Assembly: GCA_947503575.1 (NCBI GenBank)
Contig: CANNDZ010000001.1
Coordinates: 992,001 to 1,056,000, forward strand
From: an uncultured Kordiimonas sp.
GTDB lineage: Bacteria > Pseudomonadota > Alphaproteobacteria > Sphingomonadales > Kordiimonadaceae
Length of the DNA stretch: 64,000 nt
Reading direction: 5' to 3'
The position numbers and the translations under genes are program-made. Shown piece after piece: positions 1-64,000 of this stretch. The number at the start of each line of letters is the position of its first letter. The first letter of the stretch is position 1. The notes beneath the pieces were generated by a model, which saw nothing but the letters and a program-made list of their open reading frames with translations, was not told the DNA's origin and searched no databases.

Positions 1-415
1 TATAGGTGGGCACCAGTTTCCGGTGCGGCACAGGGCTGTCCATGTTTGGGGAGAAAGTGAAGGTCGTATTATATAGGGTAGTGCCATCTCGTTCATGGGT
101 GCCCAGCACGATAAATATGTTGAGCTCCTTAGCCAAATCCTGAAATGCCGTCAGATATTTGTCCCCCGCTACAACACTATTTTGTGCCAGCAGCCTGAAC
201 AAAGCCTTTGCACCTGAATCATCCCACAAAGCTGCGCCCGGCGCGAAATCGAGCCACACCGGGTATCCGGGTAACCAGCATTCCGCAAATGCCACAATCT
301 GGGCGCCTGCGTTGGCGGCATCTCGTACGTGGCTAATGGCTTTCTCTGCGCTTTTAGCCAAATTCAGGAATACCGGCGGTTCTTGTACAATCGCGATGGT
401 TGGCTGTTGGCTCAT
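1..415 (-). CDS. Nitrilase / carbon-nitrogen hydrolase, partial (3' end outside window)
   Basis: This gene runs off the left edge; only the first 138 codons are visible. I translated the reverse strand from the ATG at 415, which follows a good AGGAGA ribosome site. The protein opens with a beta strand (PTIAIVQEPP) and has the catalytic glutamate at about residue 45 in FAECWLPGYPVW, the motif typical of true nitrilases. Near residue 134 HRKLVPT carries the catalytic lysine. The cysteine motif lies outside the window. The family hydrolyses nitriles to acids and ammonia in the cytoplasm; substrate unknown. It diverges from the gamma-glutamyltransferase gene, and the shared 150-base region carries palindromes. 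Confidence 0.85.
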   Translation of the reverse strand, partial: MSQQPTIAIVQEPPVFLNLAKSAEKAISHVRDAANAGAQIVAFAECWLPGYPVWLDFAPGAALWDDSGAKALFRLLAQNSVVAGDKYLTAFQDLAKELNIFIVLGTHERDGTTLYNTTFTFSPNMDSPVPHRKLVPTY

Positions 416-518
416 GCCGGTCTCTCCTCAGGTGATAATGGCGTGATTGTGGTGGTGGCAGCATAAAGATTTTGTATAACGGTGTAGAAAATTTTTTTGA
501 ACACAATAGAGTGTGATC

Positions 519-539
519 GCTCTATCGTAACGATATAGC
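519..539. promoter_or_regulatory. 21-bp near-perfect palindrome, candidate operator
   Basis: The arms GCTCTATCGT and ACGATATAGC flank a central A and match at 9 of 10 positions; the inner 13 bases are a perfect palindrome. A second overlapping inverted repeat (ATAGAG, 8-base spacer, CTCTAT) occupies 506-525. Both lie in the divergent region between the nitrilase (start 415) and ggt (start 568). The size and symmetry fit a dimeric repressor site, for example TetR type, but no regulator gene is adjacent. Inference from symmetry only. Confidence 0.45.
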
Positions 540-567
540 CAAAAAACCCCTTTGCCGGAGCCTTTGC

Positions 568-2319
568 ATGCGTTTCCTTACAGCCTTATTTGCCGCCCTG
601 ATGGCCTTTTCTGCCGCACCTGTTGCGTCGCTGGCGCAGTCGTCAGCCCCTATTATCAGCTATGACAGCAAGTTTCATCCAACGCTGGCTCGCAAAGGCA
701 TGGTTGTCAGTCAGGACTATTATGCCAGCGAAGCCGGGCTGGAAATTCTGCGTTTGGGCGGCAACGCGATTGATGCCGCTGTCGCTACCGGGTTTGCCCT
801 GGCGGTGACCCATCCGCAGGCTGGCAACCTTGGCGGTGGCGGGTTTATGCTGGTTTACCTGAAGTCAGAAGACAAAGTGGTTGCCATAGACTACCGGGAA
901 ATGGCCCCAGCCGGTGCATCGGCTAATATGTTCCTGGATGCTAGCGGCAATGTTGACAACACGCGGGCGCGTTTCAGTTTGCAGTCATCGGGTGTGCCCG
1001 GCACGGTCATGGGGCTGACAGATGCCTTGTCCAAATATGGCTCATTGCCACTGGGAACAGTTATGGCGCCGGCAATCCGTCTTGCGGATGAAGGGTTCCC
1101 TATGACGTGGGCGCTGAATGTATCCTTGAGCAGGTATCGCGAACGCCTGAGCCGTGACCCGGTAACCCGCGCACAGTTTTTCAAAGAAGACGGCACCGCC
1201 TACCCCCAGGGAGAGATTTTCCGGCAGCCTGAACTGGCTAAAACACTTAAAGAAATTGCTGCCAAGGGTGCAGACGGCTTTTACAAAGGCTGGGTTGCTG
1301 ACCGTATCGTTGAAACCATGCAAGCAGACGGTGGTCTGATCGACCGCCGGGACCTTGCAAATTATGTTGCCAAAGAGCGTGAACCACTGACCGGCACGTA
1401 TCGTGGCTATCAGGTGGTAACCATGCCGCCCCCCTCATCTGGCGGTGTTCATGTCCTGCAGATGTTGAATGTGCTGGAGGGCTGGGACCTGAAGTCGCTG
1501 GGGCACAATAGTGCAGACTATATTCACCGACTGACTGAAAGCATGAAGTACGCTTATGCTGATCGCTCTAAATATCTTGGCGACCCGGACTATTTTGATG
1601 TGCCGGTTGCTGCGCTGACGGACAAAGCCTATGCCGGCAGCATTCGCGGCAAGATAAACCTTGAACGCGCGACGCCATCAACAGAGATAGCCCCTGCACC
1701 CAAATTGCCATTCGAGAGCAAGGATACAACGCATTTTTCCACCATGGATGCGTCGGGCAACATGGTGGCCAACACCTACACGCTAAACTTCACCTATGGT
1801 AATGGTCGCACTGTTGCGGGGGCGGGTTTCCTGCTCAATAACGAAATGGATGATTTTTCTGCCAAGCCCGGTACGCCGAATGCGTTTGGGTTACTGGGCG
1901 GTGTGGCCAATGCCATCGCGCCGGGAAAACGCCCACTGAGTTCTATGACGCCGACGTTGTTGTTCCGGAACGGCCAGCCCGTGATGGCGACTGGCAGCCC
2001 CGGTGGCTCAACAATCATTACGGCTGTTTTGCAAACCGTTTTGAATGTCGCAGAGTTTGACATGAATGCAGCGACAGCTACCGCGCGGCCCCGTATCCAC
2101 CACCAATGGTTCCCAGACCGGCTTATCCTGGAACCGGGTCACTCAGTTGACACGCGCCGTATACTCTCAGAAATGGGGCACGGTGTCAGTGCGGTCGCTT
2201 CCTACAATGAAGGTGAGAGAGTGCTGGGCGCGACCATGACGATTATTCGCCGGCCGGATGGGCTAATCGCTGGGTCCGCTGACCCGCGCAGGCCTGGGGC
2301 TCATGCCGCGGCGTATTAA
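568..2319 (+). CDS. ggt: Gamma-glutamyltransferase (glutathione hydrolase) precursor
   Basis: An exported N-terminal-nucleophile enzyme that cleaves or transfers the gamma-glutamyl group of glutathione and related compounds in the periplasm. The 583-residue length is normal for the family. Residues 1-24 are a signal peptide ending at about SLAQ. The pro-enzyme cleavage site is at DTTHFS: Thr387 would be the new N-terminus and nucleophile of the small subunit, as Thr391 is in the E. coli enzyme. Downstream NNEMDDFSAKPG, KRPLSSMTPT and TGSPGGS match the gamma-glutamyl-binding and oxyanion segments. It is monocistronic, facing away from the nitrilase, and ends at a strong terminator. Little doubt about the family. 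Confidence 0.95.
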   Translation: MRFLTALFAALMAFSAAPVASLAQSSAPIISYDSKFHPTLARKGMVVSQDYYASEAGLEILRLGGNAIDAAVATGFALAVTHPQAGNLGGGGFMLVYLKSEDKVVAIDYREMAPAGASANMFLDASGNVDNTRARFSLQSSGVPGTVMGLTDALSKYGSLPLGTVMAPAIRLADEGFPMTWALNVSLSRYRERLSRDPVTRAQFFKEDGTAYPQGEIFRQPELAKTLKEIAAKGADGFYKGWVADRIVETMQADGGLIDRRDLANYVAKEREPLTGTYRGYQVVTMPPPSSGGVHVLQMLNVLEGWDLKSLGHNSADYIHRLTESMKYAYADRSKYLGDPDYFDVPVAALTDKAYAGSIRGKINLERATPSTEIAPAPKLPFESKDTTHFSTMDASGNMVANTYTLNFTYGNGRTVAGAGFLLNNEMDDFSAKPGTPNAFGLLGGVANAIAPGKRPLSSMTPTLLFRNGQPVMATGSPGGSTIITAVLQTVLNVAEFDMNAATATARPRIHHQWFPDRLILEPGHSVDTRRILSEMGHGVSAVASYNEGERVLGATMTIIRRPDGLIAGSADPRRPGAHAAAY

Positions 2320-2344
2320 TGCGTTCACCACGGCAGACATGAAA

Positions 2345-2380
2345 AAAGGCCGCTGGAATATCCAGCGGCCTTTATATTTT
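2345..2380. terminator. Bidirectional intrinsic terminator
   Basis: A 12-bp perfect stem (AAAGGCCGCTGG / CCAGCGGCCTTT) with a 5-base loop lies between the convergent ggt and RND genes. It is followed by a T-rich run on the plus strand and by a T run on the minus strand, from the A run just left of the stem. It can therefore stop transcription from both sides. Confidence 0.85.
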
Positions 2381-2396
2381 TTAGGCTTCCGTTCTG

Positions 2397-5300
2397 TTAT
2401 TCTGCTTGGGTTGGCTTGGGGTGAACCCTCCCTATTCCTAACGCTATTTTCAGGCGTAAGAATAACCGAGCAAATAGGCTGCCAATGTCAAACCCAACAC
2501 AGTAAAGCGCGGGCACCATGAACAGCGTCACAAAGAAAGCAAGCACAACACCGCCCGCAAGCGACACCACGATCGGCTTCAGGAAAGCTGCCTGAATTGA
2601 CCGCTCAAGCATCATGGGCACCAAACCAACAAACGTTGTGACAGTTGTCAGCAATATGGGGCGGAAGCGCGCAACGCCAGCCTCAACTATTGCTTCATAA
2701 GCGTTCAAACCACGTTCCCGCAGTTTGTTGCAATAGTCGACCAGCACCAGGTTATCGTTGACGACGACGCCAGCCGCTGCGGCAATACCGAAATAGCTGA
2801 ATATTGCCATGGTCATATCAACAGCTAGGTGACCAAAAACGGCGCCAACAAATGCGTAAGGCATTGCAATCAGAATGGCGATAGGCTGCCAGTAGCTTTT
2901 GAACGCAATCGCCAGCATTGTGTACATCACGAAAAACGCCAGCAGATACAGCTTGATCACATCCTGTACAAAGCGTGCTTCACCCTCTGCTTGCCCAATG
3001 GCATCCCGAATAACGCCAGGATATTTCTTTTCCCATTGTGGAAAGAAGTTTTCCTTCAGGTCATCCATGATGTCGCTGCGAATGTTGTCTTTCATGTCCG
3101 CGCTGACGCGCGCGGCACGGTTCATGTTCCAGCGGGCGATGCGGTTAATGCCAGGAGCATATTCAAGGTTGGCAATAGACAGCAGTGGCACTTCGTTACC
3201 ATCCGCCGTGCGCACCCGGAAGTGTTTCAGGCTTTCGATCGACCGGCGGCTATCCCGTGGGTAGCGTACCATTACCTTAACGTCCTGGCCGTCACGCGGT
3301 ATGCGCTGGGCTTCTTCGCCGTAATAAGCCTGACGAACCTGGCGCGTTACGTCTGCCAGCGTTAAGCCCAGTTTTTCTACGCCGGGTTTCAGTTCAATCT
3401 GAATTTCTTCAGAGGCCCCTTCCAGGTTGTTGCGCACATCATACAAGGCATCATAGGTGCGCAACTGATCTTCAAGTTCACTGACGGCGTCGCGCAGAAG
3501 GTCGAGATCTGGATGCCGAATAGACAGTTCAAACCCTGGATCATTTTGATTGGAGGAATAGCGAACCGTCACTTCCTTAGCGTCCGGTATATCGCCGATA
3601 AGGTCCCGCAGGCGCAAGGCAGTGTCTTTCGCCGTAAACTGCTGAACTGCTTCAGGGCGCTCTTCAGGTGGCGTTAGTTTAACGATAGCAATAACGCTGT
3701 CACGGCGTGACCGGGTGTACCAGTTTTCGATCAGGGCACCTTCCGTGCCGGTGTCAGCATCGACATCGCGTACTAGCTGTTCTTCTGCTTCCTGCACCTG
3801 TGCAAGAATTTCCAGCGCACGACTGTAGGATGCGCCTTCTGGCAGTACGATGTTGATATTGATTTCGTCTGACTCAATGCTTGGCATGAAGGCTTGTTTG
3901 ACATAGCCAACCGAGAATACGCCCGTACCAATAACAAAAACGCCAATAAATACGGCCACTGTCAGGTAGCGGTTGTTGACCGCCCACTGGCCCATCCTGC
4001 GATAGCGTCCTTGGGCAAAATTGGTAATGCTGTTGGCAATGCCCTTTTGGAATTCGCCAAACCGGCCCAGCTTTTCGCGTGGTTTCAGGCCGGATAAGTG
4101 CGCCGGCAAAATCAGCAGTGATTCCACAAGTGAGAAAGCCAAGGCCGTCACAACAACCCAGGTGATGTGGCGTGTAAACTCCGACGTTGACCCGTCTATG
4201 AATACCCAAGGCAGGAAAGCGATGATCGTTGTCAGAACGGCGAAGATCACCGGCTTTGCAACAAGCTGGGTGCCAAATACCGCAGCCGTAATGCCGCCCC
4301 CGGTTCTTTGGCTTTCCGTGTGAATGCTTTCGCCGACGACAATGGCGTCATCGACCACAATGCCAAGCACCAGCAGAAAGGCAAACGTTGACAGGAAATT
4401 AAGCGATACGCCAAGCGACGGCAGAAAAATAAATGCGCCGGCGTAGGCTGTAGCAATGCCGAACGCCACCCAGAAGGCGACTTTTGGGCGCAAGGTCAGC
4501 ATCAAAACAATCAGAACCAGCACCAGACCCCAGAAGGCTGAACTGCCGATTGTCTCCATACGGCCTTTAAAAAGCTCGCTGTTGTCGGTCCACAGCGTAA
4601 GCTGCACGCCTGAAGGCAACGATTCCTGACGTTCCGCGACCCATTTTGTAATAGATTCAGACGCCGTGACAATATCCATTGTCTCAGTCGTCATGACCTG
4701 CAGAAGAACCGTCGGCTCTCCATTCAGGGTTGCCAGAATTTCATTGTCTTCAAAGCCATCAATCACTGTCGCAACATCGCCAACCCGAATGGTGCCGCCA
4801 TCGGGTGTTTGACGTAAAATGATAGATTCGAAATCCCGTCTGGTATCGGCGAGATTGCGGGCTGTGAGTTTAAATTCCCCTGCTTCGGTGCGAACCGTAC
4901 CCCCAGAGGAGTTGAGGCTGTTATTCCGGATGGCCTCCGCTACCTGTGCAAAACTCAGATTGTAGCGGCGCAACGATTCTTCGCTGACCTCGACAGATAC
5001 TTCTTCGGCGCGGACACCAAACAGTTCCACGATATTAACGGCGGGCAGTTGGGCTGCCTCCCGCCGTAGGGTCTCCGCCAAGCGTTTCAGGTTGCGTTCG
5101 CCGATATCACCGTGAACCGCAACACGGATCATTTCGTTGCGATTGACCCACTGAGCAACCCGCGGTGGTTCAATGTCTCGGGGCAGGCTTGAGATACTAT
5201 CAACCCTGATTTTCACTTCGTTCATGAACTGAGTGAAATCGACGCTTTGCTCCGCCAGAATGTAAATTTCGCCCAGCCCTTCACCAGCAAAAGAGCGAAC

Positions 5301-5540
5301 CCATTCTATGTTATCCAGATCGCGTACCGATTCTTCAATTCGGGTAACGATTTGTTCTTCAACTTCCACCGGGCTGGCACCAGGCCACGTGACCAAAATT
5401 TGTAGGCCAGGAAAGCGAACCTGAGGGTCCAGCTCCCGCTCCATCGAGGTAAAGGCAAAGAAACCTGCCAGAAAAATTCCGAACATTAAGAGGTTAGCGG
5501 CAACCTTGTTGCGAGCCCACCATTCAATCAATCCATTCAT
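2397..5540 (-). CDS. RND multidrug/solute efflux permease (AcrB/HAE1-like)
   Basis: Inner-membrane proton-driven pump of the resistance-nodulation-division family, 1047 residues, the usual length. It has TM1 near the N-terminus (about 15-31), a large periplasmic porter domain, a TM cluster at about 335-475, a second periplasmic loop, and a final TM cluster after residue 860. The paired acidic residues of the proton relay are present in TM4 (VVDDAIVVGES, Asp397 and Asp398). It lies 12 bases downstream of its adaptor gene (5553-6743) and should be co-transcribed with it. No outer-membrane factor gene is adjacent, so it probably uses a TolC-type protein encoded elsewhere. The substrate cannot be told from sequence. 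Confidence 0.93.
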   Translation of the reverse strand: MNGLIEWWARNKVAANLLMFGIFLAGFFAFTSMERELDPQVRFPGLQILVTWPGASPVEVEEQIVTRIEESVRDLDNIEWVRSFAGEGLGEIYILAEQSVDFTQFMNEVKIRVDSISSLPRDIEPPRVAQWVNRNEMIRVAVHGDIGERNLKRLAETLRREAAQLPAVNIVELFGVRAEEVSVEVSEESLRRYNLSFAQVAEAIRNNSLNSSGGTVRTEAGEFKLTARNLADTRRDFESIILRQTPDGGTIRVGDVATVIDGFEDNEILATLNGEPTVLLQVMTTETMDIVTASESITKWVAERQESLPSGVQLTLWTDNSELFKGRMETIGSSAFWGLVLVLIVLMLTLRPKVAFWVAFGIATAYAGAFIFLPSLGVSLNFLSTFAFLLVLGIVVDDAIVVGESIHTESQRTGGGITAAVFGTQLVAKPVIFAVLTTIIAFLPWVFIDGSTSEFTRHITWVVVTALAFSLVESLLILPAHLSGLKPREKLGRFGEFQKGIANSITNFAQGRYRRMGQWAVNNRYLTVAVFIGVFVIGTGVFSVGYVKQAFMPSIESDEININIVLPEGASYSRALEILAQVQEAEEQLVRDVDADTGTEGALIENWYTRSRRDSVIAIVKLTPPEERPEAVQQFTAKDTALRLRDLIGDIPDAKEVTVRYSSNQNDPGFELSIRHPDLDLLRDAVSELEDQLRTYDALYDVRNNLEGASEEIQIELKPGVEKLGLTLADVTRQVRQAYYGEEAQRIPRDGQDVKVMVRYPRDSRRSIESLKHFRVRTADGNEVPLLSIANLEYAPGINRIARWNMNRAARVSADMKDNIRSDIMDDLKENFFPQWEKKYPGVIRDAIGQAEGEARFVQDVIKLYLLAFFVMYTMLAIAFKSYWQPIAILIAMPYAFVGAVFGHLAVDMTMAIFSYFGIAAAAGVVVNDNLVLVDYCNKLRERGLNAYEAIVEAGVARFRPILLTTVTTFVGLVPMMLERSIQAAFLKPIVVSLAGGVVLAFFVTLFMVPALYCVGFDIGSLFARLFLRLKIALGIGRVHPKPTQAE

Positions 5541-5552
5541 GATGTCCCCCTA

Positions 5553-6743
5553 TCAGCGTGAAGATGTGGCGGCAGGCTGCCGTGCACTGCGCGTTATTGG
5601 TTGCGCAGGCATGCCGTCGTAAACACCTCTTACGGGCGCTGTGACAACCATTTCGCCGTCCGATACACCGCTCAGCACAACCAGGCGATCTTGGGAAGTG
5701 GAGAGTACGTCTACAGTCCTGACTTCCAGTTTATTGTCATCCGTAATGACATAAACCTGATCTTCCTGACGAAGGGCAGTGCGGGGCATAACCAAGCCAT
5801 TGTGAGGGACAACACCTTCAATTTCTGCAGATACGAACAGTCCGACAGCCAGAGGCATACCTTGATCGGCAGCAGCCCCGTATGGGTCTTGTACTTCAGC
5901 AACCGCGTAAACAAGCCTTGTCAGGTTATCCACCGCGGCATTCACACGGGTAATTTTACCCTTCCATGTATGGCGCTTTCCACCGACAATGGTAGACAGC
6001 GTAACGTCTGGTGCGTCCATTTCGTTTGGTATAAAACCGATCGGCAGGGCCAGTTCTGCAAGCTGGGCGTCGGTGAGGGGCAAGCGCACCTCAACCGTAT
6101 CAGTTGCGAAAACCCGGCCAAGGCTGGTGCCGGCTGCGACAAACTCGCCAAGGCCAACAGTACGTTCTGATACCCGTCCTTTGAAGGGTACCTGAATGCG
6201 TGTGCGGGCCAGGTTTAACTTGGCGGTTTCAAGGTTGGCTTCTGCGGCACGGAGCTGTGCCTGTGCTTCTGCAACTTGTGGCTGGTTAAGGGCAAGTGGT
6301 GTTGGCTCGCCATCAACAACCCATTCTTCCCACTGCTTTCGCTTAATGCTCGCGTCCGCTAGCTCTTGCTCGACCCTGACGGCAGCTTGCGCTACTTGCG
6401 CTTCGGAACTTGTAACGGCAAGCCGATAGTCGGAATCGTCGATCTGAAGCAGGGTTTCGCCGGGTTCAAAATACCCGCCTTCATTGAAGGCGTCTGCAAC
6501 GGCTACAACGCGGCCGGTGACTTGTGGCACCAGGCCAATATTGGTTTTTGCCCGAACTTCGCCCTGCGTGCGCACCGAAACGGTGACGCGTTCTGAACGA
6601 ACGGCATCGACGTAAAGCGACACAAGGCGCTCTTCTTCAATGTTCTTTTCGGGAGCCTCTTTTGCTGAAGCCAGTACAAAAACAGCACCGGCAGCAGCCG
6701 CTAATACCACTGGGGGCGCAGCATACCTGAGTAATTTCCTCAC
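5553..6743 (-). CDS. RND efflux periplasmic adaptor (membrane fusion protein)
   Basis: Periplasmic adaptor that links the RND permease to an outer-membrane channel. The 396 residues show an N-terminal hydrophobic anchor at about 8-26, a biotinyl-lipoyl-like domain (VRAKTNIGLVPQVTGRVV), an alpha-helical hairpin rich in A, Q and E at about 115-180, the second lipoyl half (RTRIQVPFKGRVSERTVGLGEFV) and beta-barrel and membrane-proximal domains. The start is GTG at 6743, preceded by GAGG at good spacing. It is the first gene of the two-gene efflux operon. No regulator gene is adjacent; the upstream region carries inverted repeats (6915-6947). Confidence 0.92.
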   Translation of the reverse strand: MRKLLRYAAPPVVLAAAAGAVFVLASAKEAPEKNIEEERLVSLYVDAVRSERVTVSVRTQGEVRAKTNIGLVPQVTGRVVAVADAFNEGGYFEPGETLLQIDDSDYRLAVTSSEAQVAQAAVRVEQELADASIKRKQWEEWVVDGEPTPLALNQPQVAEAQAQLRAAEANLETAKLNLARTRIQVPFKGRVSERTVGLGEFVAAGTSLGRVFATDTVEVRLPLTDAQLAELALPIGFIPNEMDAPDVTLSTIVGGKRHTWKGKITRVNAAVDNLTRLVYAVAEVQDPYGAAADQGMPLAVGLFVSAEIEGVVPHNGLVMPRTALRQEDQVYVITDDNKLEVRTVDVLSTSQDRLVVLSGVSDGEMVVTAPVRGVYDGMPAQPITRSARQPAATSSR

Positions 6744-6914
6744 TTTATCCTCGCAATGTTTTGTCGTTTTTATTCAGCGGCTTTTCGCCACTTTTTGTTA
6801 TCTTTTTAGTTATATAATAAAACTATATGGGAGTCACTGGCAAAAATTGAAGCCCCTAAAGCACCCCATGCGCCTCAAAAAAACTAGTTTCACGGTATTA
6901 GATATAAAATCTAT

Positions 6915-6947
6915 GCCGGATCCGGCGATATGAACTGACATTCATAT
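6915..6947. promoter_or_regulatory. Two adjacent inverted repeats in a divergent promoter region
   Basis: GCCGGATCCGGC at 6915-6926 is a perfect 12-base palindrome. Immediately after it, ATATGAA (6928-6934) and TTCATAT (6941-6947) form perfect 7-base arms around a 6-base spacer. They lie between the efflux operon start (6743) and the histidine kinase start (7010) and could be operators for either. This is judged on symmetry alone. Confidence 0.35.
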
Positions 6948-7009
6948 TTTGTGAAGAAATTGGCTGTAGGGTTTGCGCCAGCGAAAGTGTCTATAGGGTC
7001 CAGATCCCA

Positions 7010-8566
7010 GTGAGTGAGCCAATAAATCCATATTACAGCCATGATCGGTATGATGCTGCGACACAAGCACGTCTGCTGGACGGTGTTGCAGAAGGTGTGG
7101 TGGTGCGAAACACCAAAGAAGTGGTGTTTGCCAATAAAGCGATTTTTGACATTGTGGGGGCCAGCTTTGAGGACCCATCGCACATCGAACGGCCGCTTGA
7201 ACAATGGATATATCCCGAAGATCACGACAAGGTTGAACAGTCTTTCCAGGCTCGGGTTGGTGGTGGCGACACTGATGACCAGTATAAATTTCGCCTTACG
7301 CGAGTTGATGGCAGTACGGTTTGGGTGTCCTGCCGGGCATCGTTGATCGATTGGGCAGGCGAGACCTGTGTTGTTGCGTACATTAAAGATGTTTCTGCTG
7401 AGATGGTAATACGGCATCAACAACAACTGAGTAATGACCTCTTTAGAAATATTTTCAACGTCACCCCTGATTTTATGATGTTGTTTACCTTGTCTGATGC
7501 TCGTGTGATTGATGTAAATCCTGCGTTCTTAAACATGTTTGGGTGCCGACGGGAAGATGTTCTAGGCGCAAATGTGGGCACCCTGAGTTTATGGTCTGAA
7601 CCAACTTTTTTTGAACGCTTTGTTGAAGAACTTAAGACAACCGCTTTCATCACCGACAGCCCTGCAGCCCTTGCAACACGTGGCGGAGCAATCCGGCATT
7701 TCCGGTTGTTTGCCCGCCGGATTGATGGCGCTGATGCCCCATTTCTGCTGATGACGGGTCGCGATGTCACAGAAGAGATCAGCCATGCACAAGAACTGCA
7801 ACGCACGCGCGATGCAGCAGAGTTGTCGAACCGTACCAAATCGGAATTTTTGGCGAACATGAGCCATGAACTCAGAACACCGCTGAATGCAATTCTGGGT
7901 TTTTCTGAATTGATCCGGGATGGTGTTGGCGGTGTGGACCTAACGGAAAAACACACAGACTACGCCAATGATATCCATCGCAGTGGCACGCACTTGCTTG
8001 CAATTATCAATGACATTCTCGATTTGTCCAAAGTTGAAGCGGGTCGCCTTGAGGCACATGTAAGCGTTATCGACCCTGTCCCGTGCCTGGACATGTGTCT
8101 GCGCCTGATGCAGCACCGCGCCAGCGAAGAAGGCGTGTCGCTGACGCACACGTTTAATGGTTCCGTGATGATTGAAGCTGATGAGCGTTTGCTCAAACAG
8201 ATTGCGCTAAACATGCTATCGAATGCGGTTAAATTCACCAAATCTGGCGGATCCGTTGATATGAGTTTTGAGAAAACACGGGATGGCGGTGCCTGTGTAT
8301 CAGTTTGCGATACCGGTATTGGAATGACGGCAGAAGAAATTGCAATTGCAAAACGGCCTTTTGGTCAGGTCGACTCAAGCCTTAGCAGATCGCAGCAAGG
8401 GTCTGGTCTTGGGCTGCCGCTGGTGGTGGCGTTCGCCGAAAAACTTGGTGCGCGGGTGACTATCGACAGCGAACCAAAGCAGGGGACTTTGGTGCGCGTC
8501 TTCTTCCCAAAGTCTGTGGTCCACGAGAAGCCCGGTCCTGCCGCGCCAAAGGCGATAGCCTCCTAG
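7010..8566 (+). CDS. Cytoplasmic PAS-domain sensor histidine kinase
   Basis: A 518-residue kinase without membrane segments. It has two PAS-like sensor domains (about 20-130 and 140-262), a HisKA dimerisation domain with phospho-acceptor His286 in [15 protein letters not shown], and a HATPase domain with NMLSNAVKFTKSGG (N box), DTGIGM (G1) and GSGLGLPL (G2). There is no receiver domain and no response regulator gene next to it, so it is an orphan kinase. GSGLGLPL is the form seen in alphaproteobacterial PdhS/DivJ-type kinases, though I cannot assign a role from that. The start is GTG at 7010 with only a weak upstream AGGG, so it is uncertain. It converges on purD with a 23-base gap. Confidence 0.9.
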   Translation: MSEPINPYYSHDRYDAATQARLLDGVAEGVVVRNTKEVVFANKAIFDIVGASFEDPSHIERPLEQWIYPEDHDKVEQSFQARVGGGDTDDQYKFRLTRVDGSTVWVSCRASLIDWAGETCVVAYIKDVSAEMVIRHQQQLSNDLFRNIFNVTPDFMMLFTLSDARVIDVNPAFLNMFGCRREDVLGANVGTLSLWSEPTFFERFVEELKTTAFITDSPAALATRGGAIRHFRLFARRIDGADAPFLLMTGRDVTEEISHAQELQRTRDAAELSNRTKSEFLANMSHELRTPLNAILGFSELIRDGVGGVDLTEKHTDYANDIHRSGTHLLAIINDILDLSKVEAGRLEAHVSVIDPVPCLDMCLRLMQHRASEEGVSLTHTFNGSVMIEADERLLKQIALNMLSNAVKFTKSGGSVDMSFEKTRDGGACVSVCDTGIGMTAEEIAIAKRPFGQVDSSLSRSQQGSGLGLPLVVAFAEKLGARVTIDSEPKQGTLVRVFFPKSVVHEKPGPAAPKAIAS

Positions 8567-8589
8567 TTTCGGCCAGGGGCGATTACCGT

Positions 8590-9873
8590 TTAATCAGCAA
8601 CGCTGGTTTCCCGCGCAACCGCCCGCCAACCAATATCTGATCGGCAAAACCCTTCGGGCCAATCAATCTGTTTGATGGCTTCATATGCCGATTGTTGGGC
8701 GTCGCTGACGCGCGGTCCCAACGCCGTCACGTTCAATACGCGGCCCCCAGTTGCGATAAGACCACCATCCTTTTGCTGCGTCCCTGCATGGAAAACCTGA
8801 AGATTTGCTGCGGTTATGCTGTTCAGCCCGGCAATAGGGGTGCCTTTGGTGTAGGAACCCGGGTACCCTTTGGCTGCAAGTACAACGGTCAACGCGGTTT
8901 GTTCGTGCCAAACCGGCATTTGACTGTCCAAGGTCCCATCGGCAGTGGCCACCAAGAGGGGAACAAGGTCGCTTTTAAGCCGCATCATCAGAACCTGACA
9001 TTCCGGGTCACCAAACCTGCAGTTATATTCAATCAGCTTGGGGCCTGTTGCTGTAATCATCAAGCCCGCAAAGAAAACGCCCTGATACGGGCAACCCATA
9101 TCCCGCATGGCCTGAGCCGTTGGTTTAATGATCTCCCGCATCACCTGTGCGGTCATATCCTCGGTCATCACGGGCGCTGGCGAATAAGCGCCCATGCCGC
9201 CGGTGTTGGGTCCTGTGTCGCCGTCCCCAACTGTTTTGTGGTCTTGTGCGGTCGCAAGCGGCAATACGCTGATGCCGTCCGAGAGGGCAAAGAAGCTGGC
9301 TTCTTCGCCCTCCAGAAATTCTTCCACTACGACTTCGACACCTGCGTCCCCGTATGCGCCGCCAAACATATCGTCTATGGCTGCATGAGCCTCTTCAACC
9401 GTTTGGGCAATGATAACACCCTTGCCGGCCGCCAAACCATCAGCCTTCACCACAATGGGTGTGCCGTTTTGTGTTACATAATCTTTTGCAGGTCTTGCCG
9501 CCTTAAAGCGCCCGTATGCTGCCGTGGGTATATTGTACTTTGCGCAGATATCTTTAGTGAAACCCTTAGACCCTTCAAGCTGAGCTGCAATTCTTTTGGG
9601 GCCAAACACCTTTATGCCAGCATCTGTCAAGGCATCCGCAATCCCTTCGACTAGGGGGGCTTCGGGGCCAACGACAACAAGATCGACGGCATTTTCCCGA
9701 CAGAAATTTATCACGGTTTCATGGTTGCTGATATCAAGCGTGATGCATTCTGCAATATCCTGCATGCCGCCATTACCCGGGGCGCAATATAGTGTCGACA
9801 GACTTGGGCTCTGCGCTATTTTCCAGGCTAACGCATGCTCGCGCCCGCCTGAACCGATCAAAAGAATGTTCAT
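8590..9873 (-). CDS. purD: Phosphoribosylamine-glycine ligase (GAR synthetase)
   Basis: Second step of de novo purine synthesis: ATP-dependent joining of glycine to 5-phosphoribosylamine. The N-terminal domain begins [18 protein letters not shown] and contains [17 protein letters not shown]. The central ATP-grasp domain has [15 protein letters not shown] and [14 protein letters not shown], and [10 protein letters not shown] lies near the metal site. The reading frame is open upstream to 9942, but I start it at the ATG at 9873. That ATG follows GGGGGAG at ideal spacing and gives the usual 427-residue length. It diverges from xseA. Cytoplasmic housekeeping enzyme. Confidence 0.96.
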
Positions 9874-10027
9874 AAATACTCCCCCAGAGCCGCTGAATTC
9901 TTGAAAGCCCGATCCTTGTATCATAGGCTCGCTTGCACTCAATAGCCAAGTATCGGGCCTAGTGGTATGTCGGGTATATTACACCGGCATTCACCCCGAC
10001 TTTTGTAAAAGATAGGTAGTAATATCC

Positions 10028-11512
10028 ATGAACGACGGCTGGCCTGTTTCCAACATTCAGGAATTCAGTGTTTCCGAGCTTTCTTCCGCCCTCAAGCGGT
10101 CGGTAGAGGACCAGTTCGGGTATGTCCGTGTGCGCGCTGAACTGTCGGGTGTTAAACATGCGGCGTCCGGGCATCTGTATTTTGCGCTGAAGGATGACAA
10201 ATCTGTATTGGACGGCGTTTGTTGGCGCGGTCAGGCGCAGAAGTTGGGTTTTCGCCCAGAGGACGGCCTTGAGGTGGTTTGCAGCGGCAAGCTTACAACA
10301 TATGCCGCAAGGTCCAAATATCAGATGGTTGTTGATCAGATGGAGCCCGCTGGCGCCGGCGCTCTTATGGCTCTTCTGGAAGAACGGCGGAAAAAATTGG
10401 CATCAGAAGGTTTGTTTGATCCTGCCCGCAAGAAGCCCATCCCGTATCTGCCAAAAGTTGTTGGCGTTGTCACGTCACCAACAGGCGCGGTGATCAGAGA
10501 TATATTGCACCGGCTTGCTGGCCGATTTCCGCGCGATGTGATCGTTTGGCCTGTTCTGGTTCAGGGGCAGGGTGCGGCGGATCAGGTGGCTTCTGCCATA
10601 AGGGGTTTCGATGCTTTGACAGAAGGCGGCGCTGTCCCGCGGCCTGATGTGTTGATTGTCGCGCGGGGGGGCGGGTCGATTGAAGATTTGTGGTCTTTCA
10701 ACGAAGAAGTAGTCGTGCGCGCGGTTGCCGACTGCAGCATACCTGTGATTTCCGCTGTTGGGCACGAAACAGATACAACACTGGTGGATCATGCCGCAGA
10801 TTTGCGAGCGCCAACCCCCACGGGTGCCGCTGAAATGGCAGTGCCAGTTAGGGAAGAGCTGATCGTGACCGTCAGCGATTTTGGCCGACGACTGGCGTTA
10901 CAGCGGCAGCAGATCATTCAGACGCGATCAGAAAAATTGCATGCGCTCGGGCGGGCAATGCCCAAACCCGCGGATTTGTTGGGATTGGCTCAGCAACGGT
11001 TTGATGATCTGTGCGATCGTTTGCCGCGTGCCCTGTCCTTTATCGCACGGAGCAAAGAAAGCCAGTTGAACCGGGTCAGTGGTGCGCTGACAGTAGGCAG
11101 GTTGGAACAGGCATTGTTGTTCCATCAGCGCGGAATACAGGGAATGATAAACAGGCTGTCGCCAGCGTTTGCCCGGTTGTTACAGGCCCATACAGACCGT
11201 TTGGCTGCTGCGTCGCGAATGCTCGAGGGCTTATCGTACGAACGGGTTTTGGATCGTGGCTTTGCGCTTGTGGAGGACGCAAACGGTACTGCGGTATCGC
11301 GCGCAGTGTCATTGGGCGGTGGTGATGACATCACCCTTAGGTTTGCCGATGGGTTATTGGGGGCGACCGTGAAGGGTCAATCAACTGACAAAGCAAAAAA
11401 GACAGTTAAAAGACCTGCTGATAAAAGAACCGCTGATAAAAAACTCATTGGGAAAAAAAAGCTGTCTAAGGCGAAGACTATAGCCAAAACAAATCAGGGT
11501 GAACTGTTCTAG
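10028..11512 (+). CDS. xseA: Exodeoxyribonuclease VII large subunit
   Basis: Large, catalytic subunit of ExoVII, which degrades single-stranded DNA to oligonucleotides in the cytoplasm together with XseB. The 494 residues contain an N-terminal OB fold (VRVRAELSGVKHAASGHLYFALKDD). The core has SPTGAVIRDILHRL, ARGGGSIEDLWSFNEE and AVGHETDTTLVDHAADLRAPTPTGAAE, all family signatures. A coiled-coil segment at about 275-400 follows, and a lysine-rich tail from about residue 450 is longer and more basic than in E. coli. xseB is not in this window. The start ATG at 10028 has only a modest ribosome site. Confidence 0.96.
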   Translation: MNDGWPVSNIQEFSVSELSSALKRSVEDQFGYVRVRAELSGVKHAASGHLYFALKDDKSVLDGVCWRGQAQKLGFRPEDGLEVVCSGKLTTYAARSKYQMVVDQMEPAGAGALMALLEERRKKLASEGLFDPARKKPIPYLPKVVGVVTSPTGAVIRDILHRLAGRFPRDVIVWPVLVQGQGAADQVASAIRGFDALTEGGAVPRPDVLIVARGGGSIEDLWSFNEEVVVRAVADCSIPVISAVGHETDTTLVDHAADLRAPTPTGAAEMAVPVREELIVTVSDFGRRLALQRQQIIQTRSEKLHALGRAMPKPADLLGLAQQRFDDLCDRLPRALSFIARSKESQLNRVSGALTVGRLEQALLFHQRGIQGMINRLSPAFARLLQAHTDRLAAASRMLEGLSYERVLDRGFALVEDANGTAVSRAVSLGGGDDITLRFADGLLGATVKGQSTDKAKKTVKRPADKRTADKKLIGKKKLSKAKTIAKTNQGELF

Positions 11513-11582
11513 GTTTTGGCTATTTTTTGGGTTTCAGTCCATGGGCCGTTTTTTTGCCGCAGTTGTAGGGGAGAGAGTGCAT

Positions 11583-12389
11583 ATGAACCGATTAATACTA
11601 TGTATCGCTGGCCTGTTGTTTTGCAGTAGTTCCATTTTGGCAGCACCTGTGCTGAATGGCAGTGCTTCGCAGGGAGGTATGCTATGGGGTGAAGTTGCGC
11701 CGGGCTCTCAGGTTTGGCTAGACGAGGAACCCGTCAACGTTCACCCGAGCGGTATTTTTGTGATTGGATTTGGCAGGGATGCCCCATCCCAAGCCACACT
11801 TCGGTTTCAGTATCCTGATGGCAAAACGGAAAACGTTACCCTTGATGTGATGACCAGAGAGTTTGACATTGAGCGTGTTAATGGTTTGCCGCCCAAAACA
11901 GTTACACCGCCGCCGGAGTGGCGTGAAAGGCGAAAAATGGAAAACGGCCGGGTGCGGTCTGCCCGCAGTGTAATGATGCCGGAAACCCTTTGGCTTGAGG
12001 GTTTCCTGAAACCTGCAGAGGGACGGTTTTCTGGCTTTTACGGCAGTCAGCGGATTTTGAACGGCGAGCCGCGCAGCCCGCACTATGGTCTGGATATCGC
12101 TGCCGAGACAGGTACGCCGATATACGCCCCTGCTGGGGGTGTTGTAAGACTTGCGGCGCCGGACTTTTTACTGGAAGGCGGGATCGTGATTATTGACCAT
12201 GGCTGGGGCATTACATCTACGTTATTCCACATGGACTCAGTGACCGTAGATGAAGGTGCCCGTGTTAATCGCGGTGACCCAATCGGTACTATCGGTGCAA
12301 CTGGGCGGGCAAACGGCCCGCATGTTGATTGGCGTGTAAACTGGAAGACCGTGCGGCTTGACCCGCTATTGTTGTTGGAAAAGGAATAG
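11583..12389 (+). CDS. Secreted M23 (LytM) peptidase, probable peptidoglycan endopeptidase
   Basis: A 268-residue exported protein with signal peptide MNRLILCIAGLLFCSSSILA. An N-terminal beta-rich segment (about 25-100) precedes the M23 domain (about 150-265). Zinc motif HxxxD is present in SPHYGLDIAAETGTPIYAPA. The second motif reads GPHVDWRV, where Asp replaces the second His of the usual HxH; the same substitution is known in a subgroup of M23 proteins. The frame is open upstream to 11499, but the ATG at 11583 follows GGGGAGAG and begins the signal peptide. It lies downstream of xseA and directly upstream of the TorF-type porin gene, 3 bases away. It may cleave cell-wall crosslinks or act as a divisome activator. 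Confidence 0.88.
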   Translation: MNRLILCIAGLLFCSSSILAAPVLNGSASQGGMLWGEVAPGSQVWLDEEPVNVHPSGIFVIGFGRDAPSQATLRFQYPDGKTENVTLDVMTREFDIERVNGLPPKTVTPPPEWRERRKMENGRVRSARSVMMPETLWLEGFLKPAEGRFSGFYGSQRILNGEPRSPHYGLDIAAETGTPIYAPAGGVVRLAAPDFLLEGGIVIIDHGWGITSTLFHMDSVTVDEGARVNRGDPIGTIGATGRANGPHVDWRVNWKTVRLDPLLLLEKE

Positions 12390-12392
12390 TCT

Positions 12393-13079
12393 GTGCATAT
12401 GAGGCGAATATTGGTTGCGGGTTTGGGGTTTGGACTTTTGTCCCAGCCGGTATGGTCGCAAAGCACTGACGGATTTGCAATCGAAGGCTATGTTGGCGGT
12501 GTAACTGATTACCGCGACCGTGGCCTTTCCTTGTCTGATCGCGGGCTGGCGATAACTGGGTCTGTCGGGGCCTTCCATGAAAATGGATTTTATTTTGGCT
12601 TGGACGCTGGTACCGTTGACATCGCGGGTGGTGGTGATGCCAGACTTGAGTTTTTTACCGGCTACTCGCTGGATGCTGGCGACTATGTTTATGACATCTC
12701 CTTTGAATTGGACACGTTCCATGGTGGTGGCAGTCAGTATTACCCTGAGGTCAAGGCGTCTGTTTCCAGAGATTTTGGGTTGGCTTTCACGCGGGCCGGT
12801 GTTGCCTTCGCGCCGGAAGGGCGTTGGTTTACCCCCGGGAATGACAGCCTGTATACGTTTGCTGATGTCGAGGTCCCCATTCCCAATATACCCGCTTTAA
12901 CTCTTATTACGCATGTGGGGCGGGACTTTAGGGGTGATATTGAAAACCTTTGGGATTGGTCGGTTGGCGTGTCGGCCTTTGTGAGTGATGCCGAGCTAAC
13001 GCTTGCTTACGACACATCAAGTTTTGATGGCAGGGCGGGCTCAGGTCGCGTGATTTTTGGGGCCAGATGGTATTTCTGA
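12393..13079 (+). CDS. TorF-family putative porin
   Basis: Predicted outer-membrane beta-barrel of 228 residues with a signal peptide ending near VWSQ. The first strand [21 protein letters not shown] is close to the family signature, where a (S/T)DYRFRG-like segment is typical. The protein ends in an aromatic residue (GARWYF), as outer-membrane proteins do. Members are annotated as putative porins; the solute is unknown. GTG at 12393 lies 7 bases after AAGGA; an ATG two codons later is an alternative. The last 39 bases overlap the convergent histidine kinase gene. Confidence 0.82.
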
Positions 13080-15239
13080 TGCTCCCCCGAGTTGCTGAGC
13101 ATTTTTAGTCTCTTGGGCTGGAGGTTTGGTTGCAGCCTGCATGCGCCGCGACGCTGGAAAACACATTTTCACAGTCGTACCGACGTGCTTTTCGGACGTG
13201 ACCATCAAAGCACCGCCGTGCAGTTCCATGAGGGTGTTGGCAAGTGGTAGGCCAAGGCCTGTGCCCTCGTGACTGCGGGTTGTTGTTGTGCCCGCCTGAC
13301 CAAACGGTGTCAGCGCCAGCGAGAGTTCCCGGTCACTCATGCCAATGCCGTTGTCCTTCACGCTGATGACAAGGCCGCCCCCCGGCGCATTTTGCGTGGC
13401 AATGAAAATATTTCCGCCAGGTTGCGTGAATTTAACCGAGTTGCTGAGCAGATTGAGTAGTATTTGCTTGGTCAACCGGTGGTCGGCCAACAGATATCGG
13501 GCATCTTCCGGCACGGTTGTTTCGACTTTGATATTGTTGGCTTTTGCCCGATTTTGCACCAATGAACATGTGTCGGAAATCAGCAAGGCAAGATCAAGAA
13601 ATTCGTCATCCAACTGTAGCTGGCCTGACTCTACTTTTGACAGGTCAAGGATGTCATTGATGATATCCAAAAGGTGCCGACCGCTTTGGTTTATATGGTT
13701 GGCATAGTCATCATATTGTTGTGCACCCAGTTCGCCAAAAATCTTTTGGGTCATGATTTCAGAAAAACCCAAAATCGCATTCAGCGGGGTTCTGAGTTCG
13801 TGGCTCATGTTGGCCAGAAATTCCGATTTTGCCTGATTGGCTTGCTCTGCCTGGATACGTGATTGTATCAGCGCAGCATTGTGTCGTCGCTGCATCACCA
13901 GTGCGCCGCCCAACATCAATATGAACACCACAGAAAAGACAATGATGAGGTTTGAATTTGTTGACTGAGCCTTAGAGATTTCAAGCTCTGCTTTTTGACG
14001 GTCCAGCATTGAATCCAAGCTGGCGTAAAAGTCCGAGATAGTGATTGAAAACTCGCTAAACTGATCGTCAATCTGCATGCGGCGGACCCGATTCAGTAAC
14101 TCGAAGGCTTCATCATACTTGCCTTCTGCATGCAAAATGTAGGCTTCGGTTAGTTGCGCTATTTTGCTGGGGTCTTCGTAGTAATCAGTGGATTTGAACA
14201 ATTCTTGTGACTGATCCAGGTAGCTTCGAGCCAGGTCTGGTTCCCCGAGTTTAGCGTGGTTCAGTGCTGCCAGGTCCAGCAGGTGTGCCATCGTCACTGG
14301 GTCGTCAAATCTTTTGCTTCGCAGTATTGTTTCTATGTGGATCAACGCACCGCGAAAGTCTTGTTTCTGGTACTTCAGCCATGCAAGTCCCTCGTCCGCA
14401 TATAGGGTGCCGGTTAAGTTGCCGTTCTGAACACTTATGGTTTTGATAGCGTTGAAATAGCGTTCTGCCAGGTCAAATTGCCTCGTTTCCTGCAAGCTCT
14501 CGGCCATATTGTACAGGATAGACTCGCGGTCCAATGCGATGCCTTCGCGCTGCGACAGCTCCAGGGCTTTCCGGTAGAAGTCGCTGACATGGGCCACGTC
14601 GCCAACACCCGTATAGGTATAGGCAAGGGTCAAATAGGCCAGCATGCGCATCCAGTTACCGCGAGGAGTATCCGGCAGTGTCAGCACGCTGCTTGATAGT
14701 TTGCTGAGGCCACTAAGGTAATTGCCGCCATCGATGTTGATGATTGAGTCAATAGTATCAACAAAAAATAGGCTATTTTCATCGCCGACGGTTTCGGCAA
14801 ACGCCCTGATAGATTTTACCTTGGTCTCTGCCGCCGCCAAGTCGCCGTTTGTCTGATCAATAACTGCGTAAGCCAGATCGCTGTATATTTTTAGCTCATA
14901 GTCTTCGGTCTCAGCCGCTAGTATTCTGCCCATGCCAGCGTATCTGGACAGTCGTTGTGTGTCGCCAGAATCAATTGATAGATAGATCATTTCTTTCAGC
15001 ACTTCGCACTGGGCGTCCGCTGACTGTGATCTTTGGAAAAGTTCCTCAAGGCTGTTCATCCTGACATAGCTGTCAGATGCTGTAGCGTTTAGAGTTTGGG
15101 ACAAAAGGTCCTCAGCGGCGGCCATATCTTCGTCTGGGGTTTGCGCAGCCGACGGCGCGCCCGCAGTGATCACCGCCACCAACAGCGCAAGACTACACAG
15201 GCCAAAGCTTTTGGCTATGATTTTAAAATACACCGGCAC
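13041..15239 (-). CDS. Membrane histidine kinase with periplasmic TPR-like sensor
   Basis: The 732 residues comprise a signal peptide or first TM (about 10-32), a long helical-repeat region at about 40-400 with TPR-like spacing (for example [28 protein letters not shown]), and one TM at about 430-449. HisKA follows with His480 in [18 protein letters not shown], then HATPase with [20 protein letters not shown] and GTGLGLPL. It should sense a periplasmic signal through the repeats. No response regulator is encoded nearby and no receiver domain is fused. The kinase core is closely similar to that of the kinase at 7010. The start is GTG at 15239 with a poor ribosome site, so the N-terminus is uncertain. 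The tail after the HATPase domain is low-complexity and overlaps the TorF-type porin gene end. Confidence 0.9.
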
Positions 15240-15304
15240 TTTTGCTTTACTCGCCCATTAGCTTCCAACAAGAGCAATATAGGTCAACACAATCAGAAAG
15301 GGGA

Positions 15305-16177
15305 CTAGCGGATTTCTGATTTTTGGCGTTTTCGCCAATTTTCTAGCGCAGGTTTAACCCGCGCCATTAATGCGGGAATTATCGGCTTTGTTCCCGCAAC
15401 GATATGTTTGTGCAGGGGCTTTTCCCGGTTGAACAACAGCGCGACTCCATCGCCAGTGGTAAGCTCGCCGCCCGCTTCCGAGAGGATTAGATCTGCCGCG
15501 GCGACGTCCCAATCATTTTTTGGGCGCAATGTTACGCAGCAATCAAATTGCGCGTCTGCGATCTGACATATCCTCAGTGCGATGGAATTCGCTTGTTCCG
15601 CGTACATGGTTTGGGGCCATTCGACAGGCCAGTATTTGCTGGGGCGAAACGCAGATGGGTCCCCCATCATTTTTGCTTTTGCAAGATCGCTACAATCTGA
15701 AACGGTTATTGGCTGGCCGTTTTTGGTGGCTCCCTGTCCGGCACTGGCAAAATAAAACGCATCTTTTACGGGCGCATAGAAAACAGCCAAAATAGGTTTT
15801 TGGTCCTGTACGAGCGCAACTGAAACGCCCCAGTCATCCCCGCCCGCCAAAAAAGCGCGTGTGCCATCAATGGGGTCAACGATCCACAACCGTCCGCACC
15901 GAAGGCGTTCAGGTTGGTCTTCGGTTTCCTCTGAAAGCCAGCCATATCCGGTACGATTTTGTGATAAGGTAGTTCTTAGGAACTCGTCAACGGCGATGTC
16001 TGCTTCTGAAACAGGATTATCAGGGGACTTTTCCCAGACGTGAATGTCCCGCGTGAAATATGACAGGGCAATTCTGCCCGCCTCGCGGGTTACCTGTTGA
16101 ATCAACCTGGCATCATCTGCCCGACTCCAGGGACAGGTATCTTCATTGAAAAGGGCACTATTTTCAGCGATTGCCAT
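15305..16177 (-). CDS. Inositol monophosphatase family phosphatase (SuhB/CysQ/HisN-like)
   Basis: Mg2+/Li+-sensitive phosphatase superfamily, 290 residues. The metal-binding motifs are EETED at about 80-84, WIVDPIDGTRAF, and the C-terminal WDVAAADLILSEAGG. Substrates in the family include inositol-1-phosphate, 3'-phosphoadenosine-5'-phosphate and histidinol phosphate; the sequence alone does not decide between them. It lies 23 bases downstream of the PmbA gene with its true start, in the same direction, and is likely co-transcribed. Confidence 0.88.
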   Translation of the reverse strand: MAIAENSALFNEDTCPWSRADDARLIQQVTREAGRIALSYFTRDIHVWEKSPDNPVSEADIAVDEFLRTTLSQNRTGYGWLSEETEDQPERLRCGRLWIVDPIDGTRAFLAGGDDWGVSVALVQDQKPILAVFYAPVKDAFYFASAGQGATKNGQPITVSDCSDLAKAKMMGDPSAFRPSKYWPVEWPQTMYAEQANSIALRICQIADAQFDCCVTLRPKNDWDVAAADLILSEAGGELTTGDGVALLFNREKPLHKHIVAGTKPIIPALMARVKPALENWRKRQKSEIR

Positions 16178-16200
16178 CAGTTGGACCCAGTTGCGTGCTG

Positions 16201-17541
16201 CTAGGCACCCGCGATCATCATACCGTCTATCCGAACGGTGGGAGCATTGGTGCCATATTTAAATTCAAGGTCTGAGGCTGGCACAAGGTGTCTGAACATC
16301 TCCTTAAGATTGCCTGCAATCGTGACTTCGCTTACTGCTTCCGCAAGTTCGCCGTTTCGTATTCTGAAACCTGCTGCACCGCGGCTATAGTCGCCCGTAA
16401 CCGCGTTCACGCCCATACCAATCAATTCGGTAATGTAAAACCCGTCTTTGATGTCGGCCATCAGGTCAGCGGGCGAAAGCTCGCCTGCCGCCATATACAA
16501 ATTGCTGGAAGAAATGCCCGGTGCAGACGATGTACCGCGCGATGCGTGCCCGGTGACACCCATACCCAGCTGCCGCGCGGTTGCGCTGTTCAGCATCCAG
16601 CTTGTCAGTACACCGTCTTTTACCAAGCTTGATTGGCTAACGCGGACCCCTTCGCCGTCAAACAGTTTTGAGGACAAGCCCCGTACACGCAGCGGATCAT
16701 CAATTATATCGACGTTGTCAGCAAATATTTGGTTGCCCAGCATATCCTTCAAGAAGCTTGTGCCCCGAGCAACACTGCTCCCTGATATCGCCCCCGAAAA
16801 ATGCCCAAGCAGGCTTTTGGATTCGCGCGGGTCGAACACAACGGTCATTTTGCCACTATCTATTTTTGCCGGGTTCAGGCGCCTTACAGCCCGCTCGCCC
16901 GCCGCCCGACCAACGTCCTGACAGTTCAAAAGCTCGTCAAAATGGCGCGCGCTCGTGAACTCATAATCCCGCTCCATGCCTGTGCCTTCGCCAGCCACAG
17001 CAGATACAGATGCAGAAAAACTGCTACCTTGGTAATGGCCGCTGAAACCATGACTTGTGACCAGATTAATCGCCCAACTGGATGCGCCTGCGCCTGCGCC
17101 ATCGGAATTCGTTACACCCTTAACGGACCGCGCTGCGTCTTCTGCATCGCGCGCCATGTCACCCAGCGTGGCGGCGGAAACCTCTGTCGGGTCATACAGG
17201 TCAAGTTCGGCAAACGGACCACTATGCAACCGATCTTCTGGCGCAAGGCCACAATATTCATCTTCGGGTACAGCCCTGGCCATTGAAACGGTGCGACTAA
17301 CCAGGTTTTTCAGGCTGTCGCTGCGCCGGTCAGAGGTGGACACCATGGCCTGTTTTTTACCAATCAGTACGCGCAGGCCGATATCTTCTCCTTCGGACCC
17401 TTCAACATCTTCCATCTGCCCGTCGCGCCAGCTTATACCGCGGCTGCGCGCATCTACGGCTACGGCGTCGGCGGCATCTGCGCCCGCTTTCAGGGCAGAT
17501 TTTACAAGATCATCAAGTAGGGAAAGCGTGTCGTTTGTCAT
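16201..17541 (-). CDS. pmbA: TldD/PmbA family protein, TldE (PmbA) subunit
   Basis: Non-catalytic partner of the TldD/TldE metalloprotease, which processes modified peptides and degrades unfolded peptides. The HExxxH metal motif of TldD is absent, and family landmarks such as ISWRDGQMEDVEGSEGEDIGLRVLIG, GISSSNLYM, TELIGMGVNAVTGDYSRGAAGF and NLKEMFRHL identify the TldE side. The frame opens at 17580, but the ATG at 17541 (MTNDTLSLLDDLV) fits the family N-terminus better. tldD is not in the window. It precedes the IMPase-family gene. Confidence 0.9.
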   Translation of the reverse strand: MTNDTLSLLDDLVKSALKAGADAADAVAVDARSRGISWRDGQMEDVEGSEGEDIGLRVLIGKKQAMVSTSDRRSDSLKNLVSRTVSMARAVPEDEYCGLAPEDRLHSGPFAELDLYDPTEVSAATLGDMARDAEDAARSVKGVTNSDGAGAGASSWAINLVTSHGFSGHYQGSSFSASVSAVAGEGTGMERDYEFTSARHFDELLNCQDVGRAAGERAVRRLNPAKIDSGKMTVVFDPRESKSLLGHFSGAISGSSVARGTSFLKDMLGNQIFADNVDIIDDPLRVRGLSSKLFDGEGVRVSQSSLVKDGVLTSWMLNSATARQLGMGVTGHASRGTSSAPGISSSNLYMAAGELSPADLMADIKDGFYITELIGMGVNAVTGDYSRGAAGFRIRNGELAEAVSEVTIAGNLKEMFRHLVPASDLEFKYGTNAPTVRIDGMMIAGA

Positions 17542-17678
17542 GGTCAGGTCGCCTGAAACAAAGGTGAAACTCAGCGCCACTTAGCCACAGAAGCTGCGCC
17601 TGATCAATGGCCGATCTGGGCCATTCTTAATATTGGAAAGCTGCGGGCAGGAAAGGTACATCTGCTACTGTAGGAAAG

Positions 17679-17699
17679 GGGAGGCGCAGTACGCCTCCC
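17679..17699 (-). terminator. Hairpin downstream of the minus-strand transporter gene
   Basis: An 8-bp perfect GC-rich stem (GGGAGGCG / CGCCTCCC) with a 5-base loop sits 12 bases after the stop of the gene at 17711-18781. On the minus strand it is followed by CTTTCC, a weak T tract, so it is a probable but not textbook terminator. Confidence 0.55.
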
Positions 17700-17710
17700 A
17701 ACACAGCGAG

Positions 17711-18781
17711 TTAAAATGCCAGTTGCCAGCCGACAGTCAGCGTATAGTCGGTTTCCATTTGCGGCCCGTTGAGGTCCTGAACTAACGGCACACCAAATTC
17801 TACACCCAGCCGGTGGCCTCTCAGCGCGCCTTCCGTAACCAGAAAGTTGGCACCAACCAGCGCGTCCAGGCGCTCACCACCATGAAAAGCAGTCTGCGCT
17901 GTTTGCACGGGGGCAACAATTTGTGGGTCTTGCCCGGATATGCTGCCTTGTGTGCTGCCCTGCAGGCGCGCAGAAACGGAAAAAACATCGGAAAACCCGT
18001 AAGACAACCAGCTTGTCGCTTCCCAGCGGTTCCCAAGGCTATAATCTGCGCTATTATCGCCCAGCCGGATCAGCGCATTTGCCTGCGCTCCCCAGTTCCA
18101 ACTGCCCTCATGTCCGACATACGTCACACCAGGTGCCAAATCCCATGTGCCTGAGCCAATTTGCATGGGGTAAGGCAGGCGAACGGTTGGTGTGCCGCCC
18201 ATAGGTGTCAGGATTTGATCGGTTTCGGAAATCGTGCCGGTCGGGATGGAAATGCCTGCGTTCAGATGTATTTTGTGGGCGGTGTTATCAAACAATCGTA
18301 CTAACGCTGATACACGCGTGTCACCAAAGTCAGACGTGCGGGTTGTAAACTCCCCCAAACGCGTCGTGCCCATGCCACCCTGAAAAGTGATGTGGTCCAT
18401 TTCGCTTTCCATATACATGGTCATGGCCATAAGCGTTAAAGTGTCGCTGGGGGCATACATGGCGCCCAGCATATACATATCCATTGTCATTGTGGTTGGC
18501 ACCACGCGCAGGGTCGGCGGCTGCATAGGTTGGCCGAAAAACTGATTGGGTACTGTCGTGACAATTTGTTCCGGGGTGACGGAATTTGTGCCAATACGGT
18601 TACCACCCATGTCCATGCGCTGATAGCGCGCAGACATCATAAATTCGCCCTTTTTATGCAAATGGTCCCCCATAACGCCAATGGGGGCATGGTCGTAAGC
18701 TCGGGGTTCTGCGTGCATATCGTGCGCAGTTGCTGGCAGCGCGCACGCAAGCGTAGCGGCCGCAAGAGAAATACGTTTCAT
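17711..18781 (-). CDS. Met/His-rich outer-membrane transporter-like protein (phenol MetA-pathway/transporter family)
   Basis: A 356-residue exported protein with signal peptide MKRISLAAATLACALPATA. The mature N-terminus is rich in His and Met (HDMHAEP, DHAPIGVMGDHLHKKGEFMMS, MTMDMYMLGAMY, MTMYMESEMDHITFQGGM). The remainder alternates like a beta-barrel and ends in F (VGWQLAF), as outer-membrane proteins do. Similar proteins are annotated as transporter or meta-pathway phenol degradation-like. The Met/His richness and the DUF2946-like gene 43 bases upstream suggest a role with copper or another soft metal. That role is inference; the barrel prediction is firmer. Confidence 0.7.
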   Translation of the reverse strand: MKRISLAAATLACALPATAHDMHAEPRAYDHAPIGVMGDHLHKKGEFMMSARYQRMDMGGNRIGTNSVTPEQIVTTVPNQFFGQPMQPPTLRVVPTTMTMDMYMLGAMYAPSDTLTLMAMTMYMESEMDHITFQGGMGTTRLGEFTTRTSDFGDTRVSALVRLFDNTAHKIHLNAGISIPTGTISETDQILTPMGGTPTVRLPYPMQIGSGTWDLAPGVTYVGHEGSWNWGAQANALIRLGDNSADYSLGNRWEATSWLSYGFSDVFSVSARLQGSTQGSISGQDPQIVAPVQTAQTAFHGGERLDALVGANFLVTEGALRGHRLGVEFGVPLVQDLNGPQMETDYTLTVGWQLAF

Positions 18782-18824
18782 CTTTAACTATCCTGTATGT
18801 GTAAGCTTTTTGTGTTGAAAAGGC

Positions 18825-19193
18825 TTAAACAACAGGGGGTGCGCGCGCATCCGACCGCTCAATCAGGGTTTTGATCAGATCTGCAGTGATCGGAGAATAA
18901 AAGGCGTGGCCCAAAACTACTATGGACGGGCTTTTCACGTCCCCCATATTTGCCGGGGCGTCCAGTGATGCGTAGGGGCATCGTTCCTCCGGCATGTCGT
19001 CCATCATGCCATCGTCATGATCAAACGTAACCATTTGCCACGGAAGGTCGCCTGCTGCCGAACAGATGGTCACCAGGTTGCCGCCCATCATGTAGGACCG
19101 CACGTCCAGCATCATGCCAACCGGCACAAATGCTTTGGACGAAAAAGCGACAAGCAACAGGGCAATAAACCAAGGCTGCGTGTGGGGTTTCAT
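18825..19193 (-). CDS. DUF2946-like small exported protein
   Basis: A 122-residue protein with an N-terminal hydrophobic helix (about 9-26). The conserved pattern is VTICSAAGD and, after an acidic Met-rich stretch (DHDDGMMDDMPEE), RCPYAS. This resembles the DUF2946 arrangement of a Cys-containing strand and a C-terminal CP motif. Such proteins often occur with copper-uptake genes. It is the first gene of a two-gene unit with the Met/His-rich transporter (43-base gap). The ribosome site is weak. Confidence 0.65.
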   Translation of the reverse strand: MKPHTQPWFIALLLVAFSSKAFVPVGMMLDVRSYMMGGNLVTICSAAGDLPWQMVTFDHDDGMMDDMPEERCPYASLDAPANMGDVKSPSIVVLGHAFYSPITADLIKTLIERSDARAPPVV

Positions 19194-19315
19194 ATGGGCA
19201 CAAACGACATAAGAAGGGGGTGCACATGCATCCCCAAAAATCGCCTAGACACTAACGGGTGTTGTGCCTGGGTAAAAGGACTTTCGTGCAGGTCAAATGG
19301 TCGCGGTTGTTCCCA

Positions 19316-20344
19316 CTAGCTGGTTTCACCCGCCAGTTCCCGTCTCCAGGCTTCAAAAGCTATTTCATAATACCGCGGGTTGAAAAGTTGCCAGGTGCCA
19401 AGCGAAGCGGGCACCGTAAAGTCCGCCGCCCCTTCGGCGGGTGTTTTCCCCGCTGCGTATGAAGCGCGGGCCTTTTTCTCTACCAATTCAAGCAAGGCAA
19501 TATAATTGCTAAGCTCACTGGCTCTTGCAATGGCGCCGTGGCCGGTGACAATCACATTGTCAGGGTCTTTCAATAGGTGTTTTGCTGAAGTGGTCAGATG
19601 GCTGGGGATTGCGTCCACATAATTATGGAAAAGTCCGGCCCAAACCAGATCACCGGCAAACACGATGGGTGCGTCTTCTACGTGAATGGCAAGGTCAGAC
19701 GGCGTGTGCCCCTTCAGAGGGTGCAGGCGAATGGCGCGACCCCCCAGGTCCATGGTCAGGCTTTTGGTTTCGTCCGTAATGATGCGCGTTGGTAAAACGG
19801 GGCGGATCGCAGGTATGGCAAAATCGCTGCCATCGGGGGTTTGCTTCGCGCCTGCATAGCGCTCAAAAATCAATTGGTTGGTAGTGGCTGTTGCGATGAT
19901 TTCAGGACCGGATGCCCCTTGCTGGTATCCAGAAAGCCCGCCTGTGTGATCAGCGTGAAAATGGGTTACAATCACGTCTGTGACAGCTTTGCCCGTTAAT
20001 TTTTGTGCTTGGGCTGCTAACCAGGCGGCCCCTTCTGGCCGGAATGATCCATCAATAGCGACAACCTTATTGTCCCCCGCGATGATCCCACCGTTGCACA
20101 AGGTGGCAATGGCGGCGGGGTTAAAGCTGCCGTCTGGCTTTAGCGGTGTGGAGACAACGCCCCAAATGCCGGGGCCAAGTTCTTCCAGCCGGGCGAAGGG
20201 TTGTTCATCAACAATTTTGCCAAAGGCCGGGAAACTGCGCGCAGAGGCAACATTCGACAGGCTCATTAGCCCGACAGATGCGCCTGTTGCTGCCAGCCCT
20301 GTCATCATGCCTCGCCGTGAAAACCTTGTGCCCTGCCTACCCAT
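19316..20344 (-). CDS. Tat-exported metallo-beta-lactamase-fold hydrolase
   Basis: Zinc hydrolase of the MBL superfamily, 342 residues from the start chosen here. The motif HxHxDH is present in VTHFHADHTGG, with KGHTPSDLAIHV, FAGDLVW and VTGHG as later metal ligands. The N-terminus carries a twin-arginine signal (RFSRRGMMTGLAATGAS, then VASARSF). The frame is open to 20410, but the ATG at 20344 follows AAGGG and begins the Tat signal directly. Domain layout resembles the quinoprotein relay system/SoxH-type MBL proteins, but the substrate is unknown. It is followed about 190 bases away by a second Tat-exported enzyme, transcribed the same way. Confidence 0.85.
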   Translation of the reverse strand: MGRQGTRFSRRGMMTGLAATGASVGLMSLSNVASARSFPAFGKIVDEQPFARLEELGPGIWGVVSTPLKPDGSFNPAAIATLCNGGIIAGDNKVVAIDGSFRPEGAAWLAAQAQKLTGKAVTDVIVTHFHADHTGGLSGYQQGASGPEIIATATTNQLIFERYAGAKQTPDGSDFAIPAIRPVLPTRIITDETKSLTMDLGGRAIRLHPLKGHTPSDLAIHVEDAPIVFAGDLVWAGLFHNYVDAIPSHLTTSAKHLLKDPDNVIVTGHGAIARASELSNYIALLELVEKKARASYAAGKTPAEGAADFTVPASLGTWQLFNPRYYEIAFEAWRRELAGETS

Positions 20345-20536
20345 TTCCAGCCCTTTTTTATCCATTTCATTTAGATGGCCATACTCTGCCAGACATGGCA
20401 CGCAAATCAAATCGCAATGACGTTACCAACAACCCCTCATCAAGCACTCCGGGATATCAACGCATGTGGGCTCCAGGTTTTTTTGCTGAATATTCGACTA
20501 ATATCGCATGTACCGCCGTTATCGCAGTATCTGGGT

Positions 20537-21700
20537 TTACACCCAGCCCTTGTCGCGGAAAGCGCGCAATGTTCGGGCAAATTCCTGCATTTCTGATGGG
20601 GTGCCGATCGAAAGGCGGTTCCAGCCGTCCTCTGCCGTCATGCGCCGTCCAACCAAAACGCCGTTTTCAGCCATACGTTTTTTATAAATGTCCAGGTCGC
20701 TGCCAATACGGTGCAACACAAAATTAGTGTGTGCAGGTATGTGCGCCAGCCCAAGGTCGGCAAGCGTTTCTAACAAAATGTTTTTGGCTGTCTGGTTTGA
20801 TGCCAGGCTCTTGGCATAAAAGGCTTCATCCTTTAGAGACGCGATCGCGGCTGCCAGCCCGGTAGCACTCATGTTATAGTTGGCGGCAAATGGCCTGATG
20901 CGCTTTGCTGTTTCTGGTGCGGCTACACCAAAGCCAACTCGCATACCCGCCATGCCATACACTTTTGAAAAAGTTCTGGCGACGACGATGTTTTCCCTTC
21001 CGCGCCGGATTTCACCAATAAGGCTTGAATAGCCTACACTGTTTTTGGCGTAGTCAAAATAGGCTTCGTCAATCAGGAACAAGTGGCCGTCGGGTGCAGC
21101 GTTGATCCAGTCCATCAGGGCTGCTTGATCAACGATGGTGCCAGTTGGATTGTTGGGGTTGCATATGTTAATCAACAGCGGACCGTTTGTCGCTTCTGCG
21201 CGGGCTCTAAGTGCTGCAATATCGGTTACAAACCCGGCCCCCACTGGCACCTGAACCAATTGAAGGCCATAGCTGCGGGCATATCGTCTTACATCACCGA
21301 AGGTTGGATCAGGCTCTATCACTGTTGCCTTGACTTGCGCTGCGGTAGCAACAACCGCCTTGATCACATCCGTTGACCCATTGCCCAGAAGGATTTGGTC
21401 CGTGGGCACCCCATTTGATGTTGCCAACATATTGCGAAGGTCCGCAATGCTCGCATCGGCGTAGCGGTTGCCTTTGTTTTTCACGGCAAACGCGGCTGCA
21501 TCTTTTGCCGCGGGTGACATACCAAGCGAGTTTTCATTGAAGTTTAGCGGCAGAATGGACGCACCCTTGCGAAAAGGGAGAAGATGATCGTCCCGCGCTA
21601 ATGCCGGGGCAGCGATTGCGCCTGAGCCTATAATGGCTGCGCTTGCCGCCAGACTGCCCAATAAACGTCGCCGCGAGAGAGTTTGAAGCCCTGCTTCCAT
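20537..21700 (-). CDS. Tat-exported PLP aminotransferase (HisC-like, fold type I)
   Basis: Aminotransferase of the histidinol-phosphate/aromatic type: NICNPNNPTGT (PLP ring pocket), LIDEAYFDYA, and the Schiff-base lysine at about residue 246 in ARTFSKVYGMAGMRVGFG. The arginine for substrate carboxylate is in NRLSIGT. Unusually, the N-terminus is a twin-arginine signal (LSRRRLLGSLAASAAIIGSG, then APALA), so the folded PLP enzyme should reach the periplasm. The start ATG at 21700 has GGGGGA at 7 bases; a GTG two codons earlier is too close to it. It is the last gene after chorismate mutase and ubiD in one orientation. This context suggests an aromatic amino acid or prephenate aminotransferase rather than histidine biosynthesis. 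Confidence 0.88.
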   Translation of the reverse strand: MEAGLQTLSRRRLLGSLAASAAIIGSGAIAAPALARDDHLLPFRKGASILPLNFNENSLGMSPAAKDAAAFAVKNKGNRYADASIADLRNMLATSNGVPTDQILLGNGSTDVIKAVVATAAQVKATVIEPDPTFGDVRRYARSYGLQLVQVPVGAGFVTDIAALRARAEATNGPLLINICNPNNPTGTIVDQAALMDWINAAPDGHLFLIDEAYFDYAKNSVGYSSLIGEIRRGRENIVVARTFSKVYGMAGMRVGFGVAAPETAKRIRPFAANYNMSATGLAAAIASLKDEAFYAKSLASNQTAKNILLETLADLGLAHIPAHTNFVLHRIGSDLDIYKKRMAENGVLVGRRMTAEDGWNRLSIGTPSEMQEFARTLRAFRDKGWV

Positions 21701-21752
21701 GTTCACATCCCCCTGTTTGATGGTTCAGGAAGACTATGGCAGAGCATAGGCT

Positions 21753-23261
21753 TTACTTCCAAATCTTTTCGCCGCTGCCGGGAATGCCCAGCGCATCCCA
21801 AATTGCGTCTACCTTATCTATGACGGTATCATCCATGCGGATTTGTTCGCCCCATTCCCGGTGGGTTTCGTTGCCAACCTTGTTGGTGGCATCAAGCCCC
21901 AGTTTGCCGCCCAAACCACTTTCCGGGCTGGCAAAATCCAGATAATCAATCGGCGTATTTTCAATTGTTACAATGTCGCGCACAGGGTCCATACGGGTTG
22001 AAATAGCCCACATCACATCCTTCCAGTCGCGGCAATCAATGTCGTCATCAACCACAATAACGAACTTGGTGTAGACAAACTGCCGCAAATAAGACCAAAC
22101 CCCTGTCATGACGCGTTTTGCGTGTCCAGCGTAGGCTTTCTTGATGCTAACGACTGCGATGCGGTAACTGCAGCCTTCTGGCGGCAGCCAAAAGTCAACC
22201 ACCTCCGGGAATTGCTGTTGCAACAGGGGAATGAAAACCTCGTTTAGGGCTTCACCAAGCACACTTGGTTCATCAGGCGGCCTGCCGGTGTAAGTGGACA
22301 GGTAAATTGGGTCCTTCCGCATGGTGATGGCAGTTACATTGAACACTGGGAACTGCTCTACGGAGTTGTAGTAACCGGTGTGATCACCGTATGGGCCTTC
22401 ATCGGCATACTCATCAAGGCTGACGTAGCCTTCAATGACCATTTCTGCTGTTGCCGGCACTTGCAAGGGCACTGTTTTACAGTCAACTAACGGCACTTTT
22501 TTGCCGCGTAACAAGCCCGCAAATTGATATTCAGACAATGTGTCGGGCACGGGGGTAACGGCGGCAAGGATTGTTCCGGGGTCTGCCCCGATAACGGCTG
22601 CTGCGGGTACAGGCTCCCGTTTTTCCTGCTTCCAGCGCTGGTATTGTTGTGCGCCGCCCCGGTGCTTTAGCCAGCGCATGAGCGTTTTATTTTTACCAAG
22701 GCGCTGCATCCGGTAGATGCCAAGATTGTAATTGTCTTCGGCTTTTCCTGATGGGCCTTTAGTGACGATCAGGGGCCAGGTGATCAGGGGGGCAGGTTCG
22801 CCGGGCCAGCATGTCTGTATTGGCAGTTTAAAAAGGTCAATATCATCGCCGGTTAGCACGACATCCTGCACCGGACCGCTGCGAACTTTCTTTGGACGCA
22901 TGGATAATACCTGCTTGGCAAGCGGCAACAGGTCTATCGCATCCTTAACACCGCGCGGTGGTTCCGGTTGCCGCAAAAACGCCAGGGTTTCTCCCACTTC
23001 GCGCAGTTGGTCTGGCGTGCGGTCCATGCCCCATGCCACGCGCTCGACGGTGCCGAACAAATTGACGAGTACGGGCATGTCTGACTTTTCGCCGCGCTCG
23101 TTGATGACATTTTCAAATAAGATCGCGGGCCCACCCTTACCTAAAACACGGGTTTGGATTTCTGTCATTTCCAGATTGGTGGACACGGGTTCAGTAACAC
23201 GGACCAGCCTGCCTTCGGTTTCTAACCGTTCCAGGAATTCTCTTAATGAATCATATGCCAT
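21753..23261 (-). CDS. ubiD: UbiD family decarboxylase (prenylated-FMN dependent)
   Basis: About 502 residues, close to E. coli UbiD, which decarboxylates 3-polyprenyl-4-hydroxybenzoate in ubiquinone synthesis using prenylated FMN. The active-site segment [17 protein letters not shown] carries the conserved Glu and Asp, and other family segments are seen ([45 protein letters not shown]). The frame opens upstream at a TTG, but [13 protein letters not shown] from 23261 is the normal N-terminus. It lies between a periplasmic-type chorismate mutase and an exported aminotransferase in the same direction. Chorismate also feeds ubiquinone, so the grouping has some logic. ubiX is not in the window. 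Confidence 0.93.
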
Positions 23262-23326
23262 AAAGGCGGTTATAGGGCAGGGGTCCGTCCTCGCCAAGCC
23301 TGATAATGTCGCAGGTTAAAAACCGA

Positions 23327-23902
23327 CTAATTCCCGCATGATAAGTCGGTCGGGGCGATGTCACGGACGGCGACATGCCATTCCTGCGCCGTGAACAGGT
23401 TGCTGGTTGGCGCTGCTCTTAGGGTATTAATGTCATGGCATGTTACTGTTAGTGCACGCAATTGAATGTGCATACCGATCAACTGGTGTGTCAGGTTGCT
23501 GATTTTGGGACGAATATCTTTTACAAGATCTTGGGGTTGGGTGCTGTCAAAGGATGCATTATCCGCCCGCCATGTTTGAAACAACCTGGACTGAATCATT
23601 TTTGCAGCCATCATTTGGGCGGTAACGGCCTGTTGTGCATAGATTGGGTCCATACCCATATTTTTGGCCCGATGAACTGTGCGGTTCAGAATTTGCGCTT
23701 CCCGCGCCAAATCCTCAACCGGTAGGTTTCTATCCCACTTATAGCGCGCCACCGCAGGCATCAGCTCCAATCTTTGCTGCACAAGGCTTTGTACCTGATC
23801 AATCAGTAGCGCTGAACCATCGGTTTCAGAAGCACCCGCTGACTTGTGCAAAAAACACAGCACTAAAATGAACGCAGCTGATTTTAGCAATATGGTTCTC
23901 AT
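23327..23902 (-). CDS. Secreted chorismate mutase, AroQ type (periplasmic class)
   Basis: Converts chorismate to prephenate. The 191-residue protein has a signal peptide (about 1-23, ending near SAGA) and an all-helical AroQ domain: QSLVQQRLELMPAVARYKW supplies the first-helix Arg and Lys. The segments LPVEDLAREAQILNRTV and QQAVTAQMMAAKMIQ match the gamma-class periplasmic enzymes. It contains two Cys in the C-terminal half (TVTCHD and LSCGN), as in other secreted forms with a disulfide. It heads a minus-strand run with ubiD 65 bases away and the Tat aminotransferase. Secretion of a chorismate mutase is uncommon and points to a periplasmic aromatic route. Confidence 0.85.
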   Translation of the reverse strand: MRTILLKSAAFILVLCFLHKSAGASETDGSALLIDQVQSLVQQRLELMPAVARYKWDRNLPVEDLAREAQILNRTVHRAKNMGMDPIYAQQAVTAQMMAAKMIQSRLFQTWRADNASFDSTQPQDLVKDIRPKISNLTHQLIGMHIQLRALTVTCHDINTLRAAPTSNLFTAQEWHVAVRDIAPTDLSCGN

Positions 23903-24009
23903 GATTTTGTTTAGCGCAAAAAAGCAGCAAATCAGCTACTAAAAGCGAAATTTGTTGAAAAACAGGATGGTTTGATCATCATGCAATGGATTGATAGGGC
24001 AAATACGCG

Positions 24010-24582
24010 ATGGAAACAAATCAGCAGATGAGAGGCACGCCAATTACTCGCGGCGGCGGACGGTTGGTTCGTGTTGGGTGGCGGTCGGTCGGTTACAGTG
24101 TCGATGACGCAACGAAAGGCCGGTATCGGATTTTCAGTATGCTGTTGTTTCTGCTTGCTGTTAGTGTTGGTGTAGCAACAGCTTGGGGTGCAAGTTTCAT
24201 ATTTTTCACCTACGCTGTGCCACTGGCCACAAAAGTTACGCCGATTTTTCGCGATTACCCTCAGATTTTTCTACTGCTCATTTACCTAAGTACTTTGTTT
24301 TTTGGGGGGCTGATATTCTGGCACTTGCGAGCAAAAATGGGCGAAAGTCTGGTTAAAGGCGGGACAAAACTTCATGACGGCTTTGAGCTGCTGGAGCAAC
24401 GGCGCAGGAGTTCCCTGAAACGCAAGCGGCAGCGCATTCCGCTTTTGCTGATTATCGCTGGGCTTGCGTTTGCACCGCATGGATTAAGCAGCAGTCTGAC
24501 AACTTTTTTAATTCTGATTCCGCTGTATTTTCTGGTCGAGGGTATCGTGTTCCAAGTTTTGCTGAAAAAGCCTGCGTCCTAA
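24010..24582 (+). CDS. Four-TM membrane protein of unknown function
   Basis: I do not recognise the family. The 190 residues contain a basic N-terminal tail (about 1-40) and hydrophobic helices at about 42-68, 84-105, 142-158 and 162-182. The cytoplasmic loop of about 106-140 is strongly basic (RRRSSLKRKRQR). The gene diverges from the chorismate mutase and ends 6 bases before the convergent VOC gene. Ordinary base composition. Possibly a housekeeping lineage-specific protein. Confidence 0.6.
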   Translation: METNQQMRGTPITRGGGRLVRVGWRSVGYSVDDATKGRYRIFSMLLFLLAVSVGVATAWGASFIFFTYAVPLATKVTPIFRDYPQIFLLLIYLSTLFFGGLIFWHLRAKMGESLVKGGTKLHDGFELLEQRRRSSLKRKRQRIPLLLIIAGLAFAPHGLSSSLTTFLILIPLYFLVEGIVFQVLLKKPAS

Positions 24583-24588
24583 AGTTCT

Positions 24589-25014
24589 TTATTTTGCGAA
24601 TAACTGGCTGGGGTCCCTGAAAGACTTGAATTCAAGGGCATTGCCTGCGGGATCAAGGAAAAACATGGTGGCTTGCTCGCCAACTTCCCCTTCAAATCTG
24701 ATTTTTGGCTTCAAAACAAACTTAACATTCTGCGCAGTAAGCTTGCCTGCCAGCACGTGCCAGTGCTCCCAATCTAAAACACATCCATAATGAAAAGTGG
24801 GTACTGCGTCGCCGTCGACAGCATTGGCATCCGGTTGACCGACGGGTGTTCCCAGATGCACGACGAATTGGTGCCCAAACAGGTTGAAGTCAATCCAGGT
24901 GTCTGATGACCGGCCTTCGGGACATTCCAGAATACCACCATAAAATGCCCGCGCTGCCGATAGATCGTCTACTGGCACGGCCAAGTGGAAGGGCTGCAGT
25001 GCGCGAGGGCTCAT
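24589..25014 (-). CDS. VOC family (glyoxalase/dioxygenase fold) protein
   Basis: A 141-residue metalloprotein of the vicinal-oxygen-chelate fold. It has two beta-alpha-beta-beta-beta modules: [25 protein letters not shown] and the C-terminal [18 protein letters not shown], where the His and Glu would bind metal. Reaction unknown. The ribosome site AGGAGA lies at the end of the upstream M20 gene (12-base gap), so the two are probably translated from one message. Confidence 0.85.
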
Positions 25015-25025
25015 TATTCGGTCTC

Positions 25026-26357
25026 CTAATTCGCGGGCATTAGCTCCAGAACGGCAACAGTCATCGCCCTGACACCAGATTTGATGGAGGACTCCGGTTC
25101 AATTTTGAAAAACGGTGAATGATGGCCCGCAACACGTGGCCCCCCGTTTTCCTGGGCGTCCAGGTCAGCTTGCGGTGTGCCGCCAATCGCAAAATAGAAC
25201 CCGGGAATTGGGGGCTCCACATTTGTGAAATACGGGAAATCTTCTGCACCCATGCCGCGCTGAATAGCCGGGGCCGTGCCATCTGTACCAAATGTTTGCT
25301 CAAACACAGCCCCCAAACGCGCGGACAGGGCCTTGTCATTGTATGTTGTGGGCGTGGACTCGATGGATAAATCCACTTTTGGCAACCGGTCTTCCGGTAA
25401 TCCGGCAACGCGGCCCATATTTTCGGCGATACGCTTTATACCCTGCAAAAGCTTTTCGCGGACGGCTTCGTCGTTGGAGCGCACAGTCAGCTGCAAATCG
25501 GCGTGGTCAGAAATAATGTTGTGTTTATTGCCCGCATGAAAAGAGCCGACGGTTACAACACCGGCCTCCAGTGGGGAAATCTCCCGGGACACAAGTGTCT
25601 GCAGGGCGGTAACAATTTGTGATGCCAGTACAATAGGGTCGTTGCCGAGATGCGGTGATGCGCCGTGCGTGCCAGTGCCGTAAACGCGGATATCAACGCT
25701 ATCGGAACTAGAGTAGGTTAAGCCTGAGCCGTAAATGACCTGCCCGGCTGGTTCGCCTGCCGCCACATGAAGTGCCAGCGCATAGTCTGGCCGGCCAAAA
25801 CGCTCATAGAGGTTGTCTTCAACCATAGCCTTGGCACCGCCGATGCGTTCCTCTGCCGGCTGCCCTACCAGCATCAAAGTACCACGCCACTGGTCGCGCA
25901 TAGCGACCAGACGCCGTGCAGTCCCTACGAGTGATGTCATGTGCATATCGTGGCCACAGGCGTGCATCACCGGCATTTCAACGCCATTAATGTTTATCTG
26001 CCGGGCTTTCGATGCATATGGCAGTCCTGAGTTTTCCTTCACGGGCAAGCCATCCATGTCAGCCCGCACGAGCACCTGAGGGCCGTCGCCGTTTTTCATC
26101 ATTGCCACAAGGCCCGTGCCGCCAACGCCGGTTGTGACCTCAAAACCCAGTTGTCTGAGTTCGTCAGCCATGCGGGCAGCAGTTTTGGTTTCTACGAAGG
26201 ACAATTCCGGGTTCTGGTGGAAATGCATGAATAGGGGCTCAAGATACCCATAGTCTGCATTGATGGCGTCTGTCAGATCATCAGCAGATGCCGACCATGC
26301 AAGTGCCGTTGATAGCAGGCCACTGACAAGCGCCCGTTTAATGATTGAGTTAGACAT
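25026..26357 (-). CDS. Exported M20 family metallo-amidohydrolase
   Basis: Aminoacylase/carboxypeptidase G2-type dinuclear metal enzyme that cleaves N-acyl amino acids or similar amides. From the ATG at 26357 (GGGAGGG five bases upstream), residues 1-25 form a signal peptide ([17 protein letters not shown]), so it acts in the periplasm. Metal and catalytic motifs include [21 protein letters not shown] (general-base Glu), [11 protein letters not shown] and [11 protein letters not shown]. The central dimerisation domain has [15 protein letters not shown]. An open frame continues eight codons upstream but lacks a ribosome site. Confidence 0.9.
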
Positions 26358-26462
26358 TTTCCCTCCCCAGAGTTTGGCCAACCGTGTGGCTCAGCCCGCA
26401 CTATAAAACGAGTATCCAGTAATTAGCTTGTATCGCGTTAATACCTGTTATTCTGACACCTT

Positions 26463-27362
26463 TTAGTCAATATCGCCAAAATGCTTCAATGCGGCAATAG
26501 CAATTTCATCACCCCATTCTTGCACAAAATGACCGCCATCTTCAATTTCCATTGGCTCGGGGCACCCTTTTATGAGTTTGCGCAGCATATGCATGGCAGG
26601 TGGGCCGAGCACCGGGTCTTGCATTCCGATGGCCATAAAGCTTTCACCTTGCCAATCGTTGGCCCAAAAAGCGGCGGCGCGTTTTGATGTTTCTATCCCT
26701 TCCATACCAGGATCCGTCATGACCAGTGCAGGAAAGCGCCGCGCCCCTGCTTTGTAAGTGTCATCAGGGAAGGGGGCATCATAGGCCGCGATCTCTGCTT
26801 CGGTCAGATGGGGGGTGCCACGAGCGATGATTTTGCCGATTGGCAGGTTAGGCGTGTTGGCCACATAATCGCGCCACGCATGGAACCCCTCGCTTGCCCC
26901 CATACCTGTTGCGATCGCTGTGTTCATAACGATCAGGCGCGTGAACCGGGTTTTCATATCCACGGGCAGTGTGAGGCCCAGAAGGCCACCCCAGTCCTGG
27001 CAAACCAACGTTATGTTTTGTAGGTCCAGCCGTTCAATGAACCGCAGCAGCGCGTTACGATGAAAATGGAACGTGTAATCATTGTCATTTGTGGGTTTGT
27101 CAGACCGTCCAAAGCCAATTAGATCAGGTGCTATGACGCGAGCACCTGAAACAACGAAATGAGGGATCATGCGCCGGTACAGATAGGACCAGCTTGGTTC
27201 GCCGTGCAAACACAGGAAAACCCTGTCAGCATTTGAGGGCCCTTCATCGACATAGGCCATTCGGATACTGTCATACCCATCCAGCCCTTCAACATAATGT
27301 GGGGCGTACGGCCAGTCAGGCAGGTTTTCAAAGCAAGCATCGGGTGTGCGAACCACGTCCAT
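26463..27362 (-). CDS. Haloalkane dehalogenase, subfamily HLD-I (DhlA-like)
   Basis: Alpha/beta-hydrolase that hydrolyses carbon-halogen bonds to alcohols in the cytoplasm. Numbered from the ATG at 27362, the nucleophile is Asp123 in VCQDWGG, followed by halide-binding Trp124. The cap-domain Trp is in GFHAWRDY, the acid is Asp249 in AIGMQDPVLG and the base is His278 in GGHFVQEWG. The oxyanion loop HGEPSWSYLYRRM is diagnostic. The order and spacing follow Xanthobacter DhlA closely, including both halide tryptophans. AGAGGA lies six bases before the ATG at 27362; an in-frame ATG at 27368 is too close to it. Activity is likely but the substrate range is unknown. Confidence 0.88.
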   Translation of the reverse strand: MDVVRTPDACFENLPDWPYAPHYVEGLDGYDSIRMAYVDEGPSNADRVFLCLHGEPSWSYLYRRMIPHFVVSGARVIAPDLIGFGRSDKPTNDNDYTFHFHRNALLRFIERLDLQNITLVCQDWGGLLGLTLPVDMKTRFTRLIVMNTAIATGMGASEGFHAWRDYVANTPNLPIGKIIARGTPHLTEAEIAAYDAPFPDDTYKAGARRFPALVMTDPGMEGIETSKRAAAFWANDWQGESFMAIGMQDPVLGPPAMHMLRKLIKGCPEPMEIEDGGHFVQEWGDEIAIAALKHFGDID

Positions 27363-27499
27363 TTTCATTCCTCTCAGCGTTAGTTTGCATGAAGCAACAC
27401 AGCGTGAGATAGACTGGATGGCGGGTCAAACCATATTTTTTTGGGCTCTGGATCACTGCGGCGTTGACTCAGGTAGGTCGCTTCGCTATTCACGGCGAC

Positions 27500-27589
27500 G
27501 GAGACGTGGCTGAGTGGCTGAAAGCGCTCCCCTGCTAAGGGAGTATACGGGCAACTGTATCGAGGGTTCGAATCCCTTCGTCTCCGCCA
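27500..27589 (+). tRNA. tRNA-Ser (anticodon GCU)
   Basis: The 90-base gene has acceptor arms GGAGACG (27500-27506) and CGTCTCC (27579-27585), discriminator G and an encoded CCA. The D loop has GGCTGAGTGGCTGAAAGC, the anticodon stem-loop reads CTCCC-CTGCTAA-GGGAG (anticodon GCT), and the long variable arm of class II tRNAs precedes GGTTCGAATCC in the T arm. It reads serine codons AGC and AGU. Serine tRNAs are frequent integration sites, and the DNA changes character to its right. Confidence 0.97.
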
Positions 27590-28057
27590 CTTATCTTTAG
27601 AGAAACTTTCTCTCCAATTTCTAAAAATTCATTTCACCTAATAATTCAATGACTTGACTGCAGCTTGTGTCATGGATCCGGCTGGAGTTAGCCTAATATG
27701 GGCTTGTGAATCTCGCTCCTACCCAGCGACTTTCTCTGGCGCATCAGTTGCTTGCAAATTGGTTGTGGGATTTGGCAGCCAATTTCGTGGGGACTAATTG
27801 AGAAATGGATATATCACGATTCAAAGTAAATTGCGGGTTCGACCCAAAGCGGCATTCTCGTCTGTTCCGAACTCATGCTCTGTGGGCGATAAGCATAAGT
27901 TATCGGTAGTAAATTTAGTGACCAATAATGGCCTGTTTGCGCTCACATGAAACTGCAGCCGACGGCGAACCTACACCTAACTTTCAATTACAATTTATCA
28001 ATTTATACTTGATTTTAGCTGGAGTTTATAGGCCACAGCTATCAAGCGGATATTGGT
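27590..28057. other. Gene-free AT-rich stretch after the tRNA
   Basis: I see no convincing gene. A perfect inverted repeat AGAGAAA-C-TTTCTCT at 27599-27613 starts ten bases after the tRNA CCA; it may be a weak terminator, but no T run follows. I found no second copy of the tRNA 3' end in this stretch. Base composition is visibly lower in GC than to the left. Confidence 0.5.
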
Positions 28058-28771
28058 ATGACCGAAGAACCGTTCAACAATGAGAATAATGGAAACCCGG
28101 AGACTGTCATCTCGGAATTGAGTAAAGTCTCAGAGCTTCTACTCAAAGACTTTGACCTAGCATGGCAGTATTACAACAGAAACTTAGATGAGAGAAACAG
28201 GCTGTTCGAACTATTTCTGAAGTTTGTTAGCTTGCCACTTTTTGTTGTCTCTTCCGTTATTGCGCTAATCCCTCTCAGCTCTACTAGCGAGCAAACGAAC
28301 AACGTATTGAAAATATTTGATTTCCTGACATATCCACCCCTGGTTTGGTCTACAATTGTACTTTTCGGTGTTTCTTGTTTGCTCGGGTTCATCATCTACA
28401 TTGTGATGATTAAGGAAGAACAAGTAGCCAAAGACTATCTGGCTTTCATGGGCGAAGTTCGTAAACGTCTGCAAAGAGAACATCAGTGGCTCGAAGGCTA
28501 TCTCAAAACTAGTCCTGCAAGACGTAGCCCTTTCGGCAAGGTAAGTTTCTGGCGAACACTCAAAATTGTTGTCCCATTATCTGCAATTCTCGCGACGGCC
28601 GCGCTTTTGCTGCTTGCGACAACTGGACGCTATGAGGGAATGAGTGTGTTGGTGACTTTGTCATTTTGGCTACTTTGTTTTGGGGACTGTTTGCGCTTAG
28701 CGGCGAAATGCTTGAAACACGCTTGCAAGCGGATGCCACTTTTGACCAGAGATTTAAAGTTTACCCCCTAA
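28058..28771 (+). CDS. Four-TM membrane protein of unknown function
   Basis: No family recognised. The 237 residues have a charged N-terminal helix (about 15-55, DFDLAWQYYNRNLDERNRLF), a first TM pair (about 54-73 and 95-117), a basic helical cytoplasmic segment (about 120-165) and a second TM pair (about 172-190 and 196-213). The layout resembles small membrane effector-type proteins, but there is no partner enzyme nearby and I make no functional claim. It stands alone between the tRNA and the polysaccharide locus, with AT-rich DNA on both sides, as expected of acquired DNA. Confidence 0.55.
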   Translation: MTEEPFNNENNGNPETVISELSKVSELLLKDFDLAWQYYNRNLDERNRLFELFLKFVSLPLFVVSSVIALIPLSSTSEQTNNVLKIFDFLTYPPLVWSTIVLFGVSCLLGFIIYIVMIKEEQVAKDYLAFMGEVRKRLQREHQWLEGYLKTSPARRSPFGKVSFWRTLKIVVPLSAILATAALLLLATTGRYEGMSVLVTLSFWLLCFGDCLRLAAKCLKHACKRMPLLTRDLKFTP

Positions 28772-29267
28772 TTGTTGAAGCGATTAAAGTTCTAACCAGC
28801 GAAACCGGAGATAATTGGTTGATAGTGATTTAAGCGCAGCTAGATAAGGGGTAAGATCGTCTTGTGGTCTGCGGCTCATGACGGCGCCTCACACAGACCT
28901 GAGTATCTACCCAAGGCAGCCTTTTTCTTTAGCGGCAGATCGCAGCGCTGATCTATGATTGCCATACACGCTCCGTTATGGGCTGAAGTCCAGTCTTTTA
29001 TCGAATTTTCTGTTTGCCTTCGAGGCTATTCCTTTTCTTCGTGACGTGGAATGTTAACCGGTGAATTGCGTAGTGACCGATCAACTGCTCTCTTATTCAA
29101 TTGGAATTTCTGAACGTTTGAGTAGACACATCAGGTCGCACGCAATTCTAATCAGGCATACCTTATGATACCGGGTCGCGTTTCTCGTCTAAGTTGGGGT
29201 GCAAAGGCAATTAGTCTGGCAGCACCTGACTTTGTGTTAAACTGACCGGGATTTTTCCTAAATTACC
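28772..29267. other. Gene-free stretch left of the polysaccharide locus
   Basis: About 500 bases with stops in all frames and no RNA gene or terminator I can recognise. It separates the four-TM orphan gene from the 3' end of the wbpE-like gene. It may be decayed mobile DNA, but no transposase motif or terminal repeat is legible. Confidence 0.4.
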
Positions 29268-30383
29268 CTACTCACCAACTAATAACTCAAGCACTGTATT
29301 GCTTGGTTGTTTCGAATAGCCGTGCATGGGTAAACTGAATATGCGCTCACTAACCTGTTCGCTGACAGGAAAATCTCCCGCCGAAACGCCCAGATATTGC
29401 ATCGCTTTGAGCAAGTGCAATGGTTTTGGATAGTAAATCATAATAGGAATTCCGCGCGCTTTGGCTTGTGCAATAACACGGTCCCGTTCTTCCCTGTTTT
29501 GCGCCAATAAAGAATATTGTGCCCAACAAGTTTCAAATCCTTCTGGAATCCATGGAACCAGGAAACGGTCGTGCAAGGCAGTTGAATATGCGTATGCAAG
29601 CTCTTGTCGTGCTGCATATTCAACGGGAAATGCTGCCAGTTTTTCCAGAAGTATTGCCGCCTGCAACGTATCAAGCCTGCTGTTCAAACCGATTAGAACA
29701 TTGTCATACTTGTCTGTCCCCTTACCGTGAAATCTCAGGGAACGCAGCTTTTCGGCATATTCATCATTATTTGTGAACACAGCCCCGCCATCACCGTAGC
29801 AGCCAAGCGGCTTCGCGGGGAAAAAGCTGGTTGTTGCAATGTCACCGAAAGAGCCAGCCTTTCGCGCCCCAATTGCACCACCAAATCCTTGCGCTGCATC
29901 TTCTATCAAATGCAGGCCATGCTTTGAACAAAGTGGTTCAAGAACGGTGTAGTCAGATGGCAGTCCAAACAGGTCAACCGCCGTTACCGCAGCCCCCGGC
30001 GCTTCTCCGGCTTTCTGTCTGCGAACAATTTCGTCTTCAAGCTTTTGGGGATCAATGTTGAACGTTCTGGGGTCGATATCAATAAACACGGGCTTTGCGC
30101 CGATAAGCGCTATAACTTCGGCTGTCGCGAAGAATGTAAACGGCGTGGTAAATACAATATCCCCCGGTTGAATACCTAATGTCATCAAAGCTAGTTGCAG
30201 CGCATCTGTACCGTTTGCACAGGTTATCGTGTGCTTGATATCGACATACTCGCTCAGTTTTTGCTCAAGCTCTTGAACTTCGGGCCCCATGATGAATTGC
30301 CCGTGGTTCAACACTGTCTGAATGCGGTTATCTATCCGTTCTTTCAGAGCCTCATATTGCGACTTCAAGTCAATGAACTGCAT
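29268..30383 (-). CDS. wbpE: DegT/DnrJ/EryC1/StrS aminotransferase, WbpE-like
   Basis: PLP enzyme that converts the 3-keto form of UDP-GlcNAcA to UDP-GlcNAc3NA using glutamate. The 371 residues begin FIDLKSQYEALKERID, continue NHGQFIMGPEVQELE and CANGTDALQLALMTLGI, and carry the Schiff-base Lys191 in SFFPAKPLGCYGDGGA, as in P. aeruginosa WbpE. It is the third gene of a minus-strand operon wbpB-wbpD-wbpE, 3 bases after wbpD. The context with wbpB and wbpD makes the diamino-uronic acid assignment strong compared with other members of this broad family. Confidence 0.9.
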   Translation of the reverse strand: MQFIDLKSQYEALKERIDNRIQTVLNHGQFIMGPEVQELEQKLSEYVDIKHTITCANGTDALQLALMTLGIQPGDIVFTTPFTFFATAEVIALIGAKPVFIDIDPRTFNIDPQKLEDEIVRRQKAGEAPGAAVTAVDLFGLPSDYTVLEPLCSKHGLHLIEDAAQGFGGAIGARKAGSFGDIATTSFFPAKPLGCYGDGGAVFTNNDEYAEKLRSLRFHGKGTDKYDNVLIGLNSRLDTLQAAILLEKLAAFPVEYAARQELAYAYSTALHDRFLVPWIPEGFETCWAQYSLLAQNREERDRVIAQAKARGIPIMIYYPKPLHLLKAMQYLGVSAGDFPVSEQVSERIFSLPMHGYSKQPSNTVLELLVGE

Positions 30384-30386
30384 TGC

Positions 30387-32449
<2,063 letters not shown>

Positions 32450-32803
32450 ATGACTGGTAAGCGTAGTAAGCTTCAAGAAGATACGCATTTTCGTGTGTTG
32501 CGCCTGCTTCAGGATAACCCGGAAATGTCACAACGAGAGCTGGCTGAGGCTCTCGGTGTAAGCGTTGGTAGCATACATTACGTGCTAAGTGCTCTGGTCA
32601 AGAAGGGGCTGATAAAATTAGGTCGCTTCACCGCCGCGAAGGATAAGCGTCGATATGCGTATATTTTGACACCAAAGGGAATTGCGGAAAAGGCCGCTCT
32701 TACGCAAGCTTTCTTGGTCCGGAAGATGGAAGAATATGAAGCTCTCCGACTGGAGATTGAGGAATTGAAGTCTAGTAATATGAAAAGGCACAGTGAGCAA
32801 TGA
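32450..32803 (+). CDS. MarR-family EPS-associated transcriptional regulator
   Basis: A 117-residue winged-helix protein. The DNA-binding part is [47 protein letters not shown], followed by the wing ([21 protein letters not shown]) and a C-terminal helix of about 30 residues. This matches the MarR-like regulators found at the head of exopolysaccharide clusters (the TIGR04176 type). It probably controls this locus; its target is not shown. Its stop overlaps the wbpA start by four bases (ATGA). Confidence 0.88.
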
Positions 32804-34128
32804 GCGAACAGGCCCCTGCGCAGCAAAGCTTAGAGCTTCTGGATAAACTGCAGAGTAGAAGCGCCGTTATCGGAATTGTCGGTATGGGGTATGTTGGTCA
32901 GCCACTGGCTCTGCGATACAGCCAGTTAGGGTACCGAGTGCTTGGTTTTGATATTGATCAGGAAAAGGTCGATCTTCTCAATGGCGGGCATTCTGGCATT
33001 GAGCATATTGCAAATGAAAATATAGTCGTTGCCAATGAGGCAGGTATGGAATGTACCTGCGATTTTACCCGCGTCCCCGAGGCTGATGCCCTGGTTTTAT
33101 GTGTGCCGACGCCGCTCAATAAGTTCCGTGAGCCAGATCTTAGTTTTGTTATTGGCACCACCGAAACTATCGTGCCTCACCTGCGGGCCGGACAAGTTAT
33201 TTCGTTGGAGAGTACTACCTATCCCGGCACGACCGAGGAAGAAATATTGCCTCGGGTCACTGCTGATGGGCTGGTGGTAGGCCGAGATATCTTTGTGGTC
33301 TATTCACCTGAGCGGGAAGACCCGGGCAATATGGATTTTTCAACCAGTACGATCCCTAAGGTTGTGGGGGGCGTGACCTCAGCCTGCCGAGAGGTTGGCA
33401 TCGCGCTATACGCGCAAGCGGTGGACAAGGTTGTGCCTGTTAGCTCCACCAAAGTTGCTGAGATGACAAAGCTACTGGAAAATATTCACCGTGCGGTCAA
33501 TATCGGCCTGGTCAACGAAATGAAGGTTGTCGCAGATAGAATGGATGTCGATATCTTTGAGGTTATCGATGCCGCTGCGACTAAGCCCTTTGGATTTACC
33601 CCCTACTATCCTGGCCCCGGTTTGGGTGGCCACTGCATTCCTATCGATCCCTTTTATTTGACGTGGAAGGCGCGCGAGTATGGATTGCATACCCGGTTTA
33701 TCGAGCTTTCTGGTGAAATTAACCGCGCCATGCCTGACTATGTTATCAGCAAACTGGTCGCAGCTTTAAACGAGCGGAAAAAGTCGCTTAAGGGCAGCCG
33801 TATCATGATGTTGGGCATTGCGTACAAGAAGAATGTCGATGACATGCGTGAAAGCCCAGCGGTTGAAATCATGGAAAATCTGCGCAAAAGCGGTGCGGAA
33901 GTGGTTTATTCAGACCCTCATGTGCTGAAGTTCCCGAAAATGCGGGAGCATAACTTTGACTTGGTTTCGACCACGCTGACGCCTGAAAGCGTTGCGGCCT
34001 GCGACGCCATTGTGTTGACAACTGACCACGCAAAATTTGATTACGACATGATCCGCAACCATGCGCAGTTCATCGTCGACAGTCGTGGTATTTACCGCGA
34101 ACCGGCCAGTAATATTGTGAAGGCATAA
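32800..34128 (+). CDS. wbpA: UDP-N-acetylglucosamine 6-dehydrogenase, WbpA-like
   Basis: NAD-dependent four-electron oxidation of UDP-GlcNAc to UDP-GlcNAcA, first step toward the diamino-uronic acid built by WbpB, WbpE and WbpD. The 442 residues include [21 protein letters not shown] (Rossmann), [24 protein letters not shown], the catalytic Cys279 in [13 protein letters not shown], and the C-terminal domain [19 protein letters not shown]. The choice of UDP-GlcNAc over UDP-Glc rests on similarity to WbpA and on the neighbouring wbpBDE genes. It is coupled to the regulator gene by an ATGA overlap. Confidence 0.9.
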
Positions 34129-34134
34129 CAACAC

Positions 34135-34200
34135 ATGAAACGGTTTTCTGTAGCCAGAGCGGCACGCTATCTTAATCACCCGCTGCAAATGGCTGACTGA
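34135..34200 (+). CDS. Possible 21-codon ORF filling the wbpA-acyltransferase gap
   Basis: ATG at 34135 to TGA at 34200 encodes a basic peptide starting MKRFSVARAARYLNHPL. It fills the gap exactly: six bases after wbpA, one base before the ATG of the next gene. The peptide resembles the N-terminus of many glycan-locus proteins in its basic, aromatic make-up. It may be a remnant start of a deleted gene or only a leader. There is no strong ribosome site. Confidence 0.2.
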   Translation: MKRFSVARAARYLNHPLQMAD

Positions 34201-34201
34201 T

Positions 34202-35089
34202 ATGAGCCTGCCAACCAAAGACTCAATAATCGCGGATCTTCGAGCCCTTGGGCTGAAGAAAGGCGATGTGGTTTTTGTGGCCGCTGATCTATTGCGCGTG
34301 GGCTATTTCAACGGGACACAGGACCAGACACTTAAAGACTGGATTGTGATATTTGATGAGGTTCTCGGTGAAGAGGGTACGATTGTTGTGCCAACTTACA
34401 GCCCTTATGTACGCCGCTTTTTTAAGAAATCCGAGTTTGTCTATACGACTAGCTCAGAGAGTACATCAGGAGCGCTGGCGCGTGCTTTTCTGAGCGATGC
34501 GCCTAATTTGGTGCGTGGCACACATCCCACAAACAGCGTTGCAGCGCGCGGCGCGCAAGCAGAAGAAATCGTTTCTTGCAGTACGCCCAACCTGCCCAAG
34601 TATCAGCCTTATGCGAAGGTTGTCGAAATGGGTGGCAAGAATTTGATGCTGGGCATTGTGGACGAGCGCAACTGCCCCTTCACATATCACCACGTACAGG
34701 AAAATCTGGGCCATACCCGCCGACACCCGCTTAGTGGGCTGTTTGCGACCCAATATCTCGATGAAAATGGACAAAAACAAAAGTTCGTGGTGCGTGAGTT
34801 GGGTGGCTGCACGAGCGGGGTTCATAAGGCATGGGGGTATCACCTTGCTGCAAATGCCGTGAACTTTGCCCGTGTTGGTCGCTCCACGAGTGCCTTGGTA
34901 GATGCACGCAAATCTACCGAGGTATTGACCCGCGTGATGACCCAGACGCCACACCTCTTAAAGTGTGACGACCGCTCATGCCTTAGTTGTTATGGGCGCG
35001 TTGAATACAATGGCTTGGGGGCGATTTGGTTCTATGTGCGCCACATGACGAAGCCGATTACAAAAATCATCAAATTGTTGCGCAGATGA
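34202..35089 (+). CDS. AAC(3)-family (Antibiotic_NAT fold) acyltransferase, probable sugar N-acyltransferase
   Basis: A 295-residue enzyme of the aminoglycoside 3-N-acetyltransferase fold. Family motifs include GLKKGDVVFVAADLLRVG, EEGTIVVPTYSP, RGTHPTNSVAARG and GIVDERNCPFTYHHVQE, the last carrying the His of the active site. In a polysaccharide locus the likely job is N-acylation of an amino sugar, with acetyl-CoA or the acyl-ACP made by the nearby module; that is inference. It should not be read as drug resistance. A Cys-rich C-terminal part (KCDDRSCLSCYGR) is unlike classical AAC(3). Its stop overlaps the flippase start. Confidence 0.8.
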   Translation: MSLPTKDSIIADLRALGLKKGDVVFVAADLLRVGYFNGTQDQTLKDWIVIFDEVLGEEGTIVVPTYSPYVRRFFKKSEFVYTTSSESTSGALARAFLSDAPNLVRGTHPTNSVAARGAQAEEIVSCSTPNLPKYQPYAKVVEMGGKNLMLGIVDERNCPFTYHHVQENLGHTRRHPLSGLFATQYLDENGQKQKFVVRELGGCTSGVHKAWGYHLAANAVNFARVGRSTSALVDARKSTEVLTRVMTQTPHLLKCDDRSCLSCYGRVEYNGLGAIWFYVRHMTKPITKIIKLLRR

Positions 35090-36387
35090 AACTCATCCGT
35101 TTGATCGGCTTGGAAGGAAGCTATTTACGCAACATCGGTTGGCAAAGTTCAGGCAACGCCTTGGCTCAGGTAATCTACGTTCTGAGCATGCCGGCTATAA
35201 CCCGCCTTTTTGGACCCGCAGATTTCGGTACGCTTAGTATTTTTCTACAGTGTATTGCCCTAACGACAATTCTTGTTTCATTCAGGGTCGAGCAGATAAT
35301 CATGCTGGCCCGCACCGACACCCGTGCCCGCGTACTTGCGGTTTTTGTTTTAAACTACGGGGCAATGACATTTGCTGCGATGACGCTTATAGCGCTTTTG
35401 CTCGTTCTGTTGGATGTTGTGCCCACGCCTTATCAGCCGTGGGCGTTGTTGTTGCCGTTGGCATCATACTTTATGGTTTTTGGGCAGGCTATTCAGCAAT
35501 TGTCCCAACGCACCGCTGACTTCCGCCGTTCAGGTATATCAGAGGTTGTCAACCGCACGGCCAACAGCATGACAGCGATCTTCGCGGGTCTCGCTGGTCT
35601 TCCCAGCTATTTTCTCGCTTTTGCGGTGACTGTAGGTTTTTTCTTTAAGGCGCTCACCTTCCTTAAATTCCTTGGCCTGATCCGGCGCAATTTTATACTA
35701 GCTGTTCTGCTGGGTTTTCGCGCCATCCGGCGACAGGCGCTTTTCAAGCTTCTGGGGTCGTTGATTACGTCGCACTCATTGTTGGCGATGACGATGATTG
35801 CGCCTCTTAGCTATATTGGCTACCGCTACGGTGCTGATTTTGCTGGATATTACTCTCTTGTCCTGACCACATTATCCTTGCCCACGGCGTTAATAGGGAA
35901 CGCTGTGGGGCAGGTTTTTTATCAACGCGCGTCAAGCCAGTTTTCAAAGGGAGAGGCCTTTACAGGACTGGTCATCGGCAATGTCAAACTGCTGGCGATG
36001 ATCGCGATCCCCAGCTTTTCCTTTGTTGCAGTCTTTGGTCCTTTCCTTTATCCATTCGTGTTTGGACCGAATTGGCAACTCGCTGGGGAGGTTGCACGCT
36101 TCGTTGCCGTGAGCGTAGCACTTTCTTTCATGAGTGTGCCCTTTGACCGCTCCGGCCTTATCGTGAACGCTTGGTGGTATGGACCTTCTTGGCATCTCGC
36201 TAGACTAACGTCGGTCTTGTTGACACTCTTTCTGGTAGACTTGGCAGAGGGTTCTTTCCTGACCCTTATCATCTGCCTAACTATTCAAGCCTCCAGCCTT
36301 TACATAGTAGATGCCAGCGCCAGCTATCTCTTTTCGCGTCGAACTACTCCCTTCTCGTCACGCGCTGCCTACGGCACATCCACATGA
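35086..36387 (+). CDS. Polysaccharide flippase, Wzx-like (MOP superfamily)
   Basis: Integral membrane protein of about 433 residues with about 12 hydrophobic helices. It should flip the lipid-linked repeat unit across the inner membrane. The N-terminus (YLRNIGWQSSGNALAQVIYVLSMPAITRLFGPADFGTL) is typical of Wzx/PST flippases. I start at the ATG at 35086, which overlaps the upstream stop (ATGA); the frame is open 20 codons earlier inside that gene. Another ATGA at its own stop (36384-36387) points to a formerly coupled next gene, which is now broken. Confidence 0.87.
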   Translation: MKLIRLIGLEGSYLRNIGWQSSGNALAQVIYVLSMPAITRLFGPADFGTLSIFLQCIALTTILVSFRVEQIIMLARTDTRARVLAVFVLNYGAMTFAAMTLIALLLVLLDVVPTPYQPWALLLPLASYFMVFGQAIQQLSQRTADFRRSGISEVVNRTANSMTAIFAGLAGLPSYFLAFAVTVGFFFKALTFLKFLGLIRRNFILAVLLGFRAIRRQALFKLLGSLITSHSLLAMTMIAPLSYIGYRYGADFAGYYSLVLTTLSLPTALIGNAVGQVFYQRASSQFSKGEAFTGLVIGNVKLLAMIAIPSFSFVAVFGPFLYPFVFGPNWQLAGEVARFVAVSVALSFMSVPFDRSGLIVNAWWYGPSWHLARLTSVLLTLFLVDLAEGSFLTLIICLTIQASSLYIVDASASYLFSRRTTPFSSRAAYGTST

Positions 36388-36655
36388 GTGTTACGATGAA
36401 ACAAAAAAGATATCAGCAGAGAGATTTACGGAATTATCCCAGAATTGGGCCCAGAATCTGGAAATGTATACTAAGCGGTTGGGAATCCGAATGACATGAA
36501 AAATCGTGTATGTATTTGGCTCTTTCAACCGGGTCCGCCACCCAAGATTATCTCTCGGTTTTTGGCATGTTTTTGCATAAAGACATGTTTATTACACTTG
36601 TTTTTTGGTGTGTCGATAACTACAAACCTGACCATTATCCATGGGACTTGATTTA
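36384..36655 (+). pseudogene. Possible gene remnants between flippase and transketolase
   Basis: An ATGA overlap at the flippase stop starts a frame that ends after 36 codons. In another frame, bases about 36387-36493 read like protein (ETKKISAERFTELSQNWAQ, then MYTKRLGIRMT) up to a stop overlapping a new ATG at 36496. That ATG opens a 51-codon Cys-rich peptide. Removing one A from the run at 36499 would instead give KIVYVFGSF, similar to a glycosyltransferase N-terminus. I read this as two decayed genes, but that rests on frame appearance only. Confidence 0.3.
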
Positions 36656-37489
36656 ATGGCTTTGAACAGTATCAAGGAAATTGAGTTGCGCCGCCTGATC
36701 GTGCAGACGGCGGCAGATTGCGGCGAGTCTGCGCATCTGGGCGGATGCTTGAGCATGGTAGAACTTTTGAACGTGCTTTTTGGCAGTGTTCTACGTCACA
36801 AGCCGAACGATCCGCTTTGGGATGATCGAGATATCTTTATCCTCAGCAAGGGTCATGCAGTTCTTGGTTATCTCGCTGTGCTGCACGCCTATGGCTATTT
36901 CAGTCGCGAAAAACTGAGCACTTTTCAGCAGAATGGCAGTGATCTTATCGCTCATCCCGTCAAAAAACTGTCCCTTGGAATTGAAAGTTCCAATGGTTCA
37001 CTTGGGCAGGGTCTATCGTATGGACTGGGCATGGCGATCGGGATGCGAAAGCGTGGACAAGATCATCGTCGTGTCTTTGTGATGATGGGTGACGGCGAAT
37101 GTAATGAGGGTTCGGTCTGGGAAGCGGTGGCACTTGCGGCTGAGCTGGGCGTATCAAACCTGATCGCTATCGTCGATGAGAACCGCCACCGCAATGACGG
37201 GGTAAACACGCTTTACAACTCTGCGGGTGGGCCAGTGCTGGCGGACGTATGGCGCGCTTTTGGATGGCATGTGGTGGAGATTGACGGTCACGACACAGAG
37301 GAAGTCCACGCCGCGTATCAGGAAATCCTGGCAAACAATGAAAAGCCCGGCGTGATAGTTGCGAATACTGTGAAGGGTAAGGGTATCGGTTTTATGGAAG
37401 ACAATAACGATTGGCACCACAACCGGATCACGCCGAAAACTCTAGAGACTTGTCTTGAACAACTTGATGCAGAAGCCAGCGATGCTTGA
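36641..37489 (+). CDS. Transketolase, N-terminal (TPP-binding) subunit
   Basis: First half of a split transketolase (about 282 residues). It binds thiamine diphosphate and Mg through GDGECNEGSVWEA (GDG at about 150-152) and has the conserved SKGHAVLGYLAVLHAYGYF and SNGSLGQGLSYGLGMA. Together with the next gene it would move a two-carbon ketol unit between sugars or onto an aldehyde. Split subunits of this kind occur in secondary-metabolite and surface-glycan clusters. An ATG at 36656 is an equally possible start. It is the first gene of a ten-gene run with tiny gaps or overlaps. Confidence 0.9.
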   Translation: MGLDLMALNSIKEIELRRLIVQTAADCGESAHLGGCLSMVELLNVLFGSVLRHKPNDPLWDDRDIFILSKGHAVLGYLAVLHAYGYFSREKLSTFQQNGSDLIAHPVKKLSLGIESSNGSLGQGLSYGLGMAIGMRKRGQDHRRVFVMMGDGECNEGSVWEAVALAAELGVSNLIAIVDENRHRNDGVNTLYNSAGGPVLADVWRAFGWHVVEIDGHDTEEVHAAYQEILANNEKPGVIVANTVKGKGIGFMEDNNDWHHNRITPKTLETCLEQLDAEASDA

Positions 37490-38462
37490 GATTTCCAAAC
37501 GTAACGCGCGTTCTTGGTCGCGAATTGGTGCTCGCGCTCTGTACGGTACAGCTTTTTCTGCGATGGCCTCGTCCAACCAGAACATCATTGGCATGTCTGC
37601 CGATCTGGGACGGTCCTCTGGTTTGGCGCGGTTTGCGAGTGAGTATCCCGATCAGTTTATCAACACAGGTATTGCTGAGCAGAACATGGTTGGCACTGCT
37701 GCCGGGTTGGCGCGCATGGGCTTTGATGTATTTGCATCGACTTTCGCGCCTTTCGCTTCTCTGCGAGCAGGAGAGATAGTCCGTATGAATATGGGCTACA
37801 TGCAAGAGCCGGTGAAGCTGGTTGCGCTGGGAAGTGGGCTGGCAATGGCATTCCTTGGTAATTCCCACTATGGTCTGGAAGACGTAGGGGTCATGCGCAC
37901 GATTCCCGGTCTGACGATTATATCGCCCGCGGACTGCGCTGAGATCGTGAAAACGCTGTTAGCCTGTGTGGGGTTTGATCGCCCGGTCTATATTCGCCTG
38001 ACAGGGGCTATTAATCTGCCTATAGTCTACGAGGAAGACTATGACTTCCAGATTGGCAAGGCCGTTTGGATCAGGCCCGCGCAGCCCACAACGATTGTTT
38101 CGGCTGGCAGCACGGTGGGCCATGCACTTCAGGCCATCAAACAGCTTGAGGAAGACGGAAAAGATGTTGGTCTTCTCAATATGCACACGATTAAGCCGCT
38201 TGATGCCGAGGCTATCGCCCACTGTGTAGCCTCCAGCGAGCAGATCTGTGTAATAGAGGAACATACAAGTGTCGGTGGCTTGGGAAGTGCCGTACTTCAA
38301 CACATTAATGAGTTCCATCCCGACTATAAAGGCCGTGTGCTATTGCACTCAATAAAGGATCGCTATGTCGAGACAGGAAATTATGCCTTCCTGCTAGAGG
38401 TCAACAAGCTTGACGCGGCAGGCATCCGTGAGTTCCTTAAGGAAAGTGCCGGTGTCTCCTAA
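37482..38462 (+). CDS. Transketolase, C-terminal subunit
   Basis: The second half of the split enzyme, about 326 residues. The pyrimidine-binding domain has FINTGIAEQNMVGTAAGLA with the catalytic Glu at about 66 that activates TPP. The C-terminal domain follows (GKDVGLLNMHTIKPLDAEAI, VIEEHTSVGGLGSAV). The ATG at 37482 overlaps the N-subunit stop by eight bases, so the halves are made in balance; an earlier in-frame ATG at 37455 lies inside the upstream gene. Donor and acceptor are unknown; see the finding on the acyl module. Confidence 0.9.
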   Translation: MLEISKRNARSWSRIGARALYGTAFSAMASSNQNIIGMSADLGRSSGLARFASEYPDQFINTGIAEQNMVGTAAGLARMGFDVFASTFAPFASLRAGEIVRMNMGYMQEPVKLVALGSGLAMAFLGNSHYGLEDVGVMRTIPGLTIISPADCAEIVKTLLACVGFDRPVYIRLTGAINLPIVYEEDYDFQIGKAVWIRPAQPTTIVSAGSTVGHALQAIKQLEEDGKDVGLLNMHTIKPLDAEAIAHCVASSEQICVIEEHTSVGGLGSAVLQHINEFHPDYKGRVLLHSIKDRYVETGNYAFLLEVNKLDAAGIREFLKESAGVS

Positions 38463-38516
38463 AAGCTTTGTTTAGGTATGAAGAAAAAAATTGTTCAATT
38501 AGACCAAGGATATCAA

Positions 38517-38756
38517 ATGTCTGCCCAGGAAAAATATGATGAGGCCTTTATTGAAACTTTCGAGATCGAGAAAAGCGATCTGACTGAAAAACTCGAGTAT
38601 CAAAGCATCCCCGCCTGGGATTCCGTAGGTCATATGGCGTTGATGGCTGAAATTGAGGAAGTCTTCGATATCATGCTTGAGATGGACGATATTTTGGAAT
38701 TTGGCTCTTACACGACTGGGCGCGAAACGCTTAAGAAGTATGACGTTGAATTCTAA
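38517..38756 (+). CDS. Acyl carrier protein
   Basis: A 79-residue acidic ACP. The phosphopantetheine attachment site is Ser36 in PAWDSVGHMALM. The ATG at 38517 has AAGGA at six bases; an in-frame ATG at 38478 lies almost on top of an AGG and is less likely. It is a dedicated carrier, separate from the fatty-acid-synthesis ACP, and lies directly before an acyl-AMP ligase, which should load it. The ligase start overlaps its 3' end by 17 bases. Confidence 0.88.
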   Translation: MSAQEKYDEAFIETFEIEKSDLTEKLEYQSIPAWDSVGHMALMAEIEEVFDIMLEMDDILEFGSYTTGRETLKKYDVEF

Positions 38757-40140
38757 ACGCTTCTGGCAATCCCAAGGCTCTGATGAGGACGCTCGCGTTT
38801 TTCTCATAGAAGACGGCTTTGAGCAAAGTTACGCGCAGGTATTCGCTAACGGTGATGCCCTTATGGCGGGCTGTAAACGCGGTTTGGTCGCAATTCTTTG
38901 CGACAAAAGCGCTGCAACGGTAACCGCCTATTTTGGCGCACTGCGTAACGGGCTTGTGCCACTTTTACTAGATGCGGATGCTAAACCTGCAGCCCTAAAC
39001 CGGATATTTGCTGCCTACCGCCCAGATTATGTCTTTGATCCGCAGGGCAGGGGCCATGAGGGTATTGAGACAGTTGCTGACCTTAATGCGGCCACTTTGT
39101 CTGCATCGACTGAGCAGCAGACACCAGTCCCGCACCCTGATAATGCTGTGCTGCTTGCGACTTCGGGTTCCACAGGTGATCCAAAATTTGTGCGCCTTAG
39201 CCACAACTCGCTTGATACATGCACCCGGTCTATCTGTGATTATCTTGGCCTCACACACACCCGGCGGTGCATTTCACTTTTGCCACTGCACTATTCCTAT
39301 GGCCTTTCCGTGCTGAACACGGCTGCCGCTGCACGTGCAAGTTTCGTGATCTCAAACCATTCCGTGCTGGATAAGGATTTATGGCGTTTAATGGCAGAAC
39401 TGGGGGTTACTGACCTTTCAGGTGTGCCTTTCATCTTTGAAATGCTGCGCCGGATACGCGTACCAGCCGAAGCGCTGCAAGCGCTTGAGTGTGTCACGCA
39501 GGCTGGAGGACGCCTTGATCCCAAGCTTACGCGACATTTTCGCGAGAAGTTTGGTGCCGAAGGCATCCGCTTTTTCACAATGTATGGGCAGACCGAGGCC
39601 TCGCCGCGCATTTCCTATCTACCCCCTGAGCGAGCTGCAGAAAAAGAGGGGTCAGTTGGCGTGCCAATCTCGTGTGGAGAAGCGTTGATTGCAGAGACTA
39701 AAGCAGCCTCGGGAGAGGGAGAGCTACTCTATCGGGGAACCAATGTGGCCCTTGGATATGCCTATTCGCGTGAGGATATCGCACGCGGCGACGAATTTGG
39801 CGGATCTCTTTTAACCGGCGATCAAGTGCGCATTGATGACGAAGGCTTCATCTTTATCGTGGGCAGGCGCAAACGCTTCGTAAAGCTCCAAGGAGTGTCA
39901 GTAAACCTTGATCATGTCGAAAATCTGTTGAAAGAGGCTAATCTGGATTGCATCGTCGTAGGACGGGAAAACTTGATAATTGTCTGTCATTTAGAGAATA
40001 TGGCCGAAGAGATTACAGCCGTTGTGGCCGAGAATTTTGCGTTTCATCCAACGACCTTTCGGCTGCAGGAAGTTGATACTCTTACCATGAACTCCAACGG
40101 TAAACCCGACTATGCTGCGCTCAGTGCGCAATTTCTGTGA
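38740..40140 (+). CDS. AMP-dependent acyl/acid ligase (ANL superfamily)
   Basis: Adenylate-forming enzyme of about 466 residues. Core motifs are LLATSGSTGDPKFVRLSH (ATP P-loop), MYGQTEASPRISYLP and LLTGDQVRIDDEGFIFIVGRRKRFVKLQG (hinge region), followed by a small C-terminal domain containing SNGKPDY with the catalytic Lys. It should activate a carboxylic acid as the adenylate and pass it to the adjacent ACP. It is somewhat shorter than usual acyl-CoA ligases, in keeping with a carrier-protein loader. The frame is open 29 codons upstream inside the ACP gene; I take the ATG at 38740. Confidence 0.88.
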   Translation: MTLNSKRFWQSQGSDEDARVFLIEDGFEQSYAQVFANGDALMAGCKRGLVAILCDKSAATVTAYFGALRNGLVPLLLDADAKPAALNRIFAAYRPDYVFDPQGRGHEGIETVADLNAATLSASTEQQTPVPHPDNAVLLATSGSTGDPKFVRLSHNSLDTCTRSICDYLGLTHTRRCISLLPLHYSYGLSVLNTAAAARASFVISNHSVLDKDLWRLMAELGVTDLSGVPFIFEMLRRIRVPAEALQALECVTQAGGRLDPKLTRHFREKFGAEGIRFFTMYGQTEASPRISYLPPERAAEKEGSVGVPISCGEALIAETKAASGEGELLYRGTNVALGYAYSREDIARGDEFGGSLLTGDQVRIDDEGFIFIVGRRKRFVKLQGVSVNLDHVENLLKEANLDCIVVGRENLIIVCHLENMAEEITAVVAENFAFHPTTFRLQEVDTLTMNSNGKPDYAALSAQFL

Positions 40141-40151
40141 CCGGAGCGGCT

Positions 40152-41153
40152 ATGCTTGTTGATGATCTTAATGACCTTACGAACCATCATAAAAGCCACT
40201 GCAAGCTTTATGCGGATTATGTTGCTTCCATGTTTCCCAAGGGGCAGGCTGAACAACTCGCTGATATTCCCTTCCTGCCAGTGCGCGCCTTTAAAGAGTT
40301 CACGCTTAAGAGCGTTCCCGATGATGCCGTCTATAAGACAATGCGCTCTTCGGGTACATCAGGGCAGTTCTCCCAGATTTTCCTGGATAAGCAGACCGCT
40401 TTGAGTCAAACCCGCGCATTGGCCGAAAGCTTCGCGGATTATTTCGGGAAAGGTCGCTTTCCCATGCTGGTGATAGACTCAGAGAGTACGGTTAAGGATC
40501 GTTTGAAGTTTTCCGCGCGTACGGCAGCCATCAATGGATTTTCCATGTTCTCGAATAAGCGTTGTTTTGCGCTTAAAGACGATATGACCCTTGATTTAGA
40601 AAGTATCCGCACTTTCCTGGCAGTAAATTCTGGCAAGCGTATTTTCGTCTTTGGGTTCACCTTCTTGATTTGGAGCACCTTCATTCAGGAGTTGAAGAGG
40701 CGAAAACAAACGCTGCCCCTGGAAAACGCCTTCTTCTTGCATGGTGGCGGCTGGAAAAAACTTGAAGCCGAGAAAGTCTCTAATGATGCTTTTAGAGAAG
40801 CGATCCATGAGACCACGGGTAGTTCATCAGTCCACAATTATTATGGCATGGTCGAGCAGACAGGCACGATTTTTATCGAATGCGAAAAGGGTCATTTACA
40901 CGCGGCTCGACAAGGCGCGGCGTTGGCGCGTGACCCCAGAACACACAAAGCTTTGGACCACGGGGTGACTGGTCTTCTGCAGGTGTTTTCTTCCATTCAG
41001 GGTAGTTATCCCGGACACTCGCTACTCACTGAGGACATTGGGCGTACTTACGCGGGGTCTAGTTGTGGTTGTGGGCGCGGGGGCACGATTGTGGAGATTG
41101 ATGGCCGCCTTGCTCAGGCTGAAGTGCGGGGTTGCAGCGATGCCTATCCATAG
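40152..41153 (+). CDS. LuxE-like acyl-protein synthetase
   Basis: Related to the acyl-protein synthetase of the bacterial fatty acid reductase complex, which adenylates an acyl group and transfers it to a protein Cys for reduction by LuxC. Visible features are the Ser/Thr-rich nucleotide loop MRSSGTSGQFSQ, VFGFTFLIW and YYGMVEQTGTIF. The Cys-rich C-terminal end (SSCGCGRGG, EVRGC) could provide the acyl-accepting Cys. The ATG at 40152 has GGAG at five bases; a GTG at 40137 overlapping the ligase stop is an alternative. LuxC follows with an overlap. No luxA, luxB or luxD is nearby. Confidence 0.85.
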   Translation: MLVDDLNDLTNHHKSHCKLYADYVASMFPKGQAEQLADIPFLPVRAFKEFTLKSVPDDAVYKTMRSSGTSGQFSQIFLDKQTALSQTRALAESFADYFGKGRFPMLVIDSESTVKDRLKFSARTAAINGFSMFSNKRCFALKDDMTLDLESIRTFLAVNSGKRIFVFGFTFLIWSTFIQELKRRKQTLPLENAFFLHGGGWKKLEAEKVSNDAFREAIHETTGSSSVHNYYGMVEQTGTIFIECEKGHLHAARQGAALARDPRTHKALDHGVTGLLQVFSSIQGSYPGHSLLTEDIGRTYAGSSCGCGRGGTIVEIDGRLAQAEVRGCSDAYP

Positions 41154-42330
41154 CACCAAAGCCTTTGAGGTAGGCGATTGGTTGAAGACTTTTTCCTTTG
41201 GCGCACGGCGATCCAGCGATGACGACAGCGTTGTTGCATTCCTGCAAGACCTATCGCGCGCGATCCTGAAGCATAAGGAAGCTCGCGCGTTTCCTGATCT
41301 TATGACTTTTGGCTACTTCTGTCGCAAGGCAAGCATAGCCAAGGTACGCGCCGCTTTGTCCGACCTTCACAATCGTTCGGGTTGGGGTACCGTAATACAT
41401 ATCGCGCCCTCAAATATTCCAGTTAATTTTGCCTTTTCCCTACTGATGGGAATGGTGGCAGGTAATTCCAACATCGTGCGCATGCCAACACGGGCTTTTG
41501 CGCAAATGGAACTGATGGTGCGGCTTTTTGATGAAGTTGCGGCGCAGCCTCAGCATGCTGGTTTCGGTAGCGAAACTGCTTTTGTCCAAAGCGACCGCGA
41601 CAGCCCTCAGCTAAATGCGCTGATTGCTCAGGCACAGGGTTTGGTCGTCTGGGGGGGCGACTCCACGGTTGAGCGTTTTCGCTCATTGCCCAAGCACCCC
41701 CGCTGTGTAGAGGCTTATTTTCCCAATCGTGTTTCCTCAGCGCTTCTGTCTGCGCAAGCTGTTCTTGAAATCGAAGAAACTGCGCTGCTGTCTCTTTGTT
41801 TGAATTTTTATAATGATACCTACCTTGTGGATCAGAACGCTTGTTCTTCGCCCAATCTGATATTCTGGCAAGGCAATCAGTCCCAATGCGAGGCTGCGCG
41901 GAACCGGTTCTGGGACGCGCTTGATCAATATCTGGGTAAAACCTACGAATTAGACCCTGTAGCGCGGATTGAGCGATCACTAAATGTTATGGCGCTAGCC
42001 GATGCGTCACAGGGCGCCGTTCAAGTGGACAGCAATTACGAAGATATCTGGCGGTTAACCGACGATACTTTGCGCACCCAGAAACTGCGATTTGGTATGT
42101 TTCTGGAAGTAGATATCAAAGACCTTGAACAGATTCCCCCGATGTTGCGGAAGAATGAACAGACCCTGACTACCTTTGGCGTTGATCCTGAAACAGTGTT
42201 TGATACGCTTAAGTCTAATTTGTCCGGGATTGATCGGATTGTGCCGGTAGGCCGCGCACTGGATATGGGATTGGACTGGGACGGTCGGCAGATGCTGTCA
42301 CTATTTTCCCGAAAAACACAAGTTGGCTGA
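41140..42330 (+). CDS. LuxC-like long-chain acyl reductase
   Basis: NADPH-dependent reductase of the LuxC family, about 396 residues, that reduces an acyl thioester to the aldehyde. The acyl-Cys nucleophile is Cys235 in DQNACSSPNLIFW, the exact LuxC motif. The nucleotide-binding fold includes HIAPSNIPVNFAFSLLMGMVAGNSNIVRMP and VVWGGDSTVERFRS. The start ATG at 41140 overlaps the LuxE stop by 14 bases. In V. cholerae O1 a LuxC-like protein, RfbN, works with an ACP-like and a ligase-like protein in the proposed tetronate pathway of the O antigen. This is a precedent for a LuxC in a glycan locus. Confidence 0.88.
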   Translation: MPIHSTKAFEVGDWLKTFSFGARRSSDDDSVVAFLQDLSRAILKHKEARAFPDLMTFGYFCRKASIAKVRAALSDLHNRSGWGTVIHIAPSNIPVNFAFSLLMGMVAGNSNIVRMPTRAFAQMELMVRLFDEVAAQPQHAGFGSETAFVQSDRDSPQLNALIAQAQGLVVWGGDSTVERFRSLPKHPRCVEAYFPNRVSSALLSAQAVLEIEETALLSLCLNFYNDTYLVDQNACSSPNLIFWQGNQSQCEAARNRFWDALDQYLGKTYELDPVARIERSLNVMALADASQGAVQVDSNYEDIWRLTDDTLRTQKLRFGMFLEVDIKDLEQIPPMLRKNEQTLTTFGVDPETVFDTLKSNLSGIDRIVPVGRALDMGLDWDGRQMLSLFSRKTQVG

Positions 42331-42375
42331 TACGGTGACTATCCATCAATTGTGGGCCAAAGGAGAGAGTCTAAA

Positions 42376-42834
42376 ATGTCATTTTCATTAAATGCAGAAG
42401 AACTAAAGAAATATCAACCTAATCGATTTCCGTTTCTGATGATCGATATCGTAGAGGATGTCGAGCCAGGCCAATACGCAAAAGGCTACAAAAACCTTAC
42501 TAACAACGAATGGTATTTCCCCATGCATTTTCCGGGCGCACCAAATATGCCCGGCGCCCTGCAGCTAGAGGCAATGGCGCAGATGTTGACTGTAGCGATT
42601 ACCACTCAAGAGGGTCTTTCGGGGGCAGTAACCCATGCGTTGGAACACACTGTACGCTTTCGCAAGGAAGTCCTGCCCGGTGACTGCCTCAGGATTGAAG
42701 CCTTTATAGACAGTTGGCGGCGCGGTATCTGCAAAGGGCACGCCTTTGGTTACACCAACGGTGAAGTCGCCTGCCAGGCTAAGATGATGATCACCATCCC
42801 TGACATTCTGGAACAATATCTACCAAAGAGATGA
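42376..42834 (+). CDS. FabZ-like 3-hydroxyacyl-ACP dehydratase
   Basis: Hot-dog-fold dehydratase of 152 residues. The catalytic pair is intact: His51 in MHFPGAPNMPGALQLEAMAQ and Glu65 fourteen residues later, with the usual N-terminal NRFPFLMID. Acting on an ACP-bound 3-hydroxyacyl group it would introduce a double bond. No ketosynthase accompanies it, so the substrate may come from fatty acid synthesis or the reaction may run on a short acid. The ATG at 42376 follows AGGAGAG; the eight upstream codons in frame are not needed. Its stop overlaps the GMC gene by four bases. Confidence 0.88.
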   Translation: MSFSLNAEELKKYQPNRFPFLMIDIVEDVEPGQYAKGYKNLTNNEWYFPMHFPGAPNMPGALQLEAMAQMLTVAITTQEGLSGAVTHALEHTVRFRKEVLPGDCLRIEAFIDSWRRGICKGHAFGYTNGEVACQAKMMITIPDILEQYLPKR

Positions 42835-44429
42835 CGATTTTTGATTTTATTGTGGTTGGCAGTGGGGCTGCGGGGGCTGCTGCCGCATGGAAATTGTGTA
42901 AGCATGGATTTAAGGTAGCCTGTATAGAACGTGGTGGTTGGATGGAGCCAGCGTCCTATCCCACAACAGGACACGATTGGGAGAAAGCCAAGCGCAGCAC
43001 CGCAAACCCTGCAATTGCCGAGCGCCAGAATCGCTGGGACTATCCAGTGGATGATAAAGAGTCGCCTATTGCTGTCTGTAACTTTAACGCGGTTGGCGGT
43101 TCTACCATATTGTATTCAGGGCATTTTCCGCGCTTTCGTCCTGACGATTTCCGCCTTAAAACAACCGAAGGTCTGGGGGCAGACTGGCCTTTGTCTTATG
43201 ACGAACTGCGTCCCCACTTTGACGAGAACGAACGCGAGATGTCGGTTGCAGGGCTTGCGGGTGATCCAATGTATCCCGAGATCGAAAATCTGCTGCCCCC
43301 TGTGCCACTGGGCGAAACCGGCACTCGGCTGGCGCGTGCCTTTAATGCCAAGGGTTGGCACTGGTGGCCGAGTTACAGCGCAATTTCAACCCGCGCAGCA
43401 CGCGGGCGAAATGCCTGCATCAATCTTGGGCCATGTAATACTGGTTGCCCGCAGGGTGCGAAGTCTTCAACCGATATCACCTATATCCCCCGCGCCCGAC
43501 AGTTGGGTCTTGAGATCATGGAAAACATGGCTGTTTCCAGAGTGCTGCTTGAGAATGGTCGAGCAGTAGGCGTCGAGGCCCATGACGATGCAGGTGCGCT
43601 ACATCAATTTCATGCCAGAAACATCGTGCTTGCCGCAAGTGCAGTTGGAACGCCTCGCATCCTTTTGAATTCAACCAGCGAGGCGGCTTCCCGTGGGCTT
43701 GCCAATCAATCGGGCCAGGTTGGGCGTAATTTGATGATTCATCCGTTGGGCTATGTTGAAGGCGTCTTCCCAGAGGCCTTGGACACCGATACTGGTCCGC
43801 AGGGGTGCATGTTATACAGTCTTGAACACCACCGCGCAGCCGAGGCTGATCATAAGCTAGGCTATATGATGCATGCGCTTCGCGGCACAGGCCCTCTGGA
43901 AACCGCTGTCTCTGCCTACCAGCGGCGCAAGTTGAAATTTGGGCAACAGATATATGATGATTTCGACGCGTTTTTTAGAAGACAGGTCGTGATTTCAATC
44001 ATCTGCGAAGATCTTCCCGACCCCAAAAATTGTGTACTGCTGGATACACAGAACACGGATCGCTTCGGTGTGGCTGGTGTCAAAATCAACTATGCACTTG
44101 CGGACAATACGCGCAAAATGATGACCCACGGCATGGGGCGGGCTAAAGAAATCATGCTCGAGGCGGGCGCAGGACGTACCTATGCATACGGCCCTGTCAG
44201 AAATACCGGCTGGCATCTGATGGGTACTGCGCGGATGGGCGAAGACCCCAGCAACTCCGTTGTTGGTCCAGATGGTCAAGCGCACACCGTAAAAGGCCTT
44301 TACATCGTGGACTCCAGCGTCTTCGTCACCGGCTCATGTGTAAACCCTGCAAACACAATCCAATCTGTGGCGCTTTACCTCGCCAATCGTATGGCTGAGA
44401 CAGCCAAAGCCGAGGGGGCATTATCATGA
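42831..44429 (+). CDS. GMC-family FAD oxidoreductase
   Basis: FAD-dependent alcohol or sugar oxidase/dehydrogenase, 532 residues. FAD binds at FIVVGSGAAGAAAAWKL and the ribityl region; GGSTILYSGHFPR and CINLGPCNTGCPQGAKSSTD are typical of the glucose-methanol-choline family and its gluconate dehydrogenase relatives. The active-site His and Asn are in GWHLMGTARMGEDP and NPANTIQSVAL. No signal peptide is seen. It is coupled to the next gene by an ATGA overlap, like the subunit pairs of membrane gluconate dehydrogenases. The substrate alcohol is presumably the product of the module. Confidence 0.9.
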   Translation: MTIFDFIVVGSGAAGAAAAWKLCKHGFKVACIERGGWMEPASYPTTGHDWEKAKRSTANPAIAERQNRWDYPVDDKESPIAVCNFNAVGGSTILYSGHFPRFRPDDFRLKTTEGLGADWPLSYDELRPHFDENEREMSVAGLAGDPMYPEIENLLPPVPLGETGTRLARAFNAKGWHWWPSYSAISTRAARGRNACINLGPCNTGCPQGAKSSTDITYIPRARQLGLEIMENMAVSRVLLENGRAVGVEAHDDAGALHQFHARNIVLAASAVGTPRILLNSTSEAASRGLANQSGQVGRNLMIHPLGYVEGVFPEALDTDTGPQGCMLYSLEHHRAAEADHKLGYMMHALRGTGPLETAVSAYQRRKLKFGQQIYDDFDAFFRRQVVISIICEDLPDPKNCVLLDTQNTDRFGVAGVKINYALADNTRKMMTHGMGRAKEIMLEAGAGRTYAYGPVRNTGWHLMGTARMGEDPSNSVVGPDGQAHTVKGLYIVDSSVFVTGSCVNPANTIQSVALYLANRMAETAKAEGALS

Positions 44430-44809
44430 CAACCCCTGTAGCGTTTCTTGACCTGATGTTTCCGGGGGATGCAGACCGCATGATGCCCAGTTTCAGCGCC
44501 CTTGGGCTAGAAGCGCTTGCCTCACTTGAAACCGAGATCGCCGCACTCGCCCCACATCTAAATGAACACGGTGAAACACTCGCGCCCCTAAATGACATTA
44601 ATGATAAGCTAAAGGCCTTGCGCAAACTTGCCACAGCTCCAACGCAGTCTTTTACGATGGCCGCACTAGAGGCCTATTTCACCAATCCATCCGTCATCTC
44701 GGCCCTTCGCGGCGACGGGCCTACTGAGCTGTTTCCTCATTCCCGCAGCCTGCCCGATATAGACTATGACCTTCTCGAGCCCGTCCTCGAACGATTTTCA
44801 GAAAGCTAG
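44426..44809 (+). CDS. Small partner protein of the GMC oxidoreductase (unknown family)
   Basis: A 127-residue, mostly helical acidic protein with no confident family assignment. Start ATGA overlaps the GMC stop. The opening VAFLDLMFPGDADRMMPSFSALGLEALASL recalls the small subunit of gluconate 2-dehydrogenase, which has a similar FPG..D..MP-type opening, but without its Tat signal. Most likely a stabilising subunit of the oxidoreductase; that is inference from gene coupling and size. Confidence 0.65.
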   Translation: MTTPVAFLDLMFPGDADRMMPSFSALGLEALASLETEIAALAPHLNEHGETLAPLNDINDKLKALRKLATAPTQSFTMAALEAYFTNPSVISALRGDGPTELFPHSRSLPDIDYDLLEPVLERFSES

Positions 44810-44815
44810 ACACCC

Positions 44816-45550
44816 ATGAGTGATATTCAGAAAACCGCCATCGTTACCGGAGCCAATCGAGGCATCGGTCTTAGCATTGCCCAGCACCTCGCGGCTGAAG
44901 GCTTCCGTGTTGCTGCCTGCGTGCGCTCGAGTTCTGATGACCTTTCCCAACTCATCCAAGACGGTAAGGGTACACACGAGATATTTACCATGGATATGGC
45001 TGATGATGCCTCTATCAAGGAGGGTGCGCGTCAAATGCTGAAATGGACTGGGGCGCCCGCTGGACTTGTGAATTGCGCAGGAATGGCTTCGGGAAGTCTG
45101 TTCTCTATGACCCGCATGGAAGATTTGCGCGCGCTTTATCAGGTGAACTTATTCGGGCCGCTGATGCTGGCCCAGTATGTCGCAAAGACCATGATGCGAA
45201 CCAAGTCTGGCTCTATTGTGAATATTTCTTCAACCGCCGGGGTGCTGGCTGACTCTGGAACGCTAGGCTATGGGGGCTCGAAAGCCTCTTTGATCCACGC
45301 TAGCCGCGTCATGGCAAACGAGTTAGGCGCATTTGGCATACGCGTGAATGCTGTGGCCCCGTCAGTTGTGGAGACTGACATGGCGGGGCTGATGGATGAT
45401 AAGGCACGTGCTAAACTTGATGATCGTTCGGCCCTTAGCGGCCGGATCATGCCTGAAGATGTAGCGGGACTTGTCGGCTTTCTTTTATCCCCGGCTTCCA
45501 GCAAAATCTCGGGTCAGGTCATTCGTATCGACCGCGGGATGCCTTTTTGA
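44816..45550 (+). CDS. Short-chain dehydrogenase/reductase (FabG-like)
   Basis: Classical SDR of 244 residues. NAD(P)H binding is at VTGANRGIGLSIA and NCAG; the catalytic Ser is in IVNISSTAG, and Tyr and Lys are in LGYGGSKAS. The C-terminus has SGQVIRIDRGMPF, as in FabG-type reductases. It ends the ten-gene module, seven bases after the small partner gene. Likely reduces a keto intermediate, possibly carrier-bound or the acyloin made by the transketolase. Confidence 0.9.
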   Translation: MSDIQKTAIVTGANRGIGLSIAQHLAAEGFRVAACVRSSSDDLSQLIQDGKGTHEIFTMDMADDASIKEGARQMLKWTGAPAGLVNCAGMASGSLFSMTRMEDLRALYQVNLFGPLMLAQYVAKTMMRTKSGSIVNISSTAGVLADSGTLGYGGSKASLIHASRVMANELGAFGIRVNAVAPSVVETDMAGLMDDKARAKLDDRSALSGRIMPEDVAGLVGFLLSPASSKISGQVIRIDRGMPF

Positions 45551-45608
45551 ACGATATCTGCCTGCGTTTCCGCTATTCGATTAAAAAGCGATTTAGCTCA
45601 TTGAAGAT

Positions 45609-45621
45609 AATCTGTTATAGA
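45609..45621. repeat. 13-bp direct repeat, copy 1
   Basis: AATCTGTTATAGA, in the gap before the deacetylase gene. An identical copy is at 47049-47061. The pair flanks that gene. It may be chance or a trace of insertion. Confidence 0.3.
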
Positions 45622-45673
45622 GCAGTCTTGCCCGTGTATTTTCGGCCAAACTCGCCCTCAAAAGAGATGGATT

Positions 45674-47068
45674 ATGGTAGTAAAGATTTTTTCTTCCTCA
45701 AAACACCTTGGTCTGCGCTCCTATATATATGATTGGATTTTTCGTGACCGTCTAGGGCTCCAATTGTCACACTTTCACGAGGAAAGAGATGATATTGCGA
45801 TAGGCATTGAGGGCCATGCCGGAGAGGTACGATTGCCGGACATCTTTCTATCCCTGCCGCAGGAAGACTGGCTTCAACCTTCTTCAATGCCAACGTTGCC
45901 GTTGAATGTCTGGAATGCTGCAGTTCTTGACAAGAACATCCCGCTAATTGACCTCACCGTCCCCATCATTTTTGGAAGTTCCCTTCCTCAAGGCAATAGA
46001 GATGCGGCCTCTGTAACATTGCCTATCGATATATTTGGATCAGCGGTCTTTATGCTGGGGCGCTATGAAGAGATGATCAGCAGTGAGCGCGACGCGCATG
46101 ACCGTTTTCCGGCAAAAGCATCCATGGCGCATCAGGCAGGTTTTATTGAACGCCCAATAATTGACGAATATATAGAAATTTTATGGGCTGCGCTCAAAAA
46201 AATATGTCCTCACCTGCAAAGGAAAGAAAACCATTTCAGTATCAGTTTGTCACATGATGTCGATTTCCCCAGCCAATATGCGTTTTCTTCATTTGGCAGA
46301 CTTGCAAAGCAACTCGCTCGGGAAGCTGTTTTAAAGCGGCATTTTTTTGGTTTGTTTCAAGCGCCAATTACGCGCCTCAATACAAAGAGAAAACTGCACA
46401 ACAGTGACCCGGCAAACACCTTTGATTGGATCATGGATGTCTCTGACCAGCAAGGTCTAAGAAGCTCTTTCTATTTTATCTGCGGCTGCACGGACCGAAG
46501 ATTTGATGCCGATTACCGCATTGACCATCCGGCAATACGACATCTTATTCGTCGTATTCACGCGAGAGGTCATGAAATAGGCTTGCACCCCAGCTACCAT
46601 ACATACTTAGATCAAGCGAAATTCTTGAAAGAATCTAAGTTGTTAAGGAAAATTTGCCGCGAGGAAGGGGTTAACCAGACCACCTGGGGAGGTAGGATGC
46701 ATTATCTACGGTGGCGGCAACCAGATACCATGTTGAATTGGGAACAGGCCGGAATGGATTACGATTCTACTTTAGGATACGCCGACCACGTTGGGTTCAG
46801 GTGTGGCACTTGTTTTGATTACTCTGCCTTTCATCCATTTACTGGCGAAAAATACAAGTTGAAATTCAAGCCGCTGATAGCAATGGACGTTACTATATTG
46901 TCAGAAAGCTATATGGGGCTGCGACAGGAGGAAGCTGCGAGTAACAGGTTATTGTCGTTGAAGGATGCATGCAGAAAAGTTAGTGGAAATTTTACACTAT
47001 TATGGCATAACAATCATCTAGCTGAAGAGAGAATTCGTCAGATATATAAATCTGTTATAGAAAATTGA
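45674..47068 (+). CDS. Polysaccharide deacetylase-family protein
   Basis: A 464-residue protein with an N-terminal domain of about 180 residues found in EPS-locus deacetylases, followed by a NodB-like barrel. Metal and catalytic positions are SLSHDVDFP (Asp pair) and GHEIGLHPSYHTY (His motif), with NFTLLWHNN near the end. It lacks a signal peptide or TM, so it probably acts in the cytoplasm on a precursor, or is a degenerate member. Lower GC than the preceding module, so a composition change occurs at about 45.6 kb. Confidence 0.8.
   Translation: MVVKIFSSSKHLGLRSYIYDWIFRDRLGLQLSHFHEERDDIAIGIEGHAGEVRLPDIFLSLPQEDWLQPSSMPTLPLNVWNAAVLDKNIPLIDLTVPIIFGSSLPQGNRDAASVTLPIDIFGSAVFMLGRYEEMISSERDAHDRFPAKASMAHQAGFIERPIIDEYIEILWAALKKICPHLQRKENHFSISLSHDVDFPSQYAFSSFGRLAKQLAREAVLKRHFFGLFQAPITRLNTKRKLHNSDPANTFDWIMDVSDQQGLRSSFYFICGCTDRRFDADYRIDHPAIRHLIRRIHARGHEIGLHPSYHTYLDQAKFLKESKLLRKICREEGVNQTTWGGRMHYLRWRQPDTMLNWEQAGMDYDSTLGYADHVGFRCGTCFDYSAFHPFTGEKYKLKFKPLIAMDVTILSESYMGLRQEEAASNRLLSLKDACRKVSGNFTLLWHNNHLAEERIRQIYKSVIEN
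47049..47061. repeat. 13-bp direct repeat, copy 2
   Basis: Second copy of AATCTGTTATAGA, within the last codons of the deacetylase gene. See 45609-45621. Confidence 0.3.
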
Positions 47069-47110
47069 TATTAATTGCACTTTTAGAGCCTATTTCGCGG
47101 GAAATGACGC

Positions 47111-48430
47111 ATGAAAAATAGAGTGTTGTTGGTATGTTATTTGTTCCCGCCATGCGGTGGAGCTGGTGTTCAACGCAATGCCAAATATTGCAAATACCTT
47201 CCTAGGCTTGGTTGGCAGCCAACTGTGCTTACAGTCAAAGATATAGTCTATCATTCGTATGATGAAAGCCTGCTTTCCGACCTTTCCAGCGACGTGAAAA
47301 TTGTGCGTGCTGGTTCTTTAGATCCCTTGCGGTTAACCGCCGTTATTTCCAAGCTGATCAGTTTATTTAAGACAAATGTATCTAGTAAGAAAAAAGCACA
47401 ATCAAGAAGGGTAAAAACACCGAAAAATAATCGAATTGTTACTCTCTATCGCTTCTTGCGCGATTGGTTTCTAGTTCCTGATGCCAGTGTCGGCTGGGTG
47501 CCATTTGCGGTCTATGCTGGGGTTGCGGCGGTTAGGCGTGACAATATTCAGGTTATCGTTGGGTCGGTTGGTCCGTATTCTAATGCCCTTGTAGCCTATC
47601 TAGTAAGCCGAATTACCGGAAAGCCTTATGTTCTGGATTTTAGAGATGGCTGGATTGATGATCCGGCGTTGCATTGCCCAACGGCTGTGCACGCAGCTTT
47701 GCATAAATGGCTGGAAAAAATAGCGATCACAGGCGCTCAAATGGTTTGCGTTTATGGTAGTTACCAGCAAAACATATTTATGGAGCGGTACCCTGGGATC
47801 AACGTTGGTGTCTTGACGAATGGCTATGACGCTGATGATTTTATTAACTTCATACCAATAGAAAAAACTGAGCGTAGGCTTATAGTCTACACCGGTACCT
47901 TATATGGCAACTATACAGGTTTCTTCAGGCAGTTCATATCGGACTTATCAAAATTGCCTTCGCCAGTTCTTGAGAAAATTGAAGTTGTTATTGTTGGAAG
48001 AGTGGAAATAGAGGGAGCCGAAGCAATCGTCGCTGAAGAAGGCCTCGGATCAGTTGTAAGGTTTGAGGGGTATGTTTCTCACGCAAAGTCGATTGGCTTT
48101 TTACAGGGTGCAGACGCTCTGTTGTTTGGATTGCCCGAAGACAATGTTATTGCCTACAGTGGGAAAATATTCGAGTACATGATGGCTAAAAAGCCTATCA
48201 TTTCTTATGTAAATACATCGGGAATGGCTGCTGATTTGCTGCGCGAAATAGGATGCGATGACTGGATAGCGGGTTATGGAAATGAATATGGATTGACAAC
48301 GGTTTTGAGTGATATAGACAGCAAAGGCTGGGCCTTGCCTGAGACTCCAGCGCTGAATACATTTAGCCGTGAGGCGTTGACAGAAAGATTTGCGCAATAC
48401 CTGCTGCAAGCCGTAGATACAGGCAGGTAA
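47111..48430 (+). CDS. Glycosyltransferase family 4-like
   Basis: GT-B fold transferase, 439 residues. The N-terminal domain begins VLLVCYLFPPCGGAGVQRNAKYCKYLPRLG with the Gly-rich loop, and the C-terminal domain has IVYTGTLYGNY, GRVEIEGAEAI, and SGKIFEYMMAKKPII, where the E-x7-E motif is only partly kept. It adds a sugar to the lipid-linked repeat unit at the cytoplasmic face. Donor and acceptor are unknown. AT-rich, like the surrounding genes from 45.6 to 53 kb. Confidence 0.85.
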   Translation: MKNRVLLVCYLFPPCGGAGVQRNAKYCKYLPRLGWQPTVLTVKDIVYHSYDESLLSDLSSDVKIVRAGSLDPLRLTAVISKLISLFKTNVSSKKKAQSRRVKTPKNNRIVTLYRFLRDWFLVPDASVGWVPFAVYAGVAAVRRDNIQVIVGSVGPYSNALVAYLVSRITGKPYVLDFRDGWIDDPALHCPTAVHAALHKWLEKIAITGAQMVCVYGSYQQNIFMERYPGINVGVLTNGYDADDFINFIPIEKTERRLIVYTGTLYGNYTGFFRQFISDLSKLPSPVLEKIEVVIVGRVEIEGAEAIVAEEGLGSVVRFEGYVSHAKSIGFLQGADALLFGLPEDNVIAYSGKIFEYMMAKKPIISYVNTSGMAADLLREIGCDDWIAGYGNEYGLTTVLSDIDSKGWALPETPALNTFSREALTERFAQYLLQAVDTGR

Positions 48431-48698
48431 AATTATAGTAAGCGACTGTATAGTAGTTTCTTTTCATTTCCCATCTTACCTGAAGATAGATACGTAAAGT
48501 CTTTCACAGGTATTCGGTGCCAAGGTCGAACACTGTATTGAAAACTGAGATCGTTTTACTCTGTGCAGCACGCGCTTTAGAGGTTAACCAGCAGGATAAT
48601 AAATCTCGATAGCCCGGTCTAAGGGAACCATACGTTAGAAATATAGCCGCGACGGACCGTAGGATATGAAGACGCAATGAGTAGGATACAAGCAAGCA

Positions 48699-49865
48699 AT
48701 GTCTATTGAGTCGTATTTGGACAAACCTTTTTACTATAAAGTCCGCAAGGTAATCCGGTACATCGGTCTTTACGGCTTTTTGCGTACATTGCGGAAGATT
48801 GAAGCTCAGCTTCACATGACCAATGATAAGGGTTTTGATGGCAAAGTATGGATAAATCCCAAATGCAAGACACCGGTTTCTAATAAAAGGTCAGTCGGAA
48901 TAATTGGTGCAGGCAATTTTGCTTATACGCACATTGCTTATTTTCTGTGCGGAAAAGCACCCAATACCATACGCGGCGTTATGGACATCAAACCCGCATA
49001 TGCAAGATCGCTAGCCACAAAATACAAATCAGCATACGCCACAGTTGACGTGGAAGAGATAATTAACGATCCGAATATTGATCTAGTTTACATCGCGTCC
49101 AACCACGCCACACATACGCCGTACGCCATAATGGCGCTGGAAGCTGGCAAAGATGTACATATAGAAAAACCGCACGCCGTAACACTCGCGCAGCTTGAAG
49201 AGCTTAAACAAGCACTCGAGAAGTTTCCTGAAAGAAAAGTCTTTTTGGGCTTCAACCGACCTCGGTCAAGTCACTTTAAGAAGTTAAAGCAGGCAATGGC
49301 TAAAGAAAGCGGTGCCTCAATGATCAACTGGTTTGTTGCGGGACATGAAATCTCCGATGATCATTGGTATTTCTCAGAAGCTGAAGGTGGTCGTATTCTT
49401 GGCAACTTATGTCATTGGAGTGATCTAACGCTTGAACTGGTTGGATATGAAAATGCCTTTCCGTGCAGAATAGTGCCATGCTCGGCAAAGGGTGCCAAAT
49501 CTGATTTTGTTACGTCCATTGAATTTGCGGATGGCTCTACAGCAGCAATAACATTTTCCGCCAAAGGGCACACCTTTGAAGGTGTTCGTGAGGTGTTGCA
49601 TCTTCACAAGGGTAGTTTGTTGGCCGAAATCAAAGACTTTAAGTCACTGCTGTTGACACGTGGAATTTCTAGCAAGAAACACTTTAGTTGGATCCGTGAC
49701 CACGGGCACGAAAAGAATATCCTCAACAGTTATAACAATAGCCGGCAGGGCGCAGAGGGAAGCGGTTGTAGTCTCCCATATGTCGTGGCAACTGCGGAGC
49801 TATTTTTAGGTATCCGCGAGGCTCATCAAAGCGGCTGTGAGGTAACGGTTCACATAGATAAGTAA
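48699..49865 (+). CDS. Gfo/Idh/MocA family oxidoreductase
   Basis: NAD(P)-dependent oxidoreductase, 388 residues. An N-terminal extension of about 65 residues precedes the Rossmann domain (SVGIIGAGNFAYTHIAYFL). The catalytic motif is VHIEKPHAVT and the second domain holds GRILGNLCHWSDLTLEL. The arrangement resembles the C-terminal half of the bi-domain oxidoreductase at 52958, suggesting a duplicated role in the same sugar pathway. It follows a 268-base gap without visible genes, and its ribosome site is weak. Confidence 0.83.
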   Translation: MSIESYLDKPFYYKVRKVIRYIGLYGFLRTLRKIEAQLHMTNDKGFDGKVWINPKCKTPVSNKRSVGIIGAGNFAYTHIAYFLCGKAPNTIRGVMDIKPAYARSLATKYKSAYATVDVEEIINDPNIDLVYIASNHATHTPYAIMALEAGKDVHIEKPHAVTLAQLEELKQALEKFPERKVFLGFNRPRSSHFKKLKQAMAKESGASMINWFVAGHEISDDHWYFSEAEGGRILGNLCHWSDLTLELVGYENAFPCRIVPCSAKGAKSDFVTSIEFADGSTAAITFSAKGHTFEGVREVLHLHKGSLLAEIKDFKSLLLTRGISSKKHFSWIRDHGHEKNILNSYNNSRQGAEGSGCSLPYVVATAELFLGIREAHQSGCEVTVHIDK

Positions 49866-49906
49866 ATAGTTGGGCAGTGTATTGTATATAAATGTCGGAG
49901 AGAAGA

Positions 49907-51082
49907 ATGGTTGCTGTAATACGTTCCAATCGCTATTCGACGCTGTATATTTTATGCTCTCTCAGCATTTACTTGGCTCTACAAAGTATTGGGTATGCAG
50001 GCTTCGGGGGGATAGGTGAGCACACAAGTTTGACAGCTTTGCTTGTTTGGCCGTCTGTGTTTCTAGCTTTCCATCTCATCGCAAATGGAAAAAAATACGT
50101 CCAGAGCTTCGTGAAATTAAATGTTCTAGATCTGGCCTTCCTGGCATTTCTATCGCTTCTAAGCCTCAAAGTAACGATTGCTTCGCAAAATGGATATTCG
50201 CAGCTGATAACTGACCCTCATGTCGTTGGAATCATACAAAACTCGATCTTTTATGTGGTTGGGCGAACGTGGGTTCCTCGAGGTAAAAACAAAATGCTGT
50301 TACTGGCATTTTTTGCGTGTTCTTCCTTGATGGCTGTCTTTGTTCGAAATACTGAGATCGGATCGAGCCTCGGAGCTGAGTACTACTTATACAACTATCA
50401 GGGCGTTGCGCTTGCCTATTTGATACTGACCTTTCTGGTTATGTTTGATTGCGCAAAAGCTATCCAGAATATCGTGTTCCTGATGGCGATCTTTACCTTA
50501 TTCGTAAACGGTGCTCGCTCTGAACTGGTTGCGCTTATTGTGAGTTATGGTTTGCTGCAGCTACAATACTTGGGGCGCTTAAAAGGCTCACATTTGATCT
50601 TCTTTATGCTGATTATCCTGGCGATTATTTTCGTTTATGATATGCTGCAGACTTACTTTCCGTATAGTCGAATTTGGGGTCTTCTGAGCCTGGCAGGGGA
50701 CGATTCACTATATATTCGGGGTATTAATTATACAGAGGCTATTGATACAATATTCTTGCACCCTATTTGGGGTGACTACGGTAGTTATGTGCCTGGAACC
50801 TATGCGCACAACATTCTATCGGCTTGGGTTGATACCGGCATATTAGGCTTCGCGTTACTGGTTTTTTTGTATGTTTACGGGATTATGGTGATTGTCAGAA
50901 GGTTCCCGTATGATAGGCAGACTGCCAAATATGGGCTGTTGTTGATCTCACTCTTTTCAGGAGTTTTGCTGTTAATTGCTGCCAAGTTCTTTGTCTATCC
51001 ACTTACCGGTTTGGTTGTAGGACTTATTCGTTCGCTCGAAAATCAGAAAGCCAATTATCAAGGCAGAACTCTGTATAATTGA
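49907..51082 (+). CDS. O-antigen/EPS polymerase, Wzy-like
   Basis: Integral membrane protein of about 391 residues with about 10-11 hydrophobic helices and a longer periplasmic loop near residue 270-310 (YTEAIDTIFLHPIWGDYGSYVPGTYAHN), typical of Wzy/WaaL-like proteins. In a Wzx/Wzy locus it would polymerise the flipped repeat units in the periplasm. The ATG at 49907 has GGAG at six bases; an in-frame ATG five codons upstream is inside that site. Ligase function is the alternative. Confidence 0.8.
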   Translation: MVAVIRSNRYSTLYILCSLSIYLALQSIGYAGFGGIGEHTSLTALLVWPSVFLAFHLIANGKKYVQSFVKLNVLDLAFLAFLSLLSLKVTIASQNGYSQLITDPHVVGIIQNSIFYVVGRTWVPRGKNKMLLLAFFACSSLMAVFVRNTEIGSSLGAEYYLYNYQGVALAYLILTFLVMFDCAKAIQNIVFLMAIFTLFVNGARSELVALIVSYGLLQLQYLGRLKGSHLIFFMLIILAIIFVYDMLQTYFPYSRIWGLLSLAGDDSLYIRGINYTEAIDTIFLHPIWGDYGSYVPGTYAHNILSAWVDTGILGFALLVFLYVYGIMVIVRRFPYDRQTAKYGLLLISLFSGVLLLIAAKFFVYPLTGLVVGLIRSLENQKANYQGRTLYN

Positions 51083-51321
51083 ACTGCGCTGCGAGCCAAA
51101 AGTTTGCGGAAAAAGTTGTTGTTCGAAACGTGTTTGGTACGCATAGTAAGCTGCAGGTACATGTGACATTTTCTATGTGTCTCCGGAGTGACTTAATCAA
51201 ATCTTATCAACACCCAAAACATATCTGGCAAGCTTAGAGTTAGCGCTTCATTATGTTAGTAAATCTACCACGATTTGCTTGAAGAATTGTTAGTTCCAGC
51301 AAAGTAGAAGAAAGAAATAGA

Positions 51322-52737
51322 ATGACTTTAATGGTTTATGAGTTAAACGAGGTACCCAAAAAACTATTCAACTTCTATGCAGATACGTTTCCTAAGTCCG
51401 CTTTCGCTACTCTCCGTAATAACAGTCGACTCTTTGAAACCGAGACAGCGGACGTTGGCGCTCTCTCGCCTTGGATCACCTGGCCCACAATGCATCGTGG
51501 TGTTTCGAACATTGAACACGAAATCTCTGACTTGGGACAGGATTTATCAAAAGTTAACGCTGAATTTCCAAACATATTCAACGTTCTGGCGGAAAATAAT
51601 GTGAAAGTAGGGGTGTTTGGCTCACTTCAGTCTTATCCACTTCCCGATAATCTAGACGGATTTGACTTTTACGTTCCGGATACATTCGCAGCCGGAAGCG
51701 AATGCTACCCTGAGCAGTTAAGTGATTTTCAGTCGTTCAATTTATCTATGGTTCGCGCAAATGGCAGAAACGTTTCAAAAGGCGTCGCGATTAAAGATGC
51801 GGGTAGATTTGTTGCCAATGCAGGCCGGTTAGGACTTACCTTTAAAACCTTTAACAATCTTGCGAAGCAGGTCGTGACCGAACAAGTCAAGAAGGACCGT
51901 GTTGTTAGGCGCCGCAGCTCTCAGGCGGAAATTGCCTTTGATATTTTTTATAAACAGTTAGTGGATACTAAGCCAGATATCGCCTTCTTTTTCACTAACC
52001 ACGTTGCTTCTGCTATGCATCGATATTGGCCCACCATTTTCCCAGGTGATTATCCGGAAGGTAAATTTGAAAAAGACTGGTGTATGCGATGGCAAGGCGA
52101 AATACCGCACGCGGTTAAAGTGGCAAATTATCAGTTAGAGCAATTAATTACCCTTAGTAAGAAAACACGGTCTGAATTGCTGGTATGCTCCAGCATGGGT
52201 CAGGGTGCGGTTGAGGATGTTACGCCGATATCAAAACAAGTGTTAATTACAAGAGTGAAAAGTCTTTTGAGCTATTTAGGCATAGGTGAAGATGAATGGG
52301 AGCCGCGTCTTAGCATGGCTCCAAGAGTAGTGATCAAGCCAAAAACATCTTCCCTAATCAAGAAGTTGGAACGCTTGGAGAATATCAAAGTTAATGAGAA
52401 GAAAGTTAACTTCCACGTCACGTCAACCAATGATGTACGGTTTGACCTTGATTTGACCAATGTGGATACGCTGAGTGTGAGTGAAAACGGTGAAGATATA
52501 AGCGCTTCGGAAATTGGTATTGAAATTGTCGATCTACAGGATGCATCCGGATCCTATGCTTATCATATCCCACAAGGCATATTACTTCACTACCAGCCTG
52601 AGAAACCACTTAATGCAAAGGCTGGCACGAACTGGGATAAAGTAAGTGTTTTGGATTTCGCTCCATCATTGATCAAAAAATTCGAAGGTAGGGTGCCGGG
52701 CTATATGCAGGGCGAAAATATACTGTTTGCTGGGTAG
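51322..52737 (+). CDS. Alkaline-phosphatase-superfamily-like protein of the EPS locus
   Basis: A 471-residue protein with no confident family match. LSPWITWPTMHRGVSN near residues 50-65 resembles the nucleophile Thr segment of nucleotide pyrophosphatase/phosphodiesterase-type proteins. FFFTNHVASAMHRYWP and ELLVCSSMGQGAVED occupy the places of later metal ligands, the last with GQG instead of the usual DHG. It has no signal peptide. It might transfer or remove a phosphate-containing substituent, or be a degenerate member. It lies between the polymerase and the bi-domain oxidoreductase, with gaps of 239 and 220 bases that hold nothing I can recognise. Confidence 0.6.
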   Translation: MTLMVYELNEVPKKLFNFYADTFPKSAFATLRNNSRLFETETADVGALSPWITWPTMHRGVSNIEHEISDLGQDLSKVNAEFPNIFNVLAENNVKVGVFGSLQSYPLPDNLDGFDFYVPDTFAAGSECYPEQLSDFQSFNLSMVRANGRNVSKGVAIKDAGRFVANAGRLGLTFKTFNNLAKQVVTEQVKKDRVVRRRSSQAEIAFDIFYKQLVDTKPDIAFFFTNHVASAMHRYWPTIFPGDYPEGKFEKDWCMRWQGEIPHAVKVANYQLEQLITLSKKTRSELLVCSSMGQGAVEDVTPISKQVLITRVKSLLSYLGIGEDEWEPRLSMAPRVVIKPKTSSLIKKLERLENIKVNEKKVNFHVTSTNDVRFDLDLTNVDTLSVSENGEDISASEIGIEIVDLQDASGSYAYHIPQGILLHYQPEKPLNAKAGTNWDKVSVLDFAPSLIKKFEGRVPGYMQGENILFAG

Positions 52738-52957
52738 CCACTTTTTTTCAATAACTTGGCTGCGGTGTTGGCAGGTAATTATCGAAGATATTGTGAACTG
52801 GCGCTAACTGCTTCAGTTCTATTTAACGATTGAAGAGGCGTTACAACCCGTAACTGTCAATGTTACTTGACCTGTTTGTAGTTTATCTATCTAGGCTCTG
52901 CGGAGCTGGCAGTTCAGAGTGTTTGGATGAGCATTTTTTGATAAAGCTGTTAATTTT

Positions 52958-55102
52958 ATGAAGCAAGTTCTGCAAGATTTAGCCTCCGGAAAAACTATTG
53001 TAGCGGATGTACCGGTTCCAAATGTTCGCTCCGGTCATGTATTGATTCAAAGTCATGTTTCCCTTGTCTCGGCAGGTACTGAGCGCATGCTTGTAGACTT
53101 CGGACGTTCAGGCTACTTGGAGAAAGCGCGTCAGCAACCTGAAAAAGTAAAGATGGTGCTGGATAAAATCCGGACCGATGGGCTCCTGCCAACGATAGAC
53201 GCTGTTCGGTCGAAGCTCGATCAACCAATTCCCATGGGGTATTCCAATGTAGGGACCGTCGTTGAGGTTGGAGCAGGCGTGACAGAATTCAAGGTTGGCG
53301 ACCTTGTGGCCTCCAATGGAAATCATGCAGAGACCGTCTGTGTCCCCAAAAATCTATGTGCGAAAGTGCCGACAGGTATTGATGCTGAAGATGCTGCCTT
53401 TACGGTTATCGGTTCAATTGCCTTGCAAGGCATTCGCCTTGCCAGTCCAACTATGGGTGAGAGTTTCGTTGTAACGGGTTTGGGCCTTGTGGGCTTGATG
53501 ACCGTACAGCTTTTGCTGGCTCAGGGCTGCCGAGTATTAGGCATTGATTTTGATCAGCGAAAACTGGAACTGGCAAAGAGTTACGGCGCACAGGTTGTTG
53601 ACCTCAGCAAAGGTGAAAACCCCTTGGTTGCCGCTGAGAGTTTTTCACGCGGGCGCGGCGTTGATGGTGTGTTGCTGACCGCATCCACAAAAAGTAGTGA
53701 CCCGGTAAGTCAGGCAGCTACTATGTGCCGCAAGCGTGGCCGTATTGTTCTGGTCGGTGTTACTGGACTTGAACTGAATAGAGCGGACTTCTTCGAAAAA
53801 GAATTAAGCTTTCAGGTTTCTTGCTCATATGGGCCGGGTCGATATGACGAGAAATATGAACAAAAGGGGGATGATTACCCCATTGGCTTTGTGCGCTGGA
53901 CTGAGCAGCGCAATTTCGAGGCAGTTTTGGACCTTATGGCTTCGGGGAAACTAACACTCGACGCTCTGAAAAATAGAAAATTCTCCATTGAAAGCGCACC
54001 CGATGCCTATGATTTTCTTATGCATGACAAGAGTGCATTGGGCATTCTCTTAACGTATGACACCAAACAGCCAGCAAAAGACCGAAACGCTACAAAAACA
54101 GTCCAGTTGAAAGAACATGCGCCCGACAAGCTAAGTGCTAAGCCGACGCTGGGCGTAATAGGTGCAGGCAACTATCTTGGTCGTGTTCTATTGCCCGCTT
54201 TCTCGAAAACATCAGCAAGACTAAAGTCTATTGCTTCTTCTGGCGGCATATCAGGGACACACTACGGCAAAAAGCTTGGATTTGAGAGCTCAACAACGGA
54301 TAGCGAGACCATCTTTGATGATCCAGAGATCAATACTATTGTTGTGGGAACTCAGCATAACAGCCACGCGCACTTTACTCAGAAAGCCCTCAGAGCGGGG
54401 AAGAGTGTATTTGTTGAAAAGCCATTGGCCCTTTCAAGAAGCGAGTTGAGCGAGATAAAAGACGCGTACGAAGAGGGGGCTTTAGTTGATGGCAAGGAGC
54501 CAATTCTTATGGTTGGCTTCAATCGCCGGTTTGCTCCTTTAATGAAAAAATTAAAGGCTGCTGTTCAGGCATCCAGCACACCAATGAGCATAGTATACAC
54601 GTGTAACGCCGGGCACTTACCGGCGGACAGCTGGGTGCAGGATATAGAGCGTGGTGGAGGCCGGATCGTTGGAGAGGCTTGTCACTTCATTGATATCGCG
54701 CGTTTTCTGGTGGGCGCTCAGATATCCAATGTGACAGCATCCTCAATGCGGACAAATTCAGAGGACTGTTTTGATACCGCTACGATTTCCGTAACTTTTG
54801 CTGATGGCTCAATGGCCACGATCCATTACTTCGCCAATGGTCACAAATCCTTCCCGAAAGAGCGCGTTGAAGTATTTCAGGCCGGGAACATCTTCATTTT
54901 GGATAATTTCCGCAAATTGAAGAGCTATGGCAGTTCGGCGGTAAAGGCATCTACAAGACAGCAGGACAAGGGGCAGACAGCTTGCTGCAAGAGCTTTATA
55001 GACGCCTTAGCTTCTGAAGGCCCATCACCTGTAGCCTTCGAAGAATTGATGGAGGTATCCGAAGCGACGATCAACGCTTGGGAACAGATAATAAGCTCGT
55101 AA
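52958..55102 (+). CDS. Bi-domain oxidoreductase: Zn-type dehydrogenase fused to Gfo/Idh/MocA
   Basis: A 714-residue fusion. Residues 1 to about 370 are a medium-chain alcohol-dehydrogenase-like domain (PIPMGYSNVGTVVEVGAGV, FVVTGLGLVGLMTVQLLLAQG). Residues from about 390 are a Gfo/Idh/MocA domain (LGVIGAGNYLGRVLLPAF, SVFVEKPLALSR, GGGRIVGEACHFIDIARFLVG). This fusion recurs in bacterial EPS clusters next to heparinase-like lyases and GT4 enzymes, exactly as here. Likely role: oxidation and reduction of a nucleotide or acidic sugar; the precise step is unknown. Confidence 0.87.
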   Translation: MKQVLQDLASGKTIVADVPVPNVRSGHVLIQSHVSLVSAGTERMLVDFGRSGYLEKARQQPEKVKMVLDKIRTDGLLPTIDAVRSKLDQPIPMGYSNVGTVVEVGAGVTEFKVGDLVASNGNHAETVCVPKNLCAKVPTGIDAEDAAFTVIGSIALQGIRLASPTMGESFVVTGLGLVGLMTVQLLLAQGCRVLGIDFDQRKLELAKSYGAQVVDLSKGENPLVAAESFSRGRGVDGVLLTASTKSSDPVSQAATMCRKRGRIVLVGVTGLELNRADFFEKELSFQVSCSYGPGRYDEKYEQKGDDYPIGFVRWTEQRNFEAVLDLMASGKLTLDALKNRKFSIESAPDAYDFLMHDKSALGILLTYDTKQPAKDRNATKTVQLKEHAPDKLSAKPTLGVIGAGNYLGRVLLPAFSKTSARLKSIASSGGISGTHYGKKLGFESSTTDSETIFDDPEINTIVVGTQHNSHAHFTQKALRAGKSVFVEKPLALSRSELSEIKDAYEEGALVDGKEPILMVGFNRRFAPLMKKLKAAVQASSTPMSIVYTCNAGHLPADSWVQDIERGGGRIVGEACHFIDIARFLVGAQISNVTASSMRTNSEDCFDTATISVTFADGSMATIHYFANGHKSFPKERVEVFQAGNIFILDNFRKLKSYGSSAVKASTRQQDKGQTACCKSFIDALASEGPSPVAFEELMEVSEATINAWEQIISS

Positions 55103-55117
55103 CCGTCGGGTAGACGT

Positions 55118-56713
55118 ATGAAACTTGGCGAAATACTCAAGTATTATAATACCATTAAATACTTACGGCCCGTACAGGTGCTCAGTAGGGTAAAGAGAAG
55201 CTTGCCGACTTTTCGCAAAAGAAGCCACACGCTTGATTTACCGCTGCGGACACCTGTCAATAAGGTCCAGCCGTACCTGAACAAACCAGCTTCATATTTG
55301 GGAAACGGCGAGTTTTCTTTTTTGAATCGCCGCGTAACAGTTTCGACCAAAGCAGATTGGAATGCCAGCGCCATACCAAAACTTTGGCTCTACAACCTGC
55401 ACTATCATGATTGCTTGTCCTCAAATACAACATCTTCAGTCATCAAAGAAGATTTGATCACCCGCTGGATGAATGACAATCCAATTGAGCAGGGCAATGG
55501 TTGGGAACCATATCCACTGTCTTTAAGGATTGTAAATTGGATCAAATGGTTTCTGAACGGCGGCGAACCAAGTGAGGCGGCTCTGGCTTCCTTGGCACGG
55601 CAGGTGGTTAGTCTTTCTGAGCAGATCGAATACCATCTTTTAGGGAACCACCTGTTTGCTAATACAAAAGCCGTTTTCTTCGCCGGGTGCTTTTTCCGCG
55701 GTAAAGAAGCCGATAAGTGGCTTGCATTGGCGCAACGACTTCTGGTTCAAGAAATTCCAGAACAGTTTCTGGCGGACGGGGGGCACTTTGAACTCAGTAC
55801 AACCTACCATGCGACTTTAACCGAGGACTTACTCGATATTATCAATATGGTGCTGTCCTATAACCTTGATATTCCCTCGGAGTGGAACAAAGCAGCGTCG
55901 AAGGCGCTGACATGGATGGACGTAATGACCCGCCCGGATGGCCTAGCGCCACTATTCAACGATGCAGCCTATGGGGTCAGCCCGGACTTCGAGCAGTTGA
56001 AAGCCTACGGCAATAAACTCGGACTACAGCCAGCTTCGCGGGAAACATCTGAGGCCATTATGGACTTGCCGGAGAGTGGCTATTTTCGTTTTGATGGCGC
56101 CAACTATAGCTTTTGGGGCGATGCTGGCCAAATTGGGCCTGATTATATTCCCGGTCATGCCCATTGCGACATGCTTGGTTTTGAGCTTTACGCAAAAGGC
56201 AAGCCGGTAGTTGTCGATACAGGAACGTCCACTTATGAACTGTGCGCGCGCCGGCACCATGAACGATCGACCGCTGCTCATAATACTGTGCAGGTTGGAG
56301 CACATGAGCAAAGTGAGATATGGAGCGCTTTCCGGGTGGCGCGTCGCGCGAGGATTGTCTCGCGCAAGCATGATCAAAAATCTATGGTCGCGACCTGCCG
56401 TTACTTTGGCAGAAAAAGCTTAACCCATACGCGGCGATTTGTTTTTAATCACCATAGGATAACATTGGAAGACATCATTGAAGGACGCGATGCAGACAGC
56501 GTGTCAATCGCCCGTTTCCATATGCACCCTGACGTTACCCCTGTCCTAGACGGCGACAGTGTGATCGCGGACGATTTGGAATTTAACTTTTCGAATGCAA
56601 CCAAAATAGTGGTAGCAGATTATTATTATTCTCCTGAATTCAACAAGTTACGTCTTGCCCAGGCAATAGAAGTTGAATTTGAAAACACCTTAATCACAGA
56701 CATTCGATTATGA
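55118..56713 (+). CDS. Heparinase II/III-family (alginate-lyase-like) protein
   Basis: A 531-residue protein with an N-terminal (alpha/alpha) toroid (NPIEQGNGWEPYPLSLRIVNWIKWF, HLLGNHLFANTKAVFFAG, HFELSTTYHATLTED) and a C-terminal beta-sandwich (IPGHAHCDMLGFELYAKGKPVVVDTGTS). The Tyr/His residues there match the catalytic region of the family. No signal peptide is visible, although the family usually acts in the periplasm. Its partner genes suggest trimming or remodelling of the uronic-acid-containing polymer. Its stop overlaps the GT4 start by four bases. Confidence 0.85.
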   Translation: MKLGEILKYYNTIKYLRPVQVLSRVKRSLPTFRKRSHTLDLPLRTPVNKVQPYLNKPASYLGNGEFSFLNRRVTVSTKADWNASAIPKLWLYNLHYHDCLSSNTTSSVIKEDLITRWMNDNPIEQGNGWEPYPLSLRIVNWIKWFLNGGEPSEAALASLARQVVSLSEQIEYHLLGNHLFANTKAVFFAGCFFRGKEADKWLALAQRLLVQEIPEQFLADGGHFELSTTYHATLTEDLLDIINMVLSYNLDIPSEWNKAASKALTWMDVMTRPDGLAPLFNDAAYGVSPDFEQLKAYGNKLGLQPASRETSEAIMDLPESGYFRFDGANYSFWGDAGQIGPDYIPGHAHCDMLGFELYAKGKPVVVDTGTSTYELCARRHHERSTAAHNTVQVGAHEQSEIWSAFRVARRARIVSRKHDQKSMVATCRYFGRKSLTHTRRFVFNHHRITLEDIIEGRDADSVSIARFHMHPDVTPVLDGDSVIADDLEFNFSNATKIVVADYYYSPEFNKLRLAQAIEVEFENTLITDIRL

Positions 56714-57939
56714 AGATCCTGTTTATTACAGACAACTTCCCACCGGAAGTTAATGCGCCGGCCTCTCGTACGTATGAGCATTGCATTGAGTGGGTAAAAG
56801 AAGGGGCGGACGTGACAGTCTTGACCTGCGCTCCCAATTTTCCGCAAGGGGTCGTGTTTGAAGGATACAAAAATAGCCCTTACCAAATTGAAATGGTGGA
56901 AGGTATCAAGGTTATAAGAGTTTGGAGTTATATCGCTGCAAATGCTGGTTTCGCAAAGCGTATTCTTGATTATATCAGTTTTGCCTTTATGGCTTTCTGG
57001 GCAGGGTTATTTGAAAAAGCTGATGTTATAGTAGCAACGTCGCCGCAGTTTTTTACAACATTTACTGGGTTCTCTCTGTCACTGATAAAGCGGCGCCCCT
57101 GGGTGTTCGAGTTGAGAGATTTGTGGCCTGAGTCAATTGTAACGGTCGGGGCGATGGATAAAGGCCTCGCCATAAGGTTTCTGGAAAAAATCGAGCGATT
57201 TATGTATCGCCATGCCGACATGATAGTTGCGGTAACGGATGCGTTTAAGGCTCGGCTAGTTGATTATGGAATTGACCCGGCGAAAATCTCTGTCGTTACC
57301 AACGGTGTTGACCCGACGCTTTTTCCTCCTCTCGAAAGGAACACTGCTTTAAGGCAGCAGCTTGGTATCGAAGATAAGTTTGTAATCGGCTATATCGGCA
57401 CTCACGGTATGGCCCATTCACTGGAATTTATTGTCGGTGCAATGGCAGAATTGAAAGATCGAACTATTCATTTGCAGTGTGTTGGCGATGGTGCTCGCAA
57501 GGCCGCAATCGTGGAAAAAGCAAGTGACCTTGGCGTAACCAATGTCAGCTTTTTAGACCCGGTGCCTAAGAGTGAAGTCAGCCAGTATATTGCTGCACTC
57601 GACGCTGTCCTTGTGCCGCTGAGAAAGTCAGATACCTTCAAGACCGTTATACCATCCAAGATATTTGAAGCTGCTTGTATGAGAAAACCGATATTACTTG
57701 GTGTGGATGGTCAGGCTCGCGAAATCATTGAGCAGTTTGAAGCGGGACTCTTTTTTGAGCCGGAAGATCGGGAATCTTTTTTAACCAGCCTGAAGCGGCT
57801 TTCTGATGATAGTATGCTTTGCGAAAGGCTTTCCGAGGGCGGTAAAAAGTTGGCTGAGGCCTATGACCGACGCTCACTTGCGATGAAAATGAAACAGCAA
57901 CTGGTTTCATTGAGTGAAAGGAAATTGTCTCGGCGCTAA
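56710..57939 (+). CDS. Glycosyltransferase family 4 (WbuB-like)
   Basis: A 409-residue GT-B transferase resembling WbuB/WcaI-type enzymes. N-terminal ILFITDNFPPEVNAPASRTYEH, then VFELRDLWPESIV (the DLWPES signature), VTNGVDPTLFPP, and VIPSKIFEAACMRKPILLGVDGQ. It is coupled to the heparinase-like gene by an ATGA overlap. The DLWPE group often transfers N-acetylated fucosamine or related sugars to lipid-linked GlcNAc-type acceptors; here the donor could be one of the uronic acids made by the locus. Confidence 0.88.
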   Translation: MKILFITDNFPPEVNAPASRTYEHCIEWVKEGADVTVLTCAPNFPQGVVFEGYKNSPYQIEMVEGIKVIRVWSYIAANAGFAKRILDYISFAFMAFWAGLFEKADVIVATSPQFFTTFTGFSLSLIKRRPWVFELRDLWPESIVTVGAMDKGLAIRFLEKIERFMYRHADMIVAVTDAFKARLVDYGIDPAKISVVTNGVDPTLFPPLERNTALRQQLGIEDKFVIGYIGTHGMAHSLEFIVGAMAELKDRTIHLQCVGDGARKAAIVEKASDLGVTNVSFLDPVPKSEVSQYIAALDAVLVPLRKSDTFKTVIPSKIFEAACMRKPILLGVDGQAREIIEQFEAGLFFEPEDRESFLTSLKRLSDDSMLCERLSEGGKKLAEAYDRRSLAMKMKQQLVSLSERKLSRR

Positions 57940-57998
57940 TTGCCAGTTACTGGCTTGGTGGTTGGGCGGAAATAACGCACTTTATACAGCGCTACTTG

Positions 57999-59237
57999 TT
58001 ACCTCCAGATACCACGCGTGTCGATTACCACCTTTTCAGAGCGGCTCTTTGCTGGAACTCTTTTGAACTCTCGGTGGTCAACAAGCAGTAAGATAATATC
58101 GGCTTGTTCCAAAGCGTTTGTCAAATCAGTTAACTGCACTTCGGTATCTGAAAGCGCTTTTGGCAACCCAACAATATTTGGCTCTACAGCGAGGACCTTG
58201 CACTCCAGTTCATTGGCCAAGCGGACCGTAATGTCGAGCGCAGGACTTGACCGTAGATCATCAATATCGGCTTTAAAGGCAAGACCCAAACAGGCCACGA
58301 TCGGGTCTTTAAAGCGTGAGACCGCTTTCTTGACTTTGTTGATCACCGTTTCAGGCTTGCTGTCATTCACCTCGCGAGCTGTGCGGATCAATTTTGCAGT
58401 CTGTGGCACCGCGTCCACGATGAACCATGGATCAACTGCTATACAGTGTCCGCCAACGCCTGGACCCGGCTGAAGTATATTAACGCGCGGATGTCGGTTC
58501 GCGAGCCGGATCAGCTCCCAAACATCAATATCAAGCTCATCAGAGATGAGGGACAGTTCGTTTGCAAAGGCGATGTTCACATCCCTGAAGGCATTTTCGC
58601 TCAGCTTCGCCATCTCTGCAGTGCGGGCGTTTGTGAGGAAACATTCACCACGGAGGAAGGTTTCGTAAAGGGCCTGAGCACGTTCCGCACAGGCTTCTGT
58701 CATGCCACCGATAATACGATCATTTTGCACCAGTTCGATTAGCACGCGTCCTGGCAAGACACGCTCCGGGCAGTGAGCCGCATAATAAGCTGTCCCGGCA
58801 CCGCCCACCTGCTTTAGGTCTGGCCGCTCGGCTTCAAGCCATTCAACCATTTTATCCGTTGCGCCAGGCGGAACTGTGGATTCGAGCACGATAAGGTTAC
58901 CGGGTCGGACGTAAGGCGCAATGGAGCGGGTTGCGGCCTCCACATAGCTGAGATCGGCCGCATGGTCCCCCTTGAAAGGTGTCGGAACAGCAATGACAAA
59001 GGCATTTGCTTCGGCCGGTTCTGTTTGCGCCTTGAGAGTTCCAGCAGACACAACGCCCTGCAGTAGGCCGTCCAAATCTACTTCAACAATATGCGCTTTG
59101 CCTGAGTTGATGGTCTCCACGGCATTTTTATTTACGTCTACACCCGTGACGCTAAGGCCGGCTTTGGCGAAAACCGCAGCTGTTGGCAAACCAATGTAGC
59201 CGAGCCCGACCACGCAAACGCTGTTAAAGGTATGCAT
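57999..59237 (-). CDS. wecC: UDP-N-acetyl-D-mannosamine dehydrogenase
   Basis: NAD-dependent oxidation of UDP-ManNAc to UDP-ManNAcA. About 412 residues: [40 protein letters not shown], catalytic Cys265 in [13 protein letters not shown], and [18 protein letters not shown]. Similarity to E. coli WecC is strong through the whole length. The frame opens with a TTG at 59240, and I take the ATG directly after it. It overlaps the wecB stop by 14 bases, so the pair is an operon. It converges on the GT4 gene; only a weak 5-bp hairpin lies between. Confidence 0.94.
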
Positions 59238-60345
59238 CAATAATGACTTTCAGTATCTGTTGAGCTGCAGTTCCATCCCCGTAGGGATTATGGGCCTCTG
59301 CCATGGTTTTATAGTGACCTTCGTCATCCAGCAACTTTGTTGTCTCGCTAACGATCAGGTTTTTATCTGTGCCGACGAGCTTTACCGTGCCAGCTGCTAC
59401 AGCCTCTGGTCGCTCGGTTGTGCCACGCATCACCAGTAAAGGTTTACCCAAGGACGGGGCTTCCTCTTGCACGCCGCCAGAGTCGGTCAAGATGATGTGA
59501 GACCTGTTCATAAGGTAGACGAAAGCCGGATAGTCCTGGGGAGCGATGAGGTGGATGTTGGGCTTGTCGGCCAGCAATGTGTGCACAGGGTCCTGCACAT
59601 TTGGATTGAGGTGGACAGGGTACAAAATTTCCAAATCATCACGGGATGATATCTGCGCGAGTGCTGAGCAAATATTTTTAAAGCCATCTCCAAAGCTCTC
59701 GCGGCGGTGGCCGGTAACCAGAATGAGTTTCTTGCTGCTATCAAGAAATGAGAATTGATCCTCAAACGACGACATCTGCTCGGGGTCACCCTTGATACGA
59801 TCAAGGGCCATAAACAGTGCATCAACCACGGTATTGCCAGTGACATGGACTTTTTCTGGGCTGATATTTTCCCTCAACAGATTGTTTTGAGACCCATTGG
59901 TTGGAGCAAAACAGTGTGCTGACAGATTGTCTGTAATCAGCCTGTTGGCTTCCTCAGGCCATGGGGAATAGAGATTGTGCGTACGGAGCCCCGCTTCCAC
60001 ATGGCCAATCGGAATTTGCTGATAGTAGGCGGCCAGAGATGCAGACATCGTCGTGTTGGTGTCGCCGTGAACCAAAATAAGGTCGGGCTGCTCACTTTGC
60101 AGGACAGAGGTGAGATCGGTCAAAATCCGTGCGGTTACATCGGCTAAACCCTGAGCATTCCTCATAATATTGAGATCATAGTCTACCCTGATGTCGAAAA
60201 AGTCCAGAACTTGGTCCAACATGTCCCGGTGTTGAGCTGTAACACACACCCGGTTGTCTATCCCGTCTGCGGCCTCAAGCGCATGCACAACGGGAGCCAT
60301 TTTGATGGCTTCTGGGCGGGTGCCAAAAATTTGCAGAACTTTCAT
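59224..60345 (-). CDS. wecB: UDP-N-acetylglucosamine 2-epimerase (non-hydrolysing)
   Basis: Interconverts UDP-GlcNAc and UDP-ManNAc. The 373 residues match E. coli WecB from the N-terminus ([19 protein letters not shown]) through [68 protein letters not shown] and [29 protein letters not shown] considered WbpI, the 2,3-diacetamido epimerase of the related pathway, but the partner wecC favours WecB. First gene of the two-gene wecB-wecC unit. Confidence 0.94.
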
Positions 60346-60409
60346 TCTTTTACCAGCGTAATGTGAATATTTTTTTGTGGAATTTGAGGTGTCAAAGTAT
60401 TCGCGTAGA

Positions 60410-60469
60410 TGGAATACTTAACGGATTCCATTTGGGTCCAAAAGCTTAAGGCTAATAAGCAGTTTTTTT
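60410..60469. other. Inverted repeats left of the recombinase gene
   Basis: TGGAAT (60410-60415) and ATTCCA (60425-60430) form 6-base arms around a 9-base spacer. A second repeat, GCTTA (60444-60448) and TAAGC (60456-60460), is followed by a run of seven T. They sit between wecB and the serine recombinase. The first could be a recombination or regulatory site; the second a weak terminator. Symmetry only. Confidence 0.3.
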
Positions 60470-60546
60470 GATCAATCAATCGACTTGACTGTGCCGTCAT
60501 ACGGAGCAAGTGTCCAGAGCGAATTTAACGATGTTGGGGAAATGGT

Positions 60547-62091
60547 TTGGCGCAAGACTCTAGTCCGGGAATGGCAGTTAAATATGTCCGTATGTCTACT
60601 GAGCACCAGAAGTATTCTACAGAAAATCAATCTGCCAAAATTCAGGAGTATGCCGAGCATCATAACCTCAAAATTGTCAAAACTTATGAAGACAAAGGAA
60701 AAAGCGGGCTATCTATTGACGGTAGGCCGGCACTGAAACAACTGATTGCAGATGCGCAGTCGGGGGGTGCTCCTTTCAAATATGTGTTGGTTTATGACGT
60801 AAGCAGATGGGGCCGGTTTCAAGACGCCGACGAATCTGCATACTACGAGTACCTGTGTAAGCAGGCAGGGCTGCAGGTCATTTATTGCGCTGAACAATTT
60901 GAGAATGACGGCTCTCCCGTCTCAACGATCGTGAAAGGCGTTAAGCGCGCTATGGCGGGCGAATATAGCCGAGAGCTCTCGGCCAAGGTCTTTGCAGGCC
61001 AATGTCGTCTTATTGAACATGGTTACAAACAAGGCGGGCCGGCGGGCTATGGACTGCGGCGTATGTTGATTGATCAAAATGGCTGCGAAAAAGTTATTTT
61101 GAAGCCTGGGGAGCATAAGAGTTTACAGACAGACCGAGTGATCCTTGTCCCGGGACCATTGGAAGAGGTGAAATGGGTCAACACTATTTATGGCTGGTAT
61201 GTGAGAGATGGCTTCACTTTGCATGAGATTGCTGCTCGATTGACCACGGAAGGTGTGACGGCAGAACAGGGTAGAAACTGGACGCCCGCCATTGTGCGTC
61301 AAATTCTCAGCAACGAAAAATACATTGGCAACAACATATTTAATAGGCGTTCATTTAAGTTAAAACGCCGTCGTGTTGTTAATCCGCCGGATATGTGGGT
61401 ACGGAAAGATGGAGCGTTTGAAGCTATTGTTCCCAAAGACCTATTTGACAGCGCACAGGAAAAACTTGATCGACGGCGCAAACACTTTTCAGAAGAAGAG
61501 ATGCTTGCGGGTCTCGTTCAGCTACTAAGGCGCGAAGGAAGTCTATCTACCAAACTGATTGATGCTGATCCAACCGTCCCTTCTTCACTAACTTTCATCA
61601 ATAGATTTGGCAGCTTATTCGAAGCATACGCCAAGGTTGGATACGCACATGGAAGTCGGTATGAGCGATGGCAATTGAGAAAGCGTTTGCTTGATAAGGC
61701 GCTCAGTCTTTTTGAGCAACTGGAACAAACCTTGTTAAACAGTGGGGGCAGAGTGGAGAAGCACTCTGCCCCTTTTCTTTTGTCTGTGAATAATGAGTGT
61801 CAGATTTCTCTAAATGTCCTGAGAAGCCATCATACCCACTATGGCCAGTGCTGGGCACCCATTCGGAAGGTACCAAAAGCTGATCTGAAAATTCTGGCTC
61901 GTATGGATGCAATGAACCTAGATGTCCTTGACTTTATCGCTGTGCCGCTTGCGCATGAGCATCATGCTGATGCCGTCATAACCCCTTCAAACGAGAGCAT
62001 CTATGCATGTTGGCGTTTTGATGATTTGAAGTTCCTAGGCGCTATTGCCGCACGAAGTTCTGTTGGCGTTCTGAACGCCAATGCCGAGTGA
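60547..62091 (+). CDS. Serine recombinase (resolvase/invertase family, large)
   Basis: A 514-residue site-specific recombinase. The resolvase domain has nucleophile Ser17 in AVKYVRMSTEHQ, DVSRWGRFQDADESAYYEYL with conserved Arg, and the helix AMAGEYSRELSAKVF. The Recombinase domain spans about 175-290 (AARLTTEGVTAEQGRNWTPAIVRQILSNEKYIGN). A C-terminal part of about 215 residues lacks the zinc-ribbon cysteines of phage integrases. The start is TTG at 60547 with GGGGA at six bases; an in-frame ATG at 60571 is the alternative. It is followed by two ParB-like genes. A strong terminator sequence is embedded at about codon 400. Likely mobilises the neighbouring DNA. Confidence 0.88.
   Translation: MAQDSSPGMAVKYVRMSTEHQKYSTENQSAKIQEYAEHHNLKIVKTYEDKGKSGLSIDGRPALKQLIADAQSGGAPFKYVLVYDVSRWGRFQDADESAYYEYLCKQAGLQVIYCAEQFENDGSPVSTIVKGVKRAMAGEYSRELSAKVFAGQCRLIEHGYKQGGPAGYGLRRMLIDQNGCEKVILKPGEHKSLQTDRVILVPGPLEEVKWVNTIYGWYVRDGFTLHEIAARLTTEGVTAEQGRNWTPAIVRQILSNEKYIGNNIFNRRSFKLKRRRVVNPPDMWVRKDGAFEAIVPKDLFDSAQEKLDRRRKHFSEEEMLAGLVQLLRREGSLSTKLIDADPTVPSSLTFINRFGSLFEAYAKVGYAHGSRYERWQLRKRLLDKALSLFEQLEQTLLNSGGRVEKHSAPFLLSVNNECQISLNVLRSHHTHYGQCWAPIRKVPKADLKILARMDAMNLDVLDFIAVPLAHEHHADAVITPSNESIYACWRFDDLKFLGAIAARSSVGVLNANAE
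61745..61781 (+). terminator. Intrinsic-terminator sequence inside the recombinase reading frame
   Basis: A perfect 11-bp stem (GGGGCAGAGTG / CACTCTGCCCC), a 6-base loop and then TTTTCTTTT on the coding strand. It lies at about codons 400-412 of the recombinase, in the region between the DNA-binding domain and the C-terminal domain. It has all features of a rho-independent terminator, yet the frame stays open through it. If active it would truncate most recombinase messages and reduce ParB-like gene expression. Confidence 0.65.
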
Positions 62092-62112
62092 CCGACAACT
62101 GAAAGGAGAAAC

Positions 62113-63021
62113 ATGATGTTGGACGATACGCCAGAGACGGCTGAGATGATCCCGGTGGATCAGATCGAAGTCTTAAACTCTAGAGACCGAAACCTCAAAG
62201 TATTTGAGGAGATTGTCGAAAACATTAAGGCTATTGGGCTTAAGAAACCCATCACGGTTTCCAGGCGAACCGAAGACGCAGAGGCATCAGCCCCCTACAT
62301 ACTGGTGTGTGGTGAGGGACGCCTGAACGCATTCAAAGTTCTTGGAGAGGCCAAAATTCCAGCACTTGTGATTGACGTGACCGAAGAAGACGCTTTGATT
62401 ATGAGCCTCGCCGAGAACATTGCGCGACGCGGGTACAGACCGCTTGAAGTTTTGGCTGATATTGAAGCGTTGAGAAAAAGGGGACATTCCGCAAAGGAGA
62501 TCATCCGAAAGACCGGCCTCTCAAGCAAATATGTTTACGACGTTGTGTTTCTGATTGAGAAAGGTGAGGAGCGGCTTGTTGAGGGCGTCCAGCGTGGCCG
62601 GATACCGCTGACGGCCGCTCTTGAGATAGCGCGGGCCAAAGATGGTAATGAGAATTTGGGTGATATGCTTGAGGAAGCTTATCAGACAGGGCAGCTCAAA
62701 GGGAAACAACTAATAGAGGCCAAGCGACTGGTTGAGAAGCGAGCGACGCACGGACCAAGTAGGAGAGGGGCTGAACAGCGCAAACCGCCGACAACGAGTG
62801 CTAACTTGGTTCGCACCTACCAGAGAGAAGTCGAGCGTCAACGAAAAATGGTTCTGAAAGCAGACCATACGCATCAGCAATTTCTACTCGTTGTAGAATG
62901 TCTAAAGAGTCTGTTCAGCAACGACAGTTTTGTGGCGCTGCTAAGGGCACAGGATTTGACAACTTTGCCTCAGTGCTTGGGTGATAGGTTACAGATTCAA
63001 CAAGAGGAGAAAATAGCGTGA
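62113..63021 (+). CDS. ParB N-terminal domain protein
   Basis: A 302-residue ParB/Spo0J-like protein. The nuclease-like N-terminal domain has CGEGRLNAFKVLGEAKIPALVID in the place of the GERR nucleotide site and SLAENIARRGYRPLEVLADIE. A helix-turn-helix follows (HSAKEIIRKTGLSSKYVYDVVFLI), and the C-terminal part is basic and coiled (VRTYQREVERQRKMVLKAD). The ATG at 62113 has AGGAGA upstream. No ParA lies beside it. It is 21 bases after the recombinase and overlaps the next gene by four bases. Confidence 0.85.
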   Translation: MMLDDTPETAEMIPVDQIEVLNSRDRNLKVFEEIVENIKAIGLKKPITVSRRTEDAEASAPYILVCGEGRLNAFKVLGEAKIPALVIDVTEEDALIMSLAENIARRGYRPLEVLADIEALRKRGHSAKEIIRKTGLSSKYVYDVVFLIEKGEERLVEGVQRGRIPLTAALEIARAKDGNENLGDMLEEAYQTGQLKGKQLIEAKRLVEKRATHGPSRRGAEQRKPPTTSANLVRTYQREVERQRKMVLKADHTHQQFLLVVECLKSLFSNDSFVALLRAQDLTTLPQCLGDRLQIQQEEKIA

Positions 63022-63998
63022 GTAAAAAGGCCAAAGTGAATGAGATTTTTCCCGGTGTTAGAGGCGCAGCCAGCGGTGACGCGGATATCGTCAGTACTTA
63101 TAAAAAAGCACCGCTCAACCCACTCCTTGGATTTGAATTGGAAACCTATCAAATACCAATTGGTGACCTACAGCCCAGTAAAAGGGTAGCAGAAGGTATT
63201 ATCACAACACGCAAGTTTAAGCAGATCGTTTCATCTATCGAAGAGATCGGACTCATTGAGCCTCTCTCCATTGTTCGATTGGGCGAGGATGAGGATGGCT
63301 TCCTTTTGTTGGATGGTCACTTGAGAGCGCTGGCACTCAAACAATTGACGCGTAGTGTGGCTCCTTGCTTAATTGCGGTCGATGACGAGACTTATACATA
63401 CAACCACCGTATCAACAGGCTTTCGACCGTGCAGGAGCACTATATGATCCGTCGCGCTATCGACCGGGGCGTGAGTAAAGAGCGGCTCGCGAAAGCATTT
63501 GATGTAAACCTAAGTTCAATTAATCGCCGAGTGAGCCTTCTAGACGGGATTTGTCCTAAAGCAGTTGAACTCCTTAAAGACAGACAATTCACACCAGGGC
63601 TTTCAAGATTCCTAAGAAAGATGAAGGCTGTTCGACAGATAGAGGCGGTCGAGTTGATGATTGCTGGCGATAGCTTTACGGAAGCACATGCTGCTGCCTT
63701 GTTGAAGGCAACTAAACCTGAACAACGGTCAGACTATGTTGCCAAAAAGACGAAGAACGAACGGGTTCCTATCGAACGGATCGTGAAACTGGAAAAAGAG
63801 ATGGATAAAGTGCAAGGACAGTATCAATCGGCTGAAGAGAGCTATGGTAGCGACTTGCTACAGCTGACGGCCGCGCGCGGTTATATTCGGAAGTTATTGA
63901 GCAACCAAAAGGTCAACCAGTTTCTGGTCGATCATGAAGCCGAAATTTTGTCTCAACTTGGATTGGTTTTAGAGAATGAAGCATCAGCTAAAGTATGA
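63018..63998 (+). CDS. ParB/RepB-like plasmid partition family protein
   Basis: A 326-residue protein: a ParB-type N-terminal domain (YQIPIGDLQPSKRV, GLIEPLSIVRLGEDEDGFLLLDGHLRALALKQL, with DGHLR at the GERR position). A helix-turn-helix (GVSKERLAKAFDVNLSSINRRVSLL) and a RepB C-terminal-like region (TPGLSRFLRKMKAVRQIEAVEL) follow. GTG start at 63018 follows GAGGAG and overlaps the previous stop. In plasmids RepB works with RepA (a ParA) and RepC; neither is visible here. It ends two bases before the window edge. Confidence 0.87.
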   Translation: MSKKAKVNEIFPGVRGAASGDADIVSTYKKAPLNPLLGFELETYQIPIGDLQPSKRVAEGIITTRKFKQIVSSIEEIGLIEPLSIVRLGEDEDGFLLLDGHLRALALKQLTRSVAPCLIAVDDETYTYNHRINRLSTVQEHYMIRRAIDRGVSKERLAKAFDVNLSSINRRVSLLDGICPKAVELLKDRQFTPGLSRFLRKMKAVRQIEAVELMIAGDSFTEAHAAALLKATKPEQRSDYVAKKTKNERVPIERIVKLEKEMDKVQGQYQSAEESYGSDLLQLTAARGYIRKLLSNQKVNQFLVDHEAEILSQLGLVLENEASAKV

Positions 63999-64000
63999 CA

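What the first reader, a model, noticed from the sequence alone, without database searches (positions are those of the whole stretch)
36641..45550. LuxE/LuxC, ACP, FabZ and split transketolase module inside a polysaccharide locus
Ten genes in a row with overlaps or gaps of at most about 55 bases encode a two-subunit transketolase, ACP, acyl-AMP ligase, LuxE-like, LuxC-like (catalytic Cys present), FabZ-like (catalytic His and Glu present), a GMC oxidoreductase with a small partner, and an SDR. There is no luxAB, so it is not bioluminescence, and there is no ketosynthase, so it is not a normal fatty acid or polyketide line. In V. cholerae O1 an ACP, ligase and LuxC-like set is proposed to make the 3-deoxy-tetronate substituent of the O antigen. 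Here the added transketolase could put a two-carbon ketol on the LuxC aldehyde, giving an acyloin that SDR and GMC enzymes adjust. I do not know a described pathway with this full set.
Basis: partly seen in the sequence, partly recalled or inferred. Interest (0 to 1): 0.82.

Follow-up and report, generated by a model that had tools for sequence, protein, structure and literature searches.

The report
Transketolase-extended sugar-decorating acyl pathway
A ten-gene cluster, shared by unrelated bacteria, probably builds an unusual small acid on a carrier protein, lengthens it with a specialised transketolase, and hangs it on an amino sugar of the cell-surface polysaccharide.

Summary
All ten genes are there, tightly packed, with catalytic residues intact. 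They form a recurring module: all ten also occur in Rhizobium, in Colwellia (where flanking sugar genes match too) and in three metagenome assemblies.

In 55 LuxC loci the contents nest. ACP+ligase+LuxE+LuxC are together in 52; split transketolase in 34; GMC in 16, always with transketolase and a matching FabZ, never in the 21 loci without transketolase.

The split transketolase keeps its thiamine catalytic residues, but the loop that holds the R520 phosphate anchor has a basic residue in only 1 of 52 module proteins, against 36 of 37 controls. Engineers changed that site to move E. coli transketolase to non-phosphorylated aldehydes.

Eleven of the 16 GMC loci carry a VioB/PglD-like sugar N-acyltransferase within or next to the gene run. 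The window and Colwellia have an AAC(3)-type one.

Best reading: an extended V. cholerae O1 tetronate-like pathway. An acid sits on the ACP, LuxE/LuxC make an aldehyde, transketolase adds a two-carbon ketol, FabZ/GMC/SDR tailor it, and an acyltransferase puts it on an amino sugar. Every reaction is inferred; the product is unknown. My paper searches listed no description of the transketolase version.

The parts
36641..37489 (+). tktN: split transketolase, ThDP-binding subunit
   Evidence: PF00456 6.4e-44; best PDB hit is the N subunit of the Carboxydothermus split transketolase, 6yak, 2.9e-57
37467..38462 (+). tktC: split transketolase, Pyr + C domains; no basic residue in the R520 loop
   Evidence: PF02779+PF02780; 6yaj 6.1e-53; residues
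38478..38756 (+). dedicated acyl carrier protein (Ser49)
   Evidence: NCBIfam NF002150 2.8e-4, weak; Ser conserved 77/77
38740..40140 (+). acyl-AMP ligase (AAL), proposed to load the ACP
   Evidence: PF00501 3.7e-47
40137..41153 (+). LuxE-like acyl-protein synthetase with C-terminal arm Cys333
   Evidence: PF04443 1.2e-47; aligned to LuxE of 7xc6, C-terminal GCS kept
41140..42330 (+). LuxC-like acyl reductase, Cys235
   Evidence: PF05893 1.8e-21; profile hit to 7xc6 chain A
42376..42834 (+). FabZ-like dehydratase (ATG at 42376, GTG at 42352)
   Evidence: PF07977; 115.6 bits to NF000582, cut-off 113
42831..44429 (+). GMC oxidoreductase, nearest FAD-glucose/fructose dehydrogenase large subunits
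   Evidence: PF00732+PF05199; 6a2u 1.9e-45, 7w2j 5e-38
44426..44809 (+). small partner of the GMC enzyme, perhaps distantly gluconate 2-dehydrogenase subunit 3-like; no Tat signal seen by eye
   Evidence: 3 of 10 family members hit PF13618 (best 2.1e-6), the window member itself none; PDB profile and fold searches uninformative
44816..45550 (+). SDR (FabG-like)
   Evidence: PF13561 1.1e-50
34202..35089 (+). AAC(3)-type (PF02522) acyltransferase, proposed to move the acyl group to an amino sugar
   Evidence: PF02522 3e-21; orthologue directly before tktN in Colwellia L025, 45% identical
29268..31990 (-). DegT aminotransferase, hexapeptide acyltransferase and GFO/IDH/MocA dehydrogenase (UDP-3-amino-sugar-acid type set, by recall)
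   Evidence: Pfam; orthologues in L025 at 454, 308 and 405 bits
35086..36387 (+). Wzx-like flippase before the module
   Evidence: PF13440; orthologue in L025

Best explanation
The module makes an unusual acyl group on its own acyl carrier protein, and a sugar N-acyltransferase then attaches it to an amino sugar of the surface polysaccharide. Proposed order: the AMP ligase (AAL) loads one carboxyl of a short acid, probably a dicarboxylate, on the ACP. LuxE activates the other carboxyl and passes it through its arm Cys to LuxC, which reduces it to an aldehyde. The split transketolase adds a two-carbon ketol (HOCH2-CO-) to that non-phosphorylated aldehyde. FabZ, the GMC enzyme with its small partner, and the SDR dehydrate, oxidise and reduce the product. 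The AAC(3)-type enzyme at 34202-35089 (VioB/PglD-type in most GMC-type relatives) transfers it to an amino sugar. Without transketolase the core would give a plain hydroxyacyl group, as in V. cholerae O1 tetronate. Shown here by sequence: the gene set, its recurrence, nesting, active-site residues, and the acyltransferase link. Inferred: every reaction step. Least sure: dicarboxylate, ACP tethering, chain length, donor.
For: 1) Nested content in 55 LuxC loci with at least 7 kb each side: core four 52; both transketolase subunits 34; GMC 16, all with transketolase and high-scoring FabZ; GMC in 0 of 21 without transketolase (Fisher 1e-4; loci are related, so indicative). 2) tktC: Glu411 and His473 equivalents 52/52; basic residue in the R520 loop in 1 of 52 module proteins (0 of 52 at the exact position) against 9/10 plasmid and 27/27 class controls (exact position 9/10 and 20/27). 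PMC5073344 (abstract and passages): S385Y/D469T/R520Q moved E. coli TK from phosphorylated to non-phosphorylated, aliphatic and aromatic aldehydes. 3) The genome has a separate full-length transketolase, 55% to TktA. 4) 18 fetched neighbourhoods of other split transketolases hold no LuxC, LuxE, ACP, FabZ or GMC match at E 1e-3. 5) Two adenylating enzymes kept together (AAL 53/55, LuxE 55/55) fit two carboxyl activations; LuxE arm Cys 89/90, LuxC Cys 88/88. 6) Hexapeptide acyltransferase within or next to the run in 11 of 16 GMC loci (L014, L019, L020, L021, L024, L033, L040, L042, L050, L052, L061), nearest solved relatives of the L040 one being of pilin-glycan, VioB and perosamine type; AAC(3) type in L025 and the window; DegT in 11 of 16. 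7) PMC4772473 (passages) states a LuxE domain in V. cholerae RfbN of the tetronate pathway.
Against: No enzyme was tested and no glycan structure is known to me for any carrier. H461 and D469 are also missing in many control split transketolases (H461 kept in 9/27, D469 in 3/27), one control (L119, a sugar-catabolic context) lacks the anchor too, and one module protein (second copy in L092) has an Arg in the loop, so residue loss alone does not prove a non-phosphorylated acceptor. S385 and R358 are kept in all 17 GMC-type proteins, but in only 14 and 17 of the 35 others. The transketolase tree has two long control branches whose place is unsure. Three GMC loci (L037, L099, L101) show no hexapeptide, GNAT or AAC(3) hit, and L086 has its hexapeptide enzyme about 2 kb off on the other strand. 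Only 11 of 18 transketolase loci without GMC and 13 of 21 core loci had an acyltransferase hit, some weak. FabZ's need is clear only if the aldehyde is malonic semialdehyde-ACP. The ACP family assignment is weak.
Confidence: 0.55

Rival explanations
1. Same purpose, other order: a free monocarboxylic acid is reduced by LuxE/LuxC to a free aldehyde, the transketolase makes a deoxy-ketose-like ketol, the GMC enzyme (sugar-dehydrogenase-like) and SDR turn it into an acid, and only then AAL loads it on the ACP, where FabZ acts before N-acyl transfer.
For: GMC is nearest to FAD glucose and fructose dehydrogenases; FabZ needs an ACP-bound substrate; AAL is then naturally the last activation.
Against: Core loci without transketolase and GMC (21 of 55) would have no new acid for AAL to activate; 18 of 34 transketolase loci scored no GMC (one of them, L066, has a GMC fragment at the edge of the fetched stretch).
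Confidence: 0.2
2. The transketolase product is itself aminated and becomes a lipid or amino-alcohol (sphingoid-like) compound; LuxE/LuxC make a long-chain aldehyde as in luminous bacteria.
For: LuxE/LuxC are fatty-acid reductase relatives; DegT aminotransferase in 11 of 16 GMC loci.
Against: VioB/PglD-like sugar N-acyltransferases in or next to the run in 11 of 16 GMC loci; DegT lies 1 to 5 kb away in several; LuxC has only 28.5 bits to the NCBIfam LuxC equivalog, cut-off 750.
Confidence: 0.1
3. The split enzyme is a glycolyl-ACP maker (NapB/NapD-like, recalled): it moves a two-carbon unit onto the ACP, and LuxE/LuxC act separately.
For: ACP close to tktC in several loci; lost phosphate anchor.
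Against: Pfam shows no lipoyl domain in the ten proteins; the GMC enzyme that could serve as oxidant was not found in 18 of 34 transketolase loci.
Confidence: 0.07
4. The transketolase only supplies a sugar precursor to the glycan locus and is not in the LuxC pathway.
For: Transketolases make sugar phosphates; the locus is for polysaccharide.
Against: Separated from control transketolases in a tree, lost anchor, separate housekeeping transketolase, GMC never without it among 55 loci.
Confidence: 0.08

Closest known systems
V. cholerae O1 rfb/wbe tetronate pathway (rfbKLMNO)
   Same: Carrier protein RfbK and AMP ligase RfbL for a hydroxyacid (PMC12208996, passages), LuxE domain in RfbN (PMC4772473, passages), tetronate on the amino group of perosamine (PMC3441752, passages). 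That RfbN also has a LuxC part, RfbM is an alcohol dehydrogenase and RfbO an acyltransferase is recall.
   Different: No transketolase, FabZ or GMC there as far as I recall; here LuxE and LuxC are separate genes. V. cholerae sequences were not compared.
Aeromonas and enterobacterial flagellin glycosylation islands
   Same: ACP, oxoacyl-ACP reductase, AMP synthetase or ligase, LuxE and LuxC beside glycan genes (PMC7874193; PMC4875605; passages). Both papers suggest a liposugar component.
   Different: The word transketolase does not occur in either text; I saw no GMC in the passages shown.
Split transketolase of Carboxydothermus hydrogenoformans
   Same: Two-subunit architecture; accepts bulky aldehydes (PMC7661550, start of abstract and passages).
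   Different: It keeps His and Asp where the window has Gly and Leu, and an Arg in the anchor loop. That paper says split genes occur only in archaea and some thermophiles, whereas these are in mesophile lineages.
luxCDE fatty acid reductase
   Same: LuxE arm Cys and LuxC Cys.
   Different: No luxAB found in the scanned part; dedicated ACP and ligase; low score to the curated LuxC model.

Membership tests
V. cholerae O1 tetronate-type N-acyl pathway | ACP + AMP ligase + LuxE/LuxC reductase encoded together | tested here: met
   window; 52 of 55 loci
V. cholerae O1 tetronate-type N-acyl pathway | sugar N-acyltransferase in the same locus | tested here: met
   PF02522 at 34202-35089, syntenic in L025; VioB/PglD type in relatives. 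Its sugar substrate is inferred.
V. cholerae O1 tetronate-type N-acyl pathway | sequence orthology to RfbK, L, N | not tested
   V. cholerae sequences were not fetched
V. cholerae O1 tetronate-type N-acyl pathway | product is 3-deoxytetronoyl on a 4-amino sugar | not testable with these tools
   no chemistry; transketolase/GMC/FabZ suggest a different product
metabolic transketolase | ThDP/Mg residues and catalytic Glu/His | tested here: met
metabolic transketolase | sugar-phosphate anchor (R520, H461) and D469 | tested here: not met
   0 of 52 module proteins keep R520, H461 or D469 at the aligned position; one has an Arg next to it; S385 and R358 kept in the window
lux fatty acid reductase | LuxE arm Cys and LuxC catalytic Cys | tested here: met
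lux bioluminescence operon | luciferase luxAB nearby | tested here: not met
   no luciferase among the 30 proteins scanned at about 29-64 kb; 1-29 kb was not scanned
FabZ 3-hydroxyacyl-ACP dehydratase | curated score and His/Glu pair | tested here: met
   115.6 vs cut-off 113 for NF000582; below TIGR01750's 155; His/Glu 18/18
FAD-dependent glucose/fructose dehydrogenase | GMC large subunit similarity | tested here: met
   6a2u 1.9e-45
FAD-dependent glucose/fructose dehydrogenase | small subunit of the gluconate 2-dehydrogenase 3 family | tested here: inconclusive
   PF13618 in 3 of 10 members, not the window's; model pLDDT 82.6, no useful fold match

The most novel reading that the evidence does not exclude
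A general, undescribed biosynthetic logic in bacterial glycans: an aldehyde still attached to a carrier protein is lengthened by a dedicated phosphate-blind transketolase, so that C-C bond formation by ketol transfer replaces a ketosynthase, and the product decorates amino sugars in many phyla.
Probability: 0.4. Interest if true: 0.85.

Novelty: new variant of a known kind. Interest (0 to 1): 0.63.

Why it matters
It would explain a gene set that annotators name after bioluminescence or fatty-acid genes, found near LuxC with this transketolase in Pseudomonadota, Bacteroidota, Bacillota, Synergistota, Melainabacteria, Planctomycetota and others (tree rows). It predicts a new class of sugar substituent. 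It would give a natural transketolase whose active site has shed residues that engineers change by hand, useful for biocatalysis. It also makes the old question of how tetronate-like acids are made on O antigens testable in harmless organisms.

Tried and rejected
Rejected: one-off gathering (all ten recur in six other loci); bioluminescence (no luciferase in the scanned part); a plain fatty-acid or polyketide line (no ketosynthase among the ten; KAS III genes appear in 10 of the 39 non-GMC loci and 0 of 16 GMC loci); an E. coli example (126 of 5426 genomes match a Kosakonia stretch, none over 80% of it; all 20 listed rows lie in vioA, the other 106 were not listed).

Corrected on the way: my first alignment showed S385 as lost; the HMMER alignments and a new alignment show it is kept in the window and all GMC-type proteins. 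I first took loss of H461 and D469 as diagnostic; 27 more controls showed they are often missing elsewhere. The Fisher value for this is replaced by that (1e-22; related sequences, indicative only).

Led nowhere: the small subunit by PDB profile (best E 0.2, unrelated) and by fold; plasmid search to name the genome (no match); 14-base direct repeats between 27300-28100 and 28500-64000 as attachment sites (none); paper searches for the transketolase version (in one search only 20 of 76 papers were listed).

L001-L013 and L015 were left out of counts; 33 of 88 LuxC loci were dropped for short flanks. L111 and L122-L124 were kept out of the control counts because they are module proteins or score like them. 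In one search negative gaps are partly stop-to-stop ORF overlap, and L024 and L052 were checked only.
Full report
The observation. The window holds ten + strand genes at 36641-45550 with overlaps or gaps within about 45 bases. Family searches give the two transketolase halves, a weakly recognised ACP, an AMP ligase, LuxE, LuxC, a FabZ above the curated score of one FabZ model, a GMC oxidoreductase, an unassigned 127-residue protein and an SDR. Around them lie polysaccharide genes: a DegT/hexapeptide/GFO set, UDP-sugar dehydrogenases, an AAC(3)-family acyltransferase, a flippase, a DUF7033 deacetylase-like protein, glycosyltransferases and a Wzy-like protein.

It recurs. The LuxC protein finds ten Rhizobium plasmid records at 46-48% identity. 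R. anhuiense T24 has all ten genes in two converging blocks, with a hexapeptide acyltransferase between tktC and ACP, plus a DegT aminotransferase and a glycosyltransferase. A profile scan of genome contigs kept the 80 best of 551 confirmed loci. All ten genes are found in L014 and L024 (Rhizobium), L019 (Caulobacterales assembly), L020 (Proteobacteria assembly), L021 (Alphaproteobacteria assembly) and L025 (Colwellia). Against the window, in five of these, FabZ is 79-85% identical, GMC 63-69%, tktC 54-68%, LuxC 41-52%. Colwellia L025 also shares the GFO, hexapeptide, DegT, flippase, AAC(3) and deacetylase genes around the module, so a whole cassette seems to have moved between classes. In the window's own order LuxC is rare: 13 of 296 genomes match, four of them weakly (61.6, 22, 22 and 20.3 bits). 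The only other same-genus match, G087, shows no transketolase or GMC in the 20 kb fetched.

The contents nest. Of 88 LuxC loci, 55 had at least 7 kb on both sides. There, LuxE is in 55, AAL in 53, ACP in 53, all four core genes in 52. Both transketolase halves are in 34. GMC is in 16; all 16 also have transketolase and a high-scoring FabZ; GMC is in 0 of 21 loci without transketolase (Fisher values, indicative only since loci are related). One of the 18 transketolase loci scored without GMC, L066, has a GMC fragment at the edge of its stretch. I read the nesting as a pathway order: core, then ketol transfer, then FabZ/GMC tailoring. Pairwise distances of LuxC, LuxE, AAL, TktN and TktC correlate across 41 loci (r 0.34 to 0.84, 0 of 2000 permutations as high for every pair), strongest for TktN-TktC (0.84) and LuxC-AAL (0.83), weaker between the transketolase and the core (0.34-0.49).

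The transketolase is special. The genome has an ordinary full-length transketolase elsewhere. In a tree, module TktC proteins fall on one side of a branch from 11 controls (89/95 support, 86% of 200 bootstrap trees), with the GMC type nested inside; two controls (E. coli TktA, L119) have long branches whose place is unsure. In 52 module TktC proteins the catalytic Glu411 and His473 equivalents are invariant, while at the R520 position stands Gly (49) or Asp (3), and H461 and D469 are never kept. Counted alike, a basic residue sits exactly at the R520 position in 0 of 52 module proteins, 9 of 10 plasmid controls and 20 of 27 class controls; anywhere in that short loop, in 1 of 52, 9 of 10 and 27 of 27. 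H461 is kept in 9 of 10 and 9 of 27 controls, D469 in 3 of 10 and 3 of 27, so only the anchor loop is distinctive, and one control (L119) shares the loss. In E. coli transketolase, S385Y/D469T/R520Q moved acceptance from phosphorylated to non-phosphorylated aldehydes (PMC5073344, abstract and passages).

Eighteen fetched neighbourhoods of lower-scoring split transketolases hold no LuxC, LuxE, ACP, FabZ or GMC match at E 1e-3.

LuxE and LuxC. The LuxE C-terminal Cys, which aligns with the end of the LuxE chain in 7xc6, is in 89 of 90; the LuxC Cys is in 88 of 88. The relay of the lux system is therefore probably intact. Since AAL and LuxE are kept together, I infer two carboxyl activations, one to the ACP and one to the aldehyde.

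Where the product goes. Eleven of 16 GMC loci have a hexapeptide acyltransferase scoring at least 270 bits within or next to the gene run; a twelfth (L086) has one about 2 kb away on the other strand; 11 have a DegT aminotransferase. The nearest solved relatives of one of them (L040) are pilin-glycan, VioB and perosamine N-acyltransferases. The window and Colwellia have an AAC(3)-type enzyme instead. L037, L099 and L101 show none of the three types searched. In other transketolase loci 11 of 18, and in core loci 13 of 21, had any such hit, some weak. The acceptor is therefore most likely an amino sugar, best supported for the GMC type.

Relation to known systems. The core matches the V. cholerae O1 tetronate set as described in passages of PMC12208996, PMC3441752 and PMC4772473; the original 1995 paper is not held, and the V. 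cholerae sequences were not compared. It also matches ACP-reductase-ligase-LuxE-LuxC sets in Aeromonas and enterobacterial flagellin islands. An Aeromonas glycan there carries a 376.14-Da pseudaminic derivative and a 102-Da unknown. By my arithmetic a dihydroxybutanoyl group (C4H6O3, 102.03) would give both values, 376.15 for one acetyl exchanged. This is suggestive only. Among the rows listed by my ten paper searches I saw no paper on the transketolase version; the library lacks most subscription journals.

Mechanism and its limits. I prefer the ACP-tethered dicarboxylate route because it best explains the core-only loci. If the aldehyde is malonic semialdehyde-ACP, ketol transfer gives a 3,5-dihydroxy-4-oxopentanoyl-ACP, a 3-hydroxyacyl-ACP that FabZ could dehydrate; succinic or malic semialdehyde would not place the hydroxyl so. 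The GMC enzyme resembles FAD glucose/fructose dehydrogenases, fitting a polyhydroxy-ketone substrate; its small partner is only tentatively of the gluconate dehydrogenase subunit 3 kind. All reaction steps are inference.

Verdict. A real, widely shared and, as far as my searches show, undescribed extension of a known kind of pathway; function in outline probable, product unknown.

Noticed in passing
L111:14798-15757 (Ruegeria sp. PR1b plasmid pSD20): tktN is followed by one open frame whose first part matches tktC (79%) and whose second part matches the end of the SDR (67%): the seven genes that lie between them in the window are gone, leaving a fused remnant.
   Followed up: partly
L015 (Rhizobium beringeri TP6 pRlX5): LuxC lies in two and GMC in three separate frames, while the copy in L014 is in single frames: a decaying copy or assembly error.
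   Followed up: no
L036 (Methanocorpusculaceae archaeon): The core set ACP, ligase, LuxE, LuxC plus SDR occurs in an archaeal assembly beside NeuB, DegT and a hexapeptide acyltransferase.
   Followed up: no
L039, L051, L062, L071, L073, L079, L087: Another transketolase subtype adds one or two KAS III-like genes; in five of the seven a GNAT gene lies just upstream of LuxE.
   Followed up: no
window 52958-56713: A 714-aa zinc-alcohol-dehydrogenase/GFO fusion followed by a heparinase II/III-like protein, then a glycosyltransferase.
   Followed up: no
window 27500-27589 and 60547-63998: A tRNA-Ser stands near one end of the lower-GC polysaccharide stretch (48.4% against 52.8%), and a large serine recombinase with two RepB/ParB-like genes at the other; no shared 14-base repeat was found near the tRNA.
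   Followed up: partly
window 51322-52737: A 471-aa protein in the polysaccharide locus with no Pfam match.
   Followed up: no
L119:3974-4918 (Cryobacterium plasmid): A split transketolase beside sugar-phosphate isomerase and dihydroxyacetone kinase genes also lacks the phosphate-anchor residue, on a very long tree branch.
   Followed up: no
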